A stretch of 64,000 nucleotides of DNA. Source: Mycobacterium sp. NBC_00419 (lineage in GTDB: Bacteria > Actinomycetota > Actinomycetes > Mycobacteriales > Mycobacteriaceae). The translations under genes and the position numbers were made by a program. The notes beneath the pieces are model-generated. The model did no database searches. It was given only the letters and a program-made list of their open reading frames with translations, and was not told the origin of the DNA. The stretch covers positions 5,394,001-5,458,000 of the forward strand of contig NZ_CP107931.1 in the NCBI RefSeq assembly GCF_036023875.1. The letters run 5' to 3'. Positions 1-64,000 of this stretch are shown here, piece after piece (position 1 is the stretch's first letter; each line of letters opens with the position of its first letter).

Positions 1-45
1 GTCCGGATCGCCGATTTCTTCCGTGCCGCACAGTCGCATCTCTAG
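1..45 (+). CDS. C-terminal tail of an upstream gene (partial)
   Basis: The first 14 codons of the window read VRIADFFRAAQSHL and end at a TAG stop (43-45), just before the next promoter. This looks like the last amphipathic helix of a protein encoded to the left. The family cannot be told from so short a piece, and it could also be a chance open frame. Confidence 0.35.
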   Translation, partial: VRIADFFRAAQSHL

Positions 46-50
46 GTCGC

Positions 51-56
51 TAGCAT
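51..56 (+). promoter_or_regulatory. -10 box (TAGCAT) of the sigma-factor gene
   Basis: TAGCAT lies 9 nt ahead of the ATG at 66. It fits the mycobacterial TAnnnT -10 element, and no Shine-Dalgarno sequence lies between, so the mRNA is probably leaderless or nearly so. No good -35 is visible. Confidence 0.4.
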
Positions 57-65
57 CTGCAGTCG

Positions 66-698
66 ATGACCGGTGCCGGGGATGAGTCTGCTGTGATCGC
101 GGCGCTACGCGCCCGCGATGAGGCGGTGTTCGCCCGGCTGGTCGACGAGCACACCCCGGCGCTGCTGCGGGTCGCCCGCGGTTATGTGCCCAGTCGCGAG
201 ATCGCCGAAGAGGTGGTCCAGGAGACGTGGATCGCGCTGGTGAAGGGGATCGACAAATTCGAAGGCCGATCCTCGCTGCGCACCTGGCTCTTCGCTGTGC
301 TCATCAATATCGCCAAGGCGCGTGGCATTCGGGAACGCCGCAGTGACGACGCCGAGATCGCCGCGTTCACCGGCTCGACCGTCGAGGCCGCCCGTTTCCG
401 GCCGCCGGGGCAGCGCTGGGCAGGCCACTGGAAGAGCGGAGAAGAGCCGTCGCCGTTCCCTGACACGCCCGAGGGGTCGGTTCTGGGCCGCGAACTCGCC
501 GATGTCGCGCGGGCGGTGCTGGACACACTGCCCGAGCGGCAACGGCAGGTGGTGACGATGCGCGACATGCTGGGCTTCGATTCCGCCGAGGTCTGTGACC
601 TCCTTGACATCAGTGTCGCCAACCAGCGGGTACTGCTGCATCGCGGCCGGGCCGCCGTCCGGCAGGCACTCGAGGTCTATCTGTCGGAGCGCCCATGA
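66..698 (+). CDS. ECF-family RNA polymerase sigma factor
   Basis: This 210-residue alternative sigma factor would direct RNA polymerase to a small stress or envelope regulon. Region 2 is at about residues 22-90 (LVDEHTPALLRVARGYV, then AEEVVQETW and the RTWLF segment that melts the -10). Region 4 is at about 145-200 (LPERQRQVVTMRDMLGF with a helix-turn-helix). The linker of about 50 residues between them is longer than usual for ECF factors. The ATG at 66 is preceded by a TAnnnT box and has no SD. Its stop overlaps the start of the anti-sigma gene by ATGA, so the two are translationally coupled. The ECF subgroup cannot be assigned by eye. Confidence 0.9.
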   Translation: MTGAGDESAVIAALRARDEAVFARLVDEHTPALLRVARGYVPSREIAEEVVQETWIALVKGIDKFEGRSSLRTWLFAVLINIAKARGIRERRSDDAEIAAFTGSTVEAARFRPPGQRWAGHWKSGEEPSPFPDTPEGSVLGRELADVARAVLDTLPERQRQVVTMRDMLGFDSAEVCDLLDISVANQRVLLHRGRAAVRQALEVYLSERP

Positions 699-931
699 CA
701 CCGTTGATATGTGACGAACTCGTCGAGCTGGTCACCGCGTACCTCGACGGCGCGCTGGACTCCGACACCCGGGCCCGGTTCGACCTGCACCTTGCCGAGT
801 GCGACGGCTGCGAGAACTACCTGCAGCAGTTCCGCGGCACGGTGAGCACCCTGGGCCGCATCGAGCGCGACGACCTCGACCCCGATTTTCGGAACCGGCT
901 GATGCAGGCTTTCCGGGATTTCACGGACTGA
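695..931 (+). CDS. zinc-binding (ZAS-type) anti-sigma factor
   Basis: This 78-residue soluble protein probably binds and inhibits the sigma factor encoded just upstream. It has the zinc anti-sigma signature H32-x3-C36-x2-C39 (HLAECDGC), with C6 as the likely fourth ligand, followed by a helix ending DPDFRNRLMQAF that fits a sigma-binding tail. No membrane segment is present, so the signal is probably cytoplasmic. Thiol oxidation with zinc release is known for RsrA-like relatives, but that role here is inference. It starts within the sigma stop codon (ATGA overlap). Confidence 0.85.
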   Translation: MTPLICDELVELVTAYLDGALDSDTRARFDLHLAECDGCENYLQQFRGTVSTLGRIERDDLDPDFRNRLMQAFRDFTD

Positions 932-979
932 CGGCTGCCCCGGGAATGGCACCCGCTGCTATCGGTGTTGACTAGCGTC

Positions 980-2098
980 ATGACCGAAGACGTTCGAGTG
1001 CAGGAACTGTTCGCGCCGCTGACAATCGGCTCGCTGACCCTCCGCAACCGGTTCGCGATGGCCCCGATGACGCGGGCGGCCTCGCCGGGCGGCATCCCCG
1101 GACCCGACGTGGCCGAGTACTACGCGCGCCGCGCGGCCGGCGGAACCGCGCTCGTCATCACCGAAGGGGTGCGGATGCCGCACCCGGCCGCCGGCTGGCC
1201 CGACGCCATCCCCGAACTCGACGGAGCAGAGGTGCTGCGGGGTTGGCGTGCGGTCACCGATGCCGTGCACAGCGAAGGCGGTGCTATCGCGGCGCAGCTG
1301 TGGCATCAGGGTGTGGCTCGCGGCGAGCACGACGGTGACACCCCTGAGCAACTGCCGGTCAGCCCGTCGGGTCTCGATGTGCTCGGCAATCCGGTCGGCC
1401 GCGCATTGGCGACCGAGGAACTGCCCGCGGTGGCCCAGGCTTTTGCACTCGGCGCCCGCAACGCCCGCGACGCCGGGTTCGACGCAGTCGAAATCCACGG
1501 TGCACACGGTTACCTGCTCGACCAATTCCTCTGGGCGGAAACGAATCACCGCACCGACGGCTACGGCGGCTCCCTGGAAGCGCGCACCCGGTTCCCGGCC
1601 GAGGTCGTCGCCGCCGTGCGGGCCGCGGTAGGCCCGGAGTTCCCGATCATCTACCGCTTCTCGCAGTGGAAGATGAACCGCTACGACGCCGCGATCGCCC
1701 AGACCGGCGCCGAACTCGAGCGGGTGCTCGGCCCGCTCGTCGACGCCGGGGTCGACATCCTGCACCCGTCGACCCGGCGCCATTACCTGCCCGGCTTCCC
1801 GGACGAGGACCCCCAACTGAGCCTGGCCGGCTGGACCAAGAAGCTGACCGGGCTGCCGGTCATCGCGGTCGGGTCGGTCGGCCTGGAAACCGAGTTCAAA
1901 CCCGGCGAGCCCGGCGGGACGATCCCGCCGGCGCCGGTGGACCGGCTGCTCGACCAGTTCGACGCCGGCGAGTTCGACATCATCGCCGTCGGGCGCGCGC
2001 TGCTGGCCGACCCAGCCTGGGTGAACCACCTGCGTGAGGGTGCCCTCGACGAGTTCGCCGGATTCGATGCGGCGACCGCGCTGTCCCGTTTGTACTGA
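980..2098 (+). CDS. old-yellow-enzyme family NADH:flavin oxidoreductase
   Basis: This FMN-dependent TIM-barrel ene-reductase reduces activated C=C bonds using NAD(P)H; the physiological substrate is unknown. Family landmarks are FAPLTIGSLTLRNR at the N-terminus, MAPMTRA, the QLWHQG strand, EIHGAHGYLLDQFL (catalytic and flavin region), and a C-terminal phosphate-binding segment DIIAVGRALLADPAW. The ATG at 980 gives 372 residues and begins MTEDVRVQELF. GTG 965 and TTG 968 are in-frame alternatives that add five or four poorly conserved residues. No SD is obvious. It stands alone between the sigma pair and the thioredoxin gene. Confidence 0.88.
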   Translation: MTEDVRVQELFAPLTIGSLTLRNRFAMAPMTRAASPGGIPGPDVAEYYARRAAGGTALVITEGVRMPHPAAGWPDAIPELDGAEVLRGWRAVTDAVHSEGGAIAAQLWHQGVARGEHDGDTPEQLPVSPSGLDVLGNPVGRALATEELPAVAQAFALGARNARDAGFDAVEIHGAHGYLLDQFLWAETNHRTDGYGGSLEARTRFPAEVVAAVRAAVGPEFPIIYRFSQWKMNRYDAAIAQTGAELERVLGPLVDAGVDILHPSTRRHYLPGFPDEDPQLSLAGWTKKLTGLPVIAVGSVGLETEFKPGEPGGTIPPAPVDRLLDQFDAGEFDIIAVGRALLADPAWVNHLREGALDEFAGFDAATALSRLY

Positions 2099-2142
2099 TT
2101 CCCGCAGGGAACACACCGGACCTACCTGACGTTAGGATTTTC

Positions 2143-2505
2143 GTGGCTACTCGAGACCTCACCGCAGACGAATTCAACGACACCATCACCGGAAACGACA
2201 TCGTGCTTGTCGACTTCTGGGCGACCTGGTGTGGACCGTGCCGTGCCTTCGCGCCGACGTTCTCCGCCTCGTCCGAGAAGCACCCCGACGTGGTGTTCGC
2301 CAAGGTCGACACCGAGGCCGAGCAGCAGCTGGCCGCGGCCGCCGAGATCCGCTCGATCCCGACGTTGATGGCGTTCAAGAAGGGCAAGTTGGTGTTCAAC
2401 CAGGCCGGCGCACTGCCGCCCGCCGCCCTCGAAGATCTCATCCGGCAGGTCAAGGAGTTCGACATCGACGCCGCCGCCGCGCAAGCCGAAGCCGAGGACG
2501 TCTAA
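2143..2505 (+). CDS. thioredoxin (TrxA/Rv1471 type)
   Basis: A 120-residue cytoplasmic thioredoxin that reduces protein disulfides and would be recycled by thioredoxin reductase encoded elsewhere. It shows the VDFWATWCGPCRAF active site (WCGPC) and the cis-proline SIPTLMAF motif. The C-terminal helix is followed by an alanine-rich tail of about 15 residues not found in minimal thioredoxins. The GTG at 2143 is chosen because it gives the standard N-terminus. A TAGGAT hexamer lies 4 nt upstream, slightly close for a leaderless start. Same position as Rv1471 (named trxB1, though it is a thioredoxin) in M. tuberculosis. Confidence 0.92.
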   Translation: MATRDLTADEFNDTITGNDIVLVDFWATWCGPCRAFAPTFSASSEKHPDVVFAKVDTEAEQQLAAAAEIRSIPTLMAFKKGKLVFNQAGALPPAALEDLIRQVKEFDIDAAAAQAEAEDV

Positions 2506-2526
2506 CTAACCCGGCCGGGCACGCGA

Positions 2527-2532
2527 TAGCGT
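2527..2532 (+). promoter_or_regulatory. -10 box (TAGCGT), leaderless start of the enoyl-CoA hydratase gene
   Basis: TAGCGT is separated from the GTG at 2539 by exactly 6 nt, so transcription should begin at or within a base of the start codon. No ribosome binding site is present. Confidence 0.5.
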
Positions 2533-2538
2533 GCAACC

Positions 2539-3360
2539 GTGATTCGTGACACTGGCTTCGTCCTCGTCGAACAACCGCAACCGCACATCGCGCTCGTCAC
2601 CCTGAACCGCCCGGAGCGGATGAACTCCATGGCGTTCGACGTGATGGTTCCTCTCAAAGAGGTGCTTAACGAGCTGACCTACGACACGTCGGTACGCGTC
2701 GTCGTCCTGACCGGGGCCGGGCGCGGCTTCTCCTCGGGTGCCGACCACAAGTCGGCGGGTGCGGTGCCGCATGTGGCGGGTCTCACCCGCCCCTCTTACG
2801 GTCTGCGCTCGATGGAACTGCTCGACGATGTGATTCTCGCCATGCGCCGGCTGCATCAGCCGATCATCGCCGCGGTCAACGGCGCGGCGATCGGCGGCGG
2901 GCTGTGCCTGGCATTGGCCGCCGACATCCGGGTCGCCGCCAACGACGCCTACTTCCGCGCCGCCGGCATCAACAACGGCCTGACCGCCAGCGAACTGGGG
3001 CTGAGCTACCTGCTACCACGGGCGATCGGCTCATCGCGGGCCTTCGAGATCATGCTGACCGGTCGTGACGTCGACGCCCAGGAGGCCGAGCGGATCGGTC
3101 TGGTGTCCACGCAGGTGCCCTCCGAGGACCTGCTGCCGACCTGCTATGAGATGGCCGCGCGGATCGCGGGGTTCTCCCGGCCCGGCACCGAACTGACCAA
3201 GCGCACGCTGTGGACGGGACTGGACGCCAGTACCCTGGAGGGGCACATGCAGGCCGAGGGCCTCGGGCAGCTCTACGTGCGCCTGCTTACCGCCAACTTC
3301 GAAGAGGCGGTCGCCGCGCGCGCCGAGAAGCGGGCCCCGGTCTTCACCGACGAGAAATAG
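2539..3360 (+). CDS. echA12: enoyl-CoA hydratase/isomerase (EchA12-like)
   Basis: A 273-residue crotonase-fold enzyme expected to hydrate or isomerise enoyl-CoA thioesters in fatty acid oxidation. The oxyanion-hole motifs are visible: SSGADHKS (about residues 71-78) and NGAAIGGGLCLALAADIRVA (about 114-133). The first catalytic Glu of canonical hydratases is not obvious, so the true chemistry may differ. It starts with GTG on a probable leaderless mRNA. It precedes the ABC-F gene, as Rv1472 precedes Rv1473 in M. tuberculosis. Confidence 0.88.
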   Translation: MIRDTGFVLVEQPQPHIALVTLNRPERMNSMAFDVMVPLKEVLNELTYDTSVRVVVLTGAGRGFSSGADHKSAGAVPHVAGLTRPSYGLRSMELLDDVILAMRRLHQPIIAAVNGAAIGGGLCLALAADIRVAANDAYFRAAGINNGLTASELGLSYLLPRAIGSSRAFEIMLTGRDVDAQEAERIGLVSTQVPSEDLLPTCYEMAARIAGFSRPGTELTKRTLWTGLDASTLEGHMQAEGLGQLYVRLLTANFEEAVAARAEKRAPVFTDEK

Positions 3361-3414
3361 AGCCTCAGTGGCAGCAGCGACGCGGCCCGGGGGAACGTAG
3401 AGGAGATAGGCAGC

Positions 3415-5043
3415 GTGATTACCGCAACGGACCTCGAGGTCCGCGCCGGCGCGCGCACGCTGCTGCTCGCCGAGGGCCCGGCGCTGCGGGTGCAGCCCGG
3501 TGATCGCATCGGTCTGGTCGGGCGCAACGGCGCCGGCAAGACGACGACGATGCGGATCCTTGCCGGTGAGGGCGAGCCCTACGCCGGGACGGTGGTGCGG
3601 TCGGGGGAGATCGGCTACCTGCCACAGGATCCCCGCGAAGGTGACCTCGACATGCTGGCGCGCGACCGGGTGCTCTCGGCGCGCGGCCTCGACACGCTGG
3701 TGGCCGATCTGGAGAAGCAGCAGGCGTTGATGGCCGAGGTGGTCGACGACGCCGCGCGCGACAAGGCGGTGCGGCGCTACGGCGTCCTCGAGGAGCGATT
3801 CGCCTCGCTCGGCGGATATGCCGCCGAGAGCGAGGCCGGCCGCATCTGTGCGAGCCTGGGTCTGCCGGAACGCGTCCTGACCCAGCCGTTGCGGACGTTG
3901 TCCGGTGGGCAGCGCCGCCGCGTCGAGCTGTCCCGCATCCTGTTCGCCGCCTCTGATACCGGTTCCGGATCAGCGACCACGCTGTTGCTCGACGAGCCGA
4001 CCAACCACCTCGATGCCGACTCCATCGGCTGGCTACGTACCTTCCTGCACAACCACACCGGTGGGCTCGTGGTCATCAGCCACAACGTCGAACTCCTCGC
4101 CGATGTGGTCAACCGGGTGTGGTTCCTCGATGCGGTGCGCGGCGAGGCCGACGTCTACAACATGGGTTGGCAGAAGTACCTCGACGCCCGCAGCACCGAC
4201 GAGCAGCGCCGCCGCCGCGAACGTGCCAACGCCGAGAAGAAGGCCTCCGCGCTGCGCACCCAGGCCGCCAAGATGGGCGCCAAAGCCACCAAAGCCGTTG
4301 CCGCACAGAACATGCTGCGCCGTGCCGAGCGCATGATCTCCGAACTCGACGCCGAGCGGGTGGCCGACAAGGTCGCCAAGATCAGGTTCCCCACGCCGGC
4401 GGTCTGCGGGCGGACGCCGTTGGTGGCCAAGGGGTTGACCAAGACGTACGGCTCGTTGGAGATTTTCACCGGCGTCGACCTGGCGATCGACAAGGGTTCG
4501 CGCGTCGTCGTGCTCGGTCTCAACGGTGCGGGCAAGACCACGCTGCTCCGGATCCTGGCAGGCGTGGAGAAAGCCGATGCCGGTGCCATCGAACCGGGTC
4601 ACGGGCTCAAGCTCGGCTACTTCGCGCAGGAACACGACACCATCGACGGCGGCGCGACGGTCTGGGAGAACATCCGCCACGCGGCGCCCGACACCGGCGA
4701 GCAGGAGCTGCGTTCACTGCTCGGCGCGTTCATGTTCAGCGGTCCGCAACTCGACCAACCGGCGGGCACGCTGTCCGGCGGCGAGAAGACCCGGCTCGCG
4801 CTGTCCGGCCTCGTCGCTTCCACCGCCAACGTGCTGCTGCTCGACGAACCGACCAACAACCTGGACCCGGCATCCCGCGAGCAGGTGCTCGATGCCCTGC
4901 GCAGCTACGTCGGCGCGGTTGTCCTGGTCACACACGACCCCGGCGCCGCCGAGGCGCTGGACCCGCAGCGGGTGGTCCTGCTGCCCGATGGCACCGAGGA
5001 CTACTGGTCGGACGACTACCGGGACCTCATCGAGCTCGCCTGA
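3415..5043 (+). CDS. ABC-F family ATPase (Rv1473-like)
   Basis: A 542-residue protein with two ATP-binding cassettes and no membrane domain. ABC-F proteins act on the ribosome, either in translation control (EttA type) or antibiotic protection (macrolide/lincosamide type). Cassette 1 has GRNGAGKTT (Walker A), LSGGQRRRVELSR and LLLDEPTNHLD. Cassette 2 has GLNGAGKTTLL, LSGGEKTRLALS and LLLDEPTNNLD. The Lys/Arg-rich linker between them (about residues 250-330) is the arm that reaches the ribosome. GTG 3415 follows an AGGAG at 3400-3404. Which ABC-F role applies cannot be decided from sequence alone. Confidence 0.92.
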   Translation: MITATDLEVRAGARTLLLAEGPALRVQPGDRIGLVGRNGAGKTTTMRILAGEGEPYAGTVVRSGEIGYLPQDPREGDLDMLARDRVLSARGLDTLVADLEKQQALMAEVVDDAARDKAVRRYGVLEERFASLGGYAAESEAGRICASLGLPERVLTQPLRTLSGGQRRRVELSRILFAASDTGSGSATTLLLDEPTNHLDADSIGWLRTFLHNHTGGLVVISHNVELLADVVNRVWFLDAVRGEADVYNMGWQKYLDARSTDEQRRRRERANAEKKASALRTQAAKMGAKATKAVAAQNMLRRAERMISELDAERVADKVAKIRFPTPAVCGRTPLVAKGLTKTYGSLEIFTGVDLAIDKGSRVVVLGLNGAGKTTLLRILAGVEKADAGAIEPGHGLKLGYFAQEHDTIDGGATVWENIRHAAPDTGEQELRSLLGAFMFSGPQLDQPAGTLSGGEKTRLALSGLVASTANVLLLDEPTNNLDPASREQVLDALRSYVGAVVLVTHDPGAAEALDPQRVVLLPDGTEDYWSDDYRDLIELA

Positions 5044-5139
5044 CAACGGGCGCAAACCGTTTCGGCCGTTTCGGCCACATCCCCGATGAGCACTTCTACG
5101 CTGTGGAGCGTGGGGGCAGCTGAACCGGGGAGGGTGTCG

Positions 5140-5331
5140 ATGAGAAAGCCGAACCAAGCTCGTGACCAGATGGTCAACGACTTGCGCCATGCGTATGAGG
5201 GTGGTGCCAGTATTCGAACCCTGGTCGCGTCCACCGGCCGGTCGTACGGCTCCATCCACGCGATGCTGCGCGAGTCGGGCGCCGCGATGCGCAGCCGCGG
5301 CGGCCCCAACCACCGGACCCGCGCGCGCTAG
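5140..5331 (+). CDS. small helix-turn-helix protein (Rv1473A-like)
   Basis: A 63-residue basic protein consisting almost entirely of a putative DNA-binding helix-turn-helix (YEGGASIRTLVASTGRSYGSIHAML), matching the helix_turn_helix_13-like small actinobacterial regulators. The ATG at 5140 is chosen over an upstream in-frame ATG (5086) because GGGAGGG sits 6 nt before it and the length equals that of Rv1473A. The C-terminus is Arg-rich. Its TAG stop (5329-5331) overlaps the stop codon of the convergent TetR gene (5328-5330). Target unknown. Confidence 0.75.
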   Translation: MRKPNQARDQMVNDLRHAYEGGASIRTLVASTGRSYGSIHAMLRESGAAMRSRGGPNHRTRAR

Positions 5332-5897
5332 TCGGTGTCGGCCCGCACGGAGGCCTCGACCACGTCGAGAACCGCCGACAGACGGGCCGGATCCTCACCC
5401 GCAGCCAACCGGGCCACCAGCCCGTCGAGCACCAGATCCAGGTAGCACTGCAACACATCCCTGGGCACGTCGTCGCGTAGCCGGCCGGCCTGCTCCTGCC
5501 GGTGCAGCCGGTCGCTGGTGGCCGCCGACAACTCCGCGGAACGCTCTGCCCAGCCCCGGTTGAACACCGGGTCGTTGCGCAGCTTGCGGGCGATCTCCAA
5601 ACGCGTTGCCAGCCAATCGAATTGGTCTGGCGCAGCGAGCATGTCCCGCATCACCTGGATCAGGCCCTCGCGCGAGGCCACCTCGGCCATCCGCTCGGCG
5701 TCCTCGCGGGCCAGCTCGAAGAACAACGTGTCCTTGTCGCGGAAGTGGTGAAAGATCGCACCACGCGACAGACCGATGGTCTGTTCGAGCCGGCGCACGG
5801 TCGCCTTGTCATACCCGTACTGGGCGAAGCAGCGTCGTGCGCCGGCGAGGATCTGGCGGCGGCGGGCCGCCAGATGATCCTCGCTGACCCGGGGCAT
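5328..5897 (-). CDS. acnR: TetR-family regulator of aconitase, AcnR (Rv1474c-like)
   Basis: A 189-residue TetR regulator. The N-terminal HTH (about residues 10-55) contains LSRGAIFHHFRDKDTLF, closely matching AcnR of corynebacteria and Rv1474c. The C-terminal two-thirds are the all-helical ligand and dimer domain. It lies 24 nt downstream of acn on the same strand, so the two are co-transcribed. In Corynebacterium glutamicum AcnR represses acn, and Rv1474c is reported to control aconitase. A matching inverted repeat lies in the acn promoter here (8830-8845), supporting autoregulation of the whole operon. Function by homology and context. Confidence 0.9.
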   Translation of the reverse strand: MPRVSEDHLAARRRQILAGARRCFAQYGYDKATVRRLEQTIGLSRGAIFHHFRDKDTLFFELAREDAERMAEVASREGLIQVMRDMLAAPDQFDWLATRLEIARKLRNDPVFNRGWAERSAELSAATSDRLHRQEQAGRLRDDVPRDVLQCYLDLVLDGLVARLAAGEDPARLSAVLDVVEASVRADTD

Positions 5898-5921
5898 CTC
5901 CTGGTCCGATCGATGTCCGGT

Positions 5922-8845
<2,924 letters not shown>

Positions 8846-8941
8846 CAAAGCTGGTGGGCTCCTGTCGGCGCACGCCGGTGGAGCCTGGTACCAGTCTTGT
8901 CGCACTCGGCGCGTGGTGCCACCCCGAACGTCCTCGCGAGG

Positions 8942-8947
8942 TACGGT
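8942..8947 (+). promoter_or_regulatory. -10 box (TACGGT) of the Rv1476-like gene
   Basis: TACGGT lies 8 nt before GTG 8956, with no Shine-Dalgarno sequence between. It fits a leaderless mycobacterial start and is divergent from the acn promoter about 95 bp away. Confidence 0.45.
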
Positions 8948-8955
8948 CTGGGATC

Positions 8956-9519
8956 GTGACGATTCCGCACGCGCCGACATATATACCGGTGGAAGTGTGC
9001 AGCAGTGTCGGGCTCGACCCGGCAACGCCGCTGGACCAATGCATGGCCACCGTGCAAGCCGATGTGGCCAAGGACGGGGTGGCCGCGCCTGCCGCGGATG
9101 CCGGGGAACTGCAGAAGATCGTCGCGGCGGCCAAGCAGAAGGGCATCGACCTCAAGGTCGTCGTGATGGAGAAGAGCCCGCCCATCGACACCCCGTTGCG
9201 CGATATCGCCACTGAGATCGGTCAGGCCAACCCCGACTCCACGGTGCTCGTCCTGAGCCCCGGCTGGGCCGGCACGTACAGCTCCGGTTTCGACCGGGTG
9301 ATCCTCGAGGCCGGCCAGGATGTGGCCAAGGTGGCGCCGAACCCGGTGGTCGGGACGCAGGCATTCGTCGACCAGTTGGAAACGCCCGATTTCTCCTGGA
9401 TGGGATTAACGGTCGCATTGGTCGTCGGGGTCGCCGCAGCGGCGGTATTGACCCGAGTTCTGCAGCGTCGAGCGGCGCATACGCGAAATAGCGAAAGCGC
9501 TCCTGAGCTGCGAAAATAG
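8956..9519 (+). CDS. Rv1476-like membrane protein (DUF6676/TPM-like)
   Basis: A 187-residue protein with one C-terminal membrane helix (MGLTVALVVGVAAAAVLTRV, about residues 151-170) and a short basic cytoplasmic tail. The N-terminal 145 residues form an alpha/beta domain with alternating strands (LKVVVMEKS, STVLVLSPG) resembling TPM-type domains. The GTG at 8956 is chosen over an in-frame ATG at 8854 because the length then matches Rv1476 (about 186) and a TAnnnT box is correctly placed. It precedes ripA, as in M. tuberculosis, so a cell-wall role is a guess from context. Biochemical function unknown. Confidence 0.8.
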   Translation: MTIPHAPTYIPVEVCSSVGLDPATPLDQCMATVQADVAKDGVAAPAADAGELQKIVAAAKQKGIDLKVVVMEKSPPIDTPLRDIATEIGQANPDSTVLVLSPGWAGTYSSGFDRVILEAGQDVAKVAPNPVVGTQAFVDQLETPDFSWMGLTVALVVGVAAAAVLTRVLQRRAAHTRNSESAPELRK

Positions 9520-9655
9520 CCAACTCTGGCAAATCAATAAGATTACTTTTCGGCAACATCCCGTAAATGACAAAGATGTAATTCTTGTGTGAAGTTTCCC
9601 TTGCGACAAATGTGACGTACGGTGCAACTGTCGCCATTGTTATTGATGAGGCTCA

Positions 9656-9670
9656 AGTGACATCTGTTAC
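9656..9670 (-). promoter_or_regulatory. candidate MtrA site upstream of ripA
   Basis: On the minus strand this reads GTAACA-GAT-GTCACT, two 6-nt direct repeats 3 nt apart, similar in form to MtrA response-regulator boxes (GTCACA-like repeats). ripA is a reported MtrA target in mycobacteria. The match is imperfect and the exact consensus is from memory, so this is only a candidate. The rest of 9520-9711 is AT-richer non-coding DNA. Confidence 0.3.
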
Positions 9671-9711
9671 TGGCGGGACTGCATGTGTGGAGTAAAGGGG
9701 ACCAGAGTCGA

Positions 9712-11175
9712 ATGAGAAGTTCCGATCGCGGCTCTCGCGTCCAGCCGGCGTTTCGTATCGCGAAACCGATCTGCCCGCTGGTGCTCAGCGTCGGGCTGAT
9801 GCTCAGCATGCCGGGCGTGGCACAGGCCGAGCCGAGCCCGGGGCCTAACTCCCTGGCGGCGCTCATCGCCGACGTCGCACAGGCCAACCAGCGCCTCGAC
9901 GACATCGGCGCCCAGGTGCAGCTCCAGCAGGAGAGCGTCAACAAGGCGATCGTCGACGTCCAAGACGCACGGGACGCCGCCACCACCGCTCAGCAGCAGG
10001 TCACTGCCAGCCAGGATGCGGTCAAGGCCGCCGATGCCGCGATCGGCGACGCCCAGAAGCGGTTCGACACCTTCGCCGCGGCCAGCTATATCAACGGGCC
10101 CTCGGCCTCGTTGGTCATGGCTACCGACCCCGACCAGATCATCTCCAGCGCGGCGGCCAGCCAAACCCTGGCGGTCAGCGCCCAGCAGGTCATGACCGAC
10201 CTGGAGCGGGCCCGCACCGAAGTGATCAATAAGGAATCCGCGGCGCGACTGGCCAAGCAGAAGGCCGACCAGGCCGTGGTGGACGCCGAGGCCAGCCAGA
10301 CCGCGGCGGTCACGGCGCTGACCGAGGCGCAGAAGACATTCCGGGCCCAGCAGGCCCAGATCGACCAGCTGGCTGCCGAGCGCAGGACCGCGCAGCAGAA
10401 ACTCGACGCCGCCCGTCAATGGTCGGCGTCCGCCGCCTCGCCGGCGGCCGCCCCCGCCGCGGTACCGCAGGCGGCGGCACCGGGCGCGGGTGGCTCGGGG
10501 GACCGGTGGGATCCGGCAGCGGCGGGTTCGTCCGCCGCTCCCGGCGACGTGAAGGTGCCCTACGGCAAGGCCTCGGAATGGGATCTCACCCTGCCTGCGG
10601 TGCCCAGCGCCTTCATGTCCGGTGACCCCATCCAGATCATCAACGCCGTGCTGCAGATCGCGCAGAGTTCGCTGCAGACCACGCAGCAGCTCGGCCGCAG
10701 CTTCCTGGAGAAGCTGGGCATCCTCAAGCCCACCGACACCGGCATCACCAACGGCGCGATCCCGTACGTCTACGGCTCACAGGCCGTCGAGTACGTCATC
10801 AAGCGCGGCATGTCGCAGATCGGTGTGCCCTACTCGTGGGGCGGCGGCACCGCCGCAGGCCCGGGTCGTGGCATCGACTCCGGCGCAGGCACGGTGGGCT
10901 TCGATTGCTCCGGTCTGATTCTGTACGCATTCGCCGGCGTGGGCATCAAGCTGCCGCACTACTCCGGCTCGCAGTACAACATGGGCACCAAGATCCCGAC
11001 GGCCCAGATGCGTCGCGGTGACGTGATCTTCTACGGCCCCGGCGGCAGCCAGCACGTCACGCTCTACCTCGGCAACGGCCAGATGCTGGAGGCGCCCTAC
11101 ACCGGCTCGACGGTGAAGGTCTCGCCCGTGCGTACCAGCGGCATGACGCCCTACGTCATTCGCTACATCAATTAG
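9712..11175 (+). CDS. ripA: peptidoglycan endopeptidase RipA
   Basis: A secreted D,L-endopeptidase that cleaves peptidoglycan stem peptides at the septum for daughter-cell separation. It is 487 residues from ATG 9712 (an upstream in-frame ATG at 9685 would add nine). It has a signal peptide ending GVAQA, a long coiled-coil regulatory domain (about 45-235), a Pro/Ala-rich linker and a C-terminal NlpC/P60 domain. The catalytic Cys399 (FDCSGL) and His448 (QHVTLYLG) are 49 residues apart, the same spacing as C383/H432 of M. tuberculosis RipA. The coiled coil is thought to block the active site until processed. It is followed 15 nt later by ripB, then moxR1, whose product is reported to chaperone RipA. 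Confidence 0.95.
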   Translation: MRSSDRGSRVQPAFRIAKPICPLVLSVGLMLSMPGVAQAEPSPGPNSLAALIADVAQANQRLDDIGAQVQLQQESVNKAIVDVQDARDAATTAQQQVTASQDAVKAADAAIGDAQKRFDTFAAASYINGPSASLVMATDPDQIISSAAASQTLAVSAQQVMTDLERARTEVINKESAARLAKQKADQAVVDAEASQTAAVTALTEAQKTFRAQQAQIDQLAAERRTAQQKLDAARQWSASAASPAAAPAAVPQAAAPGAGGSGDRWDPAAAGSSAAPGDVKVPYGKASEWDLTLPAVPSAFMSGDPIQIINAVLQIAQSSLQTTQQLGRSFLEKLGILKPTDTGITNGAIPYVYGSQAVEYVIKRGMSQIGVPYSWGGGTAAGPGRGIDSGAGTVGFDCSGLILYAFAGVGIKLPHYSGSQYNMGTKIPTAQMRRGDVIFYGPGGSQHVTLYLGNGQMLEAPYTGSTVKVSPVRTSGMTPYVIRYIN

Positions 11176-11190
11176 TGACGGAGTAATCCC

Positions 11191-11886
11191 ATGTCTCGCA
11201 ATGCCTCTCGACGCCTCCGCGTCGTCGGGACGATCCTGACCGCACTGGCTCTGGTACTCGGTTTCGCCAGTCCCGCCCAGGCGGACCCGGGCGAGTGGGA
11301 CCCGACGCTGCCCAAGATTCTCAGCGCGGGGGCGCCCGGTGATCCGGTTGCCATCGCCAATGCCTCACTGCAGGCCACCCAGCAGGCCGCCCAGGCCACG
11401 ATGGACCTGGGCCGCAAGTTCCTGTCCGGTCTCGGATTCGGCGGCGGGTCGCCCACCGCGCTGGCGGGCGGGCGGGTCAGCGGGCCCCAGGCGATCGAGT
11501 ACGTCATCGCCCGCGGCGGCTCCCAGCGCGGGGTGCCCTACTCGTGGGGCGGCGGTGCGGTCAACGGGCCCAGTGCCGGCGTGGAACAAGACGCCGGAAA
11601 GATCGGCTATGACTGCTCGGGCTTCGTCCGCTACGCCTACGCGGGCGTGGGCGTACTGCTGCCCAAATACTCCGGCGATCAGTACACCGCCGGCCGGCAC
11701 GTCGCACCCTCGCAGGCCAAGCGCGGCGACTTGATCTTCTACGGCCCGGGCGGAACCCAGCACGTCACGATCTACCTCGGCAACGGCCAGATGCTGGAGG
11801 CGTCCTCCGCCGCCGGCCAGGTCACCGTCAGCCCGGTCCGCACCGCGGGCATGTCGCCGTATCTGACGCGGATCATCGAGACCTAG
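11191..11886 (+). CDS. ripB: peptidoglycan endopeptidase RipB
   Basis: A 231-residue secreted NlpC/P60 hydrolase, a short paralogue of RipA without the inhibitory coiled coil. The signal peptide has a basic start (MSRNASRRLR), a hydrophobic core and the cleavage site PAQA-DP. The segment after it (EWDPTLP...) matches the region just before the RipA catalytic domain. The catalytic Cys142 (YDCSGF) and His191 (QHVTIYLG) are again 49 apart, followed by the NGQMLEA strand shared with RipA. It lies 15 nt after ripA, indicating one operon and probable ancient duplication. Confidence 0.94.
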   Translation: MSRNASRRLRVVGTILTALALVLGFASPAQADPGEWDPTLPKILSAGAPGDPVAIANASLQATQQAAQATMDLGRKFLSGLGFGGGSPTALAGGRVSGPQAIEYVIARGGSQRGVPYSWGGGAVNGPSAGVEQDAGKIGYDCSGFVRYAYAGVGVLLPKYSGDQYTAGRHVAPSQAKRGDLIFYGPGGTQHVTIYLGNGQMLEASSAAGQVTVSPVRTAGMSPYLTRIIET

Positions 11887-11887
11887 C

Positions 11888-11928
11888 GCCCGCTGCGCAC
11901 CCGGCGCTCGACGCGCCAGCAAGCGGGC
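11888..11928 (+). terminator. branched hairpin between ripB and moxR1
   Basis: The outer arms GCCCGCT (11888-11894) and AGCGGGC (11922-11928) enclose an inner hairpin GGCGC/GCGCC (11903-11907, 11913-11917). It starts 2 nt after the ripB stop and has no U-tract. It may be a weak terminator or processing site separating hydrolase and moxR1 expression. Confidence 0.4.
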
Positions 11929-12025
11929 ACATCGACGGATTCAGGAACGCCTGGAATAGTTGTGTCAGGGCGCGCCCGCCAGTACCGGTGGTGCCCGAGT
12001 AATCCAACAGCTGTGGAGGAAGTTG

Positions 12026-13150
12026 ATGACGTCACCAGGTGGGTCGGTCCCGGGTTCTGCCCCCGGGGGTTTTGCCGGCCCGAGTGGATCTCCGGCCGCG
12101 CCGCCGCCCGGCGGTAATGGGCTGGCCAGTGAGGTGCACACCCTGGAACGGGCGATCTTCGAGGTCAAGCGGATCATCGTCGGCCAGGACCAGCTGGTCG
12201 AACGCATCCTGGTCGGGCTGCTCGCCAAGGGGCACGTCCTGCTCGAGGGTGTGCCCGGCGTGGCCAAGACGCTGGCTGTGGAGACCTTCGCCAAGGTCGT
12301 CGGCGGCACCTTCGCCCGCATCCAGTTCACTCCCGACCTGGTGCCCACCGACATCATCGGTACCCGCATCTACCGTCAGGGCCGCGAGGAGTTCGACATC
12401 GAACTCGGCCCGGTGGTGGTCAACTTCCTGCTCGCCGACGAGATCAACCGTGCGCCGGCAAAGGTCCAGTCGGCCCTGCTCGAAGTGATGGCCGAGCGCA
12501 AGATCTCCATCGGTGGCAAGACCTACCCGCTGCCCAAACCCTTCCTGGTGATGGCGACGCAGAACCCGATCGAGAACGAGGGCGTCTACCCGCTGCCCGA
12601 AGCTCAGCGCGACCGCTTCCTGTTCAAGATCAACGTCGACTACCCGTCGCCGGAGGAAGAGCGCGAGATCATCTACCGGATGGGTGTCACCCCGCCGGAG
12701 CCCAAGCAGATCCTCGAGACCGGTGACCTGCTGCGCCTGCAGGACGTGGCCGCCAACAACTTCGTGCACCACGCACTGGTGGACTACGTGGTGCGCGTGG
12801 TCACCGCGACACGGCGCCCCGAGCAGTTCGGGCTGCCCGACGTCAAGGCGTGGATCGCGTTCGGCGCCTCCCCGCGTGCCTCGCTGGGAATCATCGCCGC
12901 CGCCCGGGCCCTGGCCCTGGTGCGGGGCCGCGACTACGTCGTCCCGCAGGACGTCATCGACGTCATCCCCGACGTGCTGCGCCACCGCCTGGTGCTGACC
13001 TACGACGCGCTTGCCGACGATATCAAGGCGGAGACGGTGATCAGCCGGATCCTGCAGACCGTCGCTCTGCCCCAAGTCAATGCCGTTCCGGCGCAAGGAC
13101 ATTCGGTGGCCCCGGTGGTTCCCGCCGCGGCAGGTTCCAACGGTCGGTGA
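12026..13150 (+). CDS. moxR1: MoxR1 AAA+ ATPase
   Basis: A 374-residue MoxR-family AAA+ ATPase, a chaperone-like motor that works with von Willebrand (VWA) partner proteins. The N-terminal 30 residues are Gly/Pro/Ser-rich and disordered. The ATPase core has Walker A GVPGVAKT, Walker B LLADEINR, sensor-1 ATQNPIE and an arginine finger in PEAQRDRFLF. ATG 12026 is chosen because GGAGGA (12015-12020) lies 5 nt before it. The stop overlaps the GTG of the DUF58 gene, the classic MoxR-DUF58-VWA arrangement. M. tuberculosis MoxR1 is reported to bind RipA before export. Confidence 0.95.
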   Translation: MTSPGGSVPGSAPGGFAGPSGSPAAPPPGGNGLASEVHTLERAIFEVKRIIVGQDQLVERILVGLLAKGHVLLEGVPGVAKTLAVETFAKVVGGTFARIQFTPDLVPTDIIGTRIYRQGREEFDIELGPVVVNFLLADEINRAPAKVQSALLEVMAERKISIGGKTYPLPKPFLVMATQNPIENEGVYPLPEAQRDRFLFKINVDYPSPEEEREIIYRMGVTPPEPKQILETGDLLRLQDVAANNFVHHALVDYVVRVVTATRRPEQFGLPDVKAWIAFGASPRASLGIIAAARALALVRGRDYVVPQDVIDVIPDVLRHRLVLTYDALADDIKAETVISRILQTVALPQVNAVPAQGHSVAPVVPAAAGSNGR

Positions 13151-14087
13151 GCGAGTCCGAGACCGTCCACCCGCCGTCGTTCCAGCGCGGTGAGATCGGT
13201 GACGCCAAGCTGTCGGCCGCACTGCGCACCCTCGAGCTGACTATCAAGCGCAAACTCGACGGGGTCCTTCACGGTGACCATCTGGGCCTGATTCCCGGGC
13301 CCGGGTCCGAACCCGGGGATTCGCGCATGTACCAACCGGGCGACGACGTGCGCCGGATGGACTGGTCGGTCACCGCGCGCACGCAGGTGCCGCACGTCCG
13401 GCAGATGATCGCCGACCGTGAGCTGGAGACGTGGCTGGTGGTCGACATGTCGGCCAGCCTCGACTTCGGCACCGCCGGCTGCGAGAAGCGCGATCTGGCG
13501 GTGGCCGCCGCGGCGGCGATCACCTACCTCAACAGCGGCGGCGGCAACCGACTCGGCGCGATCATCGCCAACGGCGACCAGATCACCCGCGTCCCGGCCC
13601 TGTCCGGCCGCAACCACGAGCAGACGATGCTGCGGACCATCGCCACCATGCCGAAGGCGCCGCCCGGAGTGCGCGGAGATTTGTCCGCCGCCATCGATGC
13701 GCTGCGCCGGCCCGAGCGCCGCCGCGGCATGGCCGTCGTGATCAGTGACTTCCTTGGCCCGATCACCTGGATGCGTCCGCTGCGCGCGATCGCCGCCCGC
13801 CACGAAGTCCTCGGCATCGAGGTGCTCGACCCCCGCGACGTGGAGCTGCCCGACGTGGGCGACGTCATCCTGCAGGACACCGAGTCCGGGGTCACCCGCG
13901 AATTCACCATCGACGAGCAGCTGCGCGACGACTTCGCCCGCGCTGCCACGGCGCACCGTGATGAGGTGGCGCGCACCTTCCGCCGCTGCGGCGCGCCGAT
14001 GATGACCCTGCGCACCGACCGCGACTGGATCGCCGACATCGTGCGGTTCGTCGCATCCCGTCGCCGCGGCGCCATGGCGGGCCGCCA

Positions 14088-14091
<4 letters not shown>
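13147..14091 (+). CDS. DUF58 protein of the MoxR module (Rv1480-like)
   Basis: A 314-residue DUF58 protein. The family signature is at about residues 55-70 ([28 protein letters not shown], of which the [10 protein letters not shown] core is diagnostic), followed by a VWA-like half domain with [11 protein letters not shown] (MIDAS-type DxSxS) and VVISDF. These proteins partner MoxR ATPases as adaptors, probably at the membrane. GTG 13147 overlaps the moxR1 stop (GTGA) and the stop overlaps the next ATG (ATGA), so all three are translationally coupled. Substrate unknown. Confidence 0.9.
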
Positions 14092-15936
<1,845 letters not shown>

Positions 15937-15983
15937 GACATCGGCGTCACACGTCACAGCTTCACTAGAGGATAAGGACGGAC

Positions 15984-16793
15984 ATGGCAGGGCTTCTCGA
16001 AGGTAAGCGCATCCTGGTCACCGGGATCATCACCGACTCGTCGATCGCATTCCACATCGCACGCGTCGCCCAGGAGCAGGGCGCCGAGATCGTGTGCACC
16101 GGTTTCGACCGGCTGCGCCTGATCCAGCGCATCATCGACCGGCTGCCCAACCCGGCGCCGCTTCTGGAACTCGACGTGCAGAACCAAGAGCACCTCGACT
16201 CGCTGGCCGGCCGGATCACCGAGGTGATCGGCGAGGGCAACAAGCTCGACGGCGTGGTGCACTCGATCGGGTTCATGCCGCAGACCGGGATGGGCATCAA
16301 CCCGTTCTTCGACGCCCCCTACGAGGATGTCGCCAAGGGCATCCACATCTCGGCCTACTCGTATGCCTCGCTGGCCAAGGCCACGCTGCCGGTGATGAAT
16401 GCCGGCGGCGGCATCGTCGGCATGGACTTCGACCCGACCAGGGCGATGCCGGCCTACAACTGGATGACGGTGGCCAAGAGCGCACTGGAGTCGGTCAACC
16501 GCTTCGTGGCCCGCGAGGCCGGCCAGTACGGCGTGCGGTCCAATCTCGTTGCCGCAGGCCCCATTCGGACCCTGGCCATGAGCGCGATCGTGGGCGGTGC
16601 GCTCGGCGAAGCGGCCGGCGCGCAGATGCAGCTGCTCGAGGAGGGCTGGGATCAGCGTGCCCCGCTCGGCTGGGACATGAAGGATCCCACCCCGGTGGCC
16701 AAGACCGTGTGCGCACTCATGTCCGACTGGCTGCCCGCCACCACCGGGACGATCGTCTACGCCGACGGCGGCGCCAGCACGCAGTTGCTCTAG
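15984..16793 (+). CDS. inhA: enoyl-ACP reductase InhA
   Basis: The NADH-dependent trans-2-enoyl-ACP reductase of FAS-II and target of isoniazid and ethionamide. Exactly 269 residues, as in M. tuberculosis. Tyr158 and Lys165 of the active site are present ([11 protein letters not shown]), as is the NAD-binding [13 protein letters not shown]. Ser94 (VVHSIGFM), whose change to Ala gives isoniazid resistance, is wild type, and residue 21 is Ile. It is co-transcribed with fabG1 and hemH (hemH begins 4 nt after the stop codon). Confidence 0.98.
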
Positions 16794-16796
16794 CGA

Positions 16797-17888
16797 ATGG
16801 CCGAGAACGTCGACGCGCTGCTGGTCATGTCTTTCGGCGGTCCCGAAGGTCCCGATCAGGTGATGCCCTTCCTGGAGAACGTCACCCGCGGCCGGGGGAT
16901 ACCTCCCGAGCGGCTCGCCGGTGTGGCCGAGCACTATCTGCACTTTGGTGGTGTCTCGCCGATCAACGCCATCAACCGCGCCCTCATCGACGAGATCGTC
17001 GCCGAACTCGCCGACCGGGGCGAGAACATTCCGGTGTACTTCGGTAACCGGAACTGGCATCCGTTCGTCGAAGACACCCTCGCCACCATGGCATCTGACG
17101 GCGTGCGCCGGGCGGCGGTGTTCAGCACGTCCGCCTGGGGCGGCTACTCGGGTTGCGCGCAGTACCAGGAGGACCTCAGCCGCGCCCGTAGTGCCGTCGG
17201 CGACGGTGCACCGGAATTGGTCAAGCTCCGCCAGTTCTTCGATCACCCGCTGCTGGTCGAGATGTTCGCCGAGGCGATCGCCGACGCGGCCGCGACCCTG
17301 CCCGAGTCATTGCGCGCAGACGCACGATTGGTGTTCACCGCGCACTCCATCCCGCTGCGTGCCGCCGACCGGTGCGGGCCGGATCTCTACGCGCGCCAGG
17401 TCGCCTACTGCGCGGGACTGGTTGCGGCGGCCGCCGGATACGATGACTACGACCAGGTGTGGCAGTCGCGGTCCGGGCCGCCGCAGGTGCCGTGGCTGGA
17501 ACCCGATGTCGGCGATCACCTTTCGGCCCTGGCGGCATCCGGTACCAAGGCAGTCATCGTGTGCCCGGTCGGCTTCGTCTCCGATCACATCGAGGTGATC
17601 TGGGATCTGGACAACGAATTGCGCGACCAGGCAGCTGAACTCGGCGTCACGCTCGCCAGGGCGTCGACTCCCAACGCGCAACGTCGCTTCGCGCGCCTGG
17701 TGCTCGACCTGCTCGACGAGGTACGCGAGGGCCGCGCGCCCAGCAGAGTCGCTGGCGCCCAGCCGGTTGCGGGCTACGGCTCGAGTGTCAACGGCCAGTT
17801 CTGCACGGCGGACTGTGTGGCCAGCGCCGCCGCCGCAGCCGCCGCGGGTCGCCCCGCTACTGCCAGGCCGACTCCAGAATCGCGGTGA
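16797..17888 (+). CDS. hemH: ferrochelatase
   Basis: Inserts Fe(II) into a porphyrin; in actinobacteria the product is coproheme of the coproporphyrin-dependent haem pathway. It is 363 residues, slightly longer than Rv1485 because of an Ala-rich tail. Landmarks are [22 protein letters not shown] at the start, the HSIP metal-site histidine motif (FTAHSIPL) and [13 protein letters not shown]. Cysteines in SGCAQY and in the C-terminal CTADC fit the [2Fe-2S] cluster reported for mycobacterial ferrochelatases. It is the third gene of the fabG1 operon. Its last 32 nt overlap the convergent Rv1486c-like gene. Confidence 0.96.
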
Positions 17889-18726
17889 CCGCGGCGATCC
17901 GGGCCGAGCGCACCACCGCGGCCAGCGGCCGCAGCGCCTCGTTGGCGATCTGAGCTTCCGACGCGCTTTGGATGCCGATCGGCATGAGCCCGGAGCTCAC
18001 CGTGATGATGGCGTCAACGCGGGCCGCGTTCTCCAGGACCCGCAGCGCCCGGGTCGGGGCATGGTCGGGGGCGCGGTGATGCTGGCTGGTTTCGAGCACC
18101 TGCTCGACAAGTCCGCGCGGGTCGTCCACTCCGCCTGCCGAACCCAGCTCCAGGGCACCCAGTGCCTCAGCGGCCGAGCGCACCGCCGAGCGCAGCGCAT
18201 ACTCGCTCTCACCGAGGTCGAGGTGTTCGGGCATGGGACCGGCCGGCAGCGAGTACACCGTCCAGGACAGCGCGCACAGTTCGGGAAACCGGTCGCCGTC
18301 GGGAAGCTCGTCATCGGCGTCGTCGTACTCGAAATCGGGTACCAGGCCGACGGCCTCGCCGTCTGGTCCGGAGATGATGATCGCCTCGCCGGAGGCCAGC
18401 GCGTCACGCTGGAACTGCGTACCGGGTGCCAGACCCCGCACATCGCCGGGTACCGGTAGCGCCACGGTGATCGAGGGCCGCGAAGGCCAGGCAACATCGG
18501 GTCGCCGGCCGGCGATGCTGCGCACCGTCTGCAGCAGCGACACCGCGCCCGCATCGTCGATATCAGGCCATGGCAGGCCGGTGCGGCCGGCGGCCACCGA
18601 GTCGTATGCGGTCACGGAATGTGTTGGCGCCCAGGAAGATAACGCGTCCAAGACATCGTCGGGCGCAGCCTGGCCCGCAAGCCAGGCGTTGGCCCACATC
18701 GATAGCGAAACACTGGGACACCACAT
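17857..18726 (-). CDS. conserved hypothetical protein (Rv1486c-like)
   Basis: A 289-residue cytoplasmic protein with no recognised catalytic motif; it matches Rv1486c in position, strand and length. It has a Gly/Pro-rich beta domain in the middle ([20 protein letters not shown]), an acidic loop ([14 protein letters not shown]) and helical C-terminal sequence. ATG 18726 is used because a TACACT -10 lies 9 nt upstream; longer in-frame extensions would run under nfeD. Its 3' end overlaps hemH by 32 nt. Function unknown. Confidence 0.8.
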
Positions 18727-18735
18727 GATGTTGGA

Positions 18736-18741
18736 AGTGTA
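18736..18741 (-). promoter_or_regulatory. -10 box (TACACT) of the Rv1486c-like gene
   Basis: On the minus strand TACACT lies 9 nt before ATG 18726. It is divergent from the nfeD promoter at 18793, leaving only about 50 bp between the two -10 elements. Confidence 0.4.
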
Positions 18742-18792
18742 GTGGCTGGACCTTGAACTGGCCTTCTTCAACCATCCCTTCGGATTCCCGCG

Positions 18793-18798
18793 TATCGT
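18793..18798 (+). promoter_or_regulatory. -10 box (TATCGT), leaderless start of the nfeD-SPFH operon
   Basis: TATCGT is exactly 6 nt before ATG 18805 with no Shine-Dalgarno sequence, an ideal leaderless arrangement. Confidence 0.5.
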
Positions 18799-18804
18799 TG
18801 TGGT

Positions 18805-19239
18805 ATGCCCGCGGCGCTGATCTGGCTCATTTGCGCGCTGGGTCTTGCCGGGGCCGAAGCGCTCACCGGCGACATGTTCTTGGTGATGCTCTCCGGTGGT
18901 GCGCTGGCCGCCGCCGTGTCGAGTTGGCTTCTCGACTTGCCGGTGTGGGCCGACGGCGCGGTGTTCCTGGTCGTGTCGATCCTGCTGCTCGCACTGGTAC
19001 GCCCCGCCCTGCGGCGCAAACTGACGTCGGGGGAGGGCATGCAGGACCCGGTCAAGGCGCTGGAAGGCAAGAATGCGCTGGTGCTCGACCGGATAACGCA
19101 GCATGAAGGCCAGGTCAAGCTCGATGGCGAGGTCTGGACGGCCCGCCCCTACAACGACAACGATGTGTACGAAGCCGGCGACCACGTCACCGTCATGCAC
19201 ATCGACGGCGCCACCGCCGTCGTCTGGAAGAACGCGTGA
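18805..19239 (+). CDS. NfeD-family membrane protein
   Basis: A 144-residue short-form NfeD protein. Two to three hydrophobic segments ([51 protein letters not shown]) precede a C-terminal OB-fold domain ([23 protein letters not shown]..., with the typical G-x-V-x-L-D-G strand). NfeD proteins pair with SPFH/stomatin proteins in membrane microdomains. Here the partner gene starts 35 nt downstream. Matches Rv1487. Confidence 0.9.
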
Positions 19240-19274
19240 GACATCAGGACCAAACCCTGTAAGGAGAAGCTTCA

Positions 19275-20492
19275 ATGGACGGTGCCATAGCCGGTCTCGT
19301 ACTGCTGGCGGTGTTGGTGATCTTCGCCGTCATCATCGTCGCGAAATCCGTCGCCCTGATCCCGCAGGCCGAAGCCGCGGTCATCGAGCGACTGGGCCGA
19401 TACAGCAAGACGGTGTCGGGCCAGCTGACGCTGCTGGTGCCCTTCATCGACCGGATCCGCGCCCGCGTCGACCTGCGCGAACGGGTGGTCTCGTTCCCGC
19501 CGCAGCCGGTGATCACCGAGGACAACCTGACGGTCAACATCGATACCGTCGTCTACTTCCAGGTGACCAATCCGCAGGCCGCGGTCTACCAGATCAGCAA
19601 CTACATCGTCGGTGTCGAGCAGCTGACCACCACCACCCTGCGCAACGTGGTTGGCGGCATGACGCTGGAACAGACCCTGACCTCACGCGACCAGATCAAC
19701 GGCCAGCTGCGCGGCGTTCTCGACGAGGCCACCGGCCGCTGGGGTCTGCGGGTTGCCCGGGTGGAGTTGCGCAGTATCGACCCGCCGCCGTCGATCCAGG
19801 ACTCGATGGAAAAGCAGATGCGGGCCGACCGTGAGAAACGCGCGATGATCCTGACGGCCGAGGGCACCCGGGAGGCCTCGATCAAGCAGGCCGAGGGTCA
19901 GAAGCAGGCGCAGATTCTGGCGGCCGAGGGCGCCAAGCAAGCGGCGATCCTGGCCGCCGAGGCCGACCGGCAGTCCCGCATGCTGCGTGCCCAGGGTGAG
20001 CGGGCCGCCCAGTACTTGCAGGCTCAGGGCCAGGCCAAGGCCATCGAGAAGACCTTCGCGGCGATCAAGGCCGGCCGGCCCACCCCGGAGCTGCTGGCCT
20101 ACCAGTACCTGCAGACGCTGCCGCTGATGGCCAAGGGCGAGGCGAACAAGGTGTGGGTGGTGCCCAGCGACTTCGGCTCGGCGCTGCAGGGCTTCACCAA
20201 ACTGCTCGGTGCGCCGGGCGAGGACGGGGTGTTCCGCTATACGCCGTCACCGGTGGATACCGACCTGCCGAAGCCCGAGGACGACAGCGACGAGGTCAAG
20301 GACTGGTTCAACACCCAGACCGATCCCGAGATCGCCCAGGCGGTGGCGGCTGCGGTCGCCGATGCCCGCTCCAGCGATATCAGCGCGCTGACGGCGGCAC
20401 CCGTGGATCCGCTGCCGGCGATGCAGTATCCGCCGCTGTCCCAGCAGCAGATCGATTCCTCGGGCCCGCGGCACGGGTCGACGGAGAGCTAA
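19275..20492 (+). CDS. SPFH/stomatin-like protein (Rv1488-like)
   Basis: A 405-residue stomatin-type scaffold protein anchored by one N-terminal helix (about residues 5-25). The SPFH domain (about 28-200) includes [18 protein letters not shown]. It is followed by an Ala/Glu/Gln-rich coiled coil (about 195-265, repeated AEGxKQA units) used for oligomerisation, and an acidic C-terminal tail. ATG 19275 follows AAGGAGAAG. It is the second gene of the nfeD operon, and the two proteins are expected to act together in membrane-domain organisation. Its stop overlaps that of the convergent TVP38 gene by 4 nt. Confidence 0.92.
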
Positions 20493-21244
20493 CTGGTCGG
20501 TGCCGGCTCGGCATCGGGCTCCAGGTCCGCTGCCGGCTGCGCCGGGCGGTGCTGGCGCCGGTAGTGCCGGGTCTCGTAGATCAGCCCGGCCATTCCGACG
20601 CAGGCCGTACACAGGGAGACCAGCACGAGCAGCGGACTGACGTTTCCGGTCAGGGCGTCACCGAGGATCACCACCGCGGCGGTCCCCGGCAGGAGGCCGA
20701 TGAGCGTGGCCAGAAGGTAGGGCCCCAGCCGCACCGCCGACGCGCCCGCCGCGTAGTTGAGCACCGAGAAGGGAACGGCCGGAATCATCCGCAACGACAG
20801 GATCGCCGGCCAGCCCCTGGCGCGTAGCCGCGCGTCCACCGTTGCCACCGCCGAATGGCTGACCACGCTGCTGAGCTGCCAGCCCAGCGCGCGCACCAGC
20901 AGCAGCGCGATCACCGCGCTGCACGTGCTGGCCGTCACCGCGATACCGACCCCGAGCGCCGGGCCGAACAACAGGCCGGCAGCCAGGGTGAAGGCGGTGC
21001 GGGGAAACGGGAACACGGTGACGACGATGTGTGCACCGAGGAACGCCAGCGGGAACCACGGGCCGACCGAGGTGGCCCAGTCGCGAAGCTGGACGGCGGT
21101 CGGCAGCGGGACCAGAAGCGCGATTGCGACGAGAATCACAATGGCGGTGAGGGTGACGACGAGCCGGGTGGCAGACACCTGACGCGCGGCGGCTACCAGC
21201 GCGGAGGTGACGTTGCGCAGGGTGGTGCGGGCGTTCGACGTCAC
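20489..21244 (-). CDS. TVP38/TMEM64 (DedA-related) membrane protein
   Basis: A 251-residue integral membrane protein of the VTT/SNARE-associated family. About six hydrophobic segments are present, with the family motif region VFPFPRTAFTLAAGLLFGPALG and a re-entrant ARGWPAILSLRMIPAVPFSVLNYAAG. Relatives are linked to lipid scrambling or transport, but the substrate here is unknown. The GTG at 21244 is preferred to a longer start because a TAATCT -10 is 8 nt upstream and the length then matches Rv1491c (252). Confidence 0.85.
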   Translation of the reverse strand: MTSNARTTLRNVTSALVAAARQVSATRLVVTLTAIVILVAIALLVPLPTAVQLRDWATSVGPWFPLAFLGAHIVVTVFPFPRTAFTLAAGLLFGPALGVGIAVTASTCSAVIALLLVRALGWQLSSVVSHSAVATVDARLRARGWPAILSLRMIPAVPFSVLNYAAGASAVRLGPYLLATLIGLLPGTAAVVILGDALTGNVSPLLVLVSLCTACVGMAGLIYETRHYRRQHRPAQPAADLEPDAEPAPTS

Positions 21245-21252
21245 GTTTACCA

Positions 21253-21258
21253 AGATTA
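21253..21258 (-). promoter_or_regulatory. -10 box (TAATCT) of the TVP38-family gene
   Basis: On the minus strand TAATCT lies 8 nt before GTG 21244 and supports the shorter start. It is divergent from the mutA promoter region (TAGCCT near 21347 on the plus strand). Confidence 0.4.
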
Positions 21259-21411
21259 CGGGCAGTTTGTGATGGGCTCGCGGACGAGAACCCAATTCCG
21301 TGCCGTGGGTCCCGACGCGCCGACGCCCCCGCTCACGCCATCATTTAGCCTGAGTAGCTGATGGTGCGTCCCGCCGCGGGCCGCCACATGCTGCGACAAC
21401 AGGAGTTGCCG

Positions 21412-23247
21412 GTGTCGGTGAAGGTGGACGAGGAGCGCGCCCGCTGGCGCACTGCGGTGGCGGGTGTGCTCGCCAAGAGCAGCCGTCGAGATCCCGCTGA
21501 TCTGCCGGCCGAACCGGAACGCCTGCTCGACTCGCCGACGTACGAGGGGTTTCCGATCCGCCCGCTGTACACCTCGCTCGACGAGCTGCCTGAGCCGCCG
21601 CTGCCGGGGACCTGGCCATTCATCCGCGGTGGTGACGCGCACCGCGACGTGAACGCGGGATGGAAAGTGGCCGAGGCGTTTCCGGCCTCGGAGGCTCCGG
21701 TCGCCGACGGCAACGCGGCGGTGCTCGACGCCCTCGCCGACGGGGTCAGCGCGCTGGTCCTGCAGGTCGGCGAACATGGGGTGAGCCCCGCTGACCTCGA
21801 TCGGCTGCTGGAGGGTGTCTACCTGGACCTGGCGCCGGTCGTCCTGGACGCGGGCGCGGACTTCACGGCTGCGGCGGATGCCGTGCTAGCTCTGGTGGCG
21901 GGCGCCGATGACGCCAAACGGGCCGCGATGTCGATCGACCTGGGCGCCGACCCGCTGACCGCGCCGCTGAGCGGACGCCAGGCCGCGTCCGCCGAGGACG
22001 TCGTGAGCGTTGCCTCGGGGCTGGCGGGCAAGCCGGGTGTGCGCGCGATCACCGTGGACGGCGCGGCCCTGCATAACCGCGGCGCGAACGCGGCCTGGGA
22101 ACTCGCCGGTGCGTTGGGCGCGGCGGTGGACTACGTGCGGTTGCTGACCGACGCCGGTATCGATCTCGCCGCCGCGTTGCGGCAGGTCAGCTTCCGGTTG
22201 GTGGCCGACGACGACCAGTTCATGACGATCGCGAAGTTCCGCGCGGCCCGCCAGCTGTGGGCCAGGGTCGCCGAGGTGCTCGGCGCGCCGCAGAGCGGGG
22301 CGACGGTGCTGCACGCTGTGACCTCGTTGCCGATGATGACCCAGCGCGACCCGTGGGTGAACATGCTGCGGACCACGCTGGCCGCCTTCGGCGCGGGCGT
22401 CGGGGGAGCCGACACCGTGCAGGTGCTCACCTTCGACGTGGCGATCCCCGGCGGATTCCCGGGTGTCGGGTCCGGTTTTGCCCGGCGTATCGCGCGCAAT
22501 ACCCAGCTGCTGCTGCTCGAGGAGTCCCACATCGGCCGCGTGCTCGACCCTGCCGGCGGTTCCTGGTACGTCGAGGACCTCACCGAAAGCCTTGCCGCTC
22601 AGGCGTGGTCGCACTTCCAGGACATCGAGGCCCGCGGCGGGTTCGTCGCTGCCCGTGATCACATCGCCGAGCAGGTCGAGCAGGTCCGCGCGCGGCGCGC
22701 CGACGACATCGCCCACCGGCGTACCGCGATCACCGGCGTCAACGAATTCCCGAACCTCACCGAACCTGTTCTGCCGCGCAGTGACTCGTCAGCGGCTGTG
22801 CAGCGCTACGCCGCCGGGTTTGAAGCACTGCGCGACCGCTCCGACGCGCACCTGGAGCGCACCGGGTCACGTCCGGCAGTGGTGCTGCTGCCGCTGGGAC
22901 CGCTCGCCGAGCACAACATCAGGGCCACCTTCGCCGCCAATCTGCTCGCATCGGGCGGCATCGACACCGTCAACCCGGGAACCGTCGACGCCGCCGGGGT
23001 GGCCGGTGCGGTCGCCGATGCCGGCGCAACCGTCGCGGTCATCTGCGGCACCGACGCCCGGTACGGCACCGACAGCGCCGCAGTGGTCCAGGCCGCACGG
23101 TCGGCCGGCCTCGAGCACATCCTGCTGGCAGGTCCGGAGAAGGCGGTCGCCGACAACTCGGGCGATGCCAGACCCGACGGGTATCTGACCGCGAAGATCG
23201 ATGCGGTCGAAGCGCTTTCGTCACTGCTCACCCGATTGGGGGCCTGA
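21412..23247 (+). CDS. mutA: methylmalonyl-CoA mutase small subunit
   Basis: The 611-residue non-catalytic (B12-free) subunit of the MutAB heterodimer, which interconverts succinyl-CoA and (R)-methylmalonyl-CoA. The TIM-barrel half is recognisable ([23 protein letters not shown]-like [14 protein letters not shown]), and a degenerate cobalamin-type domain follows at the C-terminus without the DxHxxG motif. GTG 21412 is chosen because AGGAG (21401-21405) is 6 nt upstream; an in-frame ATG at 21361 would add 17 residues. It is 5 nt from mutB. Confidence 0.95.
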
Positions 23248-23252
23248 CTCCT

Positions 23253-25528
<2,276 letters not shown>

Positions 25529-25529
<1 letters not shown>

Positions 25530-26512
25530 TGCCCTCCGACGTCGCCGCCCTGGCCGGGGCCATCCGCAGCGGTGACCGTGCGGCGCTGCCCCGGGCCATC
25601 ACGCTGGTGGAGTCGACCCGGGCAGATCACCGCGAGCAGGCGCAGCGTCTGCTGCTGGAGTTGATGCCGGATGCCGGCAAGGCCCTGCACGTCGGCATCA
25701 CCGGCGTGCCGGGGGTGGGCAAGTCGACCACCATCGAGGCCCTCGGCATGTACCTGATCGAGCAGGGCCACCGGGTGGCGGTGCTCGCGGTCGACCCGTC
25801 GTCGACCCGCACCGGCGGTTCCATCCTGGGGGACAAGACCCGGATGGCGCGGCTGGCGGTGCAACCCGAGGCCTACATCCGACCGTCGCCGACCTCGGGG
25901 ACCCTCGGCGGGGTGGCCAAGGCGACGAGGGAAACGATCGTGCTCCTCGAGGCCGCCGGCTTCGATGTGATCCTGGTCGAGACCGTCGGGGTTGGTCAGT
26001 CCGAGGTGACGGTGGCCGACATGGTGGACACCTTTGTGTTCCTGACTCTGGCCCGCACCGGCGACCAGCTGCAGGGCATCAAGAAGGGTGTCCTCGAACT
26101 GGCCGACATCGTCGTGGTGAACAAGGCCGACGGTGAACACGCCATCGAGGCCAACGCGGCCGCGCGGGAGCTCTCGGCCGCGATTCGGCTGATCTATCCT
26201 CGCGAAACGCTCTGGCGTCCACCGGTTTTGACGATGAGCGCGCTGCAGGGCACAGGCTTGCACGAGCTGTGGGACACGGTGCTCAAGCATCGCGACGTGC
26301 TGACCGCGGCCGGTCAGTTCGACGCTCGCCGCCGTGCACAGCAGGTGGACTGGACGTGGTCGATGGTGCGCGATGCGGTGCTCGACCGGGTGTTGCGGCA
26401 TCCGGCCGTGAAGAGTCGGCGTACCGAGATCGAACGGCAGGTTCGCGAGGGCGAACTGACGCCGGCGCTTGCTGCGCAGCAGATACTCGATGCCGCCGAC
26501 GAGTCAAGCTGA
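25529..26512 (+). CDS. meaB: MeaB/ArgK-type G-protein chaperone of methylmalonyl-CoA mutase
   Basis: A 327-residue GTPase that gates cofactor loading and protects the mutase. It has the P-loop GVPGVGKST (about residue 55), the switch region AVDPSSTRTGGSILGDKTRM, ETVGVGQSE (with the Walker B-like DVILVE just before) and the NKAD guanine-specificity motif. It overlaps mutB by one base, so the subunits and chaperone are translationally coupled. M. tuberculosis has extra genes including a MazEF pair (Rv1494-1495) between mutB and its homologue Rv1496; they are absent here. Confidence 0.95.
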
Positions 26513-26571
26513 CCGGCCGCCGCCAAGTTAACGAATTGGCAACGATTCGGCGCACTGCTGCTTAGGCCGGT

Positions 26572-26577
26572 TAAATT
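26572..26577 (+). promoter_or_regulatory. -10 box (TAAATT) of the lipL-like gene
   Basis: TAAATT lies 7 nt before GTG 26585. Three GTGs follow in alternating register (26581, 26583, 26585), and only 26585 is in the coding frame. Confidence 0.45.
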
Positions 26578-26584
26578 CCTGTGT

Positions 26585-27853
26585 GTGACACATGTGACTG
26601 GTGAGTCTTCGGTGTTGCCGCGCGGGGTGCAAGGCGCGGCTGACCCGAACTTCGCCTATGCGGTTCGCAGCTTCGCGAGCCTCTTTCCGCATCCCCGCTT
26701 CGGTGGCGGGGCGTTGGCGGTGTACCTCGACGGTCAGCCGGTGGTCGACGTCTGGACAGGCTGGTCGGACCGGCGCGGACGAGAGCACTGGTCCGCCGAC
26801 ACCGGCGCCACGGTGTTCTCGGCGACCAAGGGTGTCGCCTCGACGGTCATCCACCGCCTCGTCGACCGCGGCCTGATCGACTACGACGCGCCCGTCGCCG
26901 AGTACTGGCCGGAGTTCGGCGCCAACGGCAAGGGCCAGATCACCGTGCGCGACGTCATGCGGCACCGGGCCGGGCTGGCCAACCTGCGCGGCGTGCGCAC
27001 CCGCGAACTGCTCGATCACCTGCACATGGAGGAGCGGATTGCCGCAGCGCCGGTGGGCAGGCACTTCGGCAAGCCCGCATATCACGCGATCACCTACGGC
27101 TGGCTGCTGTCCGGCCTGGCCCGCGCCGTCACCGGCAAGGGGATGCGCGAGCTGATGCGCATCGAGGTGGCCGAGCCGCTCAACACCGACGGCATCCACC
27201 TGGGCCGACCGCCACTGGGCGCGCCCACCCGGGCCGCGCACATCGTCGGGCCACAGCTCAACATCCCCAACCCGCTGTTCAACGCGATAGCGCCCAGGAT
27301 TGCCGCCCTCGAGGTGTCGGCCATCTTCGGCTCGATGTACTTCCCGGGGATGAAAGCCGTCGTTCAGGGCGACATGCCGCTGCTCGACAGCGAGCTGCCC
27401 TCGGCCAACGGCGTGGCCACCGCGCGGAGTCTGGCCCGCATGTACGGCGCGATCGCCAATGGCGGCGAGATCGACGGTCGGCGTTATCTGTCCGCTGACC
27501 TGGTCGCCGGCCTGACCGGGCGGCCGAGCCTGGCCCCGGACCGCAATCTGATCCTGCCGATGGCCTTCCATCTGGGATATCACTCGCTGCCGTTCCCCGG
27601 CGTTCTGCCCGGCTTCGGACACGTCGGGCTGGGCGGTTCCCTCGGCTGGGCGATGCCCGACAAGGGTTTGTCGTTCGGGTACGTGCACAACCGGCTTCTG
27701 ACTCCCTTCGTCGTCACCGACCAGGCGGGTTTCGTGGCCACGGCCGCCTTGATCCGCCATGGTGCCGCGGCGGCGCGCAAGCACGGTTTCACACCCGTCC
27801 AGGAGTTCGGTGCGACGTTCGCACCCCGCGCCGCAGGGGTGGTTGCGGGCTAG
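26585..27853 (+). CDS. lipL: serine beta-lactamase-fold esterase (LipL-like)
   Basis: A 422-residue class-C beta-lactamase-like hydrolase (family VIII esterase). It has the S79-A-T-K82 nucleophile motif (VFSATKGVAS), a downstream Tyr (YHAITYGWLLSG) that would complete the YxN-type site, and a C-terminal GHVGLGGSLGWAMP in the place of the KTG box. No signal peptide is seen. M. tuberculosis LipL (Rv1497) has the same location and a reported lipase/esterase activity. The real substrate is unknown. The gene is monocistronic and followed by a large non-coding gap. Confidence 0.88.
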   Translation: MTHVTGESSVLPRGVQGAADPNFAYAVRSFASLFPHPRFGGGALAVYLDGQPVVDVWTGWSDRRGREHWSADTGATVFSATKGVASTVIHRLVDRGLIDYDAPVAEYWPEFGANGKGQITVRDVMRHRAGLANLRGVRTRELLDHLHMEERIAAAPVGRHFGKPAYHAITYGWLLSGLARAVTGKGMRELMRIEVAEPLNTDGIHLGRPPLGAPTRAAHIVGPQLNIPNPLFNAIAPRIAALEVSAIFGSMYFPGMKAVVQGDMPLLDSELPSANGVATARSLARMYGAIANGGEIDGRRYLSADLVAGLTGRPSLAPDRNLILPMAFHLGYHSLPFPGVLPGFGHVGLGGSLGWAMPDKGLSFGYVHNRLLTPFVVTDQAGFVATAALIRHGAAAARKHGFTPVQEFGATFAPRAAGVVAG

Positions 27854-28002
27854 CGCCCGCCGTCCGCGTCGCTTTCAGCGGTGTCGTGTCGTGTCGCAGC
27901 ACCGGCGTGTCGCGGGCGACTCGCCGTGTTCAGAGGGCCCCGAGACTTCTCATATCTGGCTCACAGCTAACTTCGGCAACCCCTTCCTACCGCCTTTGAC
28001 CG

Positions 28003-28041
28003 CGAGTGACAATCGTCACTCGGGGGCCCTTTCCGGGCCCC
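28003..28041 (+). terminator. tandem hairpins downstream of lipL
   Basis: Hairpin 1 is CGAGTGAC-AATC-GTCACTCG (28003-28022). Hairpin 2 follows without a gap: GGGGCCC-TTTCC-GGGCCCC (28023-28041). Both are perfect. There is no long U-tract, but the stacked stems would make an effective terminator of lipL transcription, or a barrier in front of the PKS region. Confidence 0.55.
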
Positions 28042-28196
28042 TCATGTCGAATTCAACGAGGTGTTTTACCAATTAATGCCAAATAGCCTGTCGCTTAGCA
28101 AAACGCATTTGCTGACTCGTCAAAATATGCCGGAATTGTCTGATAACGGCTTTGCTTTGATGGTCCTGAATGTGGCCTGAATCACGCATAATGAAC

Positions 28197-28314
28197 AGCT
28201 GAGACGCAATTCTCAGGCTACTCTCAGGTCAGTTGCCATCTGCGCAGGCTGTGATCAGAAAGCCCAGCTCATCGGCGTCTAGAAAGCTGAGGCGCAATAG
28301 CGGAAACTCTCAGG
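28197..28314 (+). repeat. tandem repeat element in the PKS upstream region
   Basis: AGCTGAGRCGCAAT occurs at 28197-28210 and 28285-28298 (13/14 identical). ACTCTCAGG occurs at 28220-28228 and 28306-28314. Each unit is therefore the first motif followed 8-10 nt later by the second. CTGAGA (28199-28204) can pair with TCTCAG (28211-28216), and CCTGA motifs at about 28165 and 28176 are complementary to the TCAGG motifs. This may be a structured RNA or a duplicated regulator site. Confidence 0.5.
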
Positions 28315-28699
28315 AATACCCGTGTGGCCGGCCTCACAGGTTGGCCGGATCGGTGCCGCAACCTCGTTATTCGATGGCATCGCCGGGGGTGTTCTTGCCG
28401 CAGCGTCCGAACGGGTGGTGCAACTCGGTCCGGAAATTTGCTGTATCGCCATATTGGCCGAATTTCGCCTGACTTGCGACAACCAACCTGCTGCAACGGT
28501 GGCCGGGGCCCGGCTAGCGGCAGCCCCGGGCGCGACAGCGCCGCGGGACGTTGCTCGACTCTTCGGTAAAAGCCCTGCTCAAGACTGATTTTCCGACAAC
28601 CGGCTCGGGCATTTTGAGGAACTTTTCGCCCCGAGTTGCGGAATGTTCAGCTACCGGATCTCCGTTGCTGCAGGTGGCGGGCTTGTCGAGCACGGTAAC

Positions 28700-28709
28700 A
28701 TTGGCCAAT
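28700..28709. promoter_or_regulatory. palindrome ATTGGCCAAT, possible operator of the PKS gene
   Basis: A perfect 10-bp palindrome about 150 bp before the PKS start, followed by a further half-like CCAATC at 28712-28717. It is upstream of a possible -10 (TAAGCT, 28759-28764). No regulator can be assigned. Confidence 0.3.
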
Positions 28710-28858
28710 CTCCAATCAAAATCACAAAACATTTGTCGCCGTGGTTAGAAAAAGCCGCTAAGCTACCGATCACGTTGGCAACTTCGCTTGACGATTCCTA
28801 ATCAGAATCAGGCAGGTTGCCTTGCCCCGTGTTGACGAAGAGTGAGGTGTGAGCGGAC

Positions 28859-31800
28859 GTGCGAGAGACATCTGTCACCCCGATTGCAGTCGTTGGTATG
28901 GCTTGCCGGCTGCCCGGAGGGATCGACTCGCCACACAAGCTGTGGGAGGCGTTACTGGAGGGCGCTGACCTCGTCACCGAGATTCCCGCCGAGCGGTGGG
29001 ACGCCGACGAGTACTACGACCCGGAACCCGGCGTGCCGGGACGGTCGGTGTCGCGCTGGGGCGCCTTCGTCGACGACGTCACAGGCTTCGATCCGGACTT
29101 CTTCGGCATCAACGAGCGCGAGGCCACCGCGATGGACCCGCAGCACCGCATGCTGCTGGAGACCGCGTGGGAAGCCGTGGAGCATTCCGGGCACACTCCT
29201 GCCCAGATGTCCGGAACGTCGACTGGTGTCTTCATCGGTATGTCGCACGACGACTACGCCATGCTCACCAGCGCCGCCGGCGCCTACGACCAGGCCTATG
29301 CCTTCACCGGGACACCGTTCAGCATGGCCTCCGGGCGCATCTCCCATGCGCTGGGACTGCTGGGACCGGCCCTGACCATGGACACCGCCTGCTCGTCGAG
29401 CATGGTGGCGGTGCACAGCGCGTGCCGCAGCCTGCATGAGGGTGAAAGCGACATGGCCCTCGCCGGCGGTGTGATGCTCATGCTCGATCAGCGTCTGTAT
29501 GCCTCGGCCTCCGGCCAGGGCATGCTGTCGCCGACCGGCCATTGCCACGCTTTCGACGTGAACGCCGACGGCTTCGTCCGTTCGGAGGGCTGCGGCATCG
29601 TCATGCTCAAGCGTCTCGACGACGCCGAGCGCGACGGTGACCGGATTCTGGCCGTCATCAAGGGCACCGCCTCCAACCAGGACGGGCGCACCGAGAACAT
29701 CCTCACCCCGTCGACCGAGGCGCAGATCTCGGTCTTCAAGGCCGCGCTTGCCGCCGCCGATGTCGACCCCGCCACCGTCGGCATGGTCGAGGGTCACGGC
29801 ACCGGCACGCCGGTGGGTGACACCAAGGAGTTCAACAGCATCTCCAGCGTCTACGGCATCGCCGGCCCGTGCGCTCTGACCTCGGTCAAGAGCAACTTCG
29901 GCCACGCCGAGTCCGCTGCGGGTGTGCTGGGCCTGATGAAGGCCGTGCTGTCCGTGCACCACGGTGTCGTGCCGCAGAACCTGCACTTCAACCGTCTGCC
30001 CGAACACCTCGCCAAGGTCGATACCGGACTGTTCGTCCCGGCCGAGGCCACCGACTGGCCGACCGACGGTCCCCGCCGCGCTGCGGTGTCGTCGTACGGC
30101 ATGTCGGGCACCAACGTCCACGCCGTGCTCGAGCAGGCGCCCACCACGGACGTCGCCGATGCTGCCGCGATTGCTGCTGCCGACGCCGGCCTGCTGGTCT
30201 TCCCGGTGTGCTCCACCTCCGCCGACGAGCTGCGGCACACCGCCGAGCGGCTTGCCGACTGGGTCGAGAACAGCTCCGCCGACCTGTCGCTGCGCGACCT
30301 GGCCTACACGCTGGCGCGTCGCCGCGGGCACCGCCCGGTGCGCACCGCCGTCATCGCCGCCGACCGCGCCGAACTGGTCGAGCGGCTCCGTGAGGTCGCC
30401 AAGGGCGACGATCCCTACCAGGCCGCCGTCGGACACGACGACCGCGGACCGGTGTGGATCTTCTCCGGCCAGGGCTCGCAGTGGGCCTCGATGGGTGTGG
30501 GGCTGCTGGCCACCGAGCCCGTCTTCGCCGCCACGATCGCCGAGATCGAACCGCTGATCGCCGCGGAGTCCGGTTTCTCGATCACCGAGGCCATCACCGC
30601 CCCCGAAACCGTCGAGGGTATCCATAAGGTCCAGCCGGCCATCTTCGCGATGCAGGTGGCCATGGCCGCGACGATGAAGGCCTACGGCGTCGCGCCGGGC
30701 GCCGTCATCGGCCATTCGCTCGGCGAGGTTGCCGCTGCCGTCGTCTCCGGTGCACTGTCACTGGAGGACGGCGTCAAGGTCATCTGCCGTCGTTCACTGC
30801 TGTGCCTGCGGCTGGCCGGCGGCGGTGCGATGGCCTCGGTCGAGCTGCCCGCACAGCAGGTGCGCGAGGAACTCGAGAAGCAGGGCATCGAAGATGTCGT
30901 GGTCGCCGTTGTGGCGTCCCCGAACTCGACGGTGATCGGCGGTGCCACCCAGACCGTCCGCGACATCGTCGCGGCGTGGGAGCAGCGCGAGATCATGGCC
31001 CGCGAGGTCAACGTCGACGTCGCGTCGCACTCGCCTCAGGTGGAGCCGATCCTCGACGAGCTGTCGGAGATGCTGGCCGACATCACCCCGATGGCCCCGG
31101 AGATCCCGTACTACTCGGCCACTTCGTTCGACCCGCGCGAGCAGCCCTACTGCGATGCCGACTACTGGGTCGACAACCTGCGCCACACCGTGCGTTTCTC
31201 GGCGGCCGTGCAGACCGCGCTCGAGGACGGCTTCCGGGTGTTCGGCGAGCTGGCCCCGCATCCGCTGCTGACCCGCCCGATCGACCAGACCGCCGCGACA
31301 CTGGATATCTCGGTGGCCGCTGTGGCCGGTATGCGTCGTGGTCAGGAAGTGCCGCACGGACTCGGTGAGTTCCTCGGCAGCCTGTACTCCGCCGGCGCCG
31401 AGGTGGACTTCTCGGTGCTCTACCCGGCCGGTCACCTGGTCGACGCGCCGCTGCCGACCTGGACCCATCGCAGCATGATGCTGGCTTCCGAGGGTGGCGA
31501 TCAGCAGGCCCGTGGTGCTCACCTGGTGGCGGCCCACCCGCTGCTCGGTGCCCACGTGCGCCTGCTCGAGGACCCGGAACGGCATGCCTGGCAGGCCGAG
31601 GTCGGCACCGCGGCGCTGCCGTGGCTGGTCGATCACCAGATCAACAACGTGCCGGCGCTGCCCGGCGCCGCCTACTGCGAGATGGCTCTGGCCGCGGCAC
31701 GCACCGCCCTTGGTGAGGCTGCCGAAGTCCGCGACGTGACGTTCGACGCGATGCTGCTGCTCGAGGACGAGACCCCGGTCAGTGCCGTAGCCTCGGCCAA

Positions 31801-34800
31801 GACGCCCGGTGTGCTGGAGTTCGTGGTCGAGACCGACACCGACGGTGAGCGGGAACGTCGCGCCAGCGCGGTGCTGCATGCCGCCGATGCCGACGAGCAG
31901 CCGCACTCCTACGACATGGACGAACTGCTGGCGGCGCACCCCAACCGCGCCGACGGCAGCGAGGTCCGTACCTGGTTCGACGGCCGCGGCGTGCAGTTCG
32001 GCCCGGCGTTCACCGGCCTGGTGGCCGTCAACGCCGGCGATGAGTCCGCCGGCACCGTGCTGGCCGAGATCGGCCTGCCGTCGTCGATCCGCAACCAGCA
32101 GACCGCCTACGGTGTGCATCCCGCACTGCTGGATGCCTGCTTCCAGTCGGTCGCCGCCCATCCGGGTGTGCAGTCCTCCGGCACCGGCGGGCTGCTGTTG
32201 CCGCTCGGTGTGCGTCGGCTGAAGGTGCACGGCCCGACCCGCAATGCGCGGTACTGCCTGACGAAGCTCGCTTCGCTCGACGGCTCCTCGGTTGAGGCCG
32301 ATATCGAGCTGCTCGACGACTACGGCACCGTGCTGTTCGGTGTCCAGGGTCTGCGCATGGGCAGCGGTATGTCCGAGGCCAACGAGGGCGACCGGGTGCT
32401 CAACGAGCGTCTGCTGGCCATCGAGTGGCGTCAGCAGCAGCTCAACGAGGTCACCCACGCGAACTCGGCGACCTGGCTGGTCGTCAGCACCTCCGATGCC
32501 GCTGACATGCTGGCCTCGGCGCTGACCGACGCGCTCAAGCTCAACGACGCCGACGTGACCACGATGTCGTGGCCTCAGCACGCCGACCACGCCTACAACT
32601 CCCAGCTTCTGGGCTCGCACTTCTCCGAAGGTGGCTTCGACAACGTCGTGGTGGTCACCCCGGCACGCAACGGCTGCCCCGAAGAGCAGCTGCCGCACCG
32701 CGGCGGCGAGCAGGTGCGCCACCTGGTGCGCATCGCCCGCGAGCTGTCCGAGACGGCAGGCGAAGCGCCCCGGCTCTACGTCGTAACCCGCAACGCCCAG
32801 ACGGTGCTCGCCGATGAGCGGCCGAACCTGGAGCAGGCCGGCCTGCGTGGTCTACTGCGTGTGATCGGTGCCGAGCACCCGCAGTTGCGGCCCACCCAGA
32901 TCGACGTCGACGACGCCACCGAGGCCAAGTTGATGGCAGCCCAGCTGCTCACCGGCAGCGAGGAAGACGAGACCGCGTTCCGCAAGGGACAGTGGTACAC
33001 CGCGCACCTCTACCCGAGCCCACTGCGGCCCGACGAGCGCTACACCACCGTGGTCGACCACGCCCGCGACGGAATGCGCCTGGAGATCCGCACCCCGGGT
33101 GACATCGAGACCCTGGAACTGGCTGCGTTCGACCGCATCCCGCCCGGCCCGGGTCAGATCGAGGTCGCCGTGACGGCGTCCAGCCTCAACTTCGCTGACG
33201 TTCTGCTGGCCTTCGGCCGCTACCCGAGCTTCGAGGGTCTGCAGCCCCAGCTGGGTCTGGACTTCGCCGGCGTGGTGACCGCGGTCGGCCCGCAGGTCAC
33301 CTCTCACCGGGTCGGCGACCATGTCGGCGGCATGTCGACCAACGGCTGCTGGGGCTCGTTCGTCACCTGTGACGCCGATGTGGCAGTGACCCTGCCCGCC
33401 GGCCTACGTGATGATCAGGCGGCCGCGGTGACCACCGCCTCGGCCACGGCTTGGTACGGCCTGCACGACCTGGCCCACATCAAGGCCGGCGACAAGGTGC
33501 TGATCCACTCCGCCACCGGCGGTGTCGGCCAGGCCGCAATCGCCATCGCCCGGGCTGCCGGCGCCGAGATTTACGCGACGGCGGGCACCGAGGAACGCCG
33601 CGACATGCTGCGCACCATGGGCATCACGCATGTCTACGACTCGCGTACCGCCGCGTTCGGCGAGCAGATCCGCCGGGACACCGACGGCTACGGCGTCGAC
33701 ATCGTGCTGAACTCGCTGACCGGTGCCTCGCAGCGGGCCGGCGTGGAACTGCTCGCCTTCGGCGGCCGGTTCGTCGAGATCGGCAAGAAGGACATCTACG
33801 GCGACACCCGGATGGGCCTGTTCCCGTTCCGTCGCAACCTGTCCTTCTACGGTGTCGACCTGGCCCTGATGGCCAGCACCCACCCGGAGCAGATCCGCGA
33901 ACTGCTCGACACCGTCTACCGGTTGACCGCCGACGGTGTCCTGCCGCAGCCGGAGACCACCCACTACCCGCTGGCCGACGCGGCCACCGCCATCCGTGTG
34001 ATGGGTGCCGCCGAGCACACCGGCAAGCTGCTGCTGTCGGTGCCCAAGGTCGGCCACAGCAGTGTCGTGGTTCCGCCGGAGCAGGCCAAGGTCTTCCGCC
34101 GGGACGGCTCCTACATCATCACCGGCGGTCTCGGCGGTCTGGGCTTGTTCCTGGGTGCCAAGATGGCCGCGGGTGGTTGCGGCCGCATCGTGCTGAACTC
34201 CCGTTCACAGCCGAAGCCCGAGGCACTGGAGGAGATCGCGCGGATGCGCGCCTCCGGCGCCCAGGTCGAGGTCGTCACCGGTGACATCGCGCAGTCGGAG
34301 ACGGTGGACCGCCTGGTGGCAGCCGCCACCGCGACCGGTCTTCCGGTCCGCGGCGTGCTGCACGCGGCGGCCGTGGTCGAGGACGCCATCCTGACCAACA
34401 TCACCGACGAACTGGTGGACCGGGACTGGGCCCCGAAGGTTTACGGCGCCTGGCACCTGCACCGGGCCACCACGGCTCAGCCGCTGGACTGGTTCTGCTC
34501 GTTCTCCTCGGCGGCGGCTCTGATGGGCTCGCCGGGTCAGGGCGCGTACGCCGCGGCCAACAGCTGGCTGGACGGCTTCACCCAGTGGCGCCGTTCGCAG
34601 GGTCTGCCGGCCACCGCGATCGCGTGGGCGGCGTGGGACGAGATCGGTGCAGGTAAGCACCTGGCTGCCGGCGGCGACACCGCGATGATCAGCCCCGAGG
34701 AAGGTGCGCACGCCTTCGAGGCGCTGTTGCGCCACGACCGGGCCTACAGCGGTTACGCGCCGCTGATCGGCACGCCGTGGCTGACCGATCTCGCGCAGCG

Positions 34801-35140
34801 CAGCCCGTTCGCCGAGGCGTTCGCGTCCACCGGGGACCGGCCGACTGACACCAGCACGTTCCGTGCCGAGCTGCACACGTTGCCGCGCGACGAGTGGCCC
34901 ACCCGGGTGCGGCGACTGGTCTCGGAGCAACTCAGCCTGATCTTGCGCCGCTCGATCGACCCGGACCGGCCGATTTCCGAGTATGGTCTGGACTCGCTGG
35001 GCAATCTCGAACTGCGTACCCGAATCGAAACCGAGACGGGCATCCGAGTGCGGTCGATGGACATCACCACCGTCCGGGCGCTGGCCGAGGGCCTGTGCGA
35101 GACGTTGGCCGGTGTGATTTCGTCAGCTCCATCCCGCTGA
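28859..35140 (+). CDS. pks5: Mas/Pks5-type iterative type I polyketide synthase
   Basis: A 2093-residue multidomain enzyme expected to elongate a fatty acyl starter with methylmalonyl units into methyl-branched acids. Domain order is KS (1-430; Cys178 in DTACSSSM), AT (530-850; Ser620 in GHSLGE, and VASH as in methylmalonyl-specific ATs rather than malonyl-type HAFH), DH (870-1110; His926), ER (1410-1730; NADPH loop [10 protein letters not shown] near 1552), KR (1750-1930; GGLGGLG, Tyr1897) and ACP (2010-2080; Ser2046 in LDSL). This full reducing set and size match Pks5/Mas (about 2100). GTG 28859 starts right at the KS domain. No thioesterase is present, so a PapA-type acyltransferase (next gene) would off-load the product. 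Locus position matches M. tuberculosis pks5 (Rv1527c) although the strand differs. Confidence 0.93.
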
Positions 35141-35165
35141 CAGGCGCGAATAGGGGAACAACAGA

Positions 35166-36602
35166 GTGGTTGCACTCACTGCAATCCATGACTGGGTCGA
35201 CGCGCCGGGGACGGTCACTTCGTGGAGTCCGTCACCGGCGTGCCTGAAGAAGCTTCAGGAGGCTCCGGTCAGCGATGTGCCTGCCAGCTATCAGCAGGAG
35301 CAGCACATCCGCACGTATCGCCAGCATTCGGCGAACGGTCTGGAGATGGCCCGGCTGCTCATCCCTGCCTGGAACATGCCCGGACGGTGCGACATCCGCG
35401 CGATGACCTACGTCATCAACTCCTACCTGCGCCGGCACGACACCTACCACAGCTGGTTCGACTTCGACGATGACGACAATGTCGTCCGGCACACCGTGAG
35501 CAACCCGGCCGACATCCAGTTCGTGGCCACCAAACAGGGCGAGATGACGGCGTCGCAGTGGCGCGAGCATGTGCTGGGTACGCCCAGCCCGCTGCAGTGG
35601 GATTGCTTCCGCTTCGGCGTGATTCAGCGTGCCGACCACTTCACGTTCTACGTCAGCATCGACCACCTGCACGCCGACGCCATGTTCATGGTGGCGTTGT
35701 TCGTCGAGCTGCACATGAACTACGAGGCGCTCGCTGGTGGCGGTGCGCCCATCAAGCTGCCCGACGCCGGCAGCTACCACGACTACTGCCTGCGTCAGCA
35801 CGAGTTCACCTCCGGGTTGACGCTGGAGTCACCCGACGTCCGCAAGTGGATCGAGTTCCTGGAGGACGCGGGCGGCTCGTTGCCGACTTTCCCTCTGCCA
35901 CTTGGTGATTCGACGGAACCCTGCACGGGCGATCTGCTCACCGTCCAGTTGATGGACGATCACGAGACCGATCGGTTCGAGTCGGCCTGCACCTCGGCCG
36001 GGGTTCGCTTCATCGGCGGCGTGTTCGCCTGCGCGGCGATCGCGCATCGCGAGCTCACCGGTGATGACACCTATTTCGTGATCACTCCGACCACCACCCG
36101 CAGCACTCCCGAGGAGTTCGTCACGACGGGCTGGTTCACCGGGCTGGTGCCGCTGTCGGTACCGGTTGCGGCGCGGTCCTTCGCCGAGGTGGCCAAGGCG
36201 GCTCAGGAGTCCTTCGACTCCGGAATGCCCATCGCCAACGTGCCCATCGAGCGGGTTTTCGAGCTGGCCGAATCGCTGCCACAGATTCGCAAGCCGGGCG
36301 CCGGCGTGCCGATGTTGTCGTACCTCGACGTGGGTCTGCCGCCGCTGAATCCGATGATCATGTCGCAGTGGCATGGTCTCAACGGCCGGCTGTACACCGA
36401 CCTCGGGGCGGCCAATCAGGTCGGCATGTGGGTCAACCGTCGCGCCAACGGCACCATCATCACGGTGGCCTACCCAGACAACCCGATCGCCCGCGAGTCG
36501 ATCGCGGAGTTCGTCGAGCAGATGAAGTGCACCTACCTGCGGGTCGCCGACGGTCGCGCCGAATCGCTGTCGTCTCCGCGGATACCCAAGGCGACGGTCT
36601 GA
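35166..36602 (+). CDS. PapA-family polyketide-associated acyltransferase
   Basis: A 478-residue condensation-fold acyltransferase. The catalytic HxxxD is H167-L-H-A-D171 (SIDHLHADA), and the second-half channel sequence (GWFTGLVPLSVPV) is typical of PapA1/PapA3/PapA4. The N-terminal AIHDWVDAPGTVTSW also resembles PapA starts. It lies 25 nt after the PKS gene, so it should transfer the PKS-bound methyl-branched acyl chain to a sugar hydroxyl, as PapA proteins do for trehalose lipids and lipooligosaccharides. The GTG 35166 start has a GGGG-type SD. The acceptor is unknown; pks5-papA4 linkage in M. tuberculosis suggests a LOS-like product. Confidence 0.88.
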   Translation: MVALTAIHDWVDAPGTVTSWSPSPACLKKLQEAPVSDVPASYQQEQHIRTYRQHSANGLEMARLLIPAWNMPGRCDIRAMTYVINSYLRRHDTYHSWFDFDDDDNVVRHTVSNPADIQFVATKQGEMTASQWREHVLGTPSPLQWDCFRFGVIQRADHFTFYVSIDHLHADAMFMVALFVELHMNYEALAGGGAPIKLPDAGSYHDYCLRQHEFTSGLTLESPDVRKWIEFLEDAGGSLPTFPLPLGDSTEPCTGDLLTVQLMDDHETDRFESACTSAGVRFIGGVFACAAIAHRELTGDDTYFVITPTTTRSTPEEFVTTGWFTGLVPLSVPVAARSFAEVAKAAQESFDSGMPIANVPIERVFELAESLPQIRKPGAGVPMLSYLDVGLPPLNPMIMSQWHGLNGRLYTDLGAANQVGMWVNRRANGTIITVAYPDNPIARESIAEFVEQMKCTYLRVADGRAESLSSPRIPKATV

Positions 36603-36607
36603 TCCCA

Positions 36608-37960
36608 GTGGCCGGGGTTTCGGACAATGTGGTGCCCTACACCGACCAGGCGTTGCTCCTGGCGTTGCGCGGATCCGGCGAAGAAGCCGTCATGCAGATC
36701 GTCTGGACCTACGAACATCCCGTCGACATGCACGGTCTGCGGCGCTTTCACGCCGAGTTCGGGCAGGGTCTGGTCGCGCGGCACATCGAGCGTTCGCCCG
36801 TCCCGTTCGGCCGGCATCGCTGGGTAGCGGCACCGGGCCCGCAGTGCGACATCGACATGGACGACTCGACGCGCCCGCGCGCCGAGCTGTTCGAGTGGGT
36901 CAACGAACACCTCCAACTGCCCATCGACCCCGAACGCGGTCCTGGCTGGCGGATGGGCGTGCAGCGTTTCACCGACGGTTCGACGGCGATCAGCGTGGTG
37001 GTGACGCACTGCGTGGCCGACGGTGGCGGCTTCATCGGCAGGGCCATCGACACGATCAACGGCAAGGACCGCACCCTCGGCTACCCGCCCGCGGGTTCGC
37101 GCACCAGGGGGCGGGCGGTGGCCGCCGACCTGCGCCAGACCGTCAGGGACTTTCCCGAGACCGCCCGAACTCTGGGCCGCGCGGCGAAGGTGGCGCTGGC
37201 ACGCCGGCATGAACTGGTGCGGCCCAAGCCGTCCCGGCCCGCCGTCGTCTCCGGCGGTGCTCAGCAGGTACACGTGCCGAACGTGGCCGTCTACATCGAC
37301 GGCAAGGATTGGGATGCCCGCGCGGAAAGCCTTGGCGGGAACTCATATTCGCTGCTGGCCGGATTCTGCGCGAAGCTGGCCGAGCATCAGGGCCGGGTGC
37401 GCGCCTCCGATGGTGTGGTCACCCTGATGATTCCGGTCAACGAACGCCAGGATGCCGACGACACCGGCGGCAACGTGGTGTCGATCGCCAACGTCAGCTT
37501 CGACCCCATCCCGGTGACCAAGGATCTCGCCGGTGCCCGCGCGGCGATCCGGCAGGGCCTCAAGACTGCCCGCGACGTGCCCGACGAGATGGTGGCGCTG
37601 CTTCCGCTCATCCCGTTTCTGCCCAAGCGCGCCTTCGCCAAGACCGTGGACATGACGTTCGGGTTCTCCGAGGACCTGCCGGTGTCGTGCTCCAACATGG
37701 GGGATCTGACCGCCGATCTGCTGCGCATCGACGGCACCCCGGCCGAATACATCAATCTGCGTGGCGTCGACAGGTACACGACCAGGGAAGCGCTCGAGCG
37801 CCGGCACGGCATTCTCACCCTGGTCTCGGGACGTGTCGGCGAACAGATCACCATCGCGGTGGTCGCTTACCAGCCGGGTCTGGACAACACCCGGGACCGT
37901 CTGCGCGAGGTTGTCGCCCAGGTACTCGCCGAGTTCGAGCTGACCGGTGTGATCGAATGA
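36608..37960 (+). CDS. condensation/WS-DGAT-type acyltransferase, first of a tandem pair
   Basis: A 450-residue acyltransferase with H134-C-V-A-D138-G (THCVADGGG), the HHxxxDG-type active site lacking the first His. Other landmarks are the mid-protein GGNSYSLLAGF and the C-terminal LPVSCSNMGDL, which corresponds to the DFG/latch region of condensation folds. GTG 36608 starts 5 nt after papA. It is a clear paralogue of the next gene (shared EHPVD, GGNSYSL, EFELTG motifs). Similar pairs lie beside pks5 in lipooligosaccharide loci of M. smegmatis. Proposed to add a second acyl group to the same glycolipid; this is inferred. Confidence 0.82.
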   Translation: MAGVSDNVVPYTDQALLLALRGSGEEAVMQIVWTYEHPVDMHGLRRFHAEFGQGLVARHIERSPVPFGRHRWVAAPGPQCDIDMDDSTRPRAELFEWVNEHLQLPIDPERGPGWRMGVQRFTDGSTAISVVVTHCVADGGGFIGRAIDTINGKDRTLGYPPAGSRTRGRAVAADLRQTVRDFPETARTLGRAAKVALARRHELVRPKPSRPAVVSGGAQQVHVPNVAVYIDGKDWDARAESLGGNSYSLLAGFCAKLAEHQGRVRASDGVVTLMIPVNERQDADDTGGNVVSIANVSFDPIPVTKDLAGARAAIRQGLKTARDVPDEMVALLPLIPFLPKRAFAKTVDMTFGFSEDLPVSCSNMGDLTADLLRIDGTPAEYINLRGVDRYTTREALERRHGILTLVSGRVGEQITIAVVAYQPGLDNTRDRLREVVAQVLAEFELTGVIE

Positions 37961-37969
37961 GGTTCATCG

Positions 37970-39379
37970 TTGACAACTGAAATACGGCCCAAACGACGGC
38001 TTTTCGCCCGCCGCGCAGCAGATGCGGAGAGCTCCGAGCACCGGCTCGAGTTCCTCGACCAAACCGCGTTCGAGCTGATGCGTGCCACCGGCCGCAGCCA
38101 GCTGATGCAATGCATCTGGGTCTACGAACATCCGGTGGACGTCGAGGCGCTCAAGCGATTCCACGACAACTTCACCGCATCGCTGGGCAGCCGGCTGATC
38201 GAGCCGTCCCCGCTTCCGTTCGGCCGGCCTCGCTGGGTCGATCCGGTCGGTCCGCCCGCACCGATCCGCTTCGCCGAGCATCCGCGGCCGCGCAGTGAGC
38301 TGATGGACTGGGCCGACGAACTCGGCGAGCTGCCGATGGATCCCGAGCACGGTCCGGCGTGGTATCTGGTGGTACAGCCATTGACCGACGGCTCGACCGC
38401 GATATCGATGCTCGGCTCGCATTGCATCGGCGACGGGGTCGGCGCACTGCTGGCGATCTTCGAAGCCGTCACCGGCAACATCCGCGACATCGGATACCCG
38501 CCGCCGAAGGCACGCCCGGCCCGCGCAGCGCTGGCCGCCGATCTGCGTCAGGCGGTGCGTGATCTGCCTCTGACTGCCCGCACGGCGGTCAAGGCCGCCA
38601 AACTCGTCGCCGCACAGCGCAAAGAACTGGCCAAGTCCCGGGCGCTGCAGCCGGCCGCCGAGCCCGGGGTCGATCTCGACAGCACGGTGGTGGTGCCGTC
38701 GGTCGCGGTCTTCGTCGATGCCAACGAGTGGGACGCCCGCGCGCACGCCCTCGGCGGAAACAGTTATTCGCTGGTGGCCGGGTTCGCTGCGAAGATGGCC
38801 GAGCATCTGGGCCGTCGCCGGACCTCCGACGGAGCGGTCACCCTGGTGATCGCGATCAATCTGCGGGAGAACCTCGACGACGACCGTGCCCTGGCCATGG
38901 CGTTCGCCAATGCCACCGTCGACCCAACCCAGGTGACCACCGATCTTTCCGAGGCCCGTGCGATGGTTCGGACCGCCCGGGAGACCGCCAAGGCACAGCC
39001 GGACCCAACCCTGGAGCTACTTCCGCTGATGCCGTGGCTGCCCAAGCCCGCGGTCAAGGGGGTGGCGGAGTTGCTGTTCGCCTACTCCGACGACCTCCCG
39101 GTGTCGTGTTCGAACCTGGGGGACCTGCCGCCCCAGCTCGCCCAACTCGACGGAACCGATGCGGAGTACGTCTTGATCCGGGCACTGGACCAGCACGTGA
39201 CGATGCGGGAGATCCAGCGCTCGCACGGTCAGCTCGTCGTGGTGTCCGGGCGGATCAACGGCAAGGTGGTGATCTCGGTAGAGGCGTACGAGATCGGCGC
39301 GGAGAACAGCAAGCCGCGGTTGCGGGCGTTGGCGGCCCAGACGCTGGCCGAGTTCGAACTGACCGGCAGCATCGAGTAG
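37970..39379 (+). CDS. condensation/WS-DGAT-type acyltransferase, second of the pair
   Basis: A 469-residue paralogue of the preceding protein, with active site H151-C-I-G-D155-G (SHCIGDGVG), GGNSYSLVAGF and LPVSCSNLGDLP. It has a basic N-terminal extension (IRPKRRLFARR) not present in its neighbour. TTG 37970 is the first in-frame start, 9 nt after the previous stop; a short N-terminal uncertainty remains. Together with papA this makes three acyltransferases for one PKS, suggesting a multiply acylated product. It ends 1 nt before the convergent Gap gene. Confidence 0.82.
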   Translation: MTTEIRPKRRLFARRAADAESSEHRLEFLDQTAFELMRATGRSQLMQCIWVYEHPVDVEALKRFHDNFTASLGSRLIEPSPLPFGRPRWVDPVGPPAPIRFAEHPRPRSELMDWADELGELPMDPEHGPAWYLVVQPLTDGSTAISMLGSHCIGDGVGALLAIFEAVTGNIRDIGYPPPKARPARAALAADLRQAVRDLPLTARTAVKAAKLVAAQRKELAKSRALQPAAEPGVDLDSTVVVPSVAVFVDANEWDARAHALGGNSYSLVAGFAAKMAEHLGRRRTSDGAVTLVIAINLRENLDDDRALAMAFANATVDPTQVTTDLSEARAMVRTARETAKAQPDPTLELLPLMPWLPKPAVKGVAELLFAYSDDLPVSCSNLGDLPPQLAQLDGTDAEYVLIRALDQHVTMREIQRSHGQLVVVSGRINGKVVISVEAYEIGAENSKPRLRALAAQTLAEFELTGSIE

Positions 39380-39380
39380 C

Positions 39381-40097
39381 TCAGAGGCTGGCGATCCCGG
39401 CGATGAACAGGATGGTGCCCACCAAGCCGAGCACGGCGGCGACCTGCCGCCGGGTGCGGCGCCGGATCCACTCGTTGAACGCCTGCACCCGAACGGCCGT
39501 TTTCTGCGGTGCGATCAGATAGCTGACGAGGGGAATCGACGAGATGGCGTTGGCCAGAATCAGGAAGGCGAACAGCGCGAGCGCCTGAATCGCCGGCGGT
39601 TCGTTGGAGGCGATGATCAGCGCGAGCAGGGCCATGTACTCGACACCCGGCATGGCCAGGCCGAGGCCGGCGAAGCTGGAGAACCAATGCGATTCGCCGT
39701 GGATGATGTTCTTGGCCCGGATGGCCACCCGGCCCGTGGTGGTCACCGGTTCGTCGGCCGGCGAGCCGTCCTCGGCGGTCAATTCGGGCGGGGCCAAGGG
39801 GTTTCGCGCGAAGCGGCCCAGCGGCACGTTGCTGCCGATGATGGCGGCGATCAGCAGCACGGCCGCGCCGATGCCGATCTGGATCTTGGAGCCGTCGAAG
39901 TTGGTGGGTCCGAACAGGCCACGGTGGAACACGAACAGCACGAGCAGGCCGACGCTGGCGCTCAGGGTGACGCCGCTCAGCAGGAAGATCAGCAGCTGGC
40001 GGATCGGGTGCTTGCGAGTCAGCATCAGGGCGATCAGACCGATGCGGGTGGGTTCGAAATTGACCGCGATGGCGAGCACCAGCACGGTCGTCCACAT
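39381..40097 (-). CDS. Gap/Sap (SfLAP)-family lipid-addressing membrane protein
   Basis: A 238-residue membrane protein with about six hydrophobic helices and the family start NFEPTRIGLIALMLTRKHP. Gap (glycopeptidolipid) and Sap (sulfolipid) proteins are small integral membrane proteins needed for surface export of those lipids. The linked PKS and acyltransferases suggest this one addresses their product to the surface. No MmpL gene is in the window. It ends against the acyltransferase operon and lies 45 nt downstream of the glycosyltransferase gene on the same strand. Confidence 0.85.
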   Translation of the reverse strand: MWTTVLVLAIAVNFEPTRIGLIALMLTRKHPIRQLLIFLLSGVTLSASVGLLVLFVFHRGLFGPTNFDGSKIQIGIGAAVLLIAAIIGSNVPLGRFARNPLAPPELTAEDGSPADEPVTTTGRVAIRAKNIIHGESHWFSSFAGLGLAMPGVEYMALLALIIASNEPPAIQALALFAFLILANAISSIPLVSYLIAPQKTAVRVQAFNEWIRRRTRRQVAAVLGLVGTILFIAGIASL

Positions 40098-40142
40098 GGC
40101 TGCTGACTTTACCTTGTCGGCGCGTAGCGGCCGATTCGCCGA

Positions 40143-41384
40143 TCAGCGGCCGGGGTGTTTGCGGGCCGCCGCTTCGAGCAGGTCTGCGGCGGCGGTGATG
40201 CTGGCCGTGGGTGCGGTCATCCGGGCGGCCACCGCGCGCGCCCGTGCGGCGTATTCCGGTGTGAGAACTGTCCTCAGGTCAGCAAGCAGGGTGTCCCTGG
40301 TGGTGGCGGTGAACCGGCGTGCCGTTCCGACCTTCAGCCGGGTGACTTGGTTTGCCCAGACCGGCTGATCGGCTCCGACCCACAGGATGAGGGTGGGCAC
40401 CCCGGAGCGGACGCTGGCCGCAGTGGTCCCCGCTCCGCCGTGATGGACGATGGCGCGGCACAGCGGGAACACCGCTGAGTGATTGACCGAGCGCACCACC
40501 TTGACGTGCTCGGCGTCGGGGATGTCGGCGACGTCCCAGATACCGGTGCAGATCAGCGCACGCTCACCGAGCTCGGCGCACACGTCGGTGATCAGCGCGA
40601 TGGCCTCGGCGGGGGAGCCGACCGGCATGCTGCCCCAGCCGAAGTAGATCGGCGGCGCGCCCGCCCCAATCCAGGAGCTGACCGCATCGTCGACCGAGGT
40701 GGACAGTGCCATCGTCAACGAGCCGATGAGCGGGCGCTTGCCCTCCCATTCCTGCTCCAGCCCGGGAAAGAACACGTCGTCGTAGGCCTGGATCTCCAGC
40801 GTGCCGCCCTCGACGACACGTCGCACCCCGCGGGTGGTCGCCCTGGGCAGGCCCAGGGCGCGCCGCTGGTCGTCCTCGGCGCTCTTGTAGAGGCGCCAGT
40901 GGCCCCATTCGACCACCGCCCATGCCGGCCCGAGCACCGGTTTGGGGATCGACAGGGTCTGGCTGTTGGGTCGGCACGGAAAGTAGTGCAGGGCGGCCAG
41001 CGGGACGTGTCGGTACTCGGCGACGTTGGCCGCGACTTCCTGATAGGTGGTGCCGGTCAGGATCAGGTCGGCGCCCTCGGACATGGCGGTCAGCGTCTCG
41101 TTCATCTCGGCCCAGCCGTCGCTGATGTACTCGCGGGCCTGGCGGACGACGGCGAGCGGATTGCGGGGCTTCCACCACTCGGTGAAGACGTCGGCTTCGA
41201 TCTGCTTCTGCGAGTCGACGCCATAGGGCAGCGCCGGACCCAGGCCGGCGTCCTCGACGAAGTCAACGAGGTTGGGTGGTACCGCCATCCGCACCTCGTG
41301 GCCGCGGCGGACGAGTTCGAGGCCGACTGCGGCGCAGGGTTCGACATCCCCCCGCGTCCCGTGGACCGCCACGGCGAATTTCAT
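40143..41384 (-). CDS. GT1-family glycosyltransferase
   Basis: A 413-residue GT-B glycosyltransferase of the MGT/Gtf type. The N-terminal VAVHGTRGDVEPCAAVGLELVRRGHEV is the acceptor-domain signature. The C-terminal nucleotide-sugar motif is HHGGAGTTAASVRSGVPTLI followed by DQPVWANQV. It resembles the Gtf enzymes of glycopeptidolipid synthesis and Rv1524/Rv1526c at the M. tuberculosis pks5 locus. It probably attaches a sugar to a lipid or to the lipid's glycan core. It is transcribed with the Gap gene, opposite to the PKS operon. Confidence 0.88.
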   Translation of the reverse strand: MKFAVAVHGTRGDVEPCAAVGLELVRRGHEVRMAVPPNLVDFVEDAGLGPALPYGVDSQKQIEADVFTEWWKPRNPLAVVRQAREYISDGWAEMNETLTAMSEGADLILTGTTYQEVAANVAEYRHVPLAALHYFPCRPNSQTLSIPKPVLGPAWAVVEWGHWRLYKSAEDDQRRALGLPRATTRGVRRVVEGGTLEIQAYDDVFFPGLEQEWEGKRPLIGSLTMALSTSVDDAVSSWIGAGAPPIYFGWGSMPVGSPAEAIALITDVCAELGERALICTGIWDVADIPDAEHVKVVRSVNHSAVFPLCRAIVHHGGAGTTAASVRSGVPTLILWVGADQPVWANQVTRLKVGTARRFTATTRDTLLADLRTVLTPEYAARARAVAARMTAPTASITAAADLLEAAARKHPGR

Positions 41385-41404
41385 TGACCGGTACCTGCGT
41401 TCGA

Positions 41405-41461
41405 CGACAGTGCAGCGCGGCCCGAGGCCAGCGTTCCTGCGATTAGATCACAACTGTCGTG
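41405..41461. repeat. widely spaced inverted repeat between the membrane protein and glycosyltransferase genes
   Basis: ACGACAGT (41405-41412) and ACTGTCGT (41454-41461) are perfect 8-nt complements separated by 41 nt and fill the 85-nt gap upstream of the glycosyltransferase start. They could form a long-looped RNA stem or be two regulator half-sites. Confidence 0.3.
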
Positions 41462-41469
41462 GCACGCCC

Positions 41470-42213
41470 TCAATGCGAGGTCTTGGAGAACCACTTCATC
41501 TTGATCCGCCAGGAATGCGCGGAGGCCAGCGCGAAGCCGGCCCCGCACAGGCAGGCGAAGAACCAGACCATCTTCCCGCCCTCCACCGACTGGAACGGTG
41601 TCACGTAGGCGGTGATGATCCGGATCGAGCAGGCGACGACGCCGGCGCCCGAGGCCAGCAGATAGACGTTGGCGATCAGCCGCGAGCGGGGGTCCTTGCG
41701 CAGGATCAGCAGCGCTCGCGAACCGTAGACCAACAGATAGATCAGGGTGCCGCAGAGCAGCAGCCAGTAGGCGCTGAGCCAGAAATCCGTGGGCACCTGG
41801 AAGAAGTCCGGCCGGTAGATCTTGGCGCCGTTGCCGATGGAGAACGTGGCCAGCAGCAGCGGTATGCACAGTGTCGCCGGGCGCTCCACGTACTGCTTGA
41901 ACGTCAGTTGCAGGGTGTGGTCCTCCTGCAGTCTGCCCAGGGCGTTGTAGACGATCGCGGAGGCGGCCACGATGTAGCAGTCGTGCCCGAGGTAGTCCTC
42001 GAGGTTCCACTTGCCGGTGAGGTTGTACAGCAGTTGCCCGACGGTCTCCGACGCCAGCGGCGACATCAACAGGACCGCGGCGCCCTGGAGCGCGATATTG
42101 AGGGTCGCGGCGACTTCCCAGCGGCACGACCACGTCACCCGCCTGATCCACAGGCTCCACGCGATACACGCCAGGGTGATGGTGATGAGAACACCAAGAG
42201 CCATAGCCGACAA
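41470..42213 (-). CDS. multi-pass membrane protein of unknown function
   Basis: A 247-residue protein with about seven hydrophobic segments. They begin LGVLITITLACIAWSLWI, and the last is WFFACLCGAGFALASA, followed by a short basic tail. A hydrophilic segment around residues 65-80 (NLTGKWNLEDYLGHDC) and conserved-looking aromatic and His residues recall sensor or transporter membrane domains, but I do not recognise the family. It lies 29 nt after the HTH gene on the same strand, so the two probably form one unit, with the membrane protein as effector or sensor. Confidence 0.75.
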   Translation of the reverse strand: MSAMALGVLITITLACIAWSLWIRRVTWSCRWEVAATLNIALQGAAVLLMSPLASETVGQLLYNLTGKWNLEDYLGHDCYIVAASAIVYNALGRLQEDHTLQLTFKQYVERPATLCIPLLLATFSIGNGAKIYRPDFFQVPTDFWLSAYWLLLCGTLIYLLVYGSRALLILRKDPRSRLIANVYLLASGAGVVACSIRIITAYVTPFQSVEGGKMVWFFACLCGAGFALASAHSWRIKMKWFSKTSH

Positions 42214-42242
42214 CCTTTACCCCCGAATAACTTCAGCAAATA

Positions 42243-42704
42243 CTACAGGGGAGGCGCATCCTGTCGAGGTTCCGATTCCGAGAGTTTGCGCACAATGCGT
42301 AAAGTCCTGGGCGAATTAATTGTCGTCACCGTAAATGGCACGGATTCGACGTAATTCCATACCTCTTCCCGGCTCATGAGGCCGAACCGAATCTGCAGGT
42401 CGGGCGAGCTCAAGCCGAATCTTCCTGCCAGTAAACGCAGCTCCTCGGCGTTCGGGTAGTCGCCGTCCTTGATCCGCCGGTAATACGTGGAGCTGGAGAT
42501 CCCGAGTGCGTCGTAGATGTCCTTGGCCTCCACGTCACCGTCGAGAAGGTACTCGAGAAGCGTTTTGAGCTGTCTGCCGTTTTCGTCGGTCCGAGGCACC
42601 CAATCACGATACCCGAACTCCCGGTAATGGGTATTGGCAACCTTCGGGGACAAAGAATTCAATTTATTGACACTGCCGTCACAGTTATGGGAATGGTCTC
42701 CCAT
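42243..42704 (-). CDS. helix-turn-helix transcriptional regulator
   Basis: A 153-residue protein with a Cro/XRE-like HTH at about residues 60-115 (AKDIYDALGISSSTYYRRI, then a second helix pair LRLLAGRFGLSSPDLQIRFGL). The N-terminal 40 residues are not recognisable. The start is uncertain. ATG 42704 is used here, but its codon is part of an inverted repeat and has no SD. A TTG about 60 nt downstream, preceded by TAAATT and 7 nt, would make a shorter leaderless product beginning LSPKVANTHY. The promoter region is shared with the divergent 42734 gene and carries repeats likely bound by this protein. Confidence 0.7.
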   Translation of the reverse strand: MGDHSHNCDGSVNKLNSLSPKVANTHYREFGYRDWVPRTDENGRQLKTLLEYLLDGDVEAKDIYDALGISSSTYYRRIKDGDYPNAEELRLLAGRFGLSSPDLQIRFGLMSREEVWNYVESVPFTVTTINSPRTLRIVRKLSESEPRQDAPPL

Positions 42705-42714
42705 TTCTGGGAAT
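42687..42714. promoter_or_regulatory. repeat cluster between divergent genes, probable operator of the HTH regulator
   Basis: ATGGGA-ATGGTC-TCCCAT is an 18-bp inverted repeat (42687-42704). TGGGAAT also recurs as direct repeats at 42688-42694 and 42708-42714, 20 bp apart, so on the same helix face. It lies 8 bp from the -10 of the divergent gene, placed to control both directions. Confidence 0.5.
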
Positions 42715-42721
42715 CGGCCGC

Positions 42722-42727
42722 TACGGT
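42722..42727 (+). promoter_or_regulatory. -10 box (TACGGT), leaderless start of the 42734 gene
   Basis: TACGGT is exactly 6 nt before ATG 42734. The operator-like repeats end 8 bp upstream, where the -35 and spacer would be. Confidence 0.5.
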
Positions 42728-42733
42728 GGGGGC

Positions 42734-43327
42734 ATGGTTGCTCCTCCCGTGACCAACCCGTCGAGCAACGTGCGGGTAGTCGATGACGAAATTGCAGGTC
42801 TTCCGCGAGCGGAAGACATGGTGCACATGGCTGTGCCACTGAGCCATGACCTGACCGCGGAACTCGACGGTGCGGTGGCTGTCGCCGCCGTCGGGTTCGA
42901 GGAATTCCTGCTGGCCGCGCTGGGCCGCGCCATCGCGCGGACCATCGGTGTCGGTGTGGTGACGGTCGGTGGGCTGACCACGGTCGCCCCGATCAGGTTG
43001 ACCTGCGCGCTGGAACGCGGCCTCGATGCCGACGGCCTGCTCGCCGACGTCCGGCGGGCGCTGGCCGACCCGCCGCACGGAACGCACGGTCCGGCCGACG
43101 TGATGTTCTCCTTCCTGGGTCTGTCACCGGAACCGGCGCTGGGGCCGTTGCAGCTCGTCGACGGCCCGGCGCTGGCCGTGCTGGCGTACCGCCGTGACGG
43201 CGTGCTGGCGATGGACTGGTGGTACGACGGCCGCAGGCTGGACGCGTGCACCATCGAGGAGCTGGCCGGCCAGTTCCGGCTCGGGTTGATCGGGCTGACG
43301 TCCGAGGTCACCCCGGTCTGCCGCTAG
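42734..43327 (+). CDS. orphan C-terminal half of a condensation (NRPS C/E-type) domain
   Basis: A 197-residue protein resembling only the second lobe of nonribosomal peptide synthetase condensation or epimerisation domains. It has the AFLLAALGRAIART-type helix (FEEFLLAALGRA), TTVAPIRLTCAL, then ADVMFSFLGLSP (the N-x-x-G latch region), and MDWWYDGRRLDACTIEELAGQFRLGL at the end. The catalytic HHxxxDG lobe is missing, so it is unlikely to be an independent acyl-transfer enzyme. It could be a gene remnant, or a lobe that pairs with another protein. The leaderless start and intact frame argue that it is expressed. Its TAG stop overlaps the ileS T-box promoter. Confidence 0.7.
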   Translation: MVAPPVTNPSSNVRVVDDEIAGLPRAEDMVHMAVPLSHDLTAELDGAVAVAAVGFEEFLLAALGRAIARTIGVGVVTVGGLTTVAPIRLTCALERGLDADGLLADVRRALADPPHGTHGPADVMFSFLGLSPEPALGPLQLVDGPALAVLAYRRDGVLAMDWWYDGRRLDACTIEELAGQFRLGLIGLTSEVTPVCR

Positions 43328-43330
43328 AAT
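43325..43330 (+). promoter_or_regulatory. -10 box (TAGAAT) of the ileS T-box leader
   Basis: TAGAAT overlaps the stop codon (TAG 43325-43327) of the preceding gene and would start the T-box RNA at about 43337, just before stem I. Confidence 0.45.
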
Positions 43331-43551
43331 CTGTCCAACGGCACCGATCCGGCCATCACCGGGGAGCCTTCGGAAGAACGGTCCGACGATCCGAGGTCGG
43401 GGGCCAAGTAGACCCGAACGGGTGGGCCCGTCACAGCCTGCAATGAGCGACGCACGGCGACGTGCGTAAGCGGGGTGGTACCGCGGCGCTCGCGCACCTG
43501 CGCGTCGTCGTCCCCGTGCCTGAGGATCCGGCACAGGAGACGAGCGCAATC
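43331..43551 (+). ncRNA. T-box riboswitch controlling ileS translation
   Basis: This is the short actinobacterial ileS T-box. Stem I carries the isoleucine specifier ATC at 43355-43357 (GGCCATCACCGGGGAG). The conserved T-box TGGTACCGCGG is at 43476-43486 and pairs with the uncharged tRNA acceptor end. GCGCTCG (43486-43492) is complementary to CGAGCGC (43541-43547), right after the SD AGGAG (43535-43539). A second hairpin GTGCC/GGCAC lies in front of the SD. No U-tract terminator is present, so control should be by SD sequestration, as known for mycobacterial ileS T-boxes. Confidence 0.92.
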
Positions 43552-46500
43552 GTGACCGATAACGGCTACCCGAAGGTCGGTGGCTCGCCCAGCTTCCCAG
43601 CCCTCGAACGCGAGGTTCTGGCCTACTGGGCCGCAGACGACACCTTCCGCGCCAGCATCGCCAACCGCGACGATGCGCCGGAGTACGTCTTCTATGACGG
43701 TCCGCCGTTCGCCAACGGACTGCCGCACTACGGCCATCTGCTGACCGGCTACGTCAAGGACATCGTGCCGCGGTACCGCACGATGCGCGGGTACAAGGTG
43801 GAGCGCCGGTTCGGCTGGGACACCCACGGTCTGCCCGCCGAACTCGAGGTGCAGCGTCAGCTCGGCATCACCGACAAGGCCCAGATCGAAGAGATGGGTA
43901 TCGAGAAGTTCAACGACGCCTGCCGCGCGTCGGTGCTCAAGTACACCGCCGAGTGGCGCGACTACGTCACCCGCCAGGCGCGCTGGGTGGACTTCGACAA
44001 TGACTACAAGACGCTCGACCTGTCCTTCATGGAGTCGGTCATCTGGGCGTTCAAGCAGCTGTGGGACAAGGGTCTGGCCTACGAGGGCGTGCGGGTGCTG
44101 CCGTATTGCTGGAACGACGAGACCCCGCTGTCCAGCCATGAGCTACGGATGGACGACGACGTCTACCAGAGCCGCCAGGACCCGGCCATCACGGTCGGTT
44201 TCCGGGTGGCGGCGCCAGGGTCCGATCTGGATGGCGCCCATCTGCTGATCTGGACCACGACGCCGTGGACCCTGCCGTCCAATCAGGCGGTGGCGGTCAA
44301 CCCGGATGTCGCCTATGTCGTGGTGTGCGTCGACGGCCAGCGCTACGTGCTGGCGCAGGCCCGGCTGGCCGCCTATGCCCGGGAGCTGGGGGAGGAGCCC
44401 GAGGTCATCGCGACCGTGCCGGGCGATCAGCTCCTGGGTTTGCGCTATTTGCCGCCGTTCCAGTATTTCATGGACTCGCCCAACGCTTTTCAGGTCCTGC
44501 GCGGCGACTTCGTCACCACCGAGGACGGCACCGGGATCGTCCACATGGCCCCGGCCTACGGCGAGGACGACAAGGCCACCACGGACACTGTGGGGATCGT
44601 GCCCGTCACGCCGGTGGACTCCAAGGGTCGCTTCGACGTGACGGTCCCGGACTATCAGGGTCAGCACGTGTTCGACGCCAACCCGCAGATCATCCGGGAT
44701 CTCAAGAACAGCACCGCGGGTGCCGCGGTCAATACCCCGGTGCTGATCCGGCACGAGACCTACGAGCACTCCTATCCGCACTGCTGGCGATGCCGCAATC
44801 CGCTGATCTACCGGGCCGTGTCGTCGTGGTTCGTCAAGGTCACCGAGTTCCGCGACCGGATGGTGGAGCTCAACCAGGAGATCACCTGGTATCCCGAACA
44901 CGTCAAGGACGGCCAGTTCGGTAAGTGGCTCTCCGGCGCCCGGGACTGGTCGATCTCGCGAAACCGCTACTGGGGCACCCCGATTCCGGTGTGGGTCTCC
45001 GACGATCCGGCCTACCCCCGGATCGATGTCTACGGCAGCCTCGACGAGTTGGAACGCGACTTCGGTGTTCGCCCGGACAACCTGCACCGGCCCTATATCG
45101 ACGAGCTGACCCGGCCCAATCCCGACGACCCGAGCGGCCGGTCGACCATGCGCCGCATCGAGGATGTCTTCGACGTCTGGTTCGACTCCGGTTCGATGCC
45201 CTATGCGCAGGTGCACTACCCGTTCGAGAACGAGGACTGGTTCGGTACCCACAATCCCGGCGACTTCATCGTCGAGTACATCGGCCAGACCCGCGGCTGG
45301 TTCTACACCCTGCACGTGCTGGCCACCGCGCTGTTCGACCGCCCGGCGTTCAAAAGCTGTGTCTCACACGGGATCGTCCTCGGTAACGACGGCCAGAAGA
45401 TGAGCAAGTCGCTGCGCAACTATCCCGACGTCAACGAGGTCTTTGACCGCGACGGCTCGGACGCGATGCGCTGGTTCCTGATGGCCTCGCCGATCCTGCG
45501 CGGCGGCAACCTGGTCGTCACCGAGCAGGGCATCCGCGAAGGTGTCCGCCAGGTGTTGCTGCCGCTGTGGAACGCCTACAGCTTCCTGGCGCTCTACGCG
45601 CCGAAAGTCGGCACCTGGCGCACGGATTCGCCTCACGTGCTGGATCGCTACATCCTGGCCAAGCTGGCCGAGTTGCGCGACGAGCTGACCGCGGCGATGG
45701 ACGTCTGCGATATCTCCGGTGCGTGTGAGCAGTTGCGTCAGTTCACCGAGGCGCTCACCAACTGGTATGTCCGGCGGTCTCGGCCCCGGTTCTGGGAGGA
45801 GGACGCCGACGCCATCGACACCTTGCACACCGTGCTGGAGGTGACCGCGCGGCTGGCTGCGCCGTTGCTGCCGATGGCCACCGAGGTGATCTGGCGGGGC
45901 ATCACCGGCGAGCGCTCGATTCACCTGACCGACTGGCCCGAAGCCGGGGTACTGCCGCGCGACCCGGATCTGGTGGCCGCGATGGACAAGGTGCGTGAGG
46001 TGTGCTCCACGGGGTCCTCGCTGCGTAAGGCCAAGAAGCTGCGGGTCCGCTTGCCGTTGCCGAAACTGACTGTCGCCGTTGACGATCCGAAGAGTCTGGA
46101 GCCGTTCGCCGATCTCATCGCCGATGAGCTCAACGTCAAGGCGGTCGAGCTCACCGACGATATCGCCGCCTTCGGCCGCTTCGAGCTCGCCGTCAACGCC
46201 CGCGCCGCGGGCCCGCGACTGGGCAAGGCGGTGCAGGACGCCATCAAGGCGGTCAAGGCCGGCCAGGGTGTGCTCAACAGCGACGGGACGCTGACCGCGG
46301 GTGACGTGGTGCTCACCGCGCAGGAGTACAGCTCGAAGCTGGTCGCCGCCGATGCGGAATGGACTGCGGCACTGCCCAACGGCGCGGGCCTGGTGGTGCT
46401 CGACGGCACCGTCACCCCGGAGCTGGAGGCCGAAGGCTGGGCCAAGGACCGCATCCGGGAGCTGCAGGATCTGCGCAAGTCGACCGGCCTCGAGGTCAGC

Positions 46501-46668
46501 GACCGTATTCGCGTGGTGATCTCGGTGCCCGCTGACCACGAAGAGTGGGCCCGCGCGCACAGCGACCTCATCGCCGGGGAGATCCTGGCCACCAGCTTCG
46601 AGTTCGCCGAGCCGGTCGACGGCACCGAGATCGGCGACGGCGTGCGGGTGGCGATCGCCAAGGCCTGA
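43552..46668 (+). CDS. ileS: isoleucyl-tRNA synthetase
   Basis: A 1038-residue class I synthetase charging tRNA-Ile. It has the HIGH-type motif PHYGHLL (in [14 protein letters not shown]), the editing CP1 domain ([13 protein letters not shown]), and KMSKS at about residue 620 ([13 protein letters not shown]). The anticodon-binding and C-terminal domains are complete. GTG 43552 begins VTDNGYPKV, like M. tuberculosis MTDNAYPK; an in-frame ATG at 43462 lies inside the T-box and is rejected. It is the eukaryote-like, longer type found in mycobacteria. Expression is controlled by the preceding T-box. Confidence 0.97.
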
Positions 46669-46686
46669 GCCGGGGCCGGCGGGCAA

Positions 46687-46692
46687 TAGCAT
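46687..46692 (+). promoter_or_regulatory. -10 box (TAGCAT), leaderless start of dinB
   Basis: TAGCAT is exactly 6 nt before GTG 46699, and it lies 18 nt after the ileS stop, so dinB has its own promoter. No LexA-type box is evident. Confidence 0.5.
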
Positions 46693-46698
46693 CAAGGC

Positions 46699-48072
46699 GT
46701 GGAACGCTGGGTCCTGCACTTCGACATGGATGCATTCTTCGCATCCGTCGAACAGCTGACCCGGCCCACGTTGCGCGGTCGCCCGGTGCTGGTCGGCGGA
46801 CTCGGCGGCCGGGGTGTGGTGGCCGGCGCAAGCTACGAGGCCAGAGTTTTCGGCGCCCGCTCCGCGATGCCGATGCACCAGGCCCGCCGCATGGTCGGGA
46901 TGGGTGCGGTGGTGCTGCCCCCGCGCGGCGTCGTCTACGGCGTGGCCAGCAGGCGGGTGCTGGAGACGGTGCGCGCCCTGGTGCCGGTGCTCGAGCAGTT
47001 GTCGTTCGACGAGGCCTTCGGCGAGCCCGCCGAATTGGTCGGTGCCAGCGCACCGGACGTCGAGCAGTTCTGCACCCGGCTGCGCCAGCGGGTGCGCGAG
47101 GAGACCGGGCTGGTGGCATCGGTCGGCGCCGGTTCGGGTAAGCAGATCGCCAAGATCGCCTCAGAATTGGCCAAGCCCGACGGGTTGCGGGTGATCCGCC
47201 GCGACGAGGAACGGACCCTTCTCGACGGCCTCCCGGTGCGGCGGCTGTGGGGGATCGGACCGGTCGCCGAGGACAAGCTGCATCGCCTCGGCATCGAGAC
47301 CGTCGGTCAGCTCGCCGCCCTCAGCGACACCGAGGCGGCCAGCATCCTGGGCGCCACCATCGGACCCGCGCTGCACCGGCTGGCCCGCGGCATCGACGAC
47401 CGCCCGGTGAGCGAACGCGCCGAGGCCAAGCAGATCAGCGCCGAGTCCACCTTCGCCGTCGACCTCACCACCCTCGAACAACTCCGCGAGGCCGCCGGGC
47501 CCATCGCCGAACACGCGCACACCCGCCTGGAACGTGACGGCCGCGGCGCCCGCACGGTGACCGTGAAGCTGAAGAAGACCGATATGAGCACGCTGACCCG
47601 CTCGGCCACGCTGCCGTACGCGACCGCCGATATGGGCACACTGACCGCGACCGCACGGCGGCTGTTGCTCGACCCGCGCGAGATCGGCCCCATCCGCCTT
47701 CTGGGCGTTGGCTTTTCGGGCCTCTCCGATGTGCGTCAGGAGTCGTTGTTCCCGGATCTCGAGCAGCAGGAAGCCGAGTTGTCCGATACCCATGTGCCGG
47801 TGTCCGAGCCGGAGCCCGACGCCGGCGGCTGGCGCGTCGGCGACGACGTCGCCCACCCCGGCTTCGGTCACGGCTGGGTGCAGGGTGCCGGCCACGGCGT
47901 CGTCAGCGTCCGGTTCGAATCCCGAAGCAGCGGGCCGGGGGTGATGCGCACGTTCGGTATCGATGAGGCCGACCTGACGCGGGCCAACCCGGTCGACAGC
48001 CTCGACTGGCCGGACTTCGTCAGTGACCTGAACCGCTCAGCCCCAGCGGGCGACGACCTCACTCACGGATAG
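46699..48072 (+). CDS. dinB: DNA polymerase IV (DinX/DinB1-type)
   Basis: A 457-residue Y-family translesion polymerase. The catalytic carboxylates are in [12 protein letters not shown] (start) and LSFDEAF (about residue 100), followed by thumb HhH motifs ([14 protein letters not shown]) and the little-finger domain. A C-terminal extension of about 110 residues includes a small domain ([26 protein letters not shown]), as in mycobacterial DinB1/Rv1537. The usual C-terminal beta-clamp peptide is not obvious. Its last 36 nt overlap the convergent ansA gene. Confidence 0.94.
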
Positions 48073-48954
48073 GCCTGCCCCCAGCGCCGCGATCAGCAGC
48101 ACCCGCGCCTGGCTGGCCCGTAGCCGCGGCATCATCAGCGCACCGGCGCTCACCAGGTCATGGCCGGGGCCGTAGGCCGCATAGGCGCGCCCGGCCGGCA
48201 CCCTCGTGGTCACCACCACGGCCACGCCCCGTGCGCACGCCCGGCCCACCGCGTCGACCACCGGGACTCCGGCGTTGCCCGCACCCATCGCCTCCAGCAC
48301 CAGGCCGCGCGCACCGGCGTCGACGAACGCGTCGACGGCCACCCCGTCGGCTCCCGGGTACGCCGCGACGATGTCCACCCGCGCCACGTCGGTGACCGGG
48401 CCAAGGAAGGGCCGAGACGCGGACTCGTCGAGGGTGACCGTGCCGTCGTGAACGGTGCCCAGCAGGGACCCGCCGAACAATCCCGGACCGCCCACCTTCG
48501 TGGTGCCCAGTGGGGCGAACACCGATCCGGCGAAGCTGATCAGCACGCCGGGCCCGCGGGCCGGCGCGCTGGCCGCGACTGCCAGCGCGTCGCGCAGATT
48601 GCCGGGACCGTCGGCGTCGAGAGCGTCGGCGGACCGGGCCGCGCCGGTCAGCACCACCGGCACCGAACCGTCATAGGTCAGCGCCAGCCACAGTGCCGTT
48701 TCCTCCATCGAGTCGGTGCCGTGGGTGACGACGATCCCGTCGGCGCCGCCTTCGGCCGCCGCGGTGACCGCCGCGCTGATGCGACGCCAGTCCTGCGGGG
48801 TCAGCCGCGAACTGTCGACATTGAGGACGTCCAGGGTCTCGGCGTCCAGCCCCGCGGCCAGTTCGGCACCGCCGTGCACCGGGCGCAGCACGCCGTGGGC
48901 ATCGGCGCTGGTGGCGATCGTCCCGCCGGTGGTCACGACGACGAGTCGGGGCAT
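48037..48954 (-). CDS. ansA: L-asparaginase
   Basis: A 305-residue asparaginase that converts asparagine to aspartate and ammonia. Both Thr sites are seen: TTGGTIAT at the N-terminus and [15 protein letters not shown] near residue 83, with the Asp-Lys partners following. ATG 48954 is chosen because it begins [15 protein letters not shown]; longer in-frame readings are not conserved. No signal peptide, so it is cytoplasmic. Matches Rv1538c in place and strand. It overlaps dinB by 36 nt at the 3' ends. Confidence 0.93.
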
Positions 48955-49018
48955 GCCGACATCATCGCAGCATCGGCCGGGGGGCAGCCCGCTGAGCGGG
49001 CTAGGGAATGATGGGGGC

Positions 49019-49606
49019 GTGAGCGACGAAACCACGGGAGGCGCCGAGCCGGCGACCGAGACCGGCGAGGACCACCCCGGCCAGCCGCCGGTGCGCCGCC
49101 GGTTGCGGCTGCTGCTGTCGGTCGCGGGCGTGGTGCTGGCTCTCGACGTGATCACCAAGGTGCTCGCCGTCAAGCTGCTCACCCCTGGCCAGCCGGTATC
49201 GATAATCGGCGACACCGTGACGTGGACGCTGGTGCGTAACTCCGGCGCGGCGTTCTCGATGGCGACCGGTTACACCTGGGTGCTGACGCTGGTTGCCACC
49301 GGTGTGGTGGTCGGCATCTTCTGGATGGGCCGCCGGCTGGTGTCGCCGTGGTGGGCCGTCGGGCTGGGCATGATCCTCGGTGGCGCGCTGGGCAACCTGA
49401 TGGACCGTTTCTTCCGTTCGCCGGGACCGCTGCGCGGCCACGTCGTCGACTTCCTGTCCATCGGCTGGTGGCCGGTGTTCAACGTCGCCGATCCCGCGGT
49501 CGTCGGTGGTGCCATCCTGCTGGTCGTGCTGTCGCTGTTCGGCTTCGACTTCGACACCTCTGGCAGGCGCACCAGCCGCCCCGACGACGAGCCGACGCCC
49601 GGATGA
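49019..49606 (+). CDS. lspA: lipoprotein signal peptidase (LspA)
   Basis: This 195-residue aspartic membrane protease removes the signal peptide of prolipoproteins after lipidation. Four membrane helices are visible. The catalytic Asp residues are in LGNLMDRFF and [11 protein letters not shown], and the conserved [10 protein letters not shown] loop is present. The N-terminal 30 residues are acidic and poorly conserved. GTG 49019 is the likely start and a short uncertainty remains. It is coupled to the next gene by an ATGA overlap. Confidence 0.95.
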
Positions 49607-50529
49607 CCGAACGGTCGATGCCGGTACCCGAGGGTCTGGCCGGCATGCGCGTCGACGCCGGTATCGCCCGGCTGCTCGGACTGTCCCGCACCGCGGCCGC
49701 TGCCATCGCGGAGGACGGCGGGGTCGAGCTCGACGGCGTCGCGGCCGGCAAGTCCGACCGCCTCGAAGCGGGTGCCTGGTTGAGCATCACGCTGCCCGAA
49801 GCGCCTGCGCCGCCGGAGAATACTCCCGTCGAGATCGAGGGCATGACGATCCTGTACTCCGATGACGACATCGTCGCGGTCGACAAGCCGCCCGGGGTCG
49901 CCGCGCATGCCACCGTCGGCTGGCACGGGCCGACGGTGCTCGGCGGCCTGGCCGCGGCGGGGTTCCGGATCAGCACCTCCGGTATCCATGAGCGGCAGGG
50001 CATCGTGCAACGCCTCGACGCCGGAACATCCGGGGTGATGGTCGTCGCGCTGTCCGAACACGCCTACACCGTGCTCAAGCGGGCGTTCAAGGAGCGGACG
50101 GTCGACAAGCGCTATCACGCTGTGGTGCAAGGACATCCGGACCCGTCCAGCGGCACCATCGACGCGCCGATCGGCCGGCACCGCGGGCACGACTGGAAGT
50201 TCGCGGTCACCGAGGCTGGCCGGCACAGCATCACCCACTATGACACCGTCGAAATGTTCCGGGCGGCAAGCCTTCTCGATGTTCATCTGGAGACCGGCCG
50301 AACCCATCAGATCCGGGTCCATTTCGCCGCACTGCACCATCCCTGCGTAGGCGACCCGACCTACGGCGGCGACCCGGTGCTCGCCAAGCGGCTCGGACTG
50401 GAACGGCAGTGGCTGCACGCCCGCTCGCTGGCCTTTGCCCATCCGGCCGACGGCAGGCGGATCGAGATCACCAGCCCGTACCCGGCTGATCTGCAGCACG
50501 CACTGGATGTGCTGCGCGCCGACTCGTGA
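49603..50529 (+). CDS. RluA-family pseudouridine synthase (Rv1540-like)
   Basis: A 308-residue RNA pseudouridine synthase, RluD/RluA type. It has an N-terminal S4 RNA-binding domain ([19 protein letters not shown]) and a catalytic domain with [15 protein letters not shown], where the Asp in RLDxxTSG is the nucleophile. [11 protein letters not shown] is the second family signature. Length equals Rv1540. The start overlaps the lspA stop and the stop overlaps the rarD GTG, giving a tightly coupled lspA-rluD-rarD string. The modified rRNA position is inferred only from family. Confidence 0.93.
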
Positions 50530-51434
50530 CCTCGCCGGCGCGCAACGACAAGAAGTCCCAGGGCAGCGGGCTGCTGTTCGGCATCGGTGCCTACGCCTCG
50601 TGGGGACTGTTCCCGGCGTTCTTCCCGTTGCTGAAACCTGCTGGGGCATTTGAGGTTCTGTCACACCGCATCGTCTGGACCCTGGTGCTGATGATCGCGG
50701 TGCTGGTGGTGATGCGTCGGCTGTCGGACATTCGTGCGATCAACCGGCGTACCTGGCTGCTGCTGATCGCCGCCTCGGCGCTGGTGTCGGGGAACTGGGT
50801 GATCTACGTCTATGCGGTCAACAACGGCCATGTCGTCGATGCCGCACTGGGTTACTTCATCAACCCGTTGGTCAGCGTCCTGCTCGGCGTCGTCATGTTC
50901 GCCGAGCGCCTCACTCGGGCCCAGGCGGTGGCGGTGGTCATCGCGCTGGCCGCCGTCGTGCTGCTCAGCGTCGAGGTGGGTGGTCCGCCGCTGGTCGCGC
51001 TCGGCCTGGCGCTGACCTTCGGCCTCTACGGTGCGGTGAAGAAGGTGGTGCCCGTCGACCCGCGGGTCAGCGTGGGTCTCGAGGCGGCGATCGCCGCCCC
51101 GTTCGCGATCGTCTACATCGCGGTGACCGAGCTGACCGGCCGGGGCCAGTTCACCGACCACGGTGCCGGACACGTCGTGCTGACCATGCTGTCGGGACCG
51201 TTGACCGCGATCCCGCTGCTGTTCTTCGCGGCCGCGGCTCAGCGGCTGCCGCTGGTCACGCTCGGGCTGTTGATGTATCTGACCCCGGCGATGCAGATGA
51301 CCTGGGGTGTGGTGGTCGGTCACGAGCCGATGCCGACGGCGCGCTGGGTCGGTTTCGCGCTCATCTGGGTGGCGCTGGCGGTGTTCAGCGGAGACGCGCT
51401 GCGGCGCTCGGGTAGCTTCACGACACATGACTGA
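50526..51434 (+). CDS. rarD: RarD/EamA-family membrane transporter
   Basis: A 302-residue protein with about ten hydrophobic helices in two EamA halves. It starts with the RarD-type [22 protein letters not shown] and contains [26 protein letters not shown], a family signature. It is likely a drug/metabolite exporter; the substrate is unknown. The GTG start overlaps the previous stop (GTGA). The final 8 nt overlap the next gene. Confidence 0.9.
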
Positions 51435-52014
51435 CACCGGTCGCCGTAATCGGCGGATCCTGATCGCCATCACCGCGGCTCTGGCGGCTGTGGCGATCGT
51501 GGTTCCAGTCCTGGGGGTGTTGCTGGCGCCTGCGATGAAGAACCAGGCCGACGCCCCGATCACGACGACGACCACCACCAAGCCGGTGCTCACCATCAAG
51601 CCGCTGGCGCTGCGACCGGTAAACGGTGCGTTCGTGATCAAACCCGAGGACTGCGTGCCGCCGCCGCCGACACCACCGGACCAGCCGCTGCGCACCTGCG
51701 ACATCACCAAGACCGCGGTCTACGATCTGGCCCCGGAAGACCTGCGGATACAGCTGACCGACGTCGACGCATTCCTGAATCCGCTGACCGGCAAGCAGCT
51801 CGTACAGATCACGATGACCACCGAGTCCACCGCGGATTTCGCCCGCTACACCGCTGCGCACATCAATCAGCAGGTCGCGTTCGTCCGGTCCGGGATCGTC
51901 GTGTGGGGACCGAAGATCACCGAGCCGATCGACGGCCAGGTGCTGCAGTTGTCCGGCGAGGTGACCGCCGAACAGGCCCAGGAGATCGCCCGGATGCTGC
52001 GTGACGAGGCCTGA
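51427..52014 (+). CDS. membrane-anchored SecD P1-head-like protein
   Basis: A 195-residue protein with a basic N-terminus, one membrane helix (ILIAITAALAAVAIVVPVLGVLLAP), a Thr-rich linker and an exported domain. That domain (about residues 105-195) resembles the SecD periplasmic P1 head: ITMTTESTADFARYTAAHI, VAFVRSGIVVWGPKITEPI, then LSGEVTAEQAQEIARML. It lacks the 12-helix SecD translocon part. Four residues of SecD-like order are followed by a disulfide-capable pair (EDCVPP, RTCDIT). The function is unknown; it may be a stand-alone accessory factor for export. It overlaps rarD by 8 nt. Confidence 0.75.
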   Translation: MTDTGRRNRRILIAITAALAAVAIVVPVLGVLLAPAMKNQADAPITTTTTTKPVLTIKPLALRPVNGAFVIKPEDCVPPPPTPPDQPLRTCDITKTAVYDLAPEDLRIQLTDVDAFLNPLTGKQLVQITMTTESTADFARYTAAHINQQVAFVRSGIVVWGPKITEPIDGQVLQLSGEVTAEQAQEIARMLRDEA

Positions 52015-52082
52015 TCCGGGGGCTGCCGAACTCGCCACGGGACACGACTCACGACACGCCGAAACGTGTCGGTCCGCGGCCC

Positions 52083-52088
52083 TAGACT
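52083..52088 (+). promoter_or_regulatory. -10 box (TAGACT) of dnaE1
   Basis: TAGACT lies 9 nt before ATG 52098, and no SD sequence intervenes. Confidence 0.4.
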
Positions 52089-52097
52089 GACGGGCCT

Positions 52098-55000
52098 ATG
52101 GGCACGAACGACTCCTTCGTACATCTGCACAACCACACCGAGTACTCGATGCTCGACGGTGCCGCGAAGATCACGCCCATGTTCGCCGAGGCGCAGCGCC
52201 TCGGGATGTCCGCCATCGGCATGACCGACCACGGAAACATGTTCGGGGCCAGCGAGTTCTACAACGCCGCCACCAAGGTCGGCATCAAGCCGATCATCGG
52301 CGTCGAGGCCTACATCGCTCCCGGTTCCCGATTCGACACCCGCCGCATCCTGTGGGGCGATCCCGGCCAGAAGAGCGACGACGTCTCCGGCAGCGGCTCC
52401 TACACCCACATGACGATGGTCGCCGAGAACGCCACCGGCCTGCGCAACCTGTTCAAGCTGTCGACCTTGGCCTCATTCGAGGGTCAGCTCGGCAAGTGGT
52501 CGCGGATGGACGCCGAGATCATCGCCGAGAACGCCTCGGGCATCATCGCCACCACCGGCTGCCCATCCGGTGAGGTGCAGACCCGGTTGCGGCTCGGCCA
52601 CGAGAAAGAGGCGTTGGAGGCGGCGGCGAAGTGGCGGGAGATCTTCGGCCCGGAGAACTACTTCCTGGAACTGATGGACCACGGGCTGTCGATCGAGCGC
52701 CGGGTCCGCGAAGGCCTGCTGGAGGTCGGCCGCAAGCTCGGCATCCCGGCTCTGGCCACCAACGACTGCCACTACGTCACCCGTGATGCGTCACACAATC
52801 ACGAAGCACTGCTGTGCATCCAGACCGGCAAGACGCTGTCGGACCCCAACCGGTTCAAGTTCGACGGTGACGGCTACTTCCTGAAGTCGGCCGCCGAGAT
52901 GCGCGCGCTGTGGGACGCCGAGGTTCCCGAGGCCTGCGACTCGACGCTGCTGATCGCCGAACGCGTTCAGTCCTATGCCGACGTGTGGACGCCGGTCGAC
53001 CGCATGCCGGTCTTCCCGGTGCCCGAGGGCCACGATCAGGGGTCCTGGCTGCGCCACGAGGTCGAGGCCGGCCTGCGGCGACGCTTTCCCGCCGGCCCGC
53101 CGCCGGAGTACACCGAACGGGCCAGCTTCGAAATCGACGTCATCTGCGGCAAGGGCTTCCCGGCCTACTTCCTGATCGTCGCCGACCTGATCAACTACGC
53201 CCGCTCCATCGACATCCGGGTGGGTCCGGGCCGTGGATCGGCCGCCGGATCGCTGGTGGCCTACGCGCTGGGTATCACCAATATCGACCCGATCCCGCAC
53301 GGGCTGCTCTTCGAGCGCTTTCTGAACCCGGAACGCCCGTCCGCCCCCGATATCGACATCGACTTCGACGACCGTCGCCGCGGTGAAATGGTGCGCTACG
53401 CCGCCGAGAAGTGGGGCAGTGACCGGGTCGCCCAGGTCATCACCTTCGGCACCATCAAAACCAAGGCCGCACTGAAGGATTCGGCACGGGTCCACTACGG
53501 CCAGCCCGGGTTCGCGATCGCCGACCGGATCACCAAGGCGTTGCCGCCGCCGATCATGGCCAAGGACATCCCGCTGTCGGGGATCACCGACCCCAACCAC
53601 GAGCGCTACAAGGAGGCCGCCGAAGTCCGCGGCCTGATCGACACCGACCCCGACGTCCGCACGATCTACGAGACCGCCCGTGGCCTGGAGGGCCTGGTCC
53701 GCAACGCCGGCGTCCATGCCTGCGCGGTCATCATGAGTTCCGAGCCGCTCATCGAGGCCATCCCGCTGTGGAAGCGACCCCAGGACGGCGCCGTCATCAC
53801 CGGGTGGGACTACCCGTCGTGCGAGGCCATCGGCCTGCTGAAGATGGACTTCCTGGGCCTGCGGAACCTGACGATCATCGGCGACTGCATCGAGAACATC
53901 AAGGCAAACCGCGGTATCGACCTCGACCTGGAAGCCCTGTCGCTCGACGATCCCAAGGCCTACGAACTGCTGGGCCGCGGTGACACCCTTGGCGTCTTCC
54001 AGCTCGACGGCGGCCCGATGCGCGACCTGCTGCGGCGCATGCAGCCCACCGAGTTCAACGACATCGTCGCCGTGCTCGCGCTGTACCGGCCCGGCCCGAT
54101 GGGCATGAACGCCCACAACGACTACGCCGATCGCAAGAACAACCGGCAGGCGATCAAGCCGATCCACCCGGAGCTCGAGGAGCCGCTCAAGGAGATCCTC
54201 TCGGAGACCTACGGTCTGATCGTCTACCAAGAGCAGATCATGTTCATCGCGCAGAAGGTCGCCGGCTACTCGATGGGTAAAGCCGACGCGCTGCGAAAAG
54301 CCATGGGCAAGAAGAAGCTTGAGGTCCTGGAAGCCGAGTACCAGGGCTTCAAGGAGGGGATGACCGCCAACGGTTTCTCCGAGCGTGCGGTCAAGGCGCT
54401 GTGGGACACCATCCTGCCGTTCGCCGGCTACGCGTTCAACAAATCACACGCCGCCGGCTACGGGCTGGTGTCCTACTGGACGGCGTACCTCAAGGCGAAC
54501 TTCCCGGCTGAATACATGGCCGGGCTGCTCACCTCGGTAGGCGACGACAAGGACAAGGCCGCCGTCTACCTGGCCGACTGCCGTCGGCTCGGCATCACCG
54601 TGCTGCCGCCCGATGTCAACGAATCGGTGCAGAACTTCGCCTCGGTCGGCCACGACATCAGGTTCGGCCTTGGGGCGATCCGCAACGTGGGTGCCAATGT
54701 CGTCAGCTCGCTGGTGGCCACCCGCTCGGACAAGGGCAAGTACACCGACTTCTCCGACTACCTGGGCAAGATCGACATCGCGGCATGCAACAAGAAGGTC
54801 ACCGAATCCCTCATCAAGGCAGGGGCTTTCGACTCGCTGGGTCATCCACGCAAGGGTCTGTTCCTGGTGCACACCGACGCCGTCGACTCGGTGCTGGGCA
54901 CCAAGAAGGCCGAGGCGATTGGCCAGTTCGACCTGTTCGGCGGAGGTGACGACAGCGGCGGCGGAGCCGGCGAGTCGGCGTTCACCATCCGGGTGCCTGA

Positions 55001-55646
55001 CGAGGAGTGGGACGACAAGCACAAGCTCGCCCTCGAACGGGAGATGCTCGGCTTGTACGTATCCGGCCATCCGCTCAACGGGGTGGCCCACCTGTTGGCC
55101 ATGCAGGTCGACACCCAGATCCCGGCCATTCTCGACGGCGACATCCCCAACGACACGCAGGTGCGGGTCGGCGGCATCCTCGCCGGGGTGAACAGGCGGG
55201 TGAACAAGAACGGAATGCCTTGGGCGTCAGCCCAGTTGGAAGACCTCACCGGTGGTATCGAAGTGATGTTCTTCCCGCAGACGTACTCGATGTTCGGTGC
55301 CGAGATCGCCGACGACGCGGTGGTCCTGGTCGGCGCCAAGGTCCGCATTCAGGACGACCGCATCTCGCTGATCGCCAACGAGCTTGTGGTGCCGGACTTT
55401 TCGACGGCCCAGATCGACCGGCCGCTGGCGGTGAGCCTGCCCACCCGGCAGTGCACCATCGACAAGGTCACCGCGCTCAAGCAGGTGCTGGCGCGTCACC
55501 CCGGCACCTCGCAGGTCCATCTGCGGCTGATCAGCGGCGACCGGATCACCACGCTGGAACTCGACCAGTCGCTGCGGGTCACGCCATCCTCAGCGCTGAT
55601 GGGCGACCTCAAGGCCCTGCTGGGGCCGGGCTGCCTGGGCGGCTGA
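52098..55646 (+). CDS. dnaE1: DNA polymerase III alpha subunit DnaE1
   Basis: A 1182-residue replicative polymerase (1184 in M. tuberculosis). The N-terminal PHP domain ([19 protein letters not shown]) supplies 3'-5' proofreading in mycobacteria, and its His/Asp set appears intact. The palm has [12 protein letters not shown] and the catalytic [12 protein letters not shown] at about residue 420. The finger and HhH regions follow, and an OB-fold ([15 protein letters not shown]) is near residue 1020. The C-terminal domain would contact the clamp and tau. Transcribed alone, with a leaderless-type promoter. Confidence 0.98.
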
Positions 55647-55652
55647 GCACGG

Positions 55653-56924
55653 TCAGATGTCGGCCGTCTCCTTGAGCAGACGCACGCACACCAGGCTGAC
55701 CAGTCCCAGACCGGACAGCATCGCCGCGATGCTCCAGCTGCCGTAGGAGTCGAGAAGGTACTCCGAGATCACCGGGGGCACACCGCCGCCGATGATCCCG
55801 CCGATGTTGTGCGCCAGGCCCGCGCCGGTATAGCGGTAGGCGATGGCGAAGGTCTCCGGGATGAAGGACGCCAGCGGCCCCATCGCGATTCCGATGATCG
55901 CGTAGGTCACGATGATGGCGACGGCGAAGAGAACGTGGTTGCGGGTTTCGATCAGCGGGAAGACGATCAGCGACCAGGGCACGGACAGCGCGTAGCCGAC
56001 CGTCATCGGAAGCCGCCGGCCGTAGGTGTCGCTCAGGATGGCCGAGGCGGCGACGAACGCCACCGTGCAGACGCCCCCGATCACGCCGACGAGGAGCACG
56101 AAGTCCGTCGAGAAACCCAGGTGTGCGGTGGCGTAGTGAGTGAAGAAGGTACCGGTCTCGTAGACCAGTCCGAGAACGCCGACCATGGCGCCCGCCGCGA
56201 GCAGGAGTTGGCGGCCCTGGTCGCGGACCAGGGCGGCGACGGGCGTCTCGTTATGGGTGGCGGCTGACGCCTCGGCGAATACCGGCGTCTCCTTGACGCT
56301 CATCCGCACCACCAGGGCCGTGCCGATCAGCACGGCGCTGAGCAGGAATGGAAGCCGCCACGCCCATTCCATGAACGCCGAGCTGCTCTGGCCCCAGGTC
56401 ACGTAGACGATCAGGAAGACCAGATTCGCCAGAACCAGCGCCGTGCCGAATCCCATCTGGGTGAACATCCCGTAGCGGCCCCGCTGGCGCGGGGGTGCGT
56501 ACTCGGCGCTGAGCAGCGCCGAGCCGGCCCACTCGCCACCGACAGCGAACCCCTGCAGAACCCGCAGCAAGGTCAGCAGTAGCGGTGCCGCGAGACCGAT
56601 CGCGGCCGTGCTCGGAATGAGTCCCACGCCGACGGTGGAGACGCCCATCAGGAGCAGGGTGACGACCAGGGTTCGCTGGCGGCCGATGCGGTCTCCGAAG
56701 TGACCGAATACGACCGCACCGATCGGGCGGGACACGAACGCCGAAGCAAACGTTCCCAACGAGGCGACCGTCCCCATCACGTGGCCCAGGTGGGGAAAGA
56801 AGACGGTGGGGAACACCAGTGCTGCGGCCGTGCCGTAGATGAAGAAGTCGTAGAACTCGATGGCCGAGCCGACGTAACTCGCCAGCGCGACCCGTCGCAG
56901 TGTCCCCGGCGCCCCCGTATGCAC
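55653..56924 (-). CDS. MFS transporter, metabolite:H+ symporter (MHS) type
   Basis: A 423-residue transporter of the ShiA/ProP/KgtP group with 12 hydrophobic helices. The family start ASYVGSAIEFYDFFIYGTAAALVF is diagnostic, followed by the motif GHFGDRIGRQRTL between helices 2 and 3 and a second-half FVAASAILSDTYGRRL. It is likely to import an organic acid or osmolyte; the substrate is not predictable. GTG 56924 is chosen; an upstream in-frame TTG (56930) is possible. It stands alone and ends 6 nt from the dnaE1 stop. Confidence 0.88.
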   Translation of the reverse strand: MHTGAPGTLRRVALASYVGSAIEFYDFFIYGTAAALVFPTVFFPHLGHVMGTVASLGTFASAFVSRPIGAVVFGHFGDRIGRQRTLVVTLLLMGVSTVGVGLIPSTAAIGLAAPLLLTLLRVLQGFAVGGEWAGSALLSAEYAPPRQRGRYGMFTQMGFGTALVLANLVFLIVYVTWGQSSSAFMEWAWRLPFLLSAVLIGTALVVRMSVKETPVFAEASAATHNETPVAALVRDQGRQLLLAAGAMVGVLGLVYETGTFFTHYATAHLGFSTDFVLLVGVIGGVCTVAFVAASAILSDTYGRRLPMTVGYALSVPWSLIVFPLIETRNHVLFAVAIIVTYAIIGIAMGPLASFIPETFAIAYRYTGAGLAHNIGGIIGGGVPPVISEYLLDSYGSWSIAAMLSGLGLVSLVCVRLLKETADI

Positions 56925-56986
56925 TGGCAAATTCTCATGACGCAGGAGCTGTTTGTCCAGTGGAGATCGTGGCGCAGGATGGGGTG

Positions 56987-57412
56987 ATGGGCGATGACAC
57001 TTCAAGCGAATCCCGGCATATCAGCGCATGGATCAATCGATCGGCGGCCGACGTCTACCGCTATGCCGCCGATCCGGCGCATCTCCCCGAATGGGCGGCC
57101 GGGCTGTCCCAGGGCGCGCTGACGAAGGTCGGCGACACCTGGGTGGCCCAGTCACCGATGGGGGAGATCACCATCGAGTTCACCCCGGCCAACGACCTCG
57201 GGGTGCTCGACCACGTGGTCACGATGCCGTCGGGGGAGCCGGTGTTCAATCCGCTGCGAGTGGTACCGGCCGGCGAGCAGTGGAGCGAGGTCGTGTTCAC
57301 CCTTCGGCGCAGGGCGGAGATGTCCGACGACGATTTCCTGAAGGACGCGGCGGCCATCACGGCCGACCTGGCGACGCTGAAGCGAATCCTGGAGCGTCAG
57401 ACGCGCGGGTGA
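56987..57412 (+). CDS. SRPBCC (START-like) family protein
   Basis: A 141-residue helix-grip protein, as in polyketide cyclase or lipid-transport families. It has the N-terminal SAWINRSAADVYRYAADPAHLPEWAAGL pattern and the final amphipathic helix (LATLKRILE). No catalytic residues can be assigned. The ATG at 56987 follows AGGATGGGG. It diverges from the MHS transporter with a 62-nt gap and overlaps the small membrane-protein gene by 16 nt at the 3' end. Ligand unknown. Confidence 0.82.
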   Translation: MGDDTSSESRHISAWINRSAADVYRYAADPAHLPEWAAGLSQGALTKVGDTWVAQSPMGEITIEFTPANDLGVLDHVVTMPSGEPVFNPLRVVPAGEQWSEVVFTLRRRAEMSDDDFLKDAAAITADLATLKRILERQTRG

Positions 57413-57627
57413 CGACGCGCGCCGAAGGCCATCCAGATCACGGTGGCCACGCCGGCGGCAGTCAGGACCGCCGGTGCGGCGCTGGCGGTGACAGCGCCGA
57501 CGACGGCGAGCACGAGAAGTCCGGCACCGACGGCGACCAGCTTGTAGAGCGGCCACGGCACTCCGGCGATGCGCACGTGCGATTCGGGCGAGGTGAGGGC
57601 CGAACGCACCTGTTCAACACTCGTCAT
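57397..57627 (-). CDS. small membrane protein, two helices
   Basis: A 76-residue protein with two adjacent hydrophobic segments (LYKLVAVGAGLLVLAVVGAV and AAPAVLTAAGVATVIWMAFG) between a short polar N-terminus and a basic tail (ARRHPRV). The ATG at 57627 has a TACCCT -10 seven nt upstream and is preferred over an in-frame ATG at 57648. No family recognised. It overlaps the SRPBCC gene by 16 nt. Confidence 0.65.
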   Translation of the reverse strand: MTSVEQVRSALTSPESHVRIAGVPWPLYKLVAVGAGLLVLAVVGAVTASAAPAVLTAAGVATVIWMAFGARRHPRV

Positions 57628-57634
57628 GCCCTCG

Positions 57635-57640
57635 AGGGTA
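57635..57640 (-). promoter_or_regulatory. -10 box (TACCCT) of the small membrane-protein gene
   Basis: On the minus strand TACCCT lies 7 nt before ATG 57627, supporting the shorter start. It is 11 bp from the SDR stop codon. Confidence 0.4.
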
Positions 57641-57650
57641 CCCCGCATCT

Positions 57651-58451
57651 TTAGTTTCGGGCACCCGAAATCTCATCGCGCCGCATGCCGGCCATCACCT
57701 TGGTCAAGATGACGGTCCGCAGCCGCCGCGGCAGCATCCTCAGCGAGGCGGTCAGGAACTTGCCGCGCGCCCCGGGTACCACTGTGGCGCGGTGGCCGAG
57801 GGCCCGCAGGGCGGCCGCGGCAACCACCTCAGGTGAGTCCGCCGACGTCATCGTCAGGCCCGCCCGGTCGCCGAAGCCGCTGTTCACCGGTCCGGGGGCG
57901 ACCGCAAGAACGTCGACGCCCAACGGGGCGAGCTCGGGGTGCAACCCCTCGGCCAGACTCTGCACATAGGCCTTGGTGGCGGCGTAGTTGGCCTGGCCCG
58001 CCACACCCTGCCAGCCCAGGATCGACCCGAAGAGGACGATCCCGCCCCTGCCCCGGTTGACCATCCGCCCCGACAGCGCGTGGGTCAGCTGGGTCACCGC
58101 GGTGATGTTCACCGCGATCATCGCCAACTCGTCGCCGATGGCGGACTCGACGAACGGCCCCGCGCCGCCGAATCCGGCGGCCAGGACGGCCAGGCCGATG
58201 TCGAGGCCGGCGGTGTGGGCGGCGAGCGCCGCGACGCCGTCCGGATCGGACAGGTCGACCGCGACCACCCGGGTGTGGACGCCGTGGGTGCGTTCGAGTT
58301 CGTCGGCCAGCGCCCGCAGTTCGGGCTCCCGGCGGGCGGCCAGCACGACGTGGAGTCCGGCGGCGGCGATCCGGACTGCCATTGCCCGTCCGATTCCGTC
58401 GCTGGCACCGGTGACCAGCGCCCAGGGTCCGTATCGTTCGAGAGCACTCAC
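57651..58451 (-). CDS. short-chain dehydrogenase/reductase (SDR)
   Basis: A 266-residue classical SDR. It has the cofactor motif TGASDGIGRAM, a SILGWQG segment supplying Ser, and YAATKAYVQ with the Tyr-Lys pair; the cofactor is probably NADP(H). The C-terminus continues with a hydrophobic and basic tail (LRMLPRRLRTVI) seen in membrane-associated SDRs. The ATG overlaps the stop of the efflux gene (ATGA), so it is co-expressed with the pump under the TetR regulator. It may modify a substrate of the pump. Confidence 0.88.
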   Translation of the reverse strand: MSALERYGPWALVTGASDGIGRAMAVRIAAAGLHVVLAARREPELRALADELERTHGVHTRVVAVDLSDPDGVAALAAHTAGLDIGLAVLAAGFGGAGPFVESAIGDELAMIAVNITAVTQLTHALSGRMVNRGRGGIVLFGSILGWQGVAGQANYAATKAYVQSLAEGLHPELAPLGVDVLAVAPGPVNSGFGDRAGLTMTSADSPEVVAAAALRALGHRATVVPGARGKFLTASLRMLPRRLRTVILTKVMAGMRRDEISGARN

Positions 58452-60013
58452 AGCTGCGCCACCTTCGGGTGGGCGGGAAGCACGGCCAGCGCGAACAGCG
58501 CCCCGACGGCACAGACCGCGGCGGCGGTCAGGCAGCCGGCCTGCATCCCGGACAGGAAGGCGTTCTCCACCGCGCTGCGCACCGCGCCGGTGATCGGTGG
58601 GGGTGCCTGGGCGGCCACCGCCAGCCCCTGGGCCAGACCTTCCTTGGCGATGGACTGTGCCGACGCCGGCATGGCCTGCAACAGCTGGTTGTCGGCCAGG
58701 TGCCGGATGTAGATCGTGGAGAAGACGCTGCCGATCACGGCGACACCGAGGGTGCCGCCCACCTGGCGGGTGGCGTCATTGACGGCCGAGCCCGCACCGG
58801 CCTGCTCGGGTCGCACCACCCCCATGATCGAGTCGGTGGCCGGTGCGCTGGTGAGCCCGAGGCCGCCACCGAGCAGCACCATCTGCGCGGCCATCACCGG
58901 GTAGGTCACCCCGAGGTCGCTTGCCGCTATCCAGGCAAAGGATCCCGACATCATCAGAAGACCAACGAAGACAACGGCTTTGGTGCCGACTGCGCGCACC
59001 GCGAGCTGGGTGCCGAGCACCGAGCCGATGGCGATCGACAGCGCCACCGGCAGGATCCGGACACCGGTTTCCAGCGGGCTGTTGCCCTGGAGCAACTGCA
59101 TGAACTGGGTGATGATGAAGATGAACCCGAACAGTGCGAAGAAGGCGACGGTGACCGCGCCACTGGCTGCGCTGAAGCGCAGGTTGGTGAACAGCGTGAC
59201 GTCGATCAGCGGGTCGGGGTGTCTGCGCTCCCACCACGCGAAGCTCACCGCGGCGGCCAGTGCGACGGCGAACCCGATCAGTGTCGGTGCGCTCGACCAC
59301 CCGTGCGACGGGGCCTCGATGATCGTGTAGACCAGGGCGCCGAGCATCACCACCGAGAGCACCAGACCGCCGCGGTCGACCCGCGATTGCCGGTCTCGTG
59401 CGGACGCGGGGATGACGAACGGCGCGGCCAGGGCGGCCAGCAGTGCGATGGGCGCCAGTGCGAGAAACAGGCTGCCCCACCAGAACCCCTCCAGCAGTGC
59501 GCCGCCCATGATCGGCCCGATGGCCACGCCCAGCCCGGTGACGGCACCCCAGACACCGATGGCGGCCGCCCGCTGGCGGGGATCGCGGAACGTGTCGGTG
59601 ATGATGGCCAGCGTGGTCGGGTAGATGAGCGCGGAGGCGATACCCATCACCAGGCGCATGGCGATCAGTTCACCGGTGGTGGTGCACAGCGCGGCACCGA
59701 CACTGCTGATCGCGAACAGGATCAGTCCGGCGATCAACGTCCCGCGTCTGCCGAACTTGTCACCGACGGTGCCACCGGCCAGCACCAGCGCGGCGAAGGC
59801 CAGGTTGTAGGCGTCGACGATCCATTGCAGGCCCCGGGTGGAGGCTCCCAGCGCCGAATTCAGAGTTGGCAGAGCGACATTGACGATCGTGGTTTCCACA
59901 TTGATGGCCAGGGCCGCGACGAGGACGACAGCGAGGATCGCGATCGGCCGGATGCGCGGTGGTGCGGCGTGCGCCGCGGTCCCGTGGGTATGGGGGAGGG
60001 TGCCAGCGGTCAT
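58448..60013 (-). CDS. DHA2-family (EmrB/QacA) drug efflux MFS transporter
   Basis: A 521-residue 14-helix proton antiporter. Helix 1 has LAINVETTIVNVALPTL, followed by the family motifs GGTVGDKFGRRGTL (loop 2-3) and ALIYPTTLAIITDTF (helix 5, motif C region GVWGAVTGLGVAIGPIMGG). The N-terminal 20 residues are a hydrophilic His-rich tail (TLPHTHGTAAHAAPP). It is the first gene of an operon with the SDR, controlled by two TetR-type operators between it and the regulator gene upstream. Confidence 0.93.
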   Translation of the reverse strand: MTAGTLPHTHGTAAHAAPPRIRPIAILAVVLVAALAINVETTIVNVALPTLNSALGASTRGLQWIVDAYNLAFAALVLAGGTVGDKFGRRGTLIAGLILFAISSVGAALCTTTGELIAMRLVMGIASALIYPTTLAIITDTFRDPRQRAAAIGVWGAVTGLGVAIGPIMGGALLEGFWWGSLFLALAPIALLAALAAPFVIPASARDRQSRVDRGGLVLSVVMLGALVYTIIEAPSHGWSSAPTLIGFAVALAAAVSFAWWERRHPDPLIDVTLFTNLRFSAASGAVTVAFFALFGFIFIITQFMQLLQGNSPLETGVRILPVALSIAIGSVLGTQLAVRAVGTKAVVFVGLLMMSGSFAWIAASDLGVTYPVMAAQMVLLGGGLGLTSAPATDSIMGVVRPEQAGAGSAVNDATRQVGGTLGVAVIGSVFSTIYIRHLADNQLLQAMPASAQSIAKEGLAQGLAVAAQAPPPITGAVRSAVENAFLSGMQAGCLTAAAVCAVGALFALAVLPAHPKVAQL

Positions 60014-60027
60014 GGGCGGCGACTTTC

Positions 60028-60046
60028 ATGTTGACAGCGTTAACAT
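60028..60046. promoter_or_regulatory. operator O1 upstream of the efflux gene
   Basis: ATGTTGACAGCGTTAACAT is an imperfect 19-bp palindrome (TGTTRAC half-sites) 15 bp before the efflux start, at or just after the predicted transcription start. Confidence 0.6.
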
Positions 60047-60051
60047 CGGCA

Positions 60052-60082
60052 AGCATGGCAGTACTTGTTGACACTGTCAACA
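60052..60082 (-). promoter_or_regulatory. efflux promoter with operator O2
   Basis: TGTTGACA-C-TGTCAACA (60066-60082) is a perfect 8+1+8 palindrome. On the minus strand its TTGACA (60075-60080) forms an exact -35, 17 bp from a -10 CATGCT (60052-60057). A repressor bound here would block the -35. The O1 and O2 centres are 37 bp apart. Confidence 0.65.
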
Positions 60083-60090
60083 TGTGAGAT

Positions 60091-60702
60091 CTAGCGGACG
60101 CCTTCGGCCAACAGATCGAGGAGGCGATCGGCGATCAGCTGCTTGCGCGGGGCCTCTGCGTAGTTGAGCGGGCCGTCCAGAAACAATGTGGCAAGGCCGT
60201 GCACCGCGGCCCAGGCCGCTTCATCCACGCCGTCTCGGCGACTGGCGGTGAGCACGCCGGCAGCCACCAGATCGTCAATGCAGCCGGTGAGAATCTGGAA
60301 CGGATGTCGCCCCGGCTCGACGGTCTCGTCGCTCGGGTTCGGCCCGCCCGGCGCGAACGCGGTACGGAACAAGCCGGGCTCGGTCAGCGCGAAATCGATA
60401 TAGGCCTGTCCGGTGGCGCGGAAGCGGGCCAGGGCGCGGTGCTCGCGCCGCCCCCGGTTGGGTACGGCGGCAAGCGATTCCAGCATCGCATCGCCCAGTT
60501 GGCCCATCCCGTAGACCTGCACCGCGCCCAGCAGCGCCTGGCGATCGGCGTAATGCCGGTAGGCGGCGGAGTTGCTGACTCCGGCCAACCGCTGCACGTC
60601 ACGCAACACCACCGCGTCAGGGCCGCCGGTGCGGGCCAGTTCGACGCCGTGCTCCAGCAGCGCTTGGCGCAGGTTGCCATGGTGGTACGACGCGGTCGCC
60701 AT
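60091..60702 (-). CDS. TetR-family repressor of the efflux/SDR operon
   Basis: A 203-residue TetR protein. The N-terminal HTH (about residues 10-55) contains SYHHGNLRQALLEHGVEL and LAGVSNSAAYRHYADRQALL. The C-terminal ligand domain has the WHG-type AAWAAVHGLATLFLDGPL. ATG 60702 begins MATASYHHG; in-frame extensions upstream are unlike the family. It lies directly upstream of the efflux gene on the same strand, with 77 nt between stop and start holding two operators. A third operator covers its own start codon, so it probably autoregulates. The inducer is unknown. Confidence 0.9.
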   Translation of the reverse strand: MATASYHHGNLRQALLEHGVELARTGGPDAVVLRDVQRLAGVSNSAAYRHYADRQALLGAVQVYGMGQLGDAMLESLAAVPNRGRREHRALARFRATGQAYIDFALTEPGLFRTAFAPGGPNPSDETVEPGRHPFQILTGCIDDLVAAGVLTASRRDGVDEAAWAAVHGLATLFLDGPLNYAEAPRKQLIADRLLDLLAEGVR

Positions 60703-60719
60703 GTTGACAAGTCTTACAT
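60701..60719. promoter_or_regulatory. operator O3 over the TetR start codon
   Basis: ATGTTGACAAGTCTTACAT shares the first 9 bases with O1 and ends in the same ACAT half-site. It covers the ATG of the repressor gene, as expected for autorepression of a leaderless or short-leader mRNA. Confidence 0.55.
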
Positions 60720-60797
60720 CGTCCGGCGGCGGCCCGGGAGGTAATGTCCACCGCGCAGATGGTTTACCGGGGCTCACGGTCCCGGAATCGAGCGATG

Positions 60798-60972
60798 TGA
60801 GCAGGTGGCGCATCGCGAGAGGGAACCCGGTGTGAATCCGGGACTGTCCCGCAGCGGTATGCAGGAACGACCGCCGTCATCGGCACTGGCCGCAGAATTC
60901 GTGCGGCCGGGAAGCGACGGCCAGTAGGTGCATCCTTACGATGCGCGCCCGCGAGTCCGAAGACCTGCCAGC
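60798..60972 (+). ncRNA. cobalamin (adenosylcobalamin/B12) riboswitch
   Basis: It shows the class signatures in order. AGGTGGC (60803-60809) pairs through GCAGGT with ACCTGC (60963-60968) to form P1. The core follows with GGGAACCCGGTGTGAATCC and CTGTCCCGCAGCGGTATGC, a B12-box-like GGCACTGGCC near 60886, and finally CGAGTCCGAAGACCTGCC. It reads away from the TetR gene towards the CbiM-like gene 80 nt downstream, and B12 should turn that gene off. Confidence 0.92.
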
Positions 60973-60975
60973 TGT

Positions 60976-60996
60976 GCCGGGTGCGCCGCACCCGGC
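60976..60996 (+). promoter_or_regulatory. hairpin of the B12-riboswitch expression platform
   Basis: GCCGGGTGC (60976-60984) and GCACCCGGC (60988-60996) form a perfect 9-bp stem with a 3-nt loop right after P1. No U-tract follows, so it may act on transcription weakly or rearrange to hide the SD at about 61043. Confidence 0.5.
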
Positions 60997-61053
60997 GGGC
61001 ATCGCCTCGTGGAATCGGGCGATGGCCATTGCTGCGTCCCGAAGGGAACTTCC

Positions 61054-61731
61054 GTGCATATTGAGCCCGGGATTGTCGAAGGCCCGAAGATCATTCTCAG
61101 TTACGTCAGCGCCGGCGGTGCCGGTGCATACGGCGCCTACACCGCCTGGCAGCTGATCAAGGAGCGCGGTATCGGCGCTCTGCTGCTGCGCAGTGCGGCC
61201 ACCACGGCGCTGGTGTTCACGTTCTTCCAGGTGTTCCCGCACTATCCGGTGGGGATCTCCGAGGTGCACCTGATCCTGGGTTCGACACTGTTCCTGCTGT
61301 TCGGTATGGCGCCGGCCGCGTTCGGTCTGGCCGCGGGCCTGCTGCTCCAGGGGTTGTTCTTCGCTCCGTTCGACCTGCCGCAGTACGGCATGAACGTCAC
61401 CACGCTGCTGGTGCCGCTGTTCGCCCTGCAACTGGTGGCCAACCGCGTGATCGCGCCGCAGACGCCGTACGTGCAGCTGAAGTACCGCCAGGCGCTGGCC
61501 CTGTCGACGACCTATCAGGCGGGCATCGTGTCGTGGGTGGCGTTCTGGGCCTTCTACGGCGAAGGTTTCAGCGGTCAGACCGTCGCCAGTGTCGCCACCT
61601 TCGGCGCGGCCTATATGACGGTGATCATCGTCGAGCCGCTGGCCGATCTCGGTGTGCTGGCCGCGGCCAAGGGTCTGCACCGGATGAAGGACTCGATGCT
61701 GTTCACCCCGAGGCTGCTCAACCCGGCCTGA
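61054..61731 (+). CDS. CbiM-like ECF transporter permease for cobalt/nickel
   Basis: A 225-residue membrane protein of the CbiM/NikM substrate-binding family. The N-terminal V/M-H-I-E-P-G matches the MHI-PG start, whose His binds the metal. About six helices follow, including LILGSTLFLLFGMAPAAFGLAAGLLLQGLFF, which holds the family's G-rich turns. GTG 61054 is chosen over an in-frame ATG at 60928, which lies in the riboswitch; AGGGA (61043-61047) is the SD. The B12 riboswitch makes cobalt the likely substrate. No CbiN, CbiQ or CbiO is adjacent. Confidence 0.85.
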   Translation: MHIEPGIVEGPKIILSYVSAGGAGAYGAYTAWQLIKERGIGALLLRSAATTALVFTFFQVFPHYPVGISEVHLILGSTLFLLFGMAPAAFGLAAGLLLQGLFFAPFDLPQYGMNVTTLLVPLFALQLVANRVIAPQTPYVQLKYRQALALSTTYQAGIVSWVAFWAFYGEGFSGQTVASVATFGAAYMTVIIVEPLADLGVLAAAKGLHRMKDSMLFTPRLLNPA

Positions 61732-61826
61732 CCTCACAGCGGCGCCGCGGGCAATGTGAGCGGGGCTTATCTTCGCGCTAACGCGCCTCGGCAGCTCCCG
61801 TAATGTTCGCCGGGCACGGTAGGTCC

Positions 61827-64000
61827 GTGGCTGCCGAGGTTCAGTGCGCACAGGCCATCCGTACCGCATGTTCGTACTGCGGCGTCGGGTGTGGCATCGA
61901 CGTGCGCACCAAGCTCGGCCCGGCGGGTCCGGTCATCGCCAATGTCGTCGGTGACCGGCTCCACCCCACCAACCTCGGCCGACTGTGCATCAAGGGCGCC
62001 ACCCATGCCGAGTTGATGGGCAATGGTGAGGGCCGTGCGGTCGACGCCTTGATGCGACCGGCGCGCGGTGAGGAATTCGTTGTTGCCGACGTCGGCGACG
62101 CCGTCGCGACGGTTGGCGCCCGGCTGCGCGAGATCCAGGACCGGCACGGACCGGACTCGATCGCCCTGTACGTCTCGGGCCAGATGTCACTGGAAGCGCA
62201 GTACCTGGCCACCAAACTGGCCAAGGGTTTCATCCGCACCGTCAACATCGAGTCCAACTCGCGGCTGTGCATGGCCAGCGCGGCGACGGGTTACAAGCAA
62301 TCGCTCGGCGCCGACGGACCACCCGGTTCCTATGCCGATTTCGACTGTGCGGATCTGTTCTTCGTCATCGGCGCCAACATGGCCGACTGTCATCCGATCC
62401 TGTTCCTTCGGATGGCCGATCGGCTGCGGGCCGGGGCCAAGCTGATCGTCGTCGACCCGCGCCGCACCGCCACCGCCGACAAGGCCGACCTGTTTCTGCA
62501 GATCCGGCCGGGCACCGACCTGGCGCTGTTGAACGGCTTGCTGCACCTGCTGGTGGCATCCGGCGATATCGACACCGGCTTCATCGCCGAGCACACCGAA
62601 GGCTGGGAGGCGATGGGAGAGTTCCTCGCCGACTATCCGCCCGCGCGGGTGGCCGAACTCACCGGCCTGCCCGAGGCCGACATCCGCACCGCCGCGACAA
62701 TGATCGCCGACGCGGGCGAATGGATGTCGTTGTGGACGATGGGCCTCAACCAGAGCACCCACGGCACCTGGAACACCAACGCCATCTGCAACCTGCACCT
62801 GGCCACCGGGGCGATCTGCCGGCCCGGTAGTGGCCCGATGTCGCTGACCGGTCAGCCCAACGCGATGGGTGGCCGCGAAATGGGTTACATGGGACCGGGA
62901 TTACCAGGGCAACGTTCTGTGGTCAGCGCTGAGGACCGGTCGTTTGTGGAGTCGGTATGGGGCGTGGAGCCCGGGACGATCCGCCCCCACACGAACCGCG
63001 GGACCATCGATATGTTCGAGCAGATGGCCGCCGGAGACATCAAGGCCTGCTGGATCATCTGCACCAACCCGGTGGCCAGCGTGCCCAACCGCACGACCGT
63101 GATCACCGGCCTGGAGACCGCCGAACTGGTGGTCACGCAGGATGCCTACAGTGACACCGCCACCAACCGCTACGCCGACATCGTCCTGCCCGCAGCCCTG
63201 TGGGCCGAAGCCGATGCGGTGATGGTGAACTCCGAGCGCACACTGACCATGGTGCGCGAATGTGTTTCACCCGCCGGGCATTCCCGCCCGGACTGGCAGC
63301 TGATCTGTCAGGTGGCCGACGCCATGGGATTCGGTGCGCACTTCGCCTTTGAGTCCAGCGAGCAGATCTTCGATGAGATCCGGCGATTCGCCAATCCCAA
63401 GACCGGATACGACATTCGCGGCGCGAGCTATCAGCGGCTGCGCGAAACGCCGGTGCAATGGCCGTGCCCGCCCGGCGATGAGCAGGATCGTCACCCCATT
63501 CGCTATCTCAATGACGGCGTCCTGACATTCCCCACGCCCTCCGGCCGTGCGGTGTTCCACGCCCGTCCGCACCTGGATGCTCGTGAATTGCCCGACGACG
63601 ACTATCCGTTCGTGTTGAACACCGGCCGGCTGCCGCACCAGTGGCACACCATGACCAAGACCGGCCGGGTCACCAAGCTCAACAAACTCAACGGCAACCC
63701 CTTCGTCGAGATCAACCCCGACGACGCCACCGCCCTCGGTATCGCCGACGGGCAAGCCGTCGAACTGCAATCCCGGCGGGGCCGGGCTGTGCTGCCCGCC
63801 GTCGTCACAGACCGGGTCCGGCCGGGTAATTGTTTCGCGCCGTTCCACTGGAACGACGAACACGGCGAATACCTGGCGATCAACGCCTTGACCAGTGATG
63901 CCGTGGACGCGGATTCCCTGCAACCCGAACTGAAGGTGTGCGCGGTGAGCCTGCGCCCCGCCAAGACCATCACCGGTGCGGAACCCTCCGGTGACGAAAG
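61827..64000 (+). CDS. nasA: assimilatory nitrate reductase-type molybdopterin oxidoreductase (partial, runs off the right edge)
   Basis: 724 codons are visible and the frame is open to the end of the window, so the C-terminus is missing. The N-terminal [4Fe-4S] site is CSYCGVGC with a fourth Cys in GRLCIKG. The Mo-ligand Cys is in SRLCMASAATGYKQSLG, the arrangement of NasA/NapA. The MGD regions include VDPRRTATADKADLFLQIRPG and MSLTGQPNAMGGREMGYM, with NPDDATALGIADGQ in the C-terminal beta-barrel. It probably reduces nitrate to nitrite in the cytoplasm; formate dehydrogenase is a less likely alternative. The GTG at 61827 fits the alignment but lacks a clear SD. Confidence 0.88.
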   Translation, partial: MAAEVQCAQAIRTACSYCGVGCGIDVRTKLGPAGPVIANVVGDRLHPTNLGRLCIKGATHAELMGNGEGRAVDALMRPARGEEFVVADVGDAVATVGARLREIQDRHGPDSIALYVSGQMSLEAQYLATKLAKGFIRTVNIESNSRLCMASAATGYKQSLGADGPPGSYADFDCADLFFVIGANMADCHPILFLRMADRLRAGAKLIVVDPRRTATADKADLFLQIRPGTDLALLNGLLHLLVASGDIDTGFIAEHTEGWEAMGEFLADYPPARVAELTGLPEADIRTAATMIADAGEWMSLWTMGLNQSTHGTWNTNAICNLHLATGAICRPGSGPMSLTGQPNAMGGREMGYMGPGLPGQRSVVSAEDRSFVESVWGVEPGTIRPHTNRGTIDMFEQMAAGDIKACWIICTNPVASVPNRTTVITGLETAELVVTQDAYSDTATNRYADIVLPAALWAEADAVMVNSERTLTMVRECVSPAGHSRPDWQLICQVADAMGFGAHFAFESSEQIFDEIRRFANPKTGYDIRGASYQRLRETPVQWPCPPGDEQDRHPIRYLNDGVLTFPTPSGRAVFHARPHLDARELPDDDYPFVLNTGRLPHQWHTMTKTGRVTKLNKLNGNPFVEINPDDATALGIADGQAVELQSRRGRAVLPAVVTDRVRPGNCFAPFHWNDEHGEYLAINALTSDAVDADSLQPELKVCAVSLRPAKTITGAEPSGDE

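Follow-up and report, generated by a model that had tools for sequence, protein, structure and literature searches.

A compact LOS-type locus in Mycobacterium sp. NBC_00419, probably a split pathway core with a candidate exporter encoded elsewhere

Introduction

How could a locus that encodes a PKS and three acyltransferases, but neither a starter-activating enzyme nor an MmpL transporter, give rise to a surface lipid? The window analysed here, a stretch of 64,000 nucleotides from Mycobacterium sp. NBC_00419 (a single-contig genome of 5.6 Mb; contig NZ_CP107931.1, positions 5,394,001 to 5,458,000), raises this question between lipL and ileS, a position which we take to be the pks5/papA4 region of M. 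tuberculosis. A sequence-only reading had placed the locus at the lipooligosaccharide (LOS) site and proposed either a reduced pathway that uses factors from elsewhere or the synthesis of a new glycolipid. No print on this arrangement was found among the open-access papers listed.

Gene content of the compact locus

Profile searches confirmed the gene content described by the sequence-only reading: a PKS, a PapA, two tandem acyltransferases (AT1 and AT2), and Gap-family and GT1 genes (Table 1). The absence of FAAL, MmpL, sugar-synthesis and NRPS genes between lipL and ileS was also confirmed; genome-wide there were 78 AMP-binding and 40 MmpL-domain Pfam matches, and none of them fell within the window. 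An Rfam search of positions 26500-44000 gave no match.

Table 1. Features of the locus and its candidate partners. Positions refer to the window, except in the last two rows, which give positions in the window genome. TPP, trehalose polyphleate.
Feature	Position	Strand	Basis or remark
lipL, left boundary, outside the pathway	26585..27853	+	NCBIfam LipL, 747 bits (cut-off 650)
PKS leader, 1 kb, AT-rich	27854..28858	+	56.9% GC vs 67.6% in the window
Direct repeat TCTCAGG-N4-TCTCAGG	28211..28228	+	candidate OmpR/PhoP-family response-regulator site
Mas-type iterative PKS, KS-AT-DH-ER-KR-ACP	28859..35140	+	domain matches, motifs, tree
PapA acyltransferase, HX3DX14Y motif	35166..36602	+	nearest solved relative PapA2
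AT1, condensation-fold acyltransferase (predicted), HCVADG motif	36608..37960	+	predicted structure, AT tree
AT2, paralogous to AT1 and in tandem with it, HCIGDG motif	37970..39379	+	weak WS_DGAT match, AT tree
Sap/Gap-family membrane protein	39381..40097	-	PF11139, 137.8 bits; six hydrophobic segments
GT1 glycosyltransferase, GtfB-like	40143..41384	-	profile matches
Conserved membrane protein adjoining ileS	41470..42213	-	76-93% identity in 12 other loci, among them long ones
Lone C-terminal half of a condensation/epimerization-type domain, adjoining ileS	42734..43327	+	structure model
ileS, right boundary	43462..46668	+	profile match
Unlinked MmpL, candidate exporter	4023875-4027141
TPP-locus FAAL	3174678-3176396

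KS, AT, KR and ACP motifs are all present in the PKS. Its DH motif has the form HX3NX4P, which is shared by 20 of 21 relatives; the last relative is a fragment. The histidine catalytic motif is intact in all 45 ATs and all 22 PapAs from the window and 21 other loci. In a PDB sequence search the window PapA matched PapA2 with 568.8 bits. AT1, which likely starts at the GTG at 36608 (the ORF listed from 36368 would overlap PapA), had no match to Pfam when scanned in the 36368 frame, nor to any PDB sequence. Its AlphaFold model (pLDDT 85.8) resembles condensation domains, wax ester synthase/DGAT and PapA5, and AT1 is predicted on this model to have the condensation/WS-DGAT/PapA5 fold.

The Sap/Gap protein is a possible MmpL partner. 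The membrane protein at 41470-42213 is probably outside the pathway; in the one relative scanned, the corresponding gene has as its neighbour a small ORF whose HTH match stays below cut-off. The ORF next to ileS was modelled as the C-terminal half, alone, of an NRPS-type condensation/epimerization domain.

Compact, A' and long forms of the locus

AT1 relatives, many of them weak, were found in 226 of 248 Mycobacterium genomes (E 0.001), and the locus was read in 26 of the 248: 16 compact, three of a form here called A' and seven long. The compact count includes the window genome (G000), and more compact loci are possible among the other genomes. Mycobacterium sp. M26, also compact, was read for the locus alone and stands outside the 26-genome count, while G111 and G127, which carry the core on contigs that end inside or just after AT2, were left out of all counts.

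The compact order PKS-PapA-AT1-AT2-Sap-GT-ileS was shared by the 16 genomes and M26, with PKS identities of 85-97%; G172 has the compact core order without the 41470-type gene. No MmpL and no FAAL were detected by tblastn inside any of these 17 loci, and pyruvyl-transferase and UDP-sugar-dehydrogenase queries, run against all but four compact loci, found nothing there. The comparison across genomes proposed by the sequence-only reading showed a gene set that is real and conserved, but not unique, since 16 of the 26 genomes read have it.

Relatives carry longer LOS-type loci at the same position, bearing out the assignment to a LOS site, and the Mas/Pks5-type PKS and PapA-type acyltransferases found in the window are themselves a LOS feature. 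All seven long loci, six of which were read as far as ileS, contain the core PKS-PapA-AT-AT together with an MmpL and, in the interval, a FAAL. In four (G207, G153, G084 and G056) there are also GT2, ABC-transporter, pyruvyl-transferase or UDP-glucose-dehydrogenase genes, and sugar-type genes were also present in G002, outside the seven; the intervals of the other three (G109, G087 and G231) have no sugar-type genes. GT1 was present in 16/16 compact and 5/7 long loci, and is missing from the interval in G109 and G087. The long form thus does not always resemble a LOS locus, and the product may be free of sugar, which counts against the explanation favoured below.

The comparison defines the compact form as the long form minus MmpL, FAAL and any sugar genes. 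In the PKS tree, compact and A' sequences grouped together as sister to the long form (support 100), indicating that the locus core shares its origin with the longer LOS-type loci. The direction of change would be loss of the middle block in the compact form.

The A' form was found in the small genomes G025, G209 and G194, where an MmpL sits between GT1 (or Sap) and ileS. This retained in-locus MmpL belongs to another lineage, an observation that counts against the explanation favoured below.

Acyltransferase number and selection

Three acyltransferases for a single PKS had been singled out as notable. This did not hold up as a peculiarity of the window, because PapA and the tandem AT pair occur in all seven long loci, one of which has a further AT, and the pair appears ancestral. 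In the AT tree the first ATs of all forms made one clade and the second ATs another (SH-aLRT 85 and 83, midpoint root). As both clades span all forms, the tandem pair probably predates the divergence of compact and long loci, at this modest level of support.

Estimates of dN/dS against G241 and G098 were 0.04-0.24 for every gene, GT1 having 0.15-0.17, which is indicative of purifying selection. The compact locus is maintained by selection and is not decaying.

An unlinked MmpL as candidate exporter

In five compact genomes, two MmpLs of at least 50% identity each were found, one near a TPP-type FAAL and the other unlinked. The unlinked MmpL was used as query, at first in 33 genomes and then in all 248. 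Among the best three candidates per genome, orthologues with at least 72% identity were present in 16 of the 248 genomes, the next best reaching at most 65%. All 16 read as compact: 15 had been chosen beforehand by AT1, and G043 was recognised through its unlinked MmpL and proved compact on reading. The 16/16 association goes back for the most part to a single evolutionary event and does not amount to 16 independent tests. The 33-genome search omitted the existing in-locus MmpLs of G209 and G194; since absence from such search lists is not proof, each of the 16 compact loci was read directly, and the MmpL12-type exporter that is a feature of LOS loci was absent from all 16.

In 13 of 15 genomes the unlinked MmpL is no more than 1.5 kb away from add, from a conserved 485-aa gene or from both; in G043 it adjoins add. 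The 485-aa neighbour was considered as an MmpL partner and rejected; it is conserved, has no Pfam match and lies in an sdhA-cdd-deoA-add neighbourhood.

In the MmpL tree the unlinked proteins formed one clade (support 100) that joined 13 long-locus MmpLs (SH-aLRT 100), apart from the TPP and A' MmpLs; all trees here are quick ones, made without bootstrap, and this one and the FAAL tree below were flagged for long branches that meet. A clade of unlinked and TPP MmpLs was rejected (p-AU 0.0001, quick tree). Six of the 13 long-locus MmpLs (G192, G095, G245, G002, G042 and G213) were assigned to the locus by coordinates, and G002 was then read. MmpL12 is reported to export LOS in M. marinum (PMC12507525) and MmpL8 to interact with Sap (PMC7261415). 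Together with the tree, these reports make it likely that the unlinked MmpL exports the product of the compact locus, although it may have another substrate.

Candidate FAALs for starter activation

A long-locus FAAL query was searched in 31 genomes at E 1e-150. It found a FAAL of 62-100% identity in all 13 long-locus genomes, these sequences forming one clade (support 99), and no member of that clade in 15 compact and three A' genomes at the same threshold. In the FAAL tree, the sequences of the A' genomes G025 and G194 form a lineage of their own. By coordinates, each of the 15 compact genomes has, within 10 kb of its TPP-type MmpL, a FAAL of 56-58% identity. Thus the proposal of a reduced pathway with factors from elsewhere was supported: 16/16 compact genomes have, unlinked, an MmpL that belongs to the long-locus clade, and no long-type FAAL was found in the 15 searched.

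The PKS starter would most likely be activated by the TPP-locus FAAL, and possibly by another. At least one more FAAL of the same class was found in 13 of the 15 compact genomes, and in the four checked (G000, G098, G009 and G172) it adjoins a second Mas-type PKS. Sharing of the TPP FAAL is therefore forced only in G241 and G004, where it was the sole match at E 1e-150, and then only if distant FAALs cannot serve. In M. smegmatis, TPP loss in a delta-fadD23 mutant is described as incomplete, possibly through another FAAL according to the authors (PMC10465359), which makes FAAL exchange between such pathways plausible.

The PKS leader

The leader upstream of the PKS measured 981-1016 bases in the nine genomes compared, with 40-base blocks up to 89% conserved. 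Its direct repeat was the sole match in the window at up to one mismatch (0.24 expected), a result that is not significant alone, as 22 of 100 shuffles have one. Across genomes, exact TCTCAGS-N4-TCTCAGS repeats were present in 16 of 17 compact and all three A' leaders and in none of six long-locus leaders; in G156 the repeat stands at the equivalent position with two mismatches, and two of the six long-locus leaders have a related ACTCAGG-N4-ACTCAGG repeat. When 20 loci were scanned for the repeat, all 12 matches fell in PKS leaders.

M. tuberculosis PhoP is reported to bind 7-bp TCACAGC repeats with a strict 4-bp spacer (PMC4832192), and to bind upstream of pks2, msl3 and fadD21 in a study whose consensus differs from TCACAGC (PMC3413638). 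Each half of the repeat matches TCACAGC at five of seven bases, so that a PhoP-type site is a lead only. The AT-rich leader would also suit silencing by Lsr2, which prefers AT-rich DNA and silences the LOS PKS of M. smegmatis (PMC8125055).

Comparison with known systems

LOS loci (M. smegmatis MSMEG_4727-4737; M. marinum pks5/papA4/mmpL12) have in common with the window a Mas/Pks5-type PKS and a PapA-type acyltransferase. They differ in that FAAL, MmpL and sugar-synthesis genes are missing from the locus in the window, whose likely exporter is unlinked; in place of LOS oligosaccharide genes (several GTs and sugar synthesis) a single GT1 was found. Because three features of LOS loci are missing from a pathway that is otherwise LOS-like, we regard it as a variant and not as a LOS locus.

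The TPP locus (pks, papA3, mmpL10, fadD23 and pE) resembles the window locus in PKS, PapA and trehalose-type chemistry, but has a longer PKS (3676 aa), its own MmpL and FAAL, and no tandem AT pair. A separate TPP-type locus, with Sap, is present at 3157-3176 kb in the same genome. In M. tuberculosis, the loci for sulfolipid-1 and DAT/PAT share with the window a Mas-type PKS, PapA and Sap. They have their own MmpL8/10 and FadD genes on site and are not known to include a GT; MmpL8 and FadD23, features of the sulfolipid-1 locus, were not found in the window locus. The glycopeptidolipid locus also combines a Gap/Sap-family protein with a GT1-type glycosyltransferase, but differs in its NRPS, a component for which the window has no AMP-binding domain.

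Proposed pathway and alternatives

We think it rather probable, from comparison of the sequences, that the locus is a split, minimal LOS-type pathway core, with export and probably starter activation provided in trans. The Mas-type PKS would make a methyl-branched fatty acid, probably on a starter from the FAAL of the TPP locus. PapA, AT1 and AT2 would each attach one acyl chain to the same sugar head group, for which trehalose is the likeliest candidate; GT1 would add one sugar, and the product would exit through the unlinked MmpL with the assistance of Sap. The best reading of the product is thus a predicted lightly glycosylated polyacyltrehalose; its trehalose acceptor, number of acyl groups and added sugar we infer, as we do the MmpL export and FAAL sharing. 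A bolder version, which we put forward tentatively, is that the clade makes a distinct, response-regulator-controlled lipid of this kind from three loci, the TPP FAAL feeding this lipid as well as TPP.

A plain polyacyltrehalose (DAT/PAT-like) pathway, with GT1 and the neighbouring membrane protein as bystanders, would agree with the lack of sugar-synthesis genes, with three acyltransferases suited to polyacylation and with the general availability of trehalose, and the long loci of G109 and G087 provide examples of core, MmpL and FAAL with no GT1 in the interval. We find it doubtful, because GT1 stands beside the core in every compact and most long loci and its dN/dS is low.

An improbable alternative is a sulfolipid-like pathway, in which PKS and PapA would build a trehalose sulfate that carries acyl chains, as for SL-1, and Sap would act as the SL-1 addressing protein. 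The PKS passes the NCBIfam Pks2 model, PapA2 is the nearest solved relative of PapA and PF11139 is present; in addition, an unlinked PF09037 trehalose-sulfotransferase-family gene was found in all eight compact genomes searched, the window genome included. However, PF09037 also occurred in 5/5 long-locus genomes searched, and three small-genome drafts with the core gave no match. In addition, the locus has a conserved GT1. The Pks2 model gave 3485-3702 bits to five of five Mas-type PKSs tried and is not discriminating; the sulfolipid label drawn from it was rejected, as it also fits long-locus, A' and second Mas-type PKSs.

A decaying LOS-locus remnant without functional product, which the missing FAAL, exporter and sugar genes might suggest, is hardly credible against the open frames throughout the window, the retained motifs, dN/dS values that in every gene stay well below 1, the conserved leader and the same order in 16 sampled genomes.

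Read as a split LOS-type core, this would be a mycobacterial surface-lipid locus pulled apart yet kept by selection, with the MmpL at 4.02 Mb and the TPP-locus FAAL as candidate partners. In M. smegmatis, a derepressed LOS island is reported to make cells broadly resistant to phages, which adsorb poorly (PMC11139207), and TPPs are reported to be required for infection by some phages (PMC10465359), so that a shared FAAL would tie together two phage-relevant lipids. If the FAAL is indeed shared, a lipid that serves as phage receptor and one of LOS type would compete for a single activating enzyme.

Sugar genes just beyond ileS were considered and rejected for the window genome, which has none there and whose single PF04230 match (44 bits) lies 1.7 Mb off. 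In G004, G176 and G172, a pyruvyl-transferase-family gene is located 13-17 kb from AT1, past an EamA-type gene. Comparison of PDB scores placed three long-locus PKSs nearer than the window PKS to chain 5bp1, presumably from M. smegmatis, with mixed results for 5bp4, while the window PKS was nearer to 9d2z, which we take to be M. tuberculosis Mas.

Divergence of the acyltransferases among related loci

The compact locus of another Mycobacterium genome (L216 in G043) carries a PKS 86% identical to that of the window, whereas AT1 and AT2, the tandem condensation-fold acyltransferases, are only 52-55% identical, suggesting from sequence comparison that acyltransferase specificity may be changing fast. 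In a long-form locus (L057 in G231) the PKS appears as three distinct ORFs; the FAAL gene of this locus is followed by another gene resembling the ATs, the third of its kind there. The core is retained in small-genome mycobacteria (L043, L050 and L052; 2.5-3.8 Mb drafts), with an in-locus MmpL of a different lineage; the trehalose-sulfotransferase family had no match in these drafts. Names taken from NCBIfam NF041183, the Pks2 sulfolipid "equivalog", are not reliable, since all five Mas-type PKSs tried pass this model, including long-locus PKSs.

The direct repeat in the PKS leader resembles PhoP/OmpR-family sites and can be regarded as a candidate. The ORF next to ileS is predicted to encode just one half, the C-terminal one, of a domain of the NRPS condensation/epimerization type; its protein lacks the half that bears the histidine motif, and D161, W162, W163 and D165 are invariant.

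Features in the window and elsewhere in the same genome (G000)
Feature	Position	Remarks
Direct repeat, 4-bp spacer	window 28211-28228	5' of PKS; kept in compact and A' (small-genome, in-locus MmpL) loci
Condensation/epimerization-type half-domain ORF	window 42734-43327	adjoins ileS, conserved there
Second Mas-type PKS, own FAAL, NRPS-like frame (L145)	G000:1284407-1292753 and 1298-1311 kb	
6698-aa NRPS-like frame, five AMP-binding domains	G000:925-948 kb	

Other PKS and NRPS-like regions

The second Mas-type PKS of G000 (65% identical) is oriented divergently from its own FAAL gene and lies ~5-6 kb from an NRPS-like frame of 4166 aa, and this region is possibly a lipopeptide locus. No counterpart of this PKS was seen for the compact-locus genome G241. 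The 6698-aa frame is adjoined by an MmpL-type gene at position 945602.
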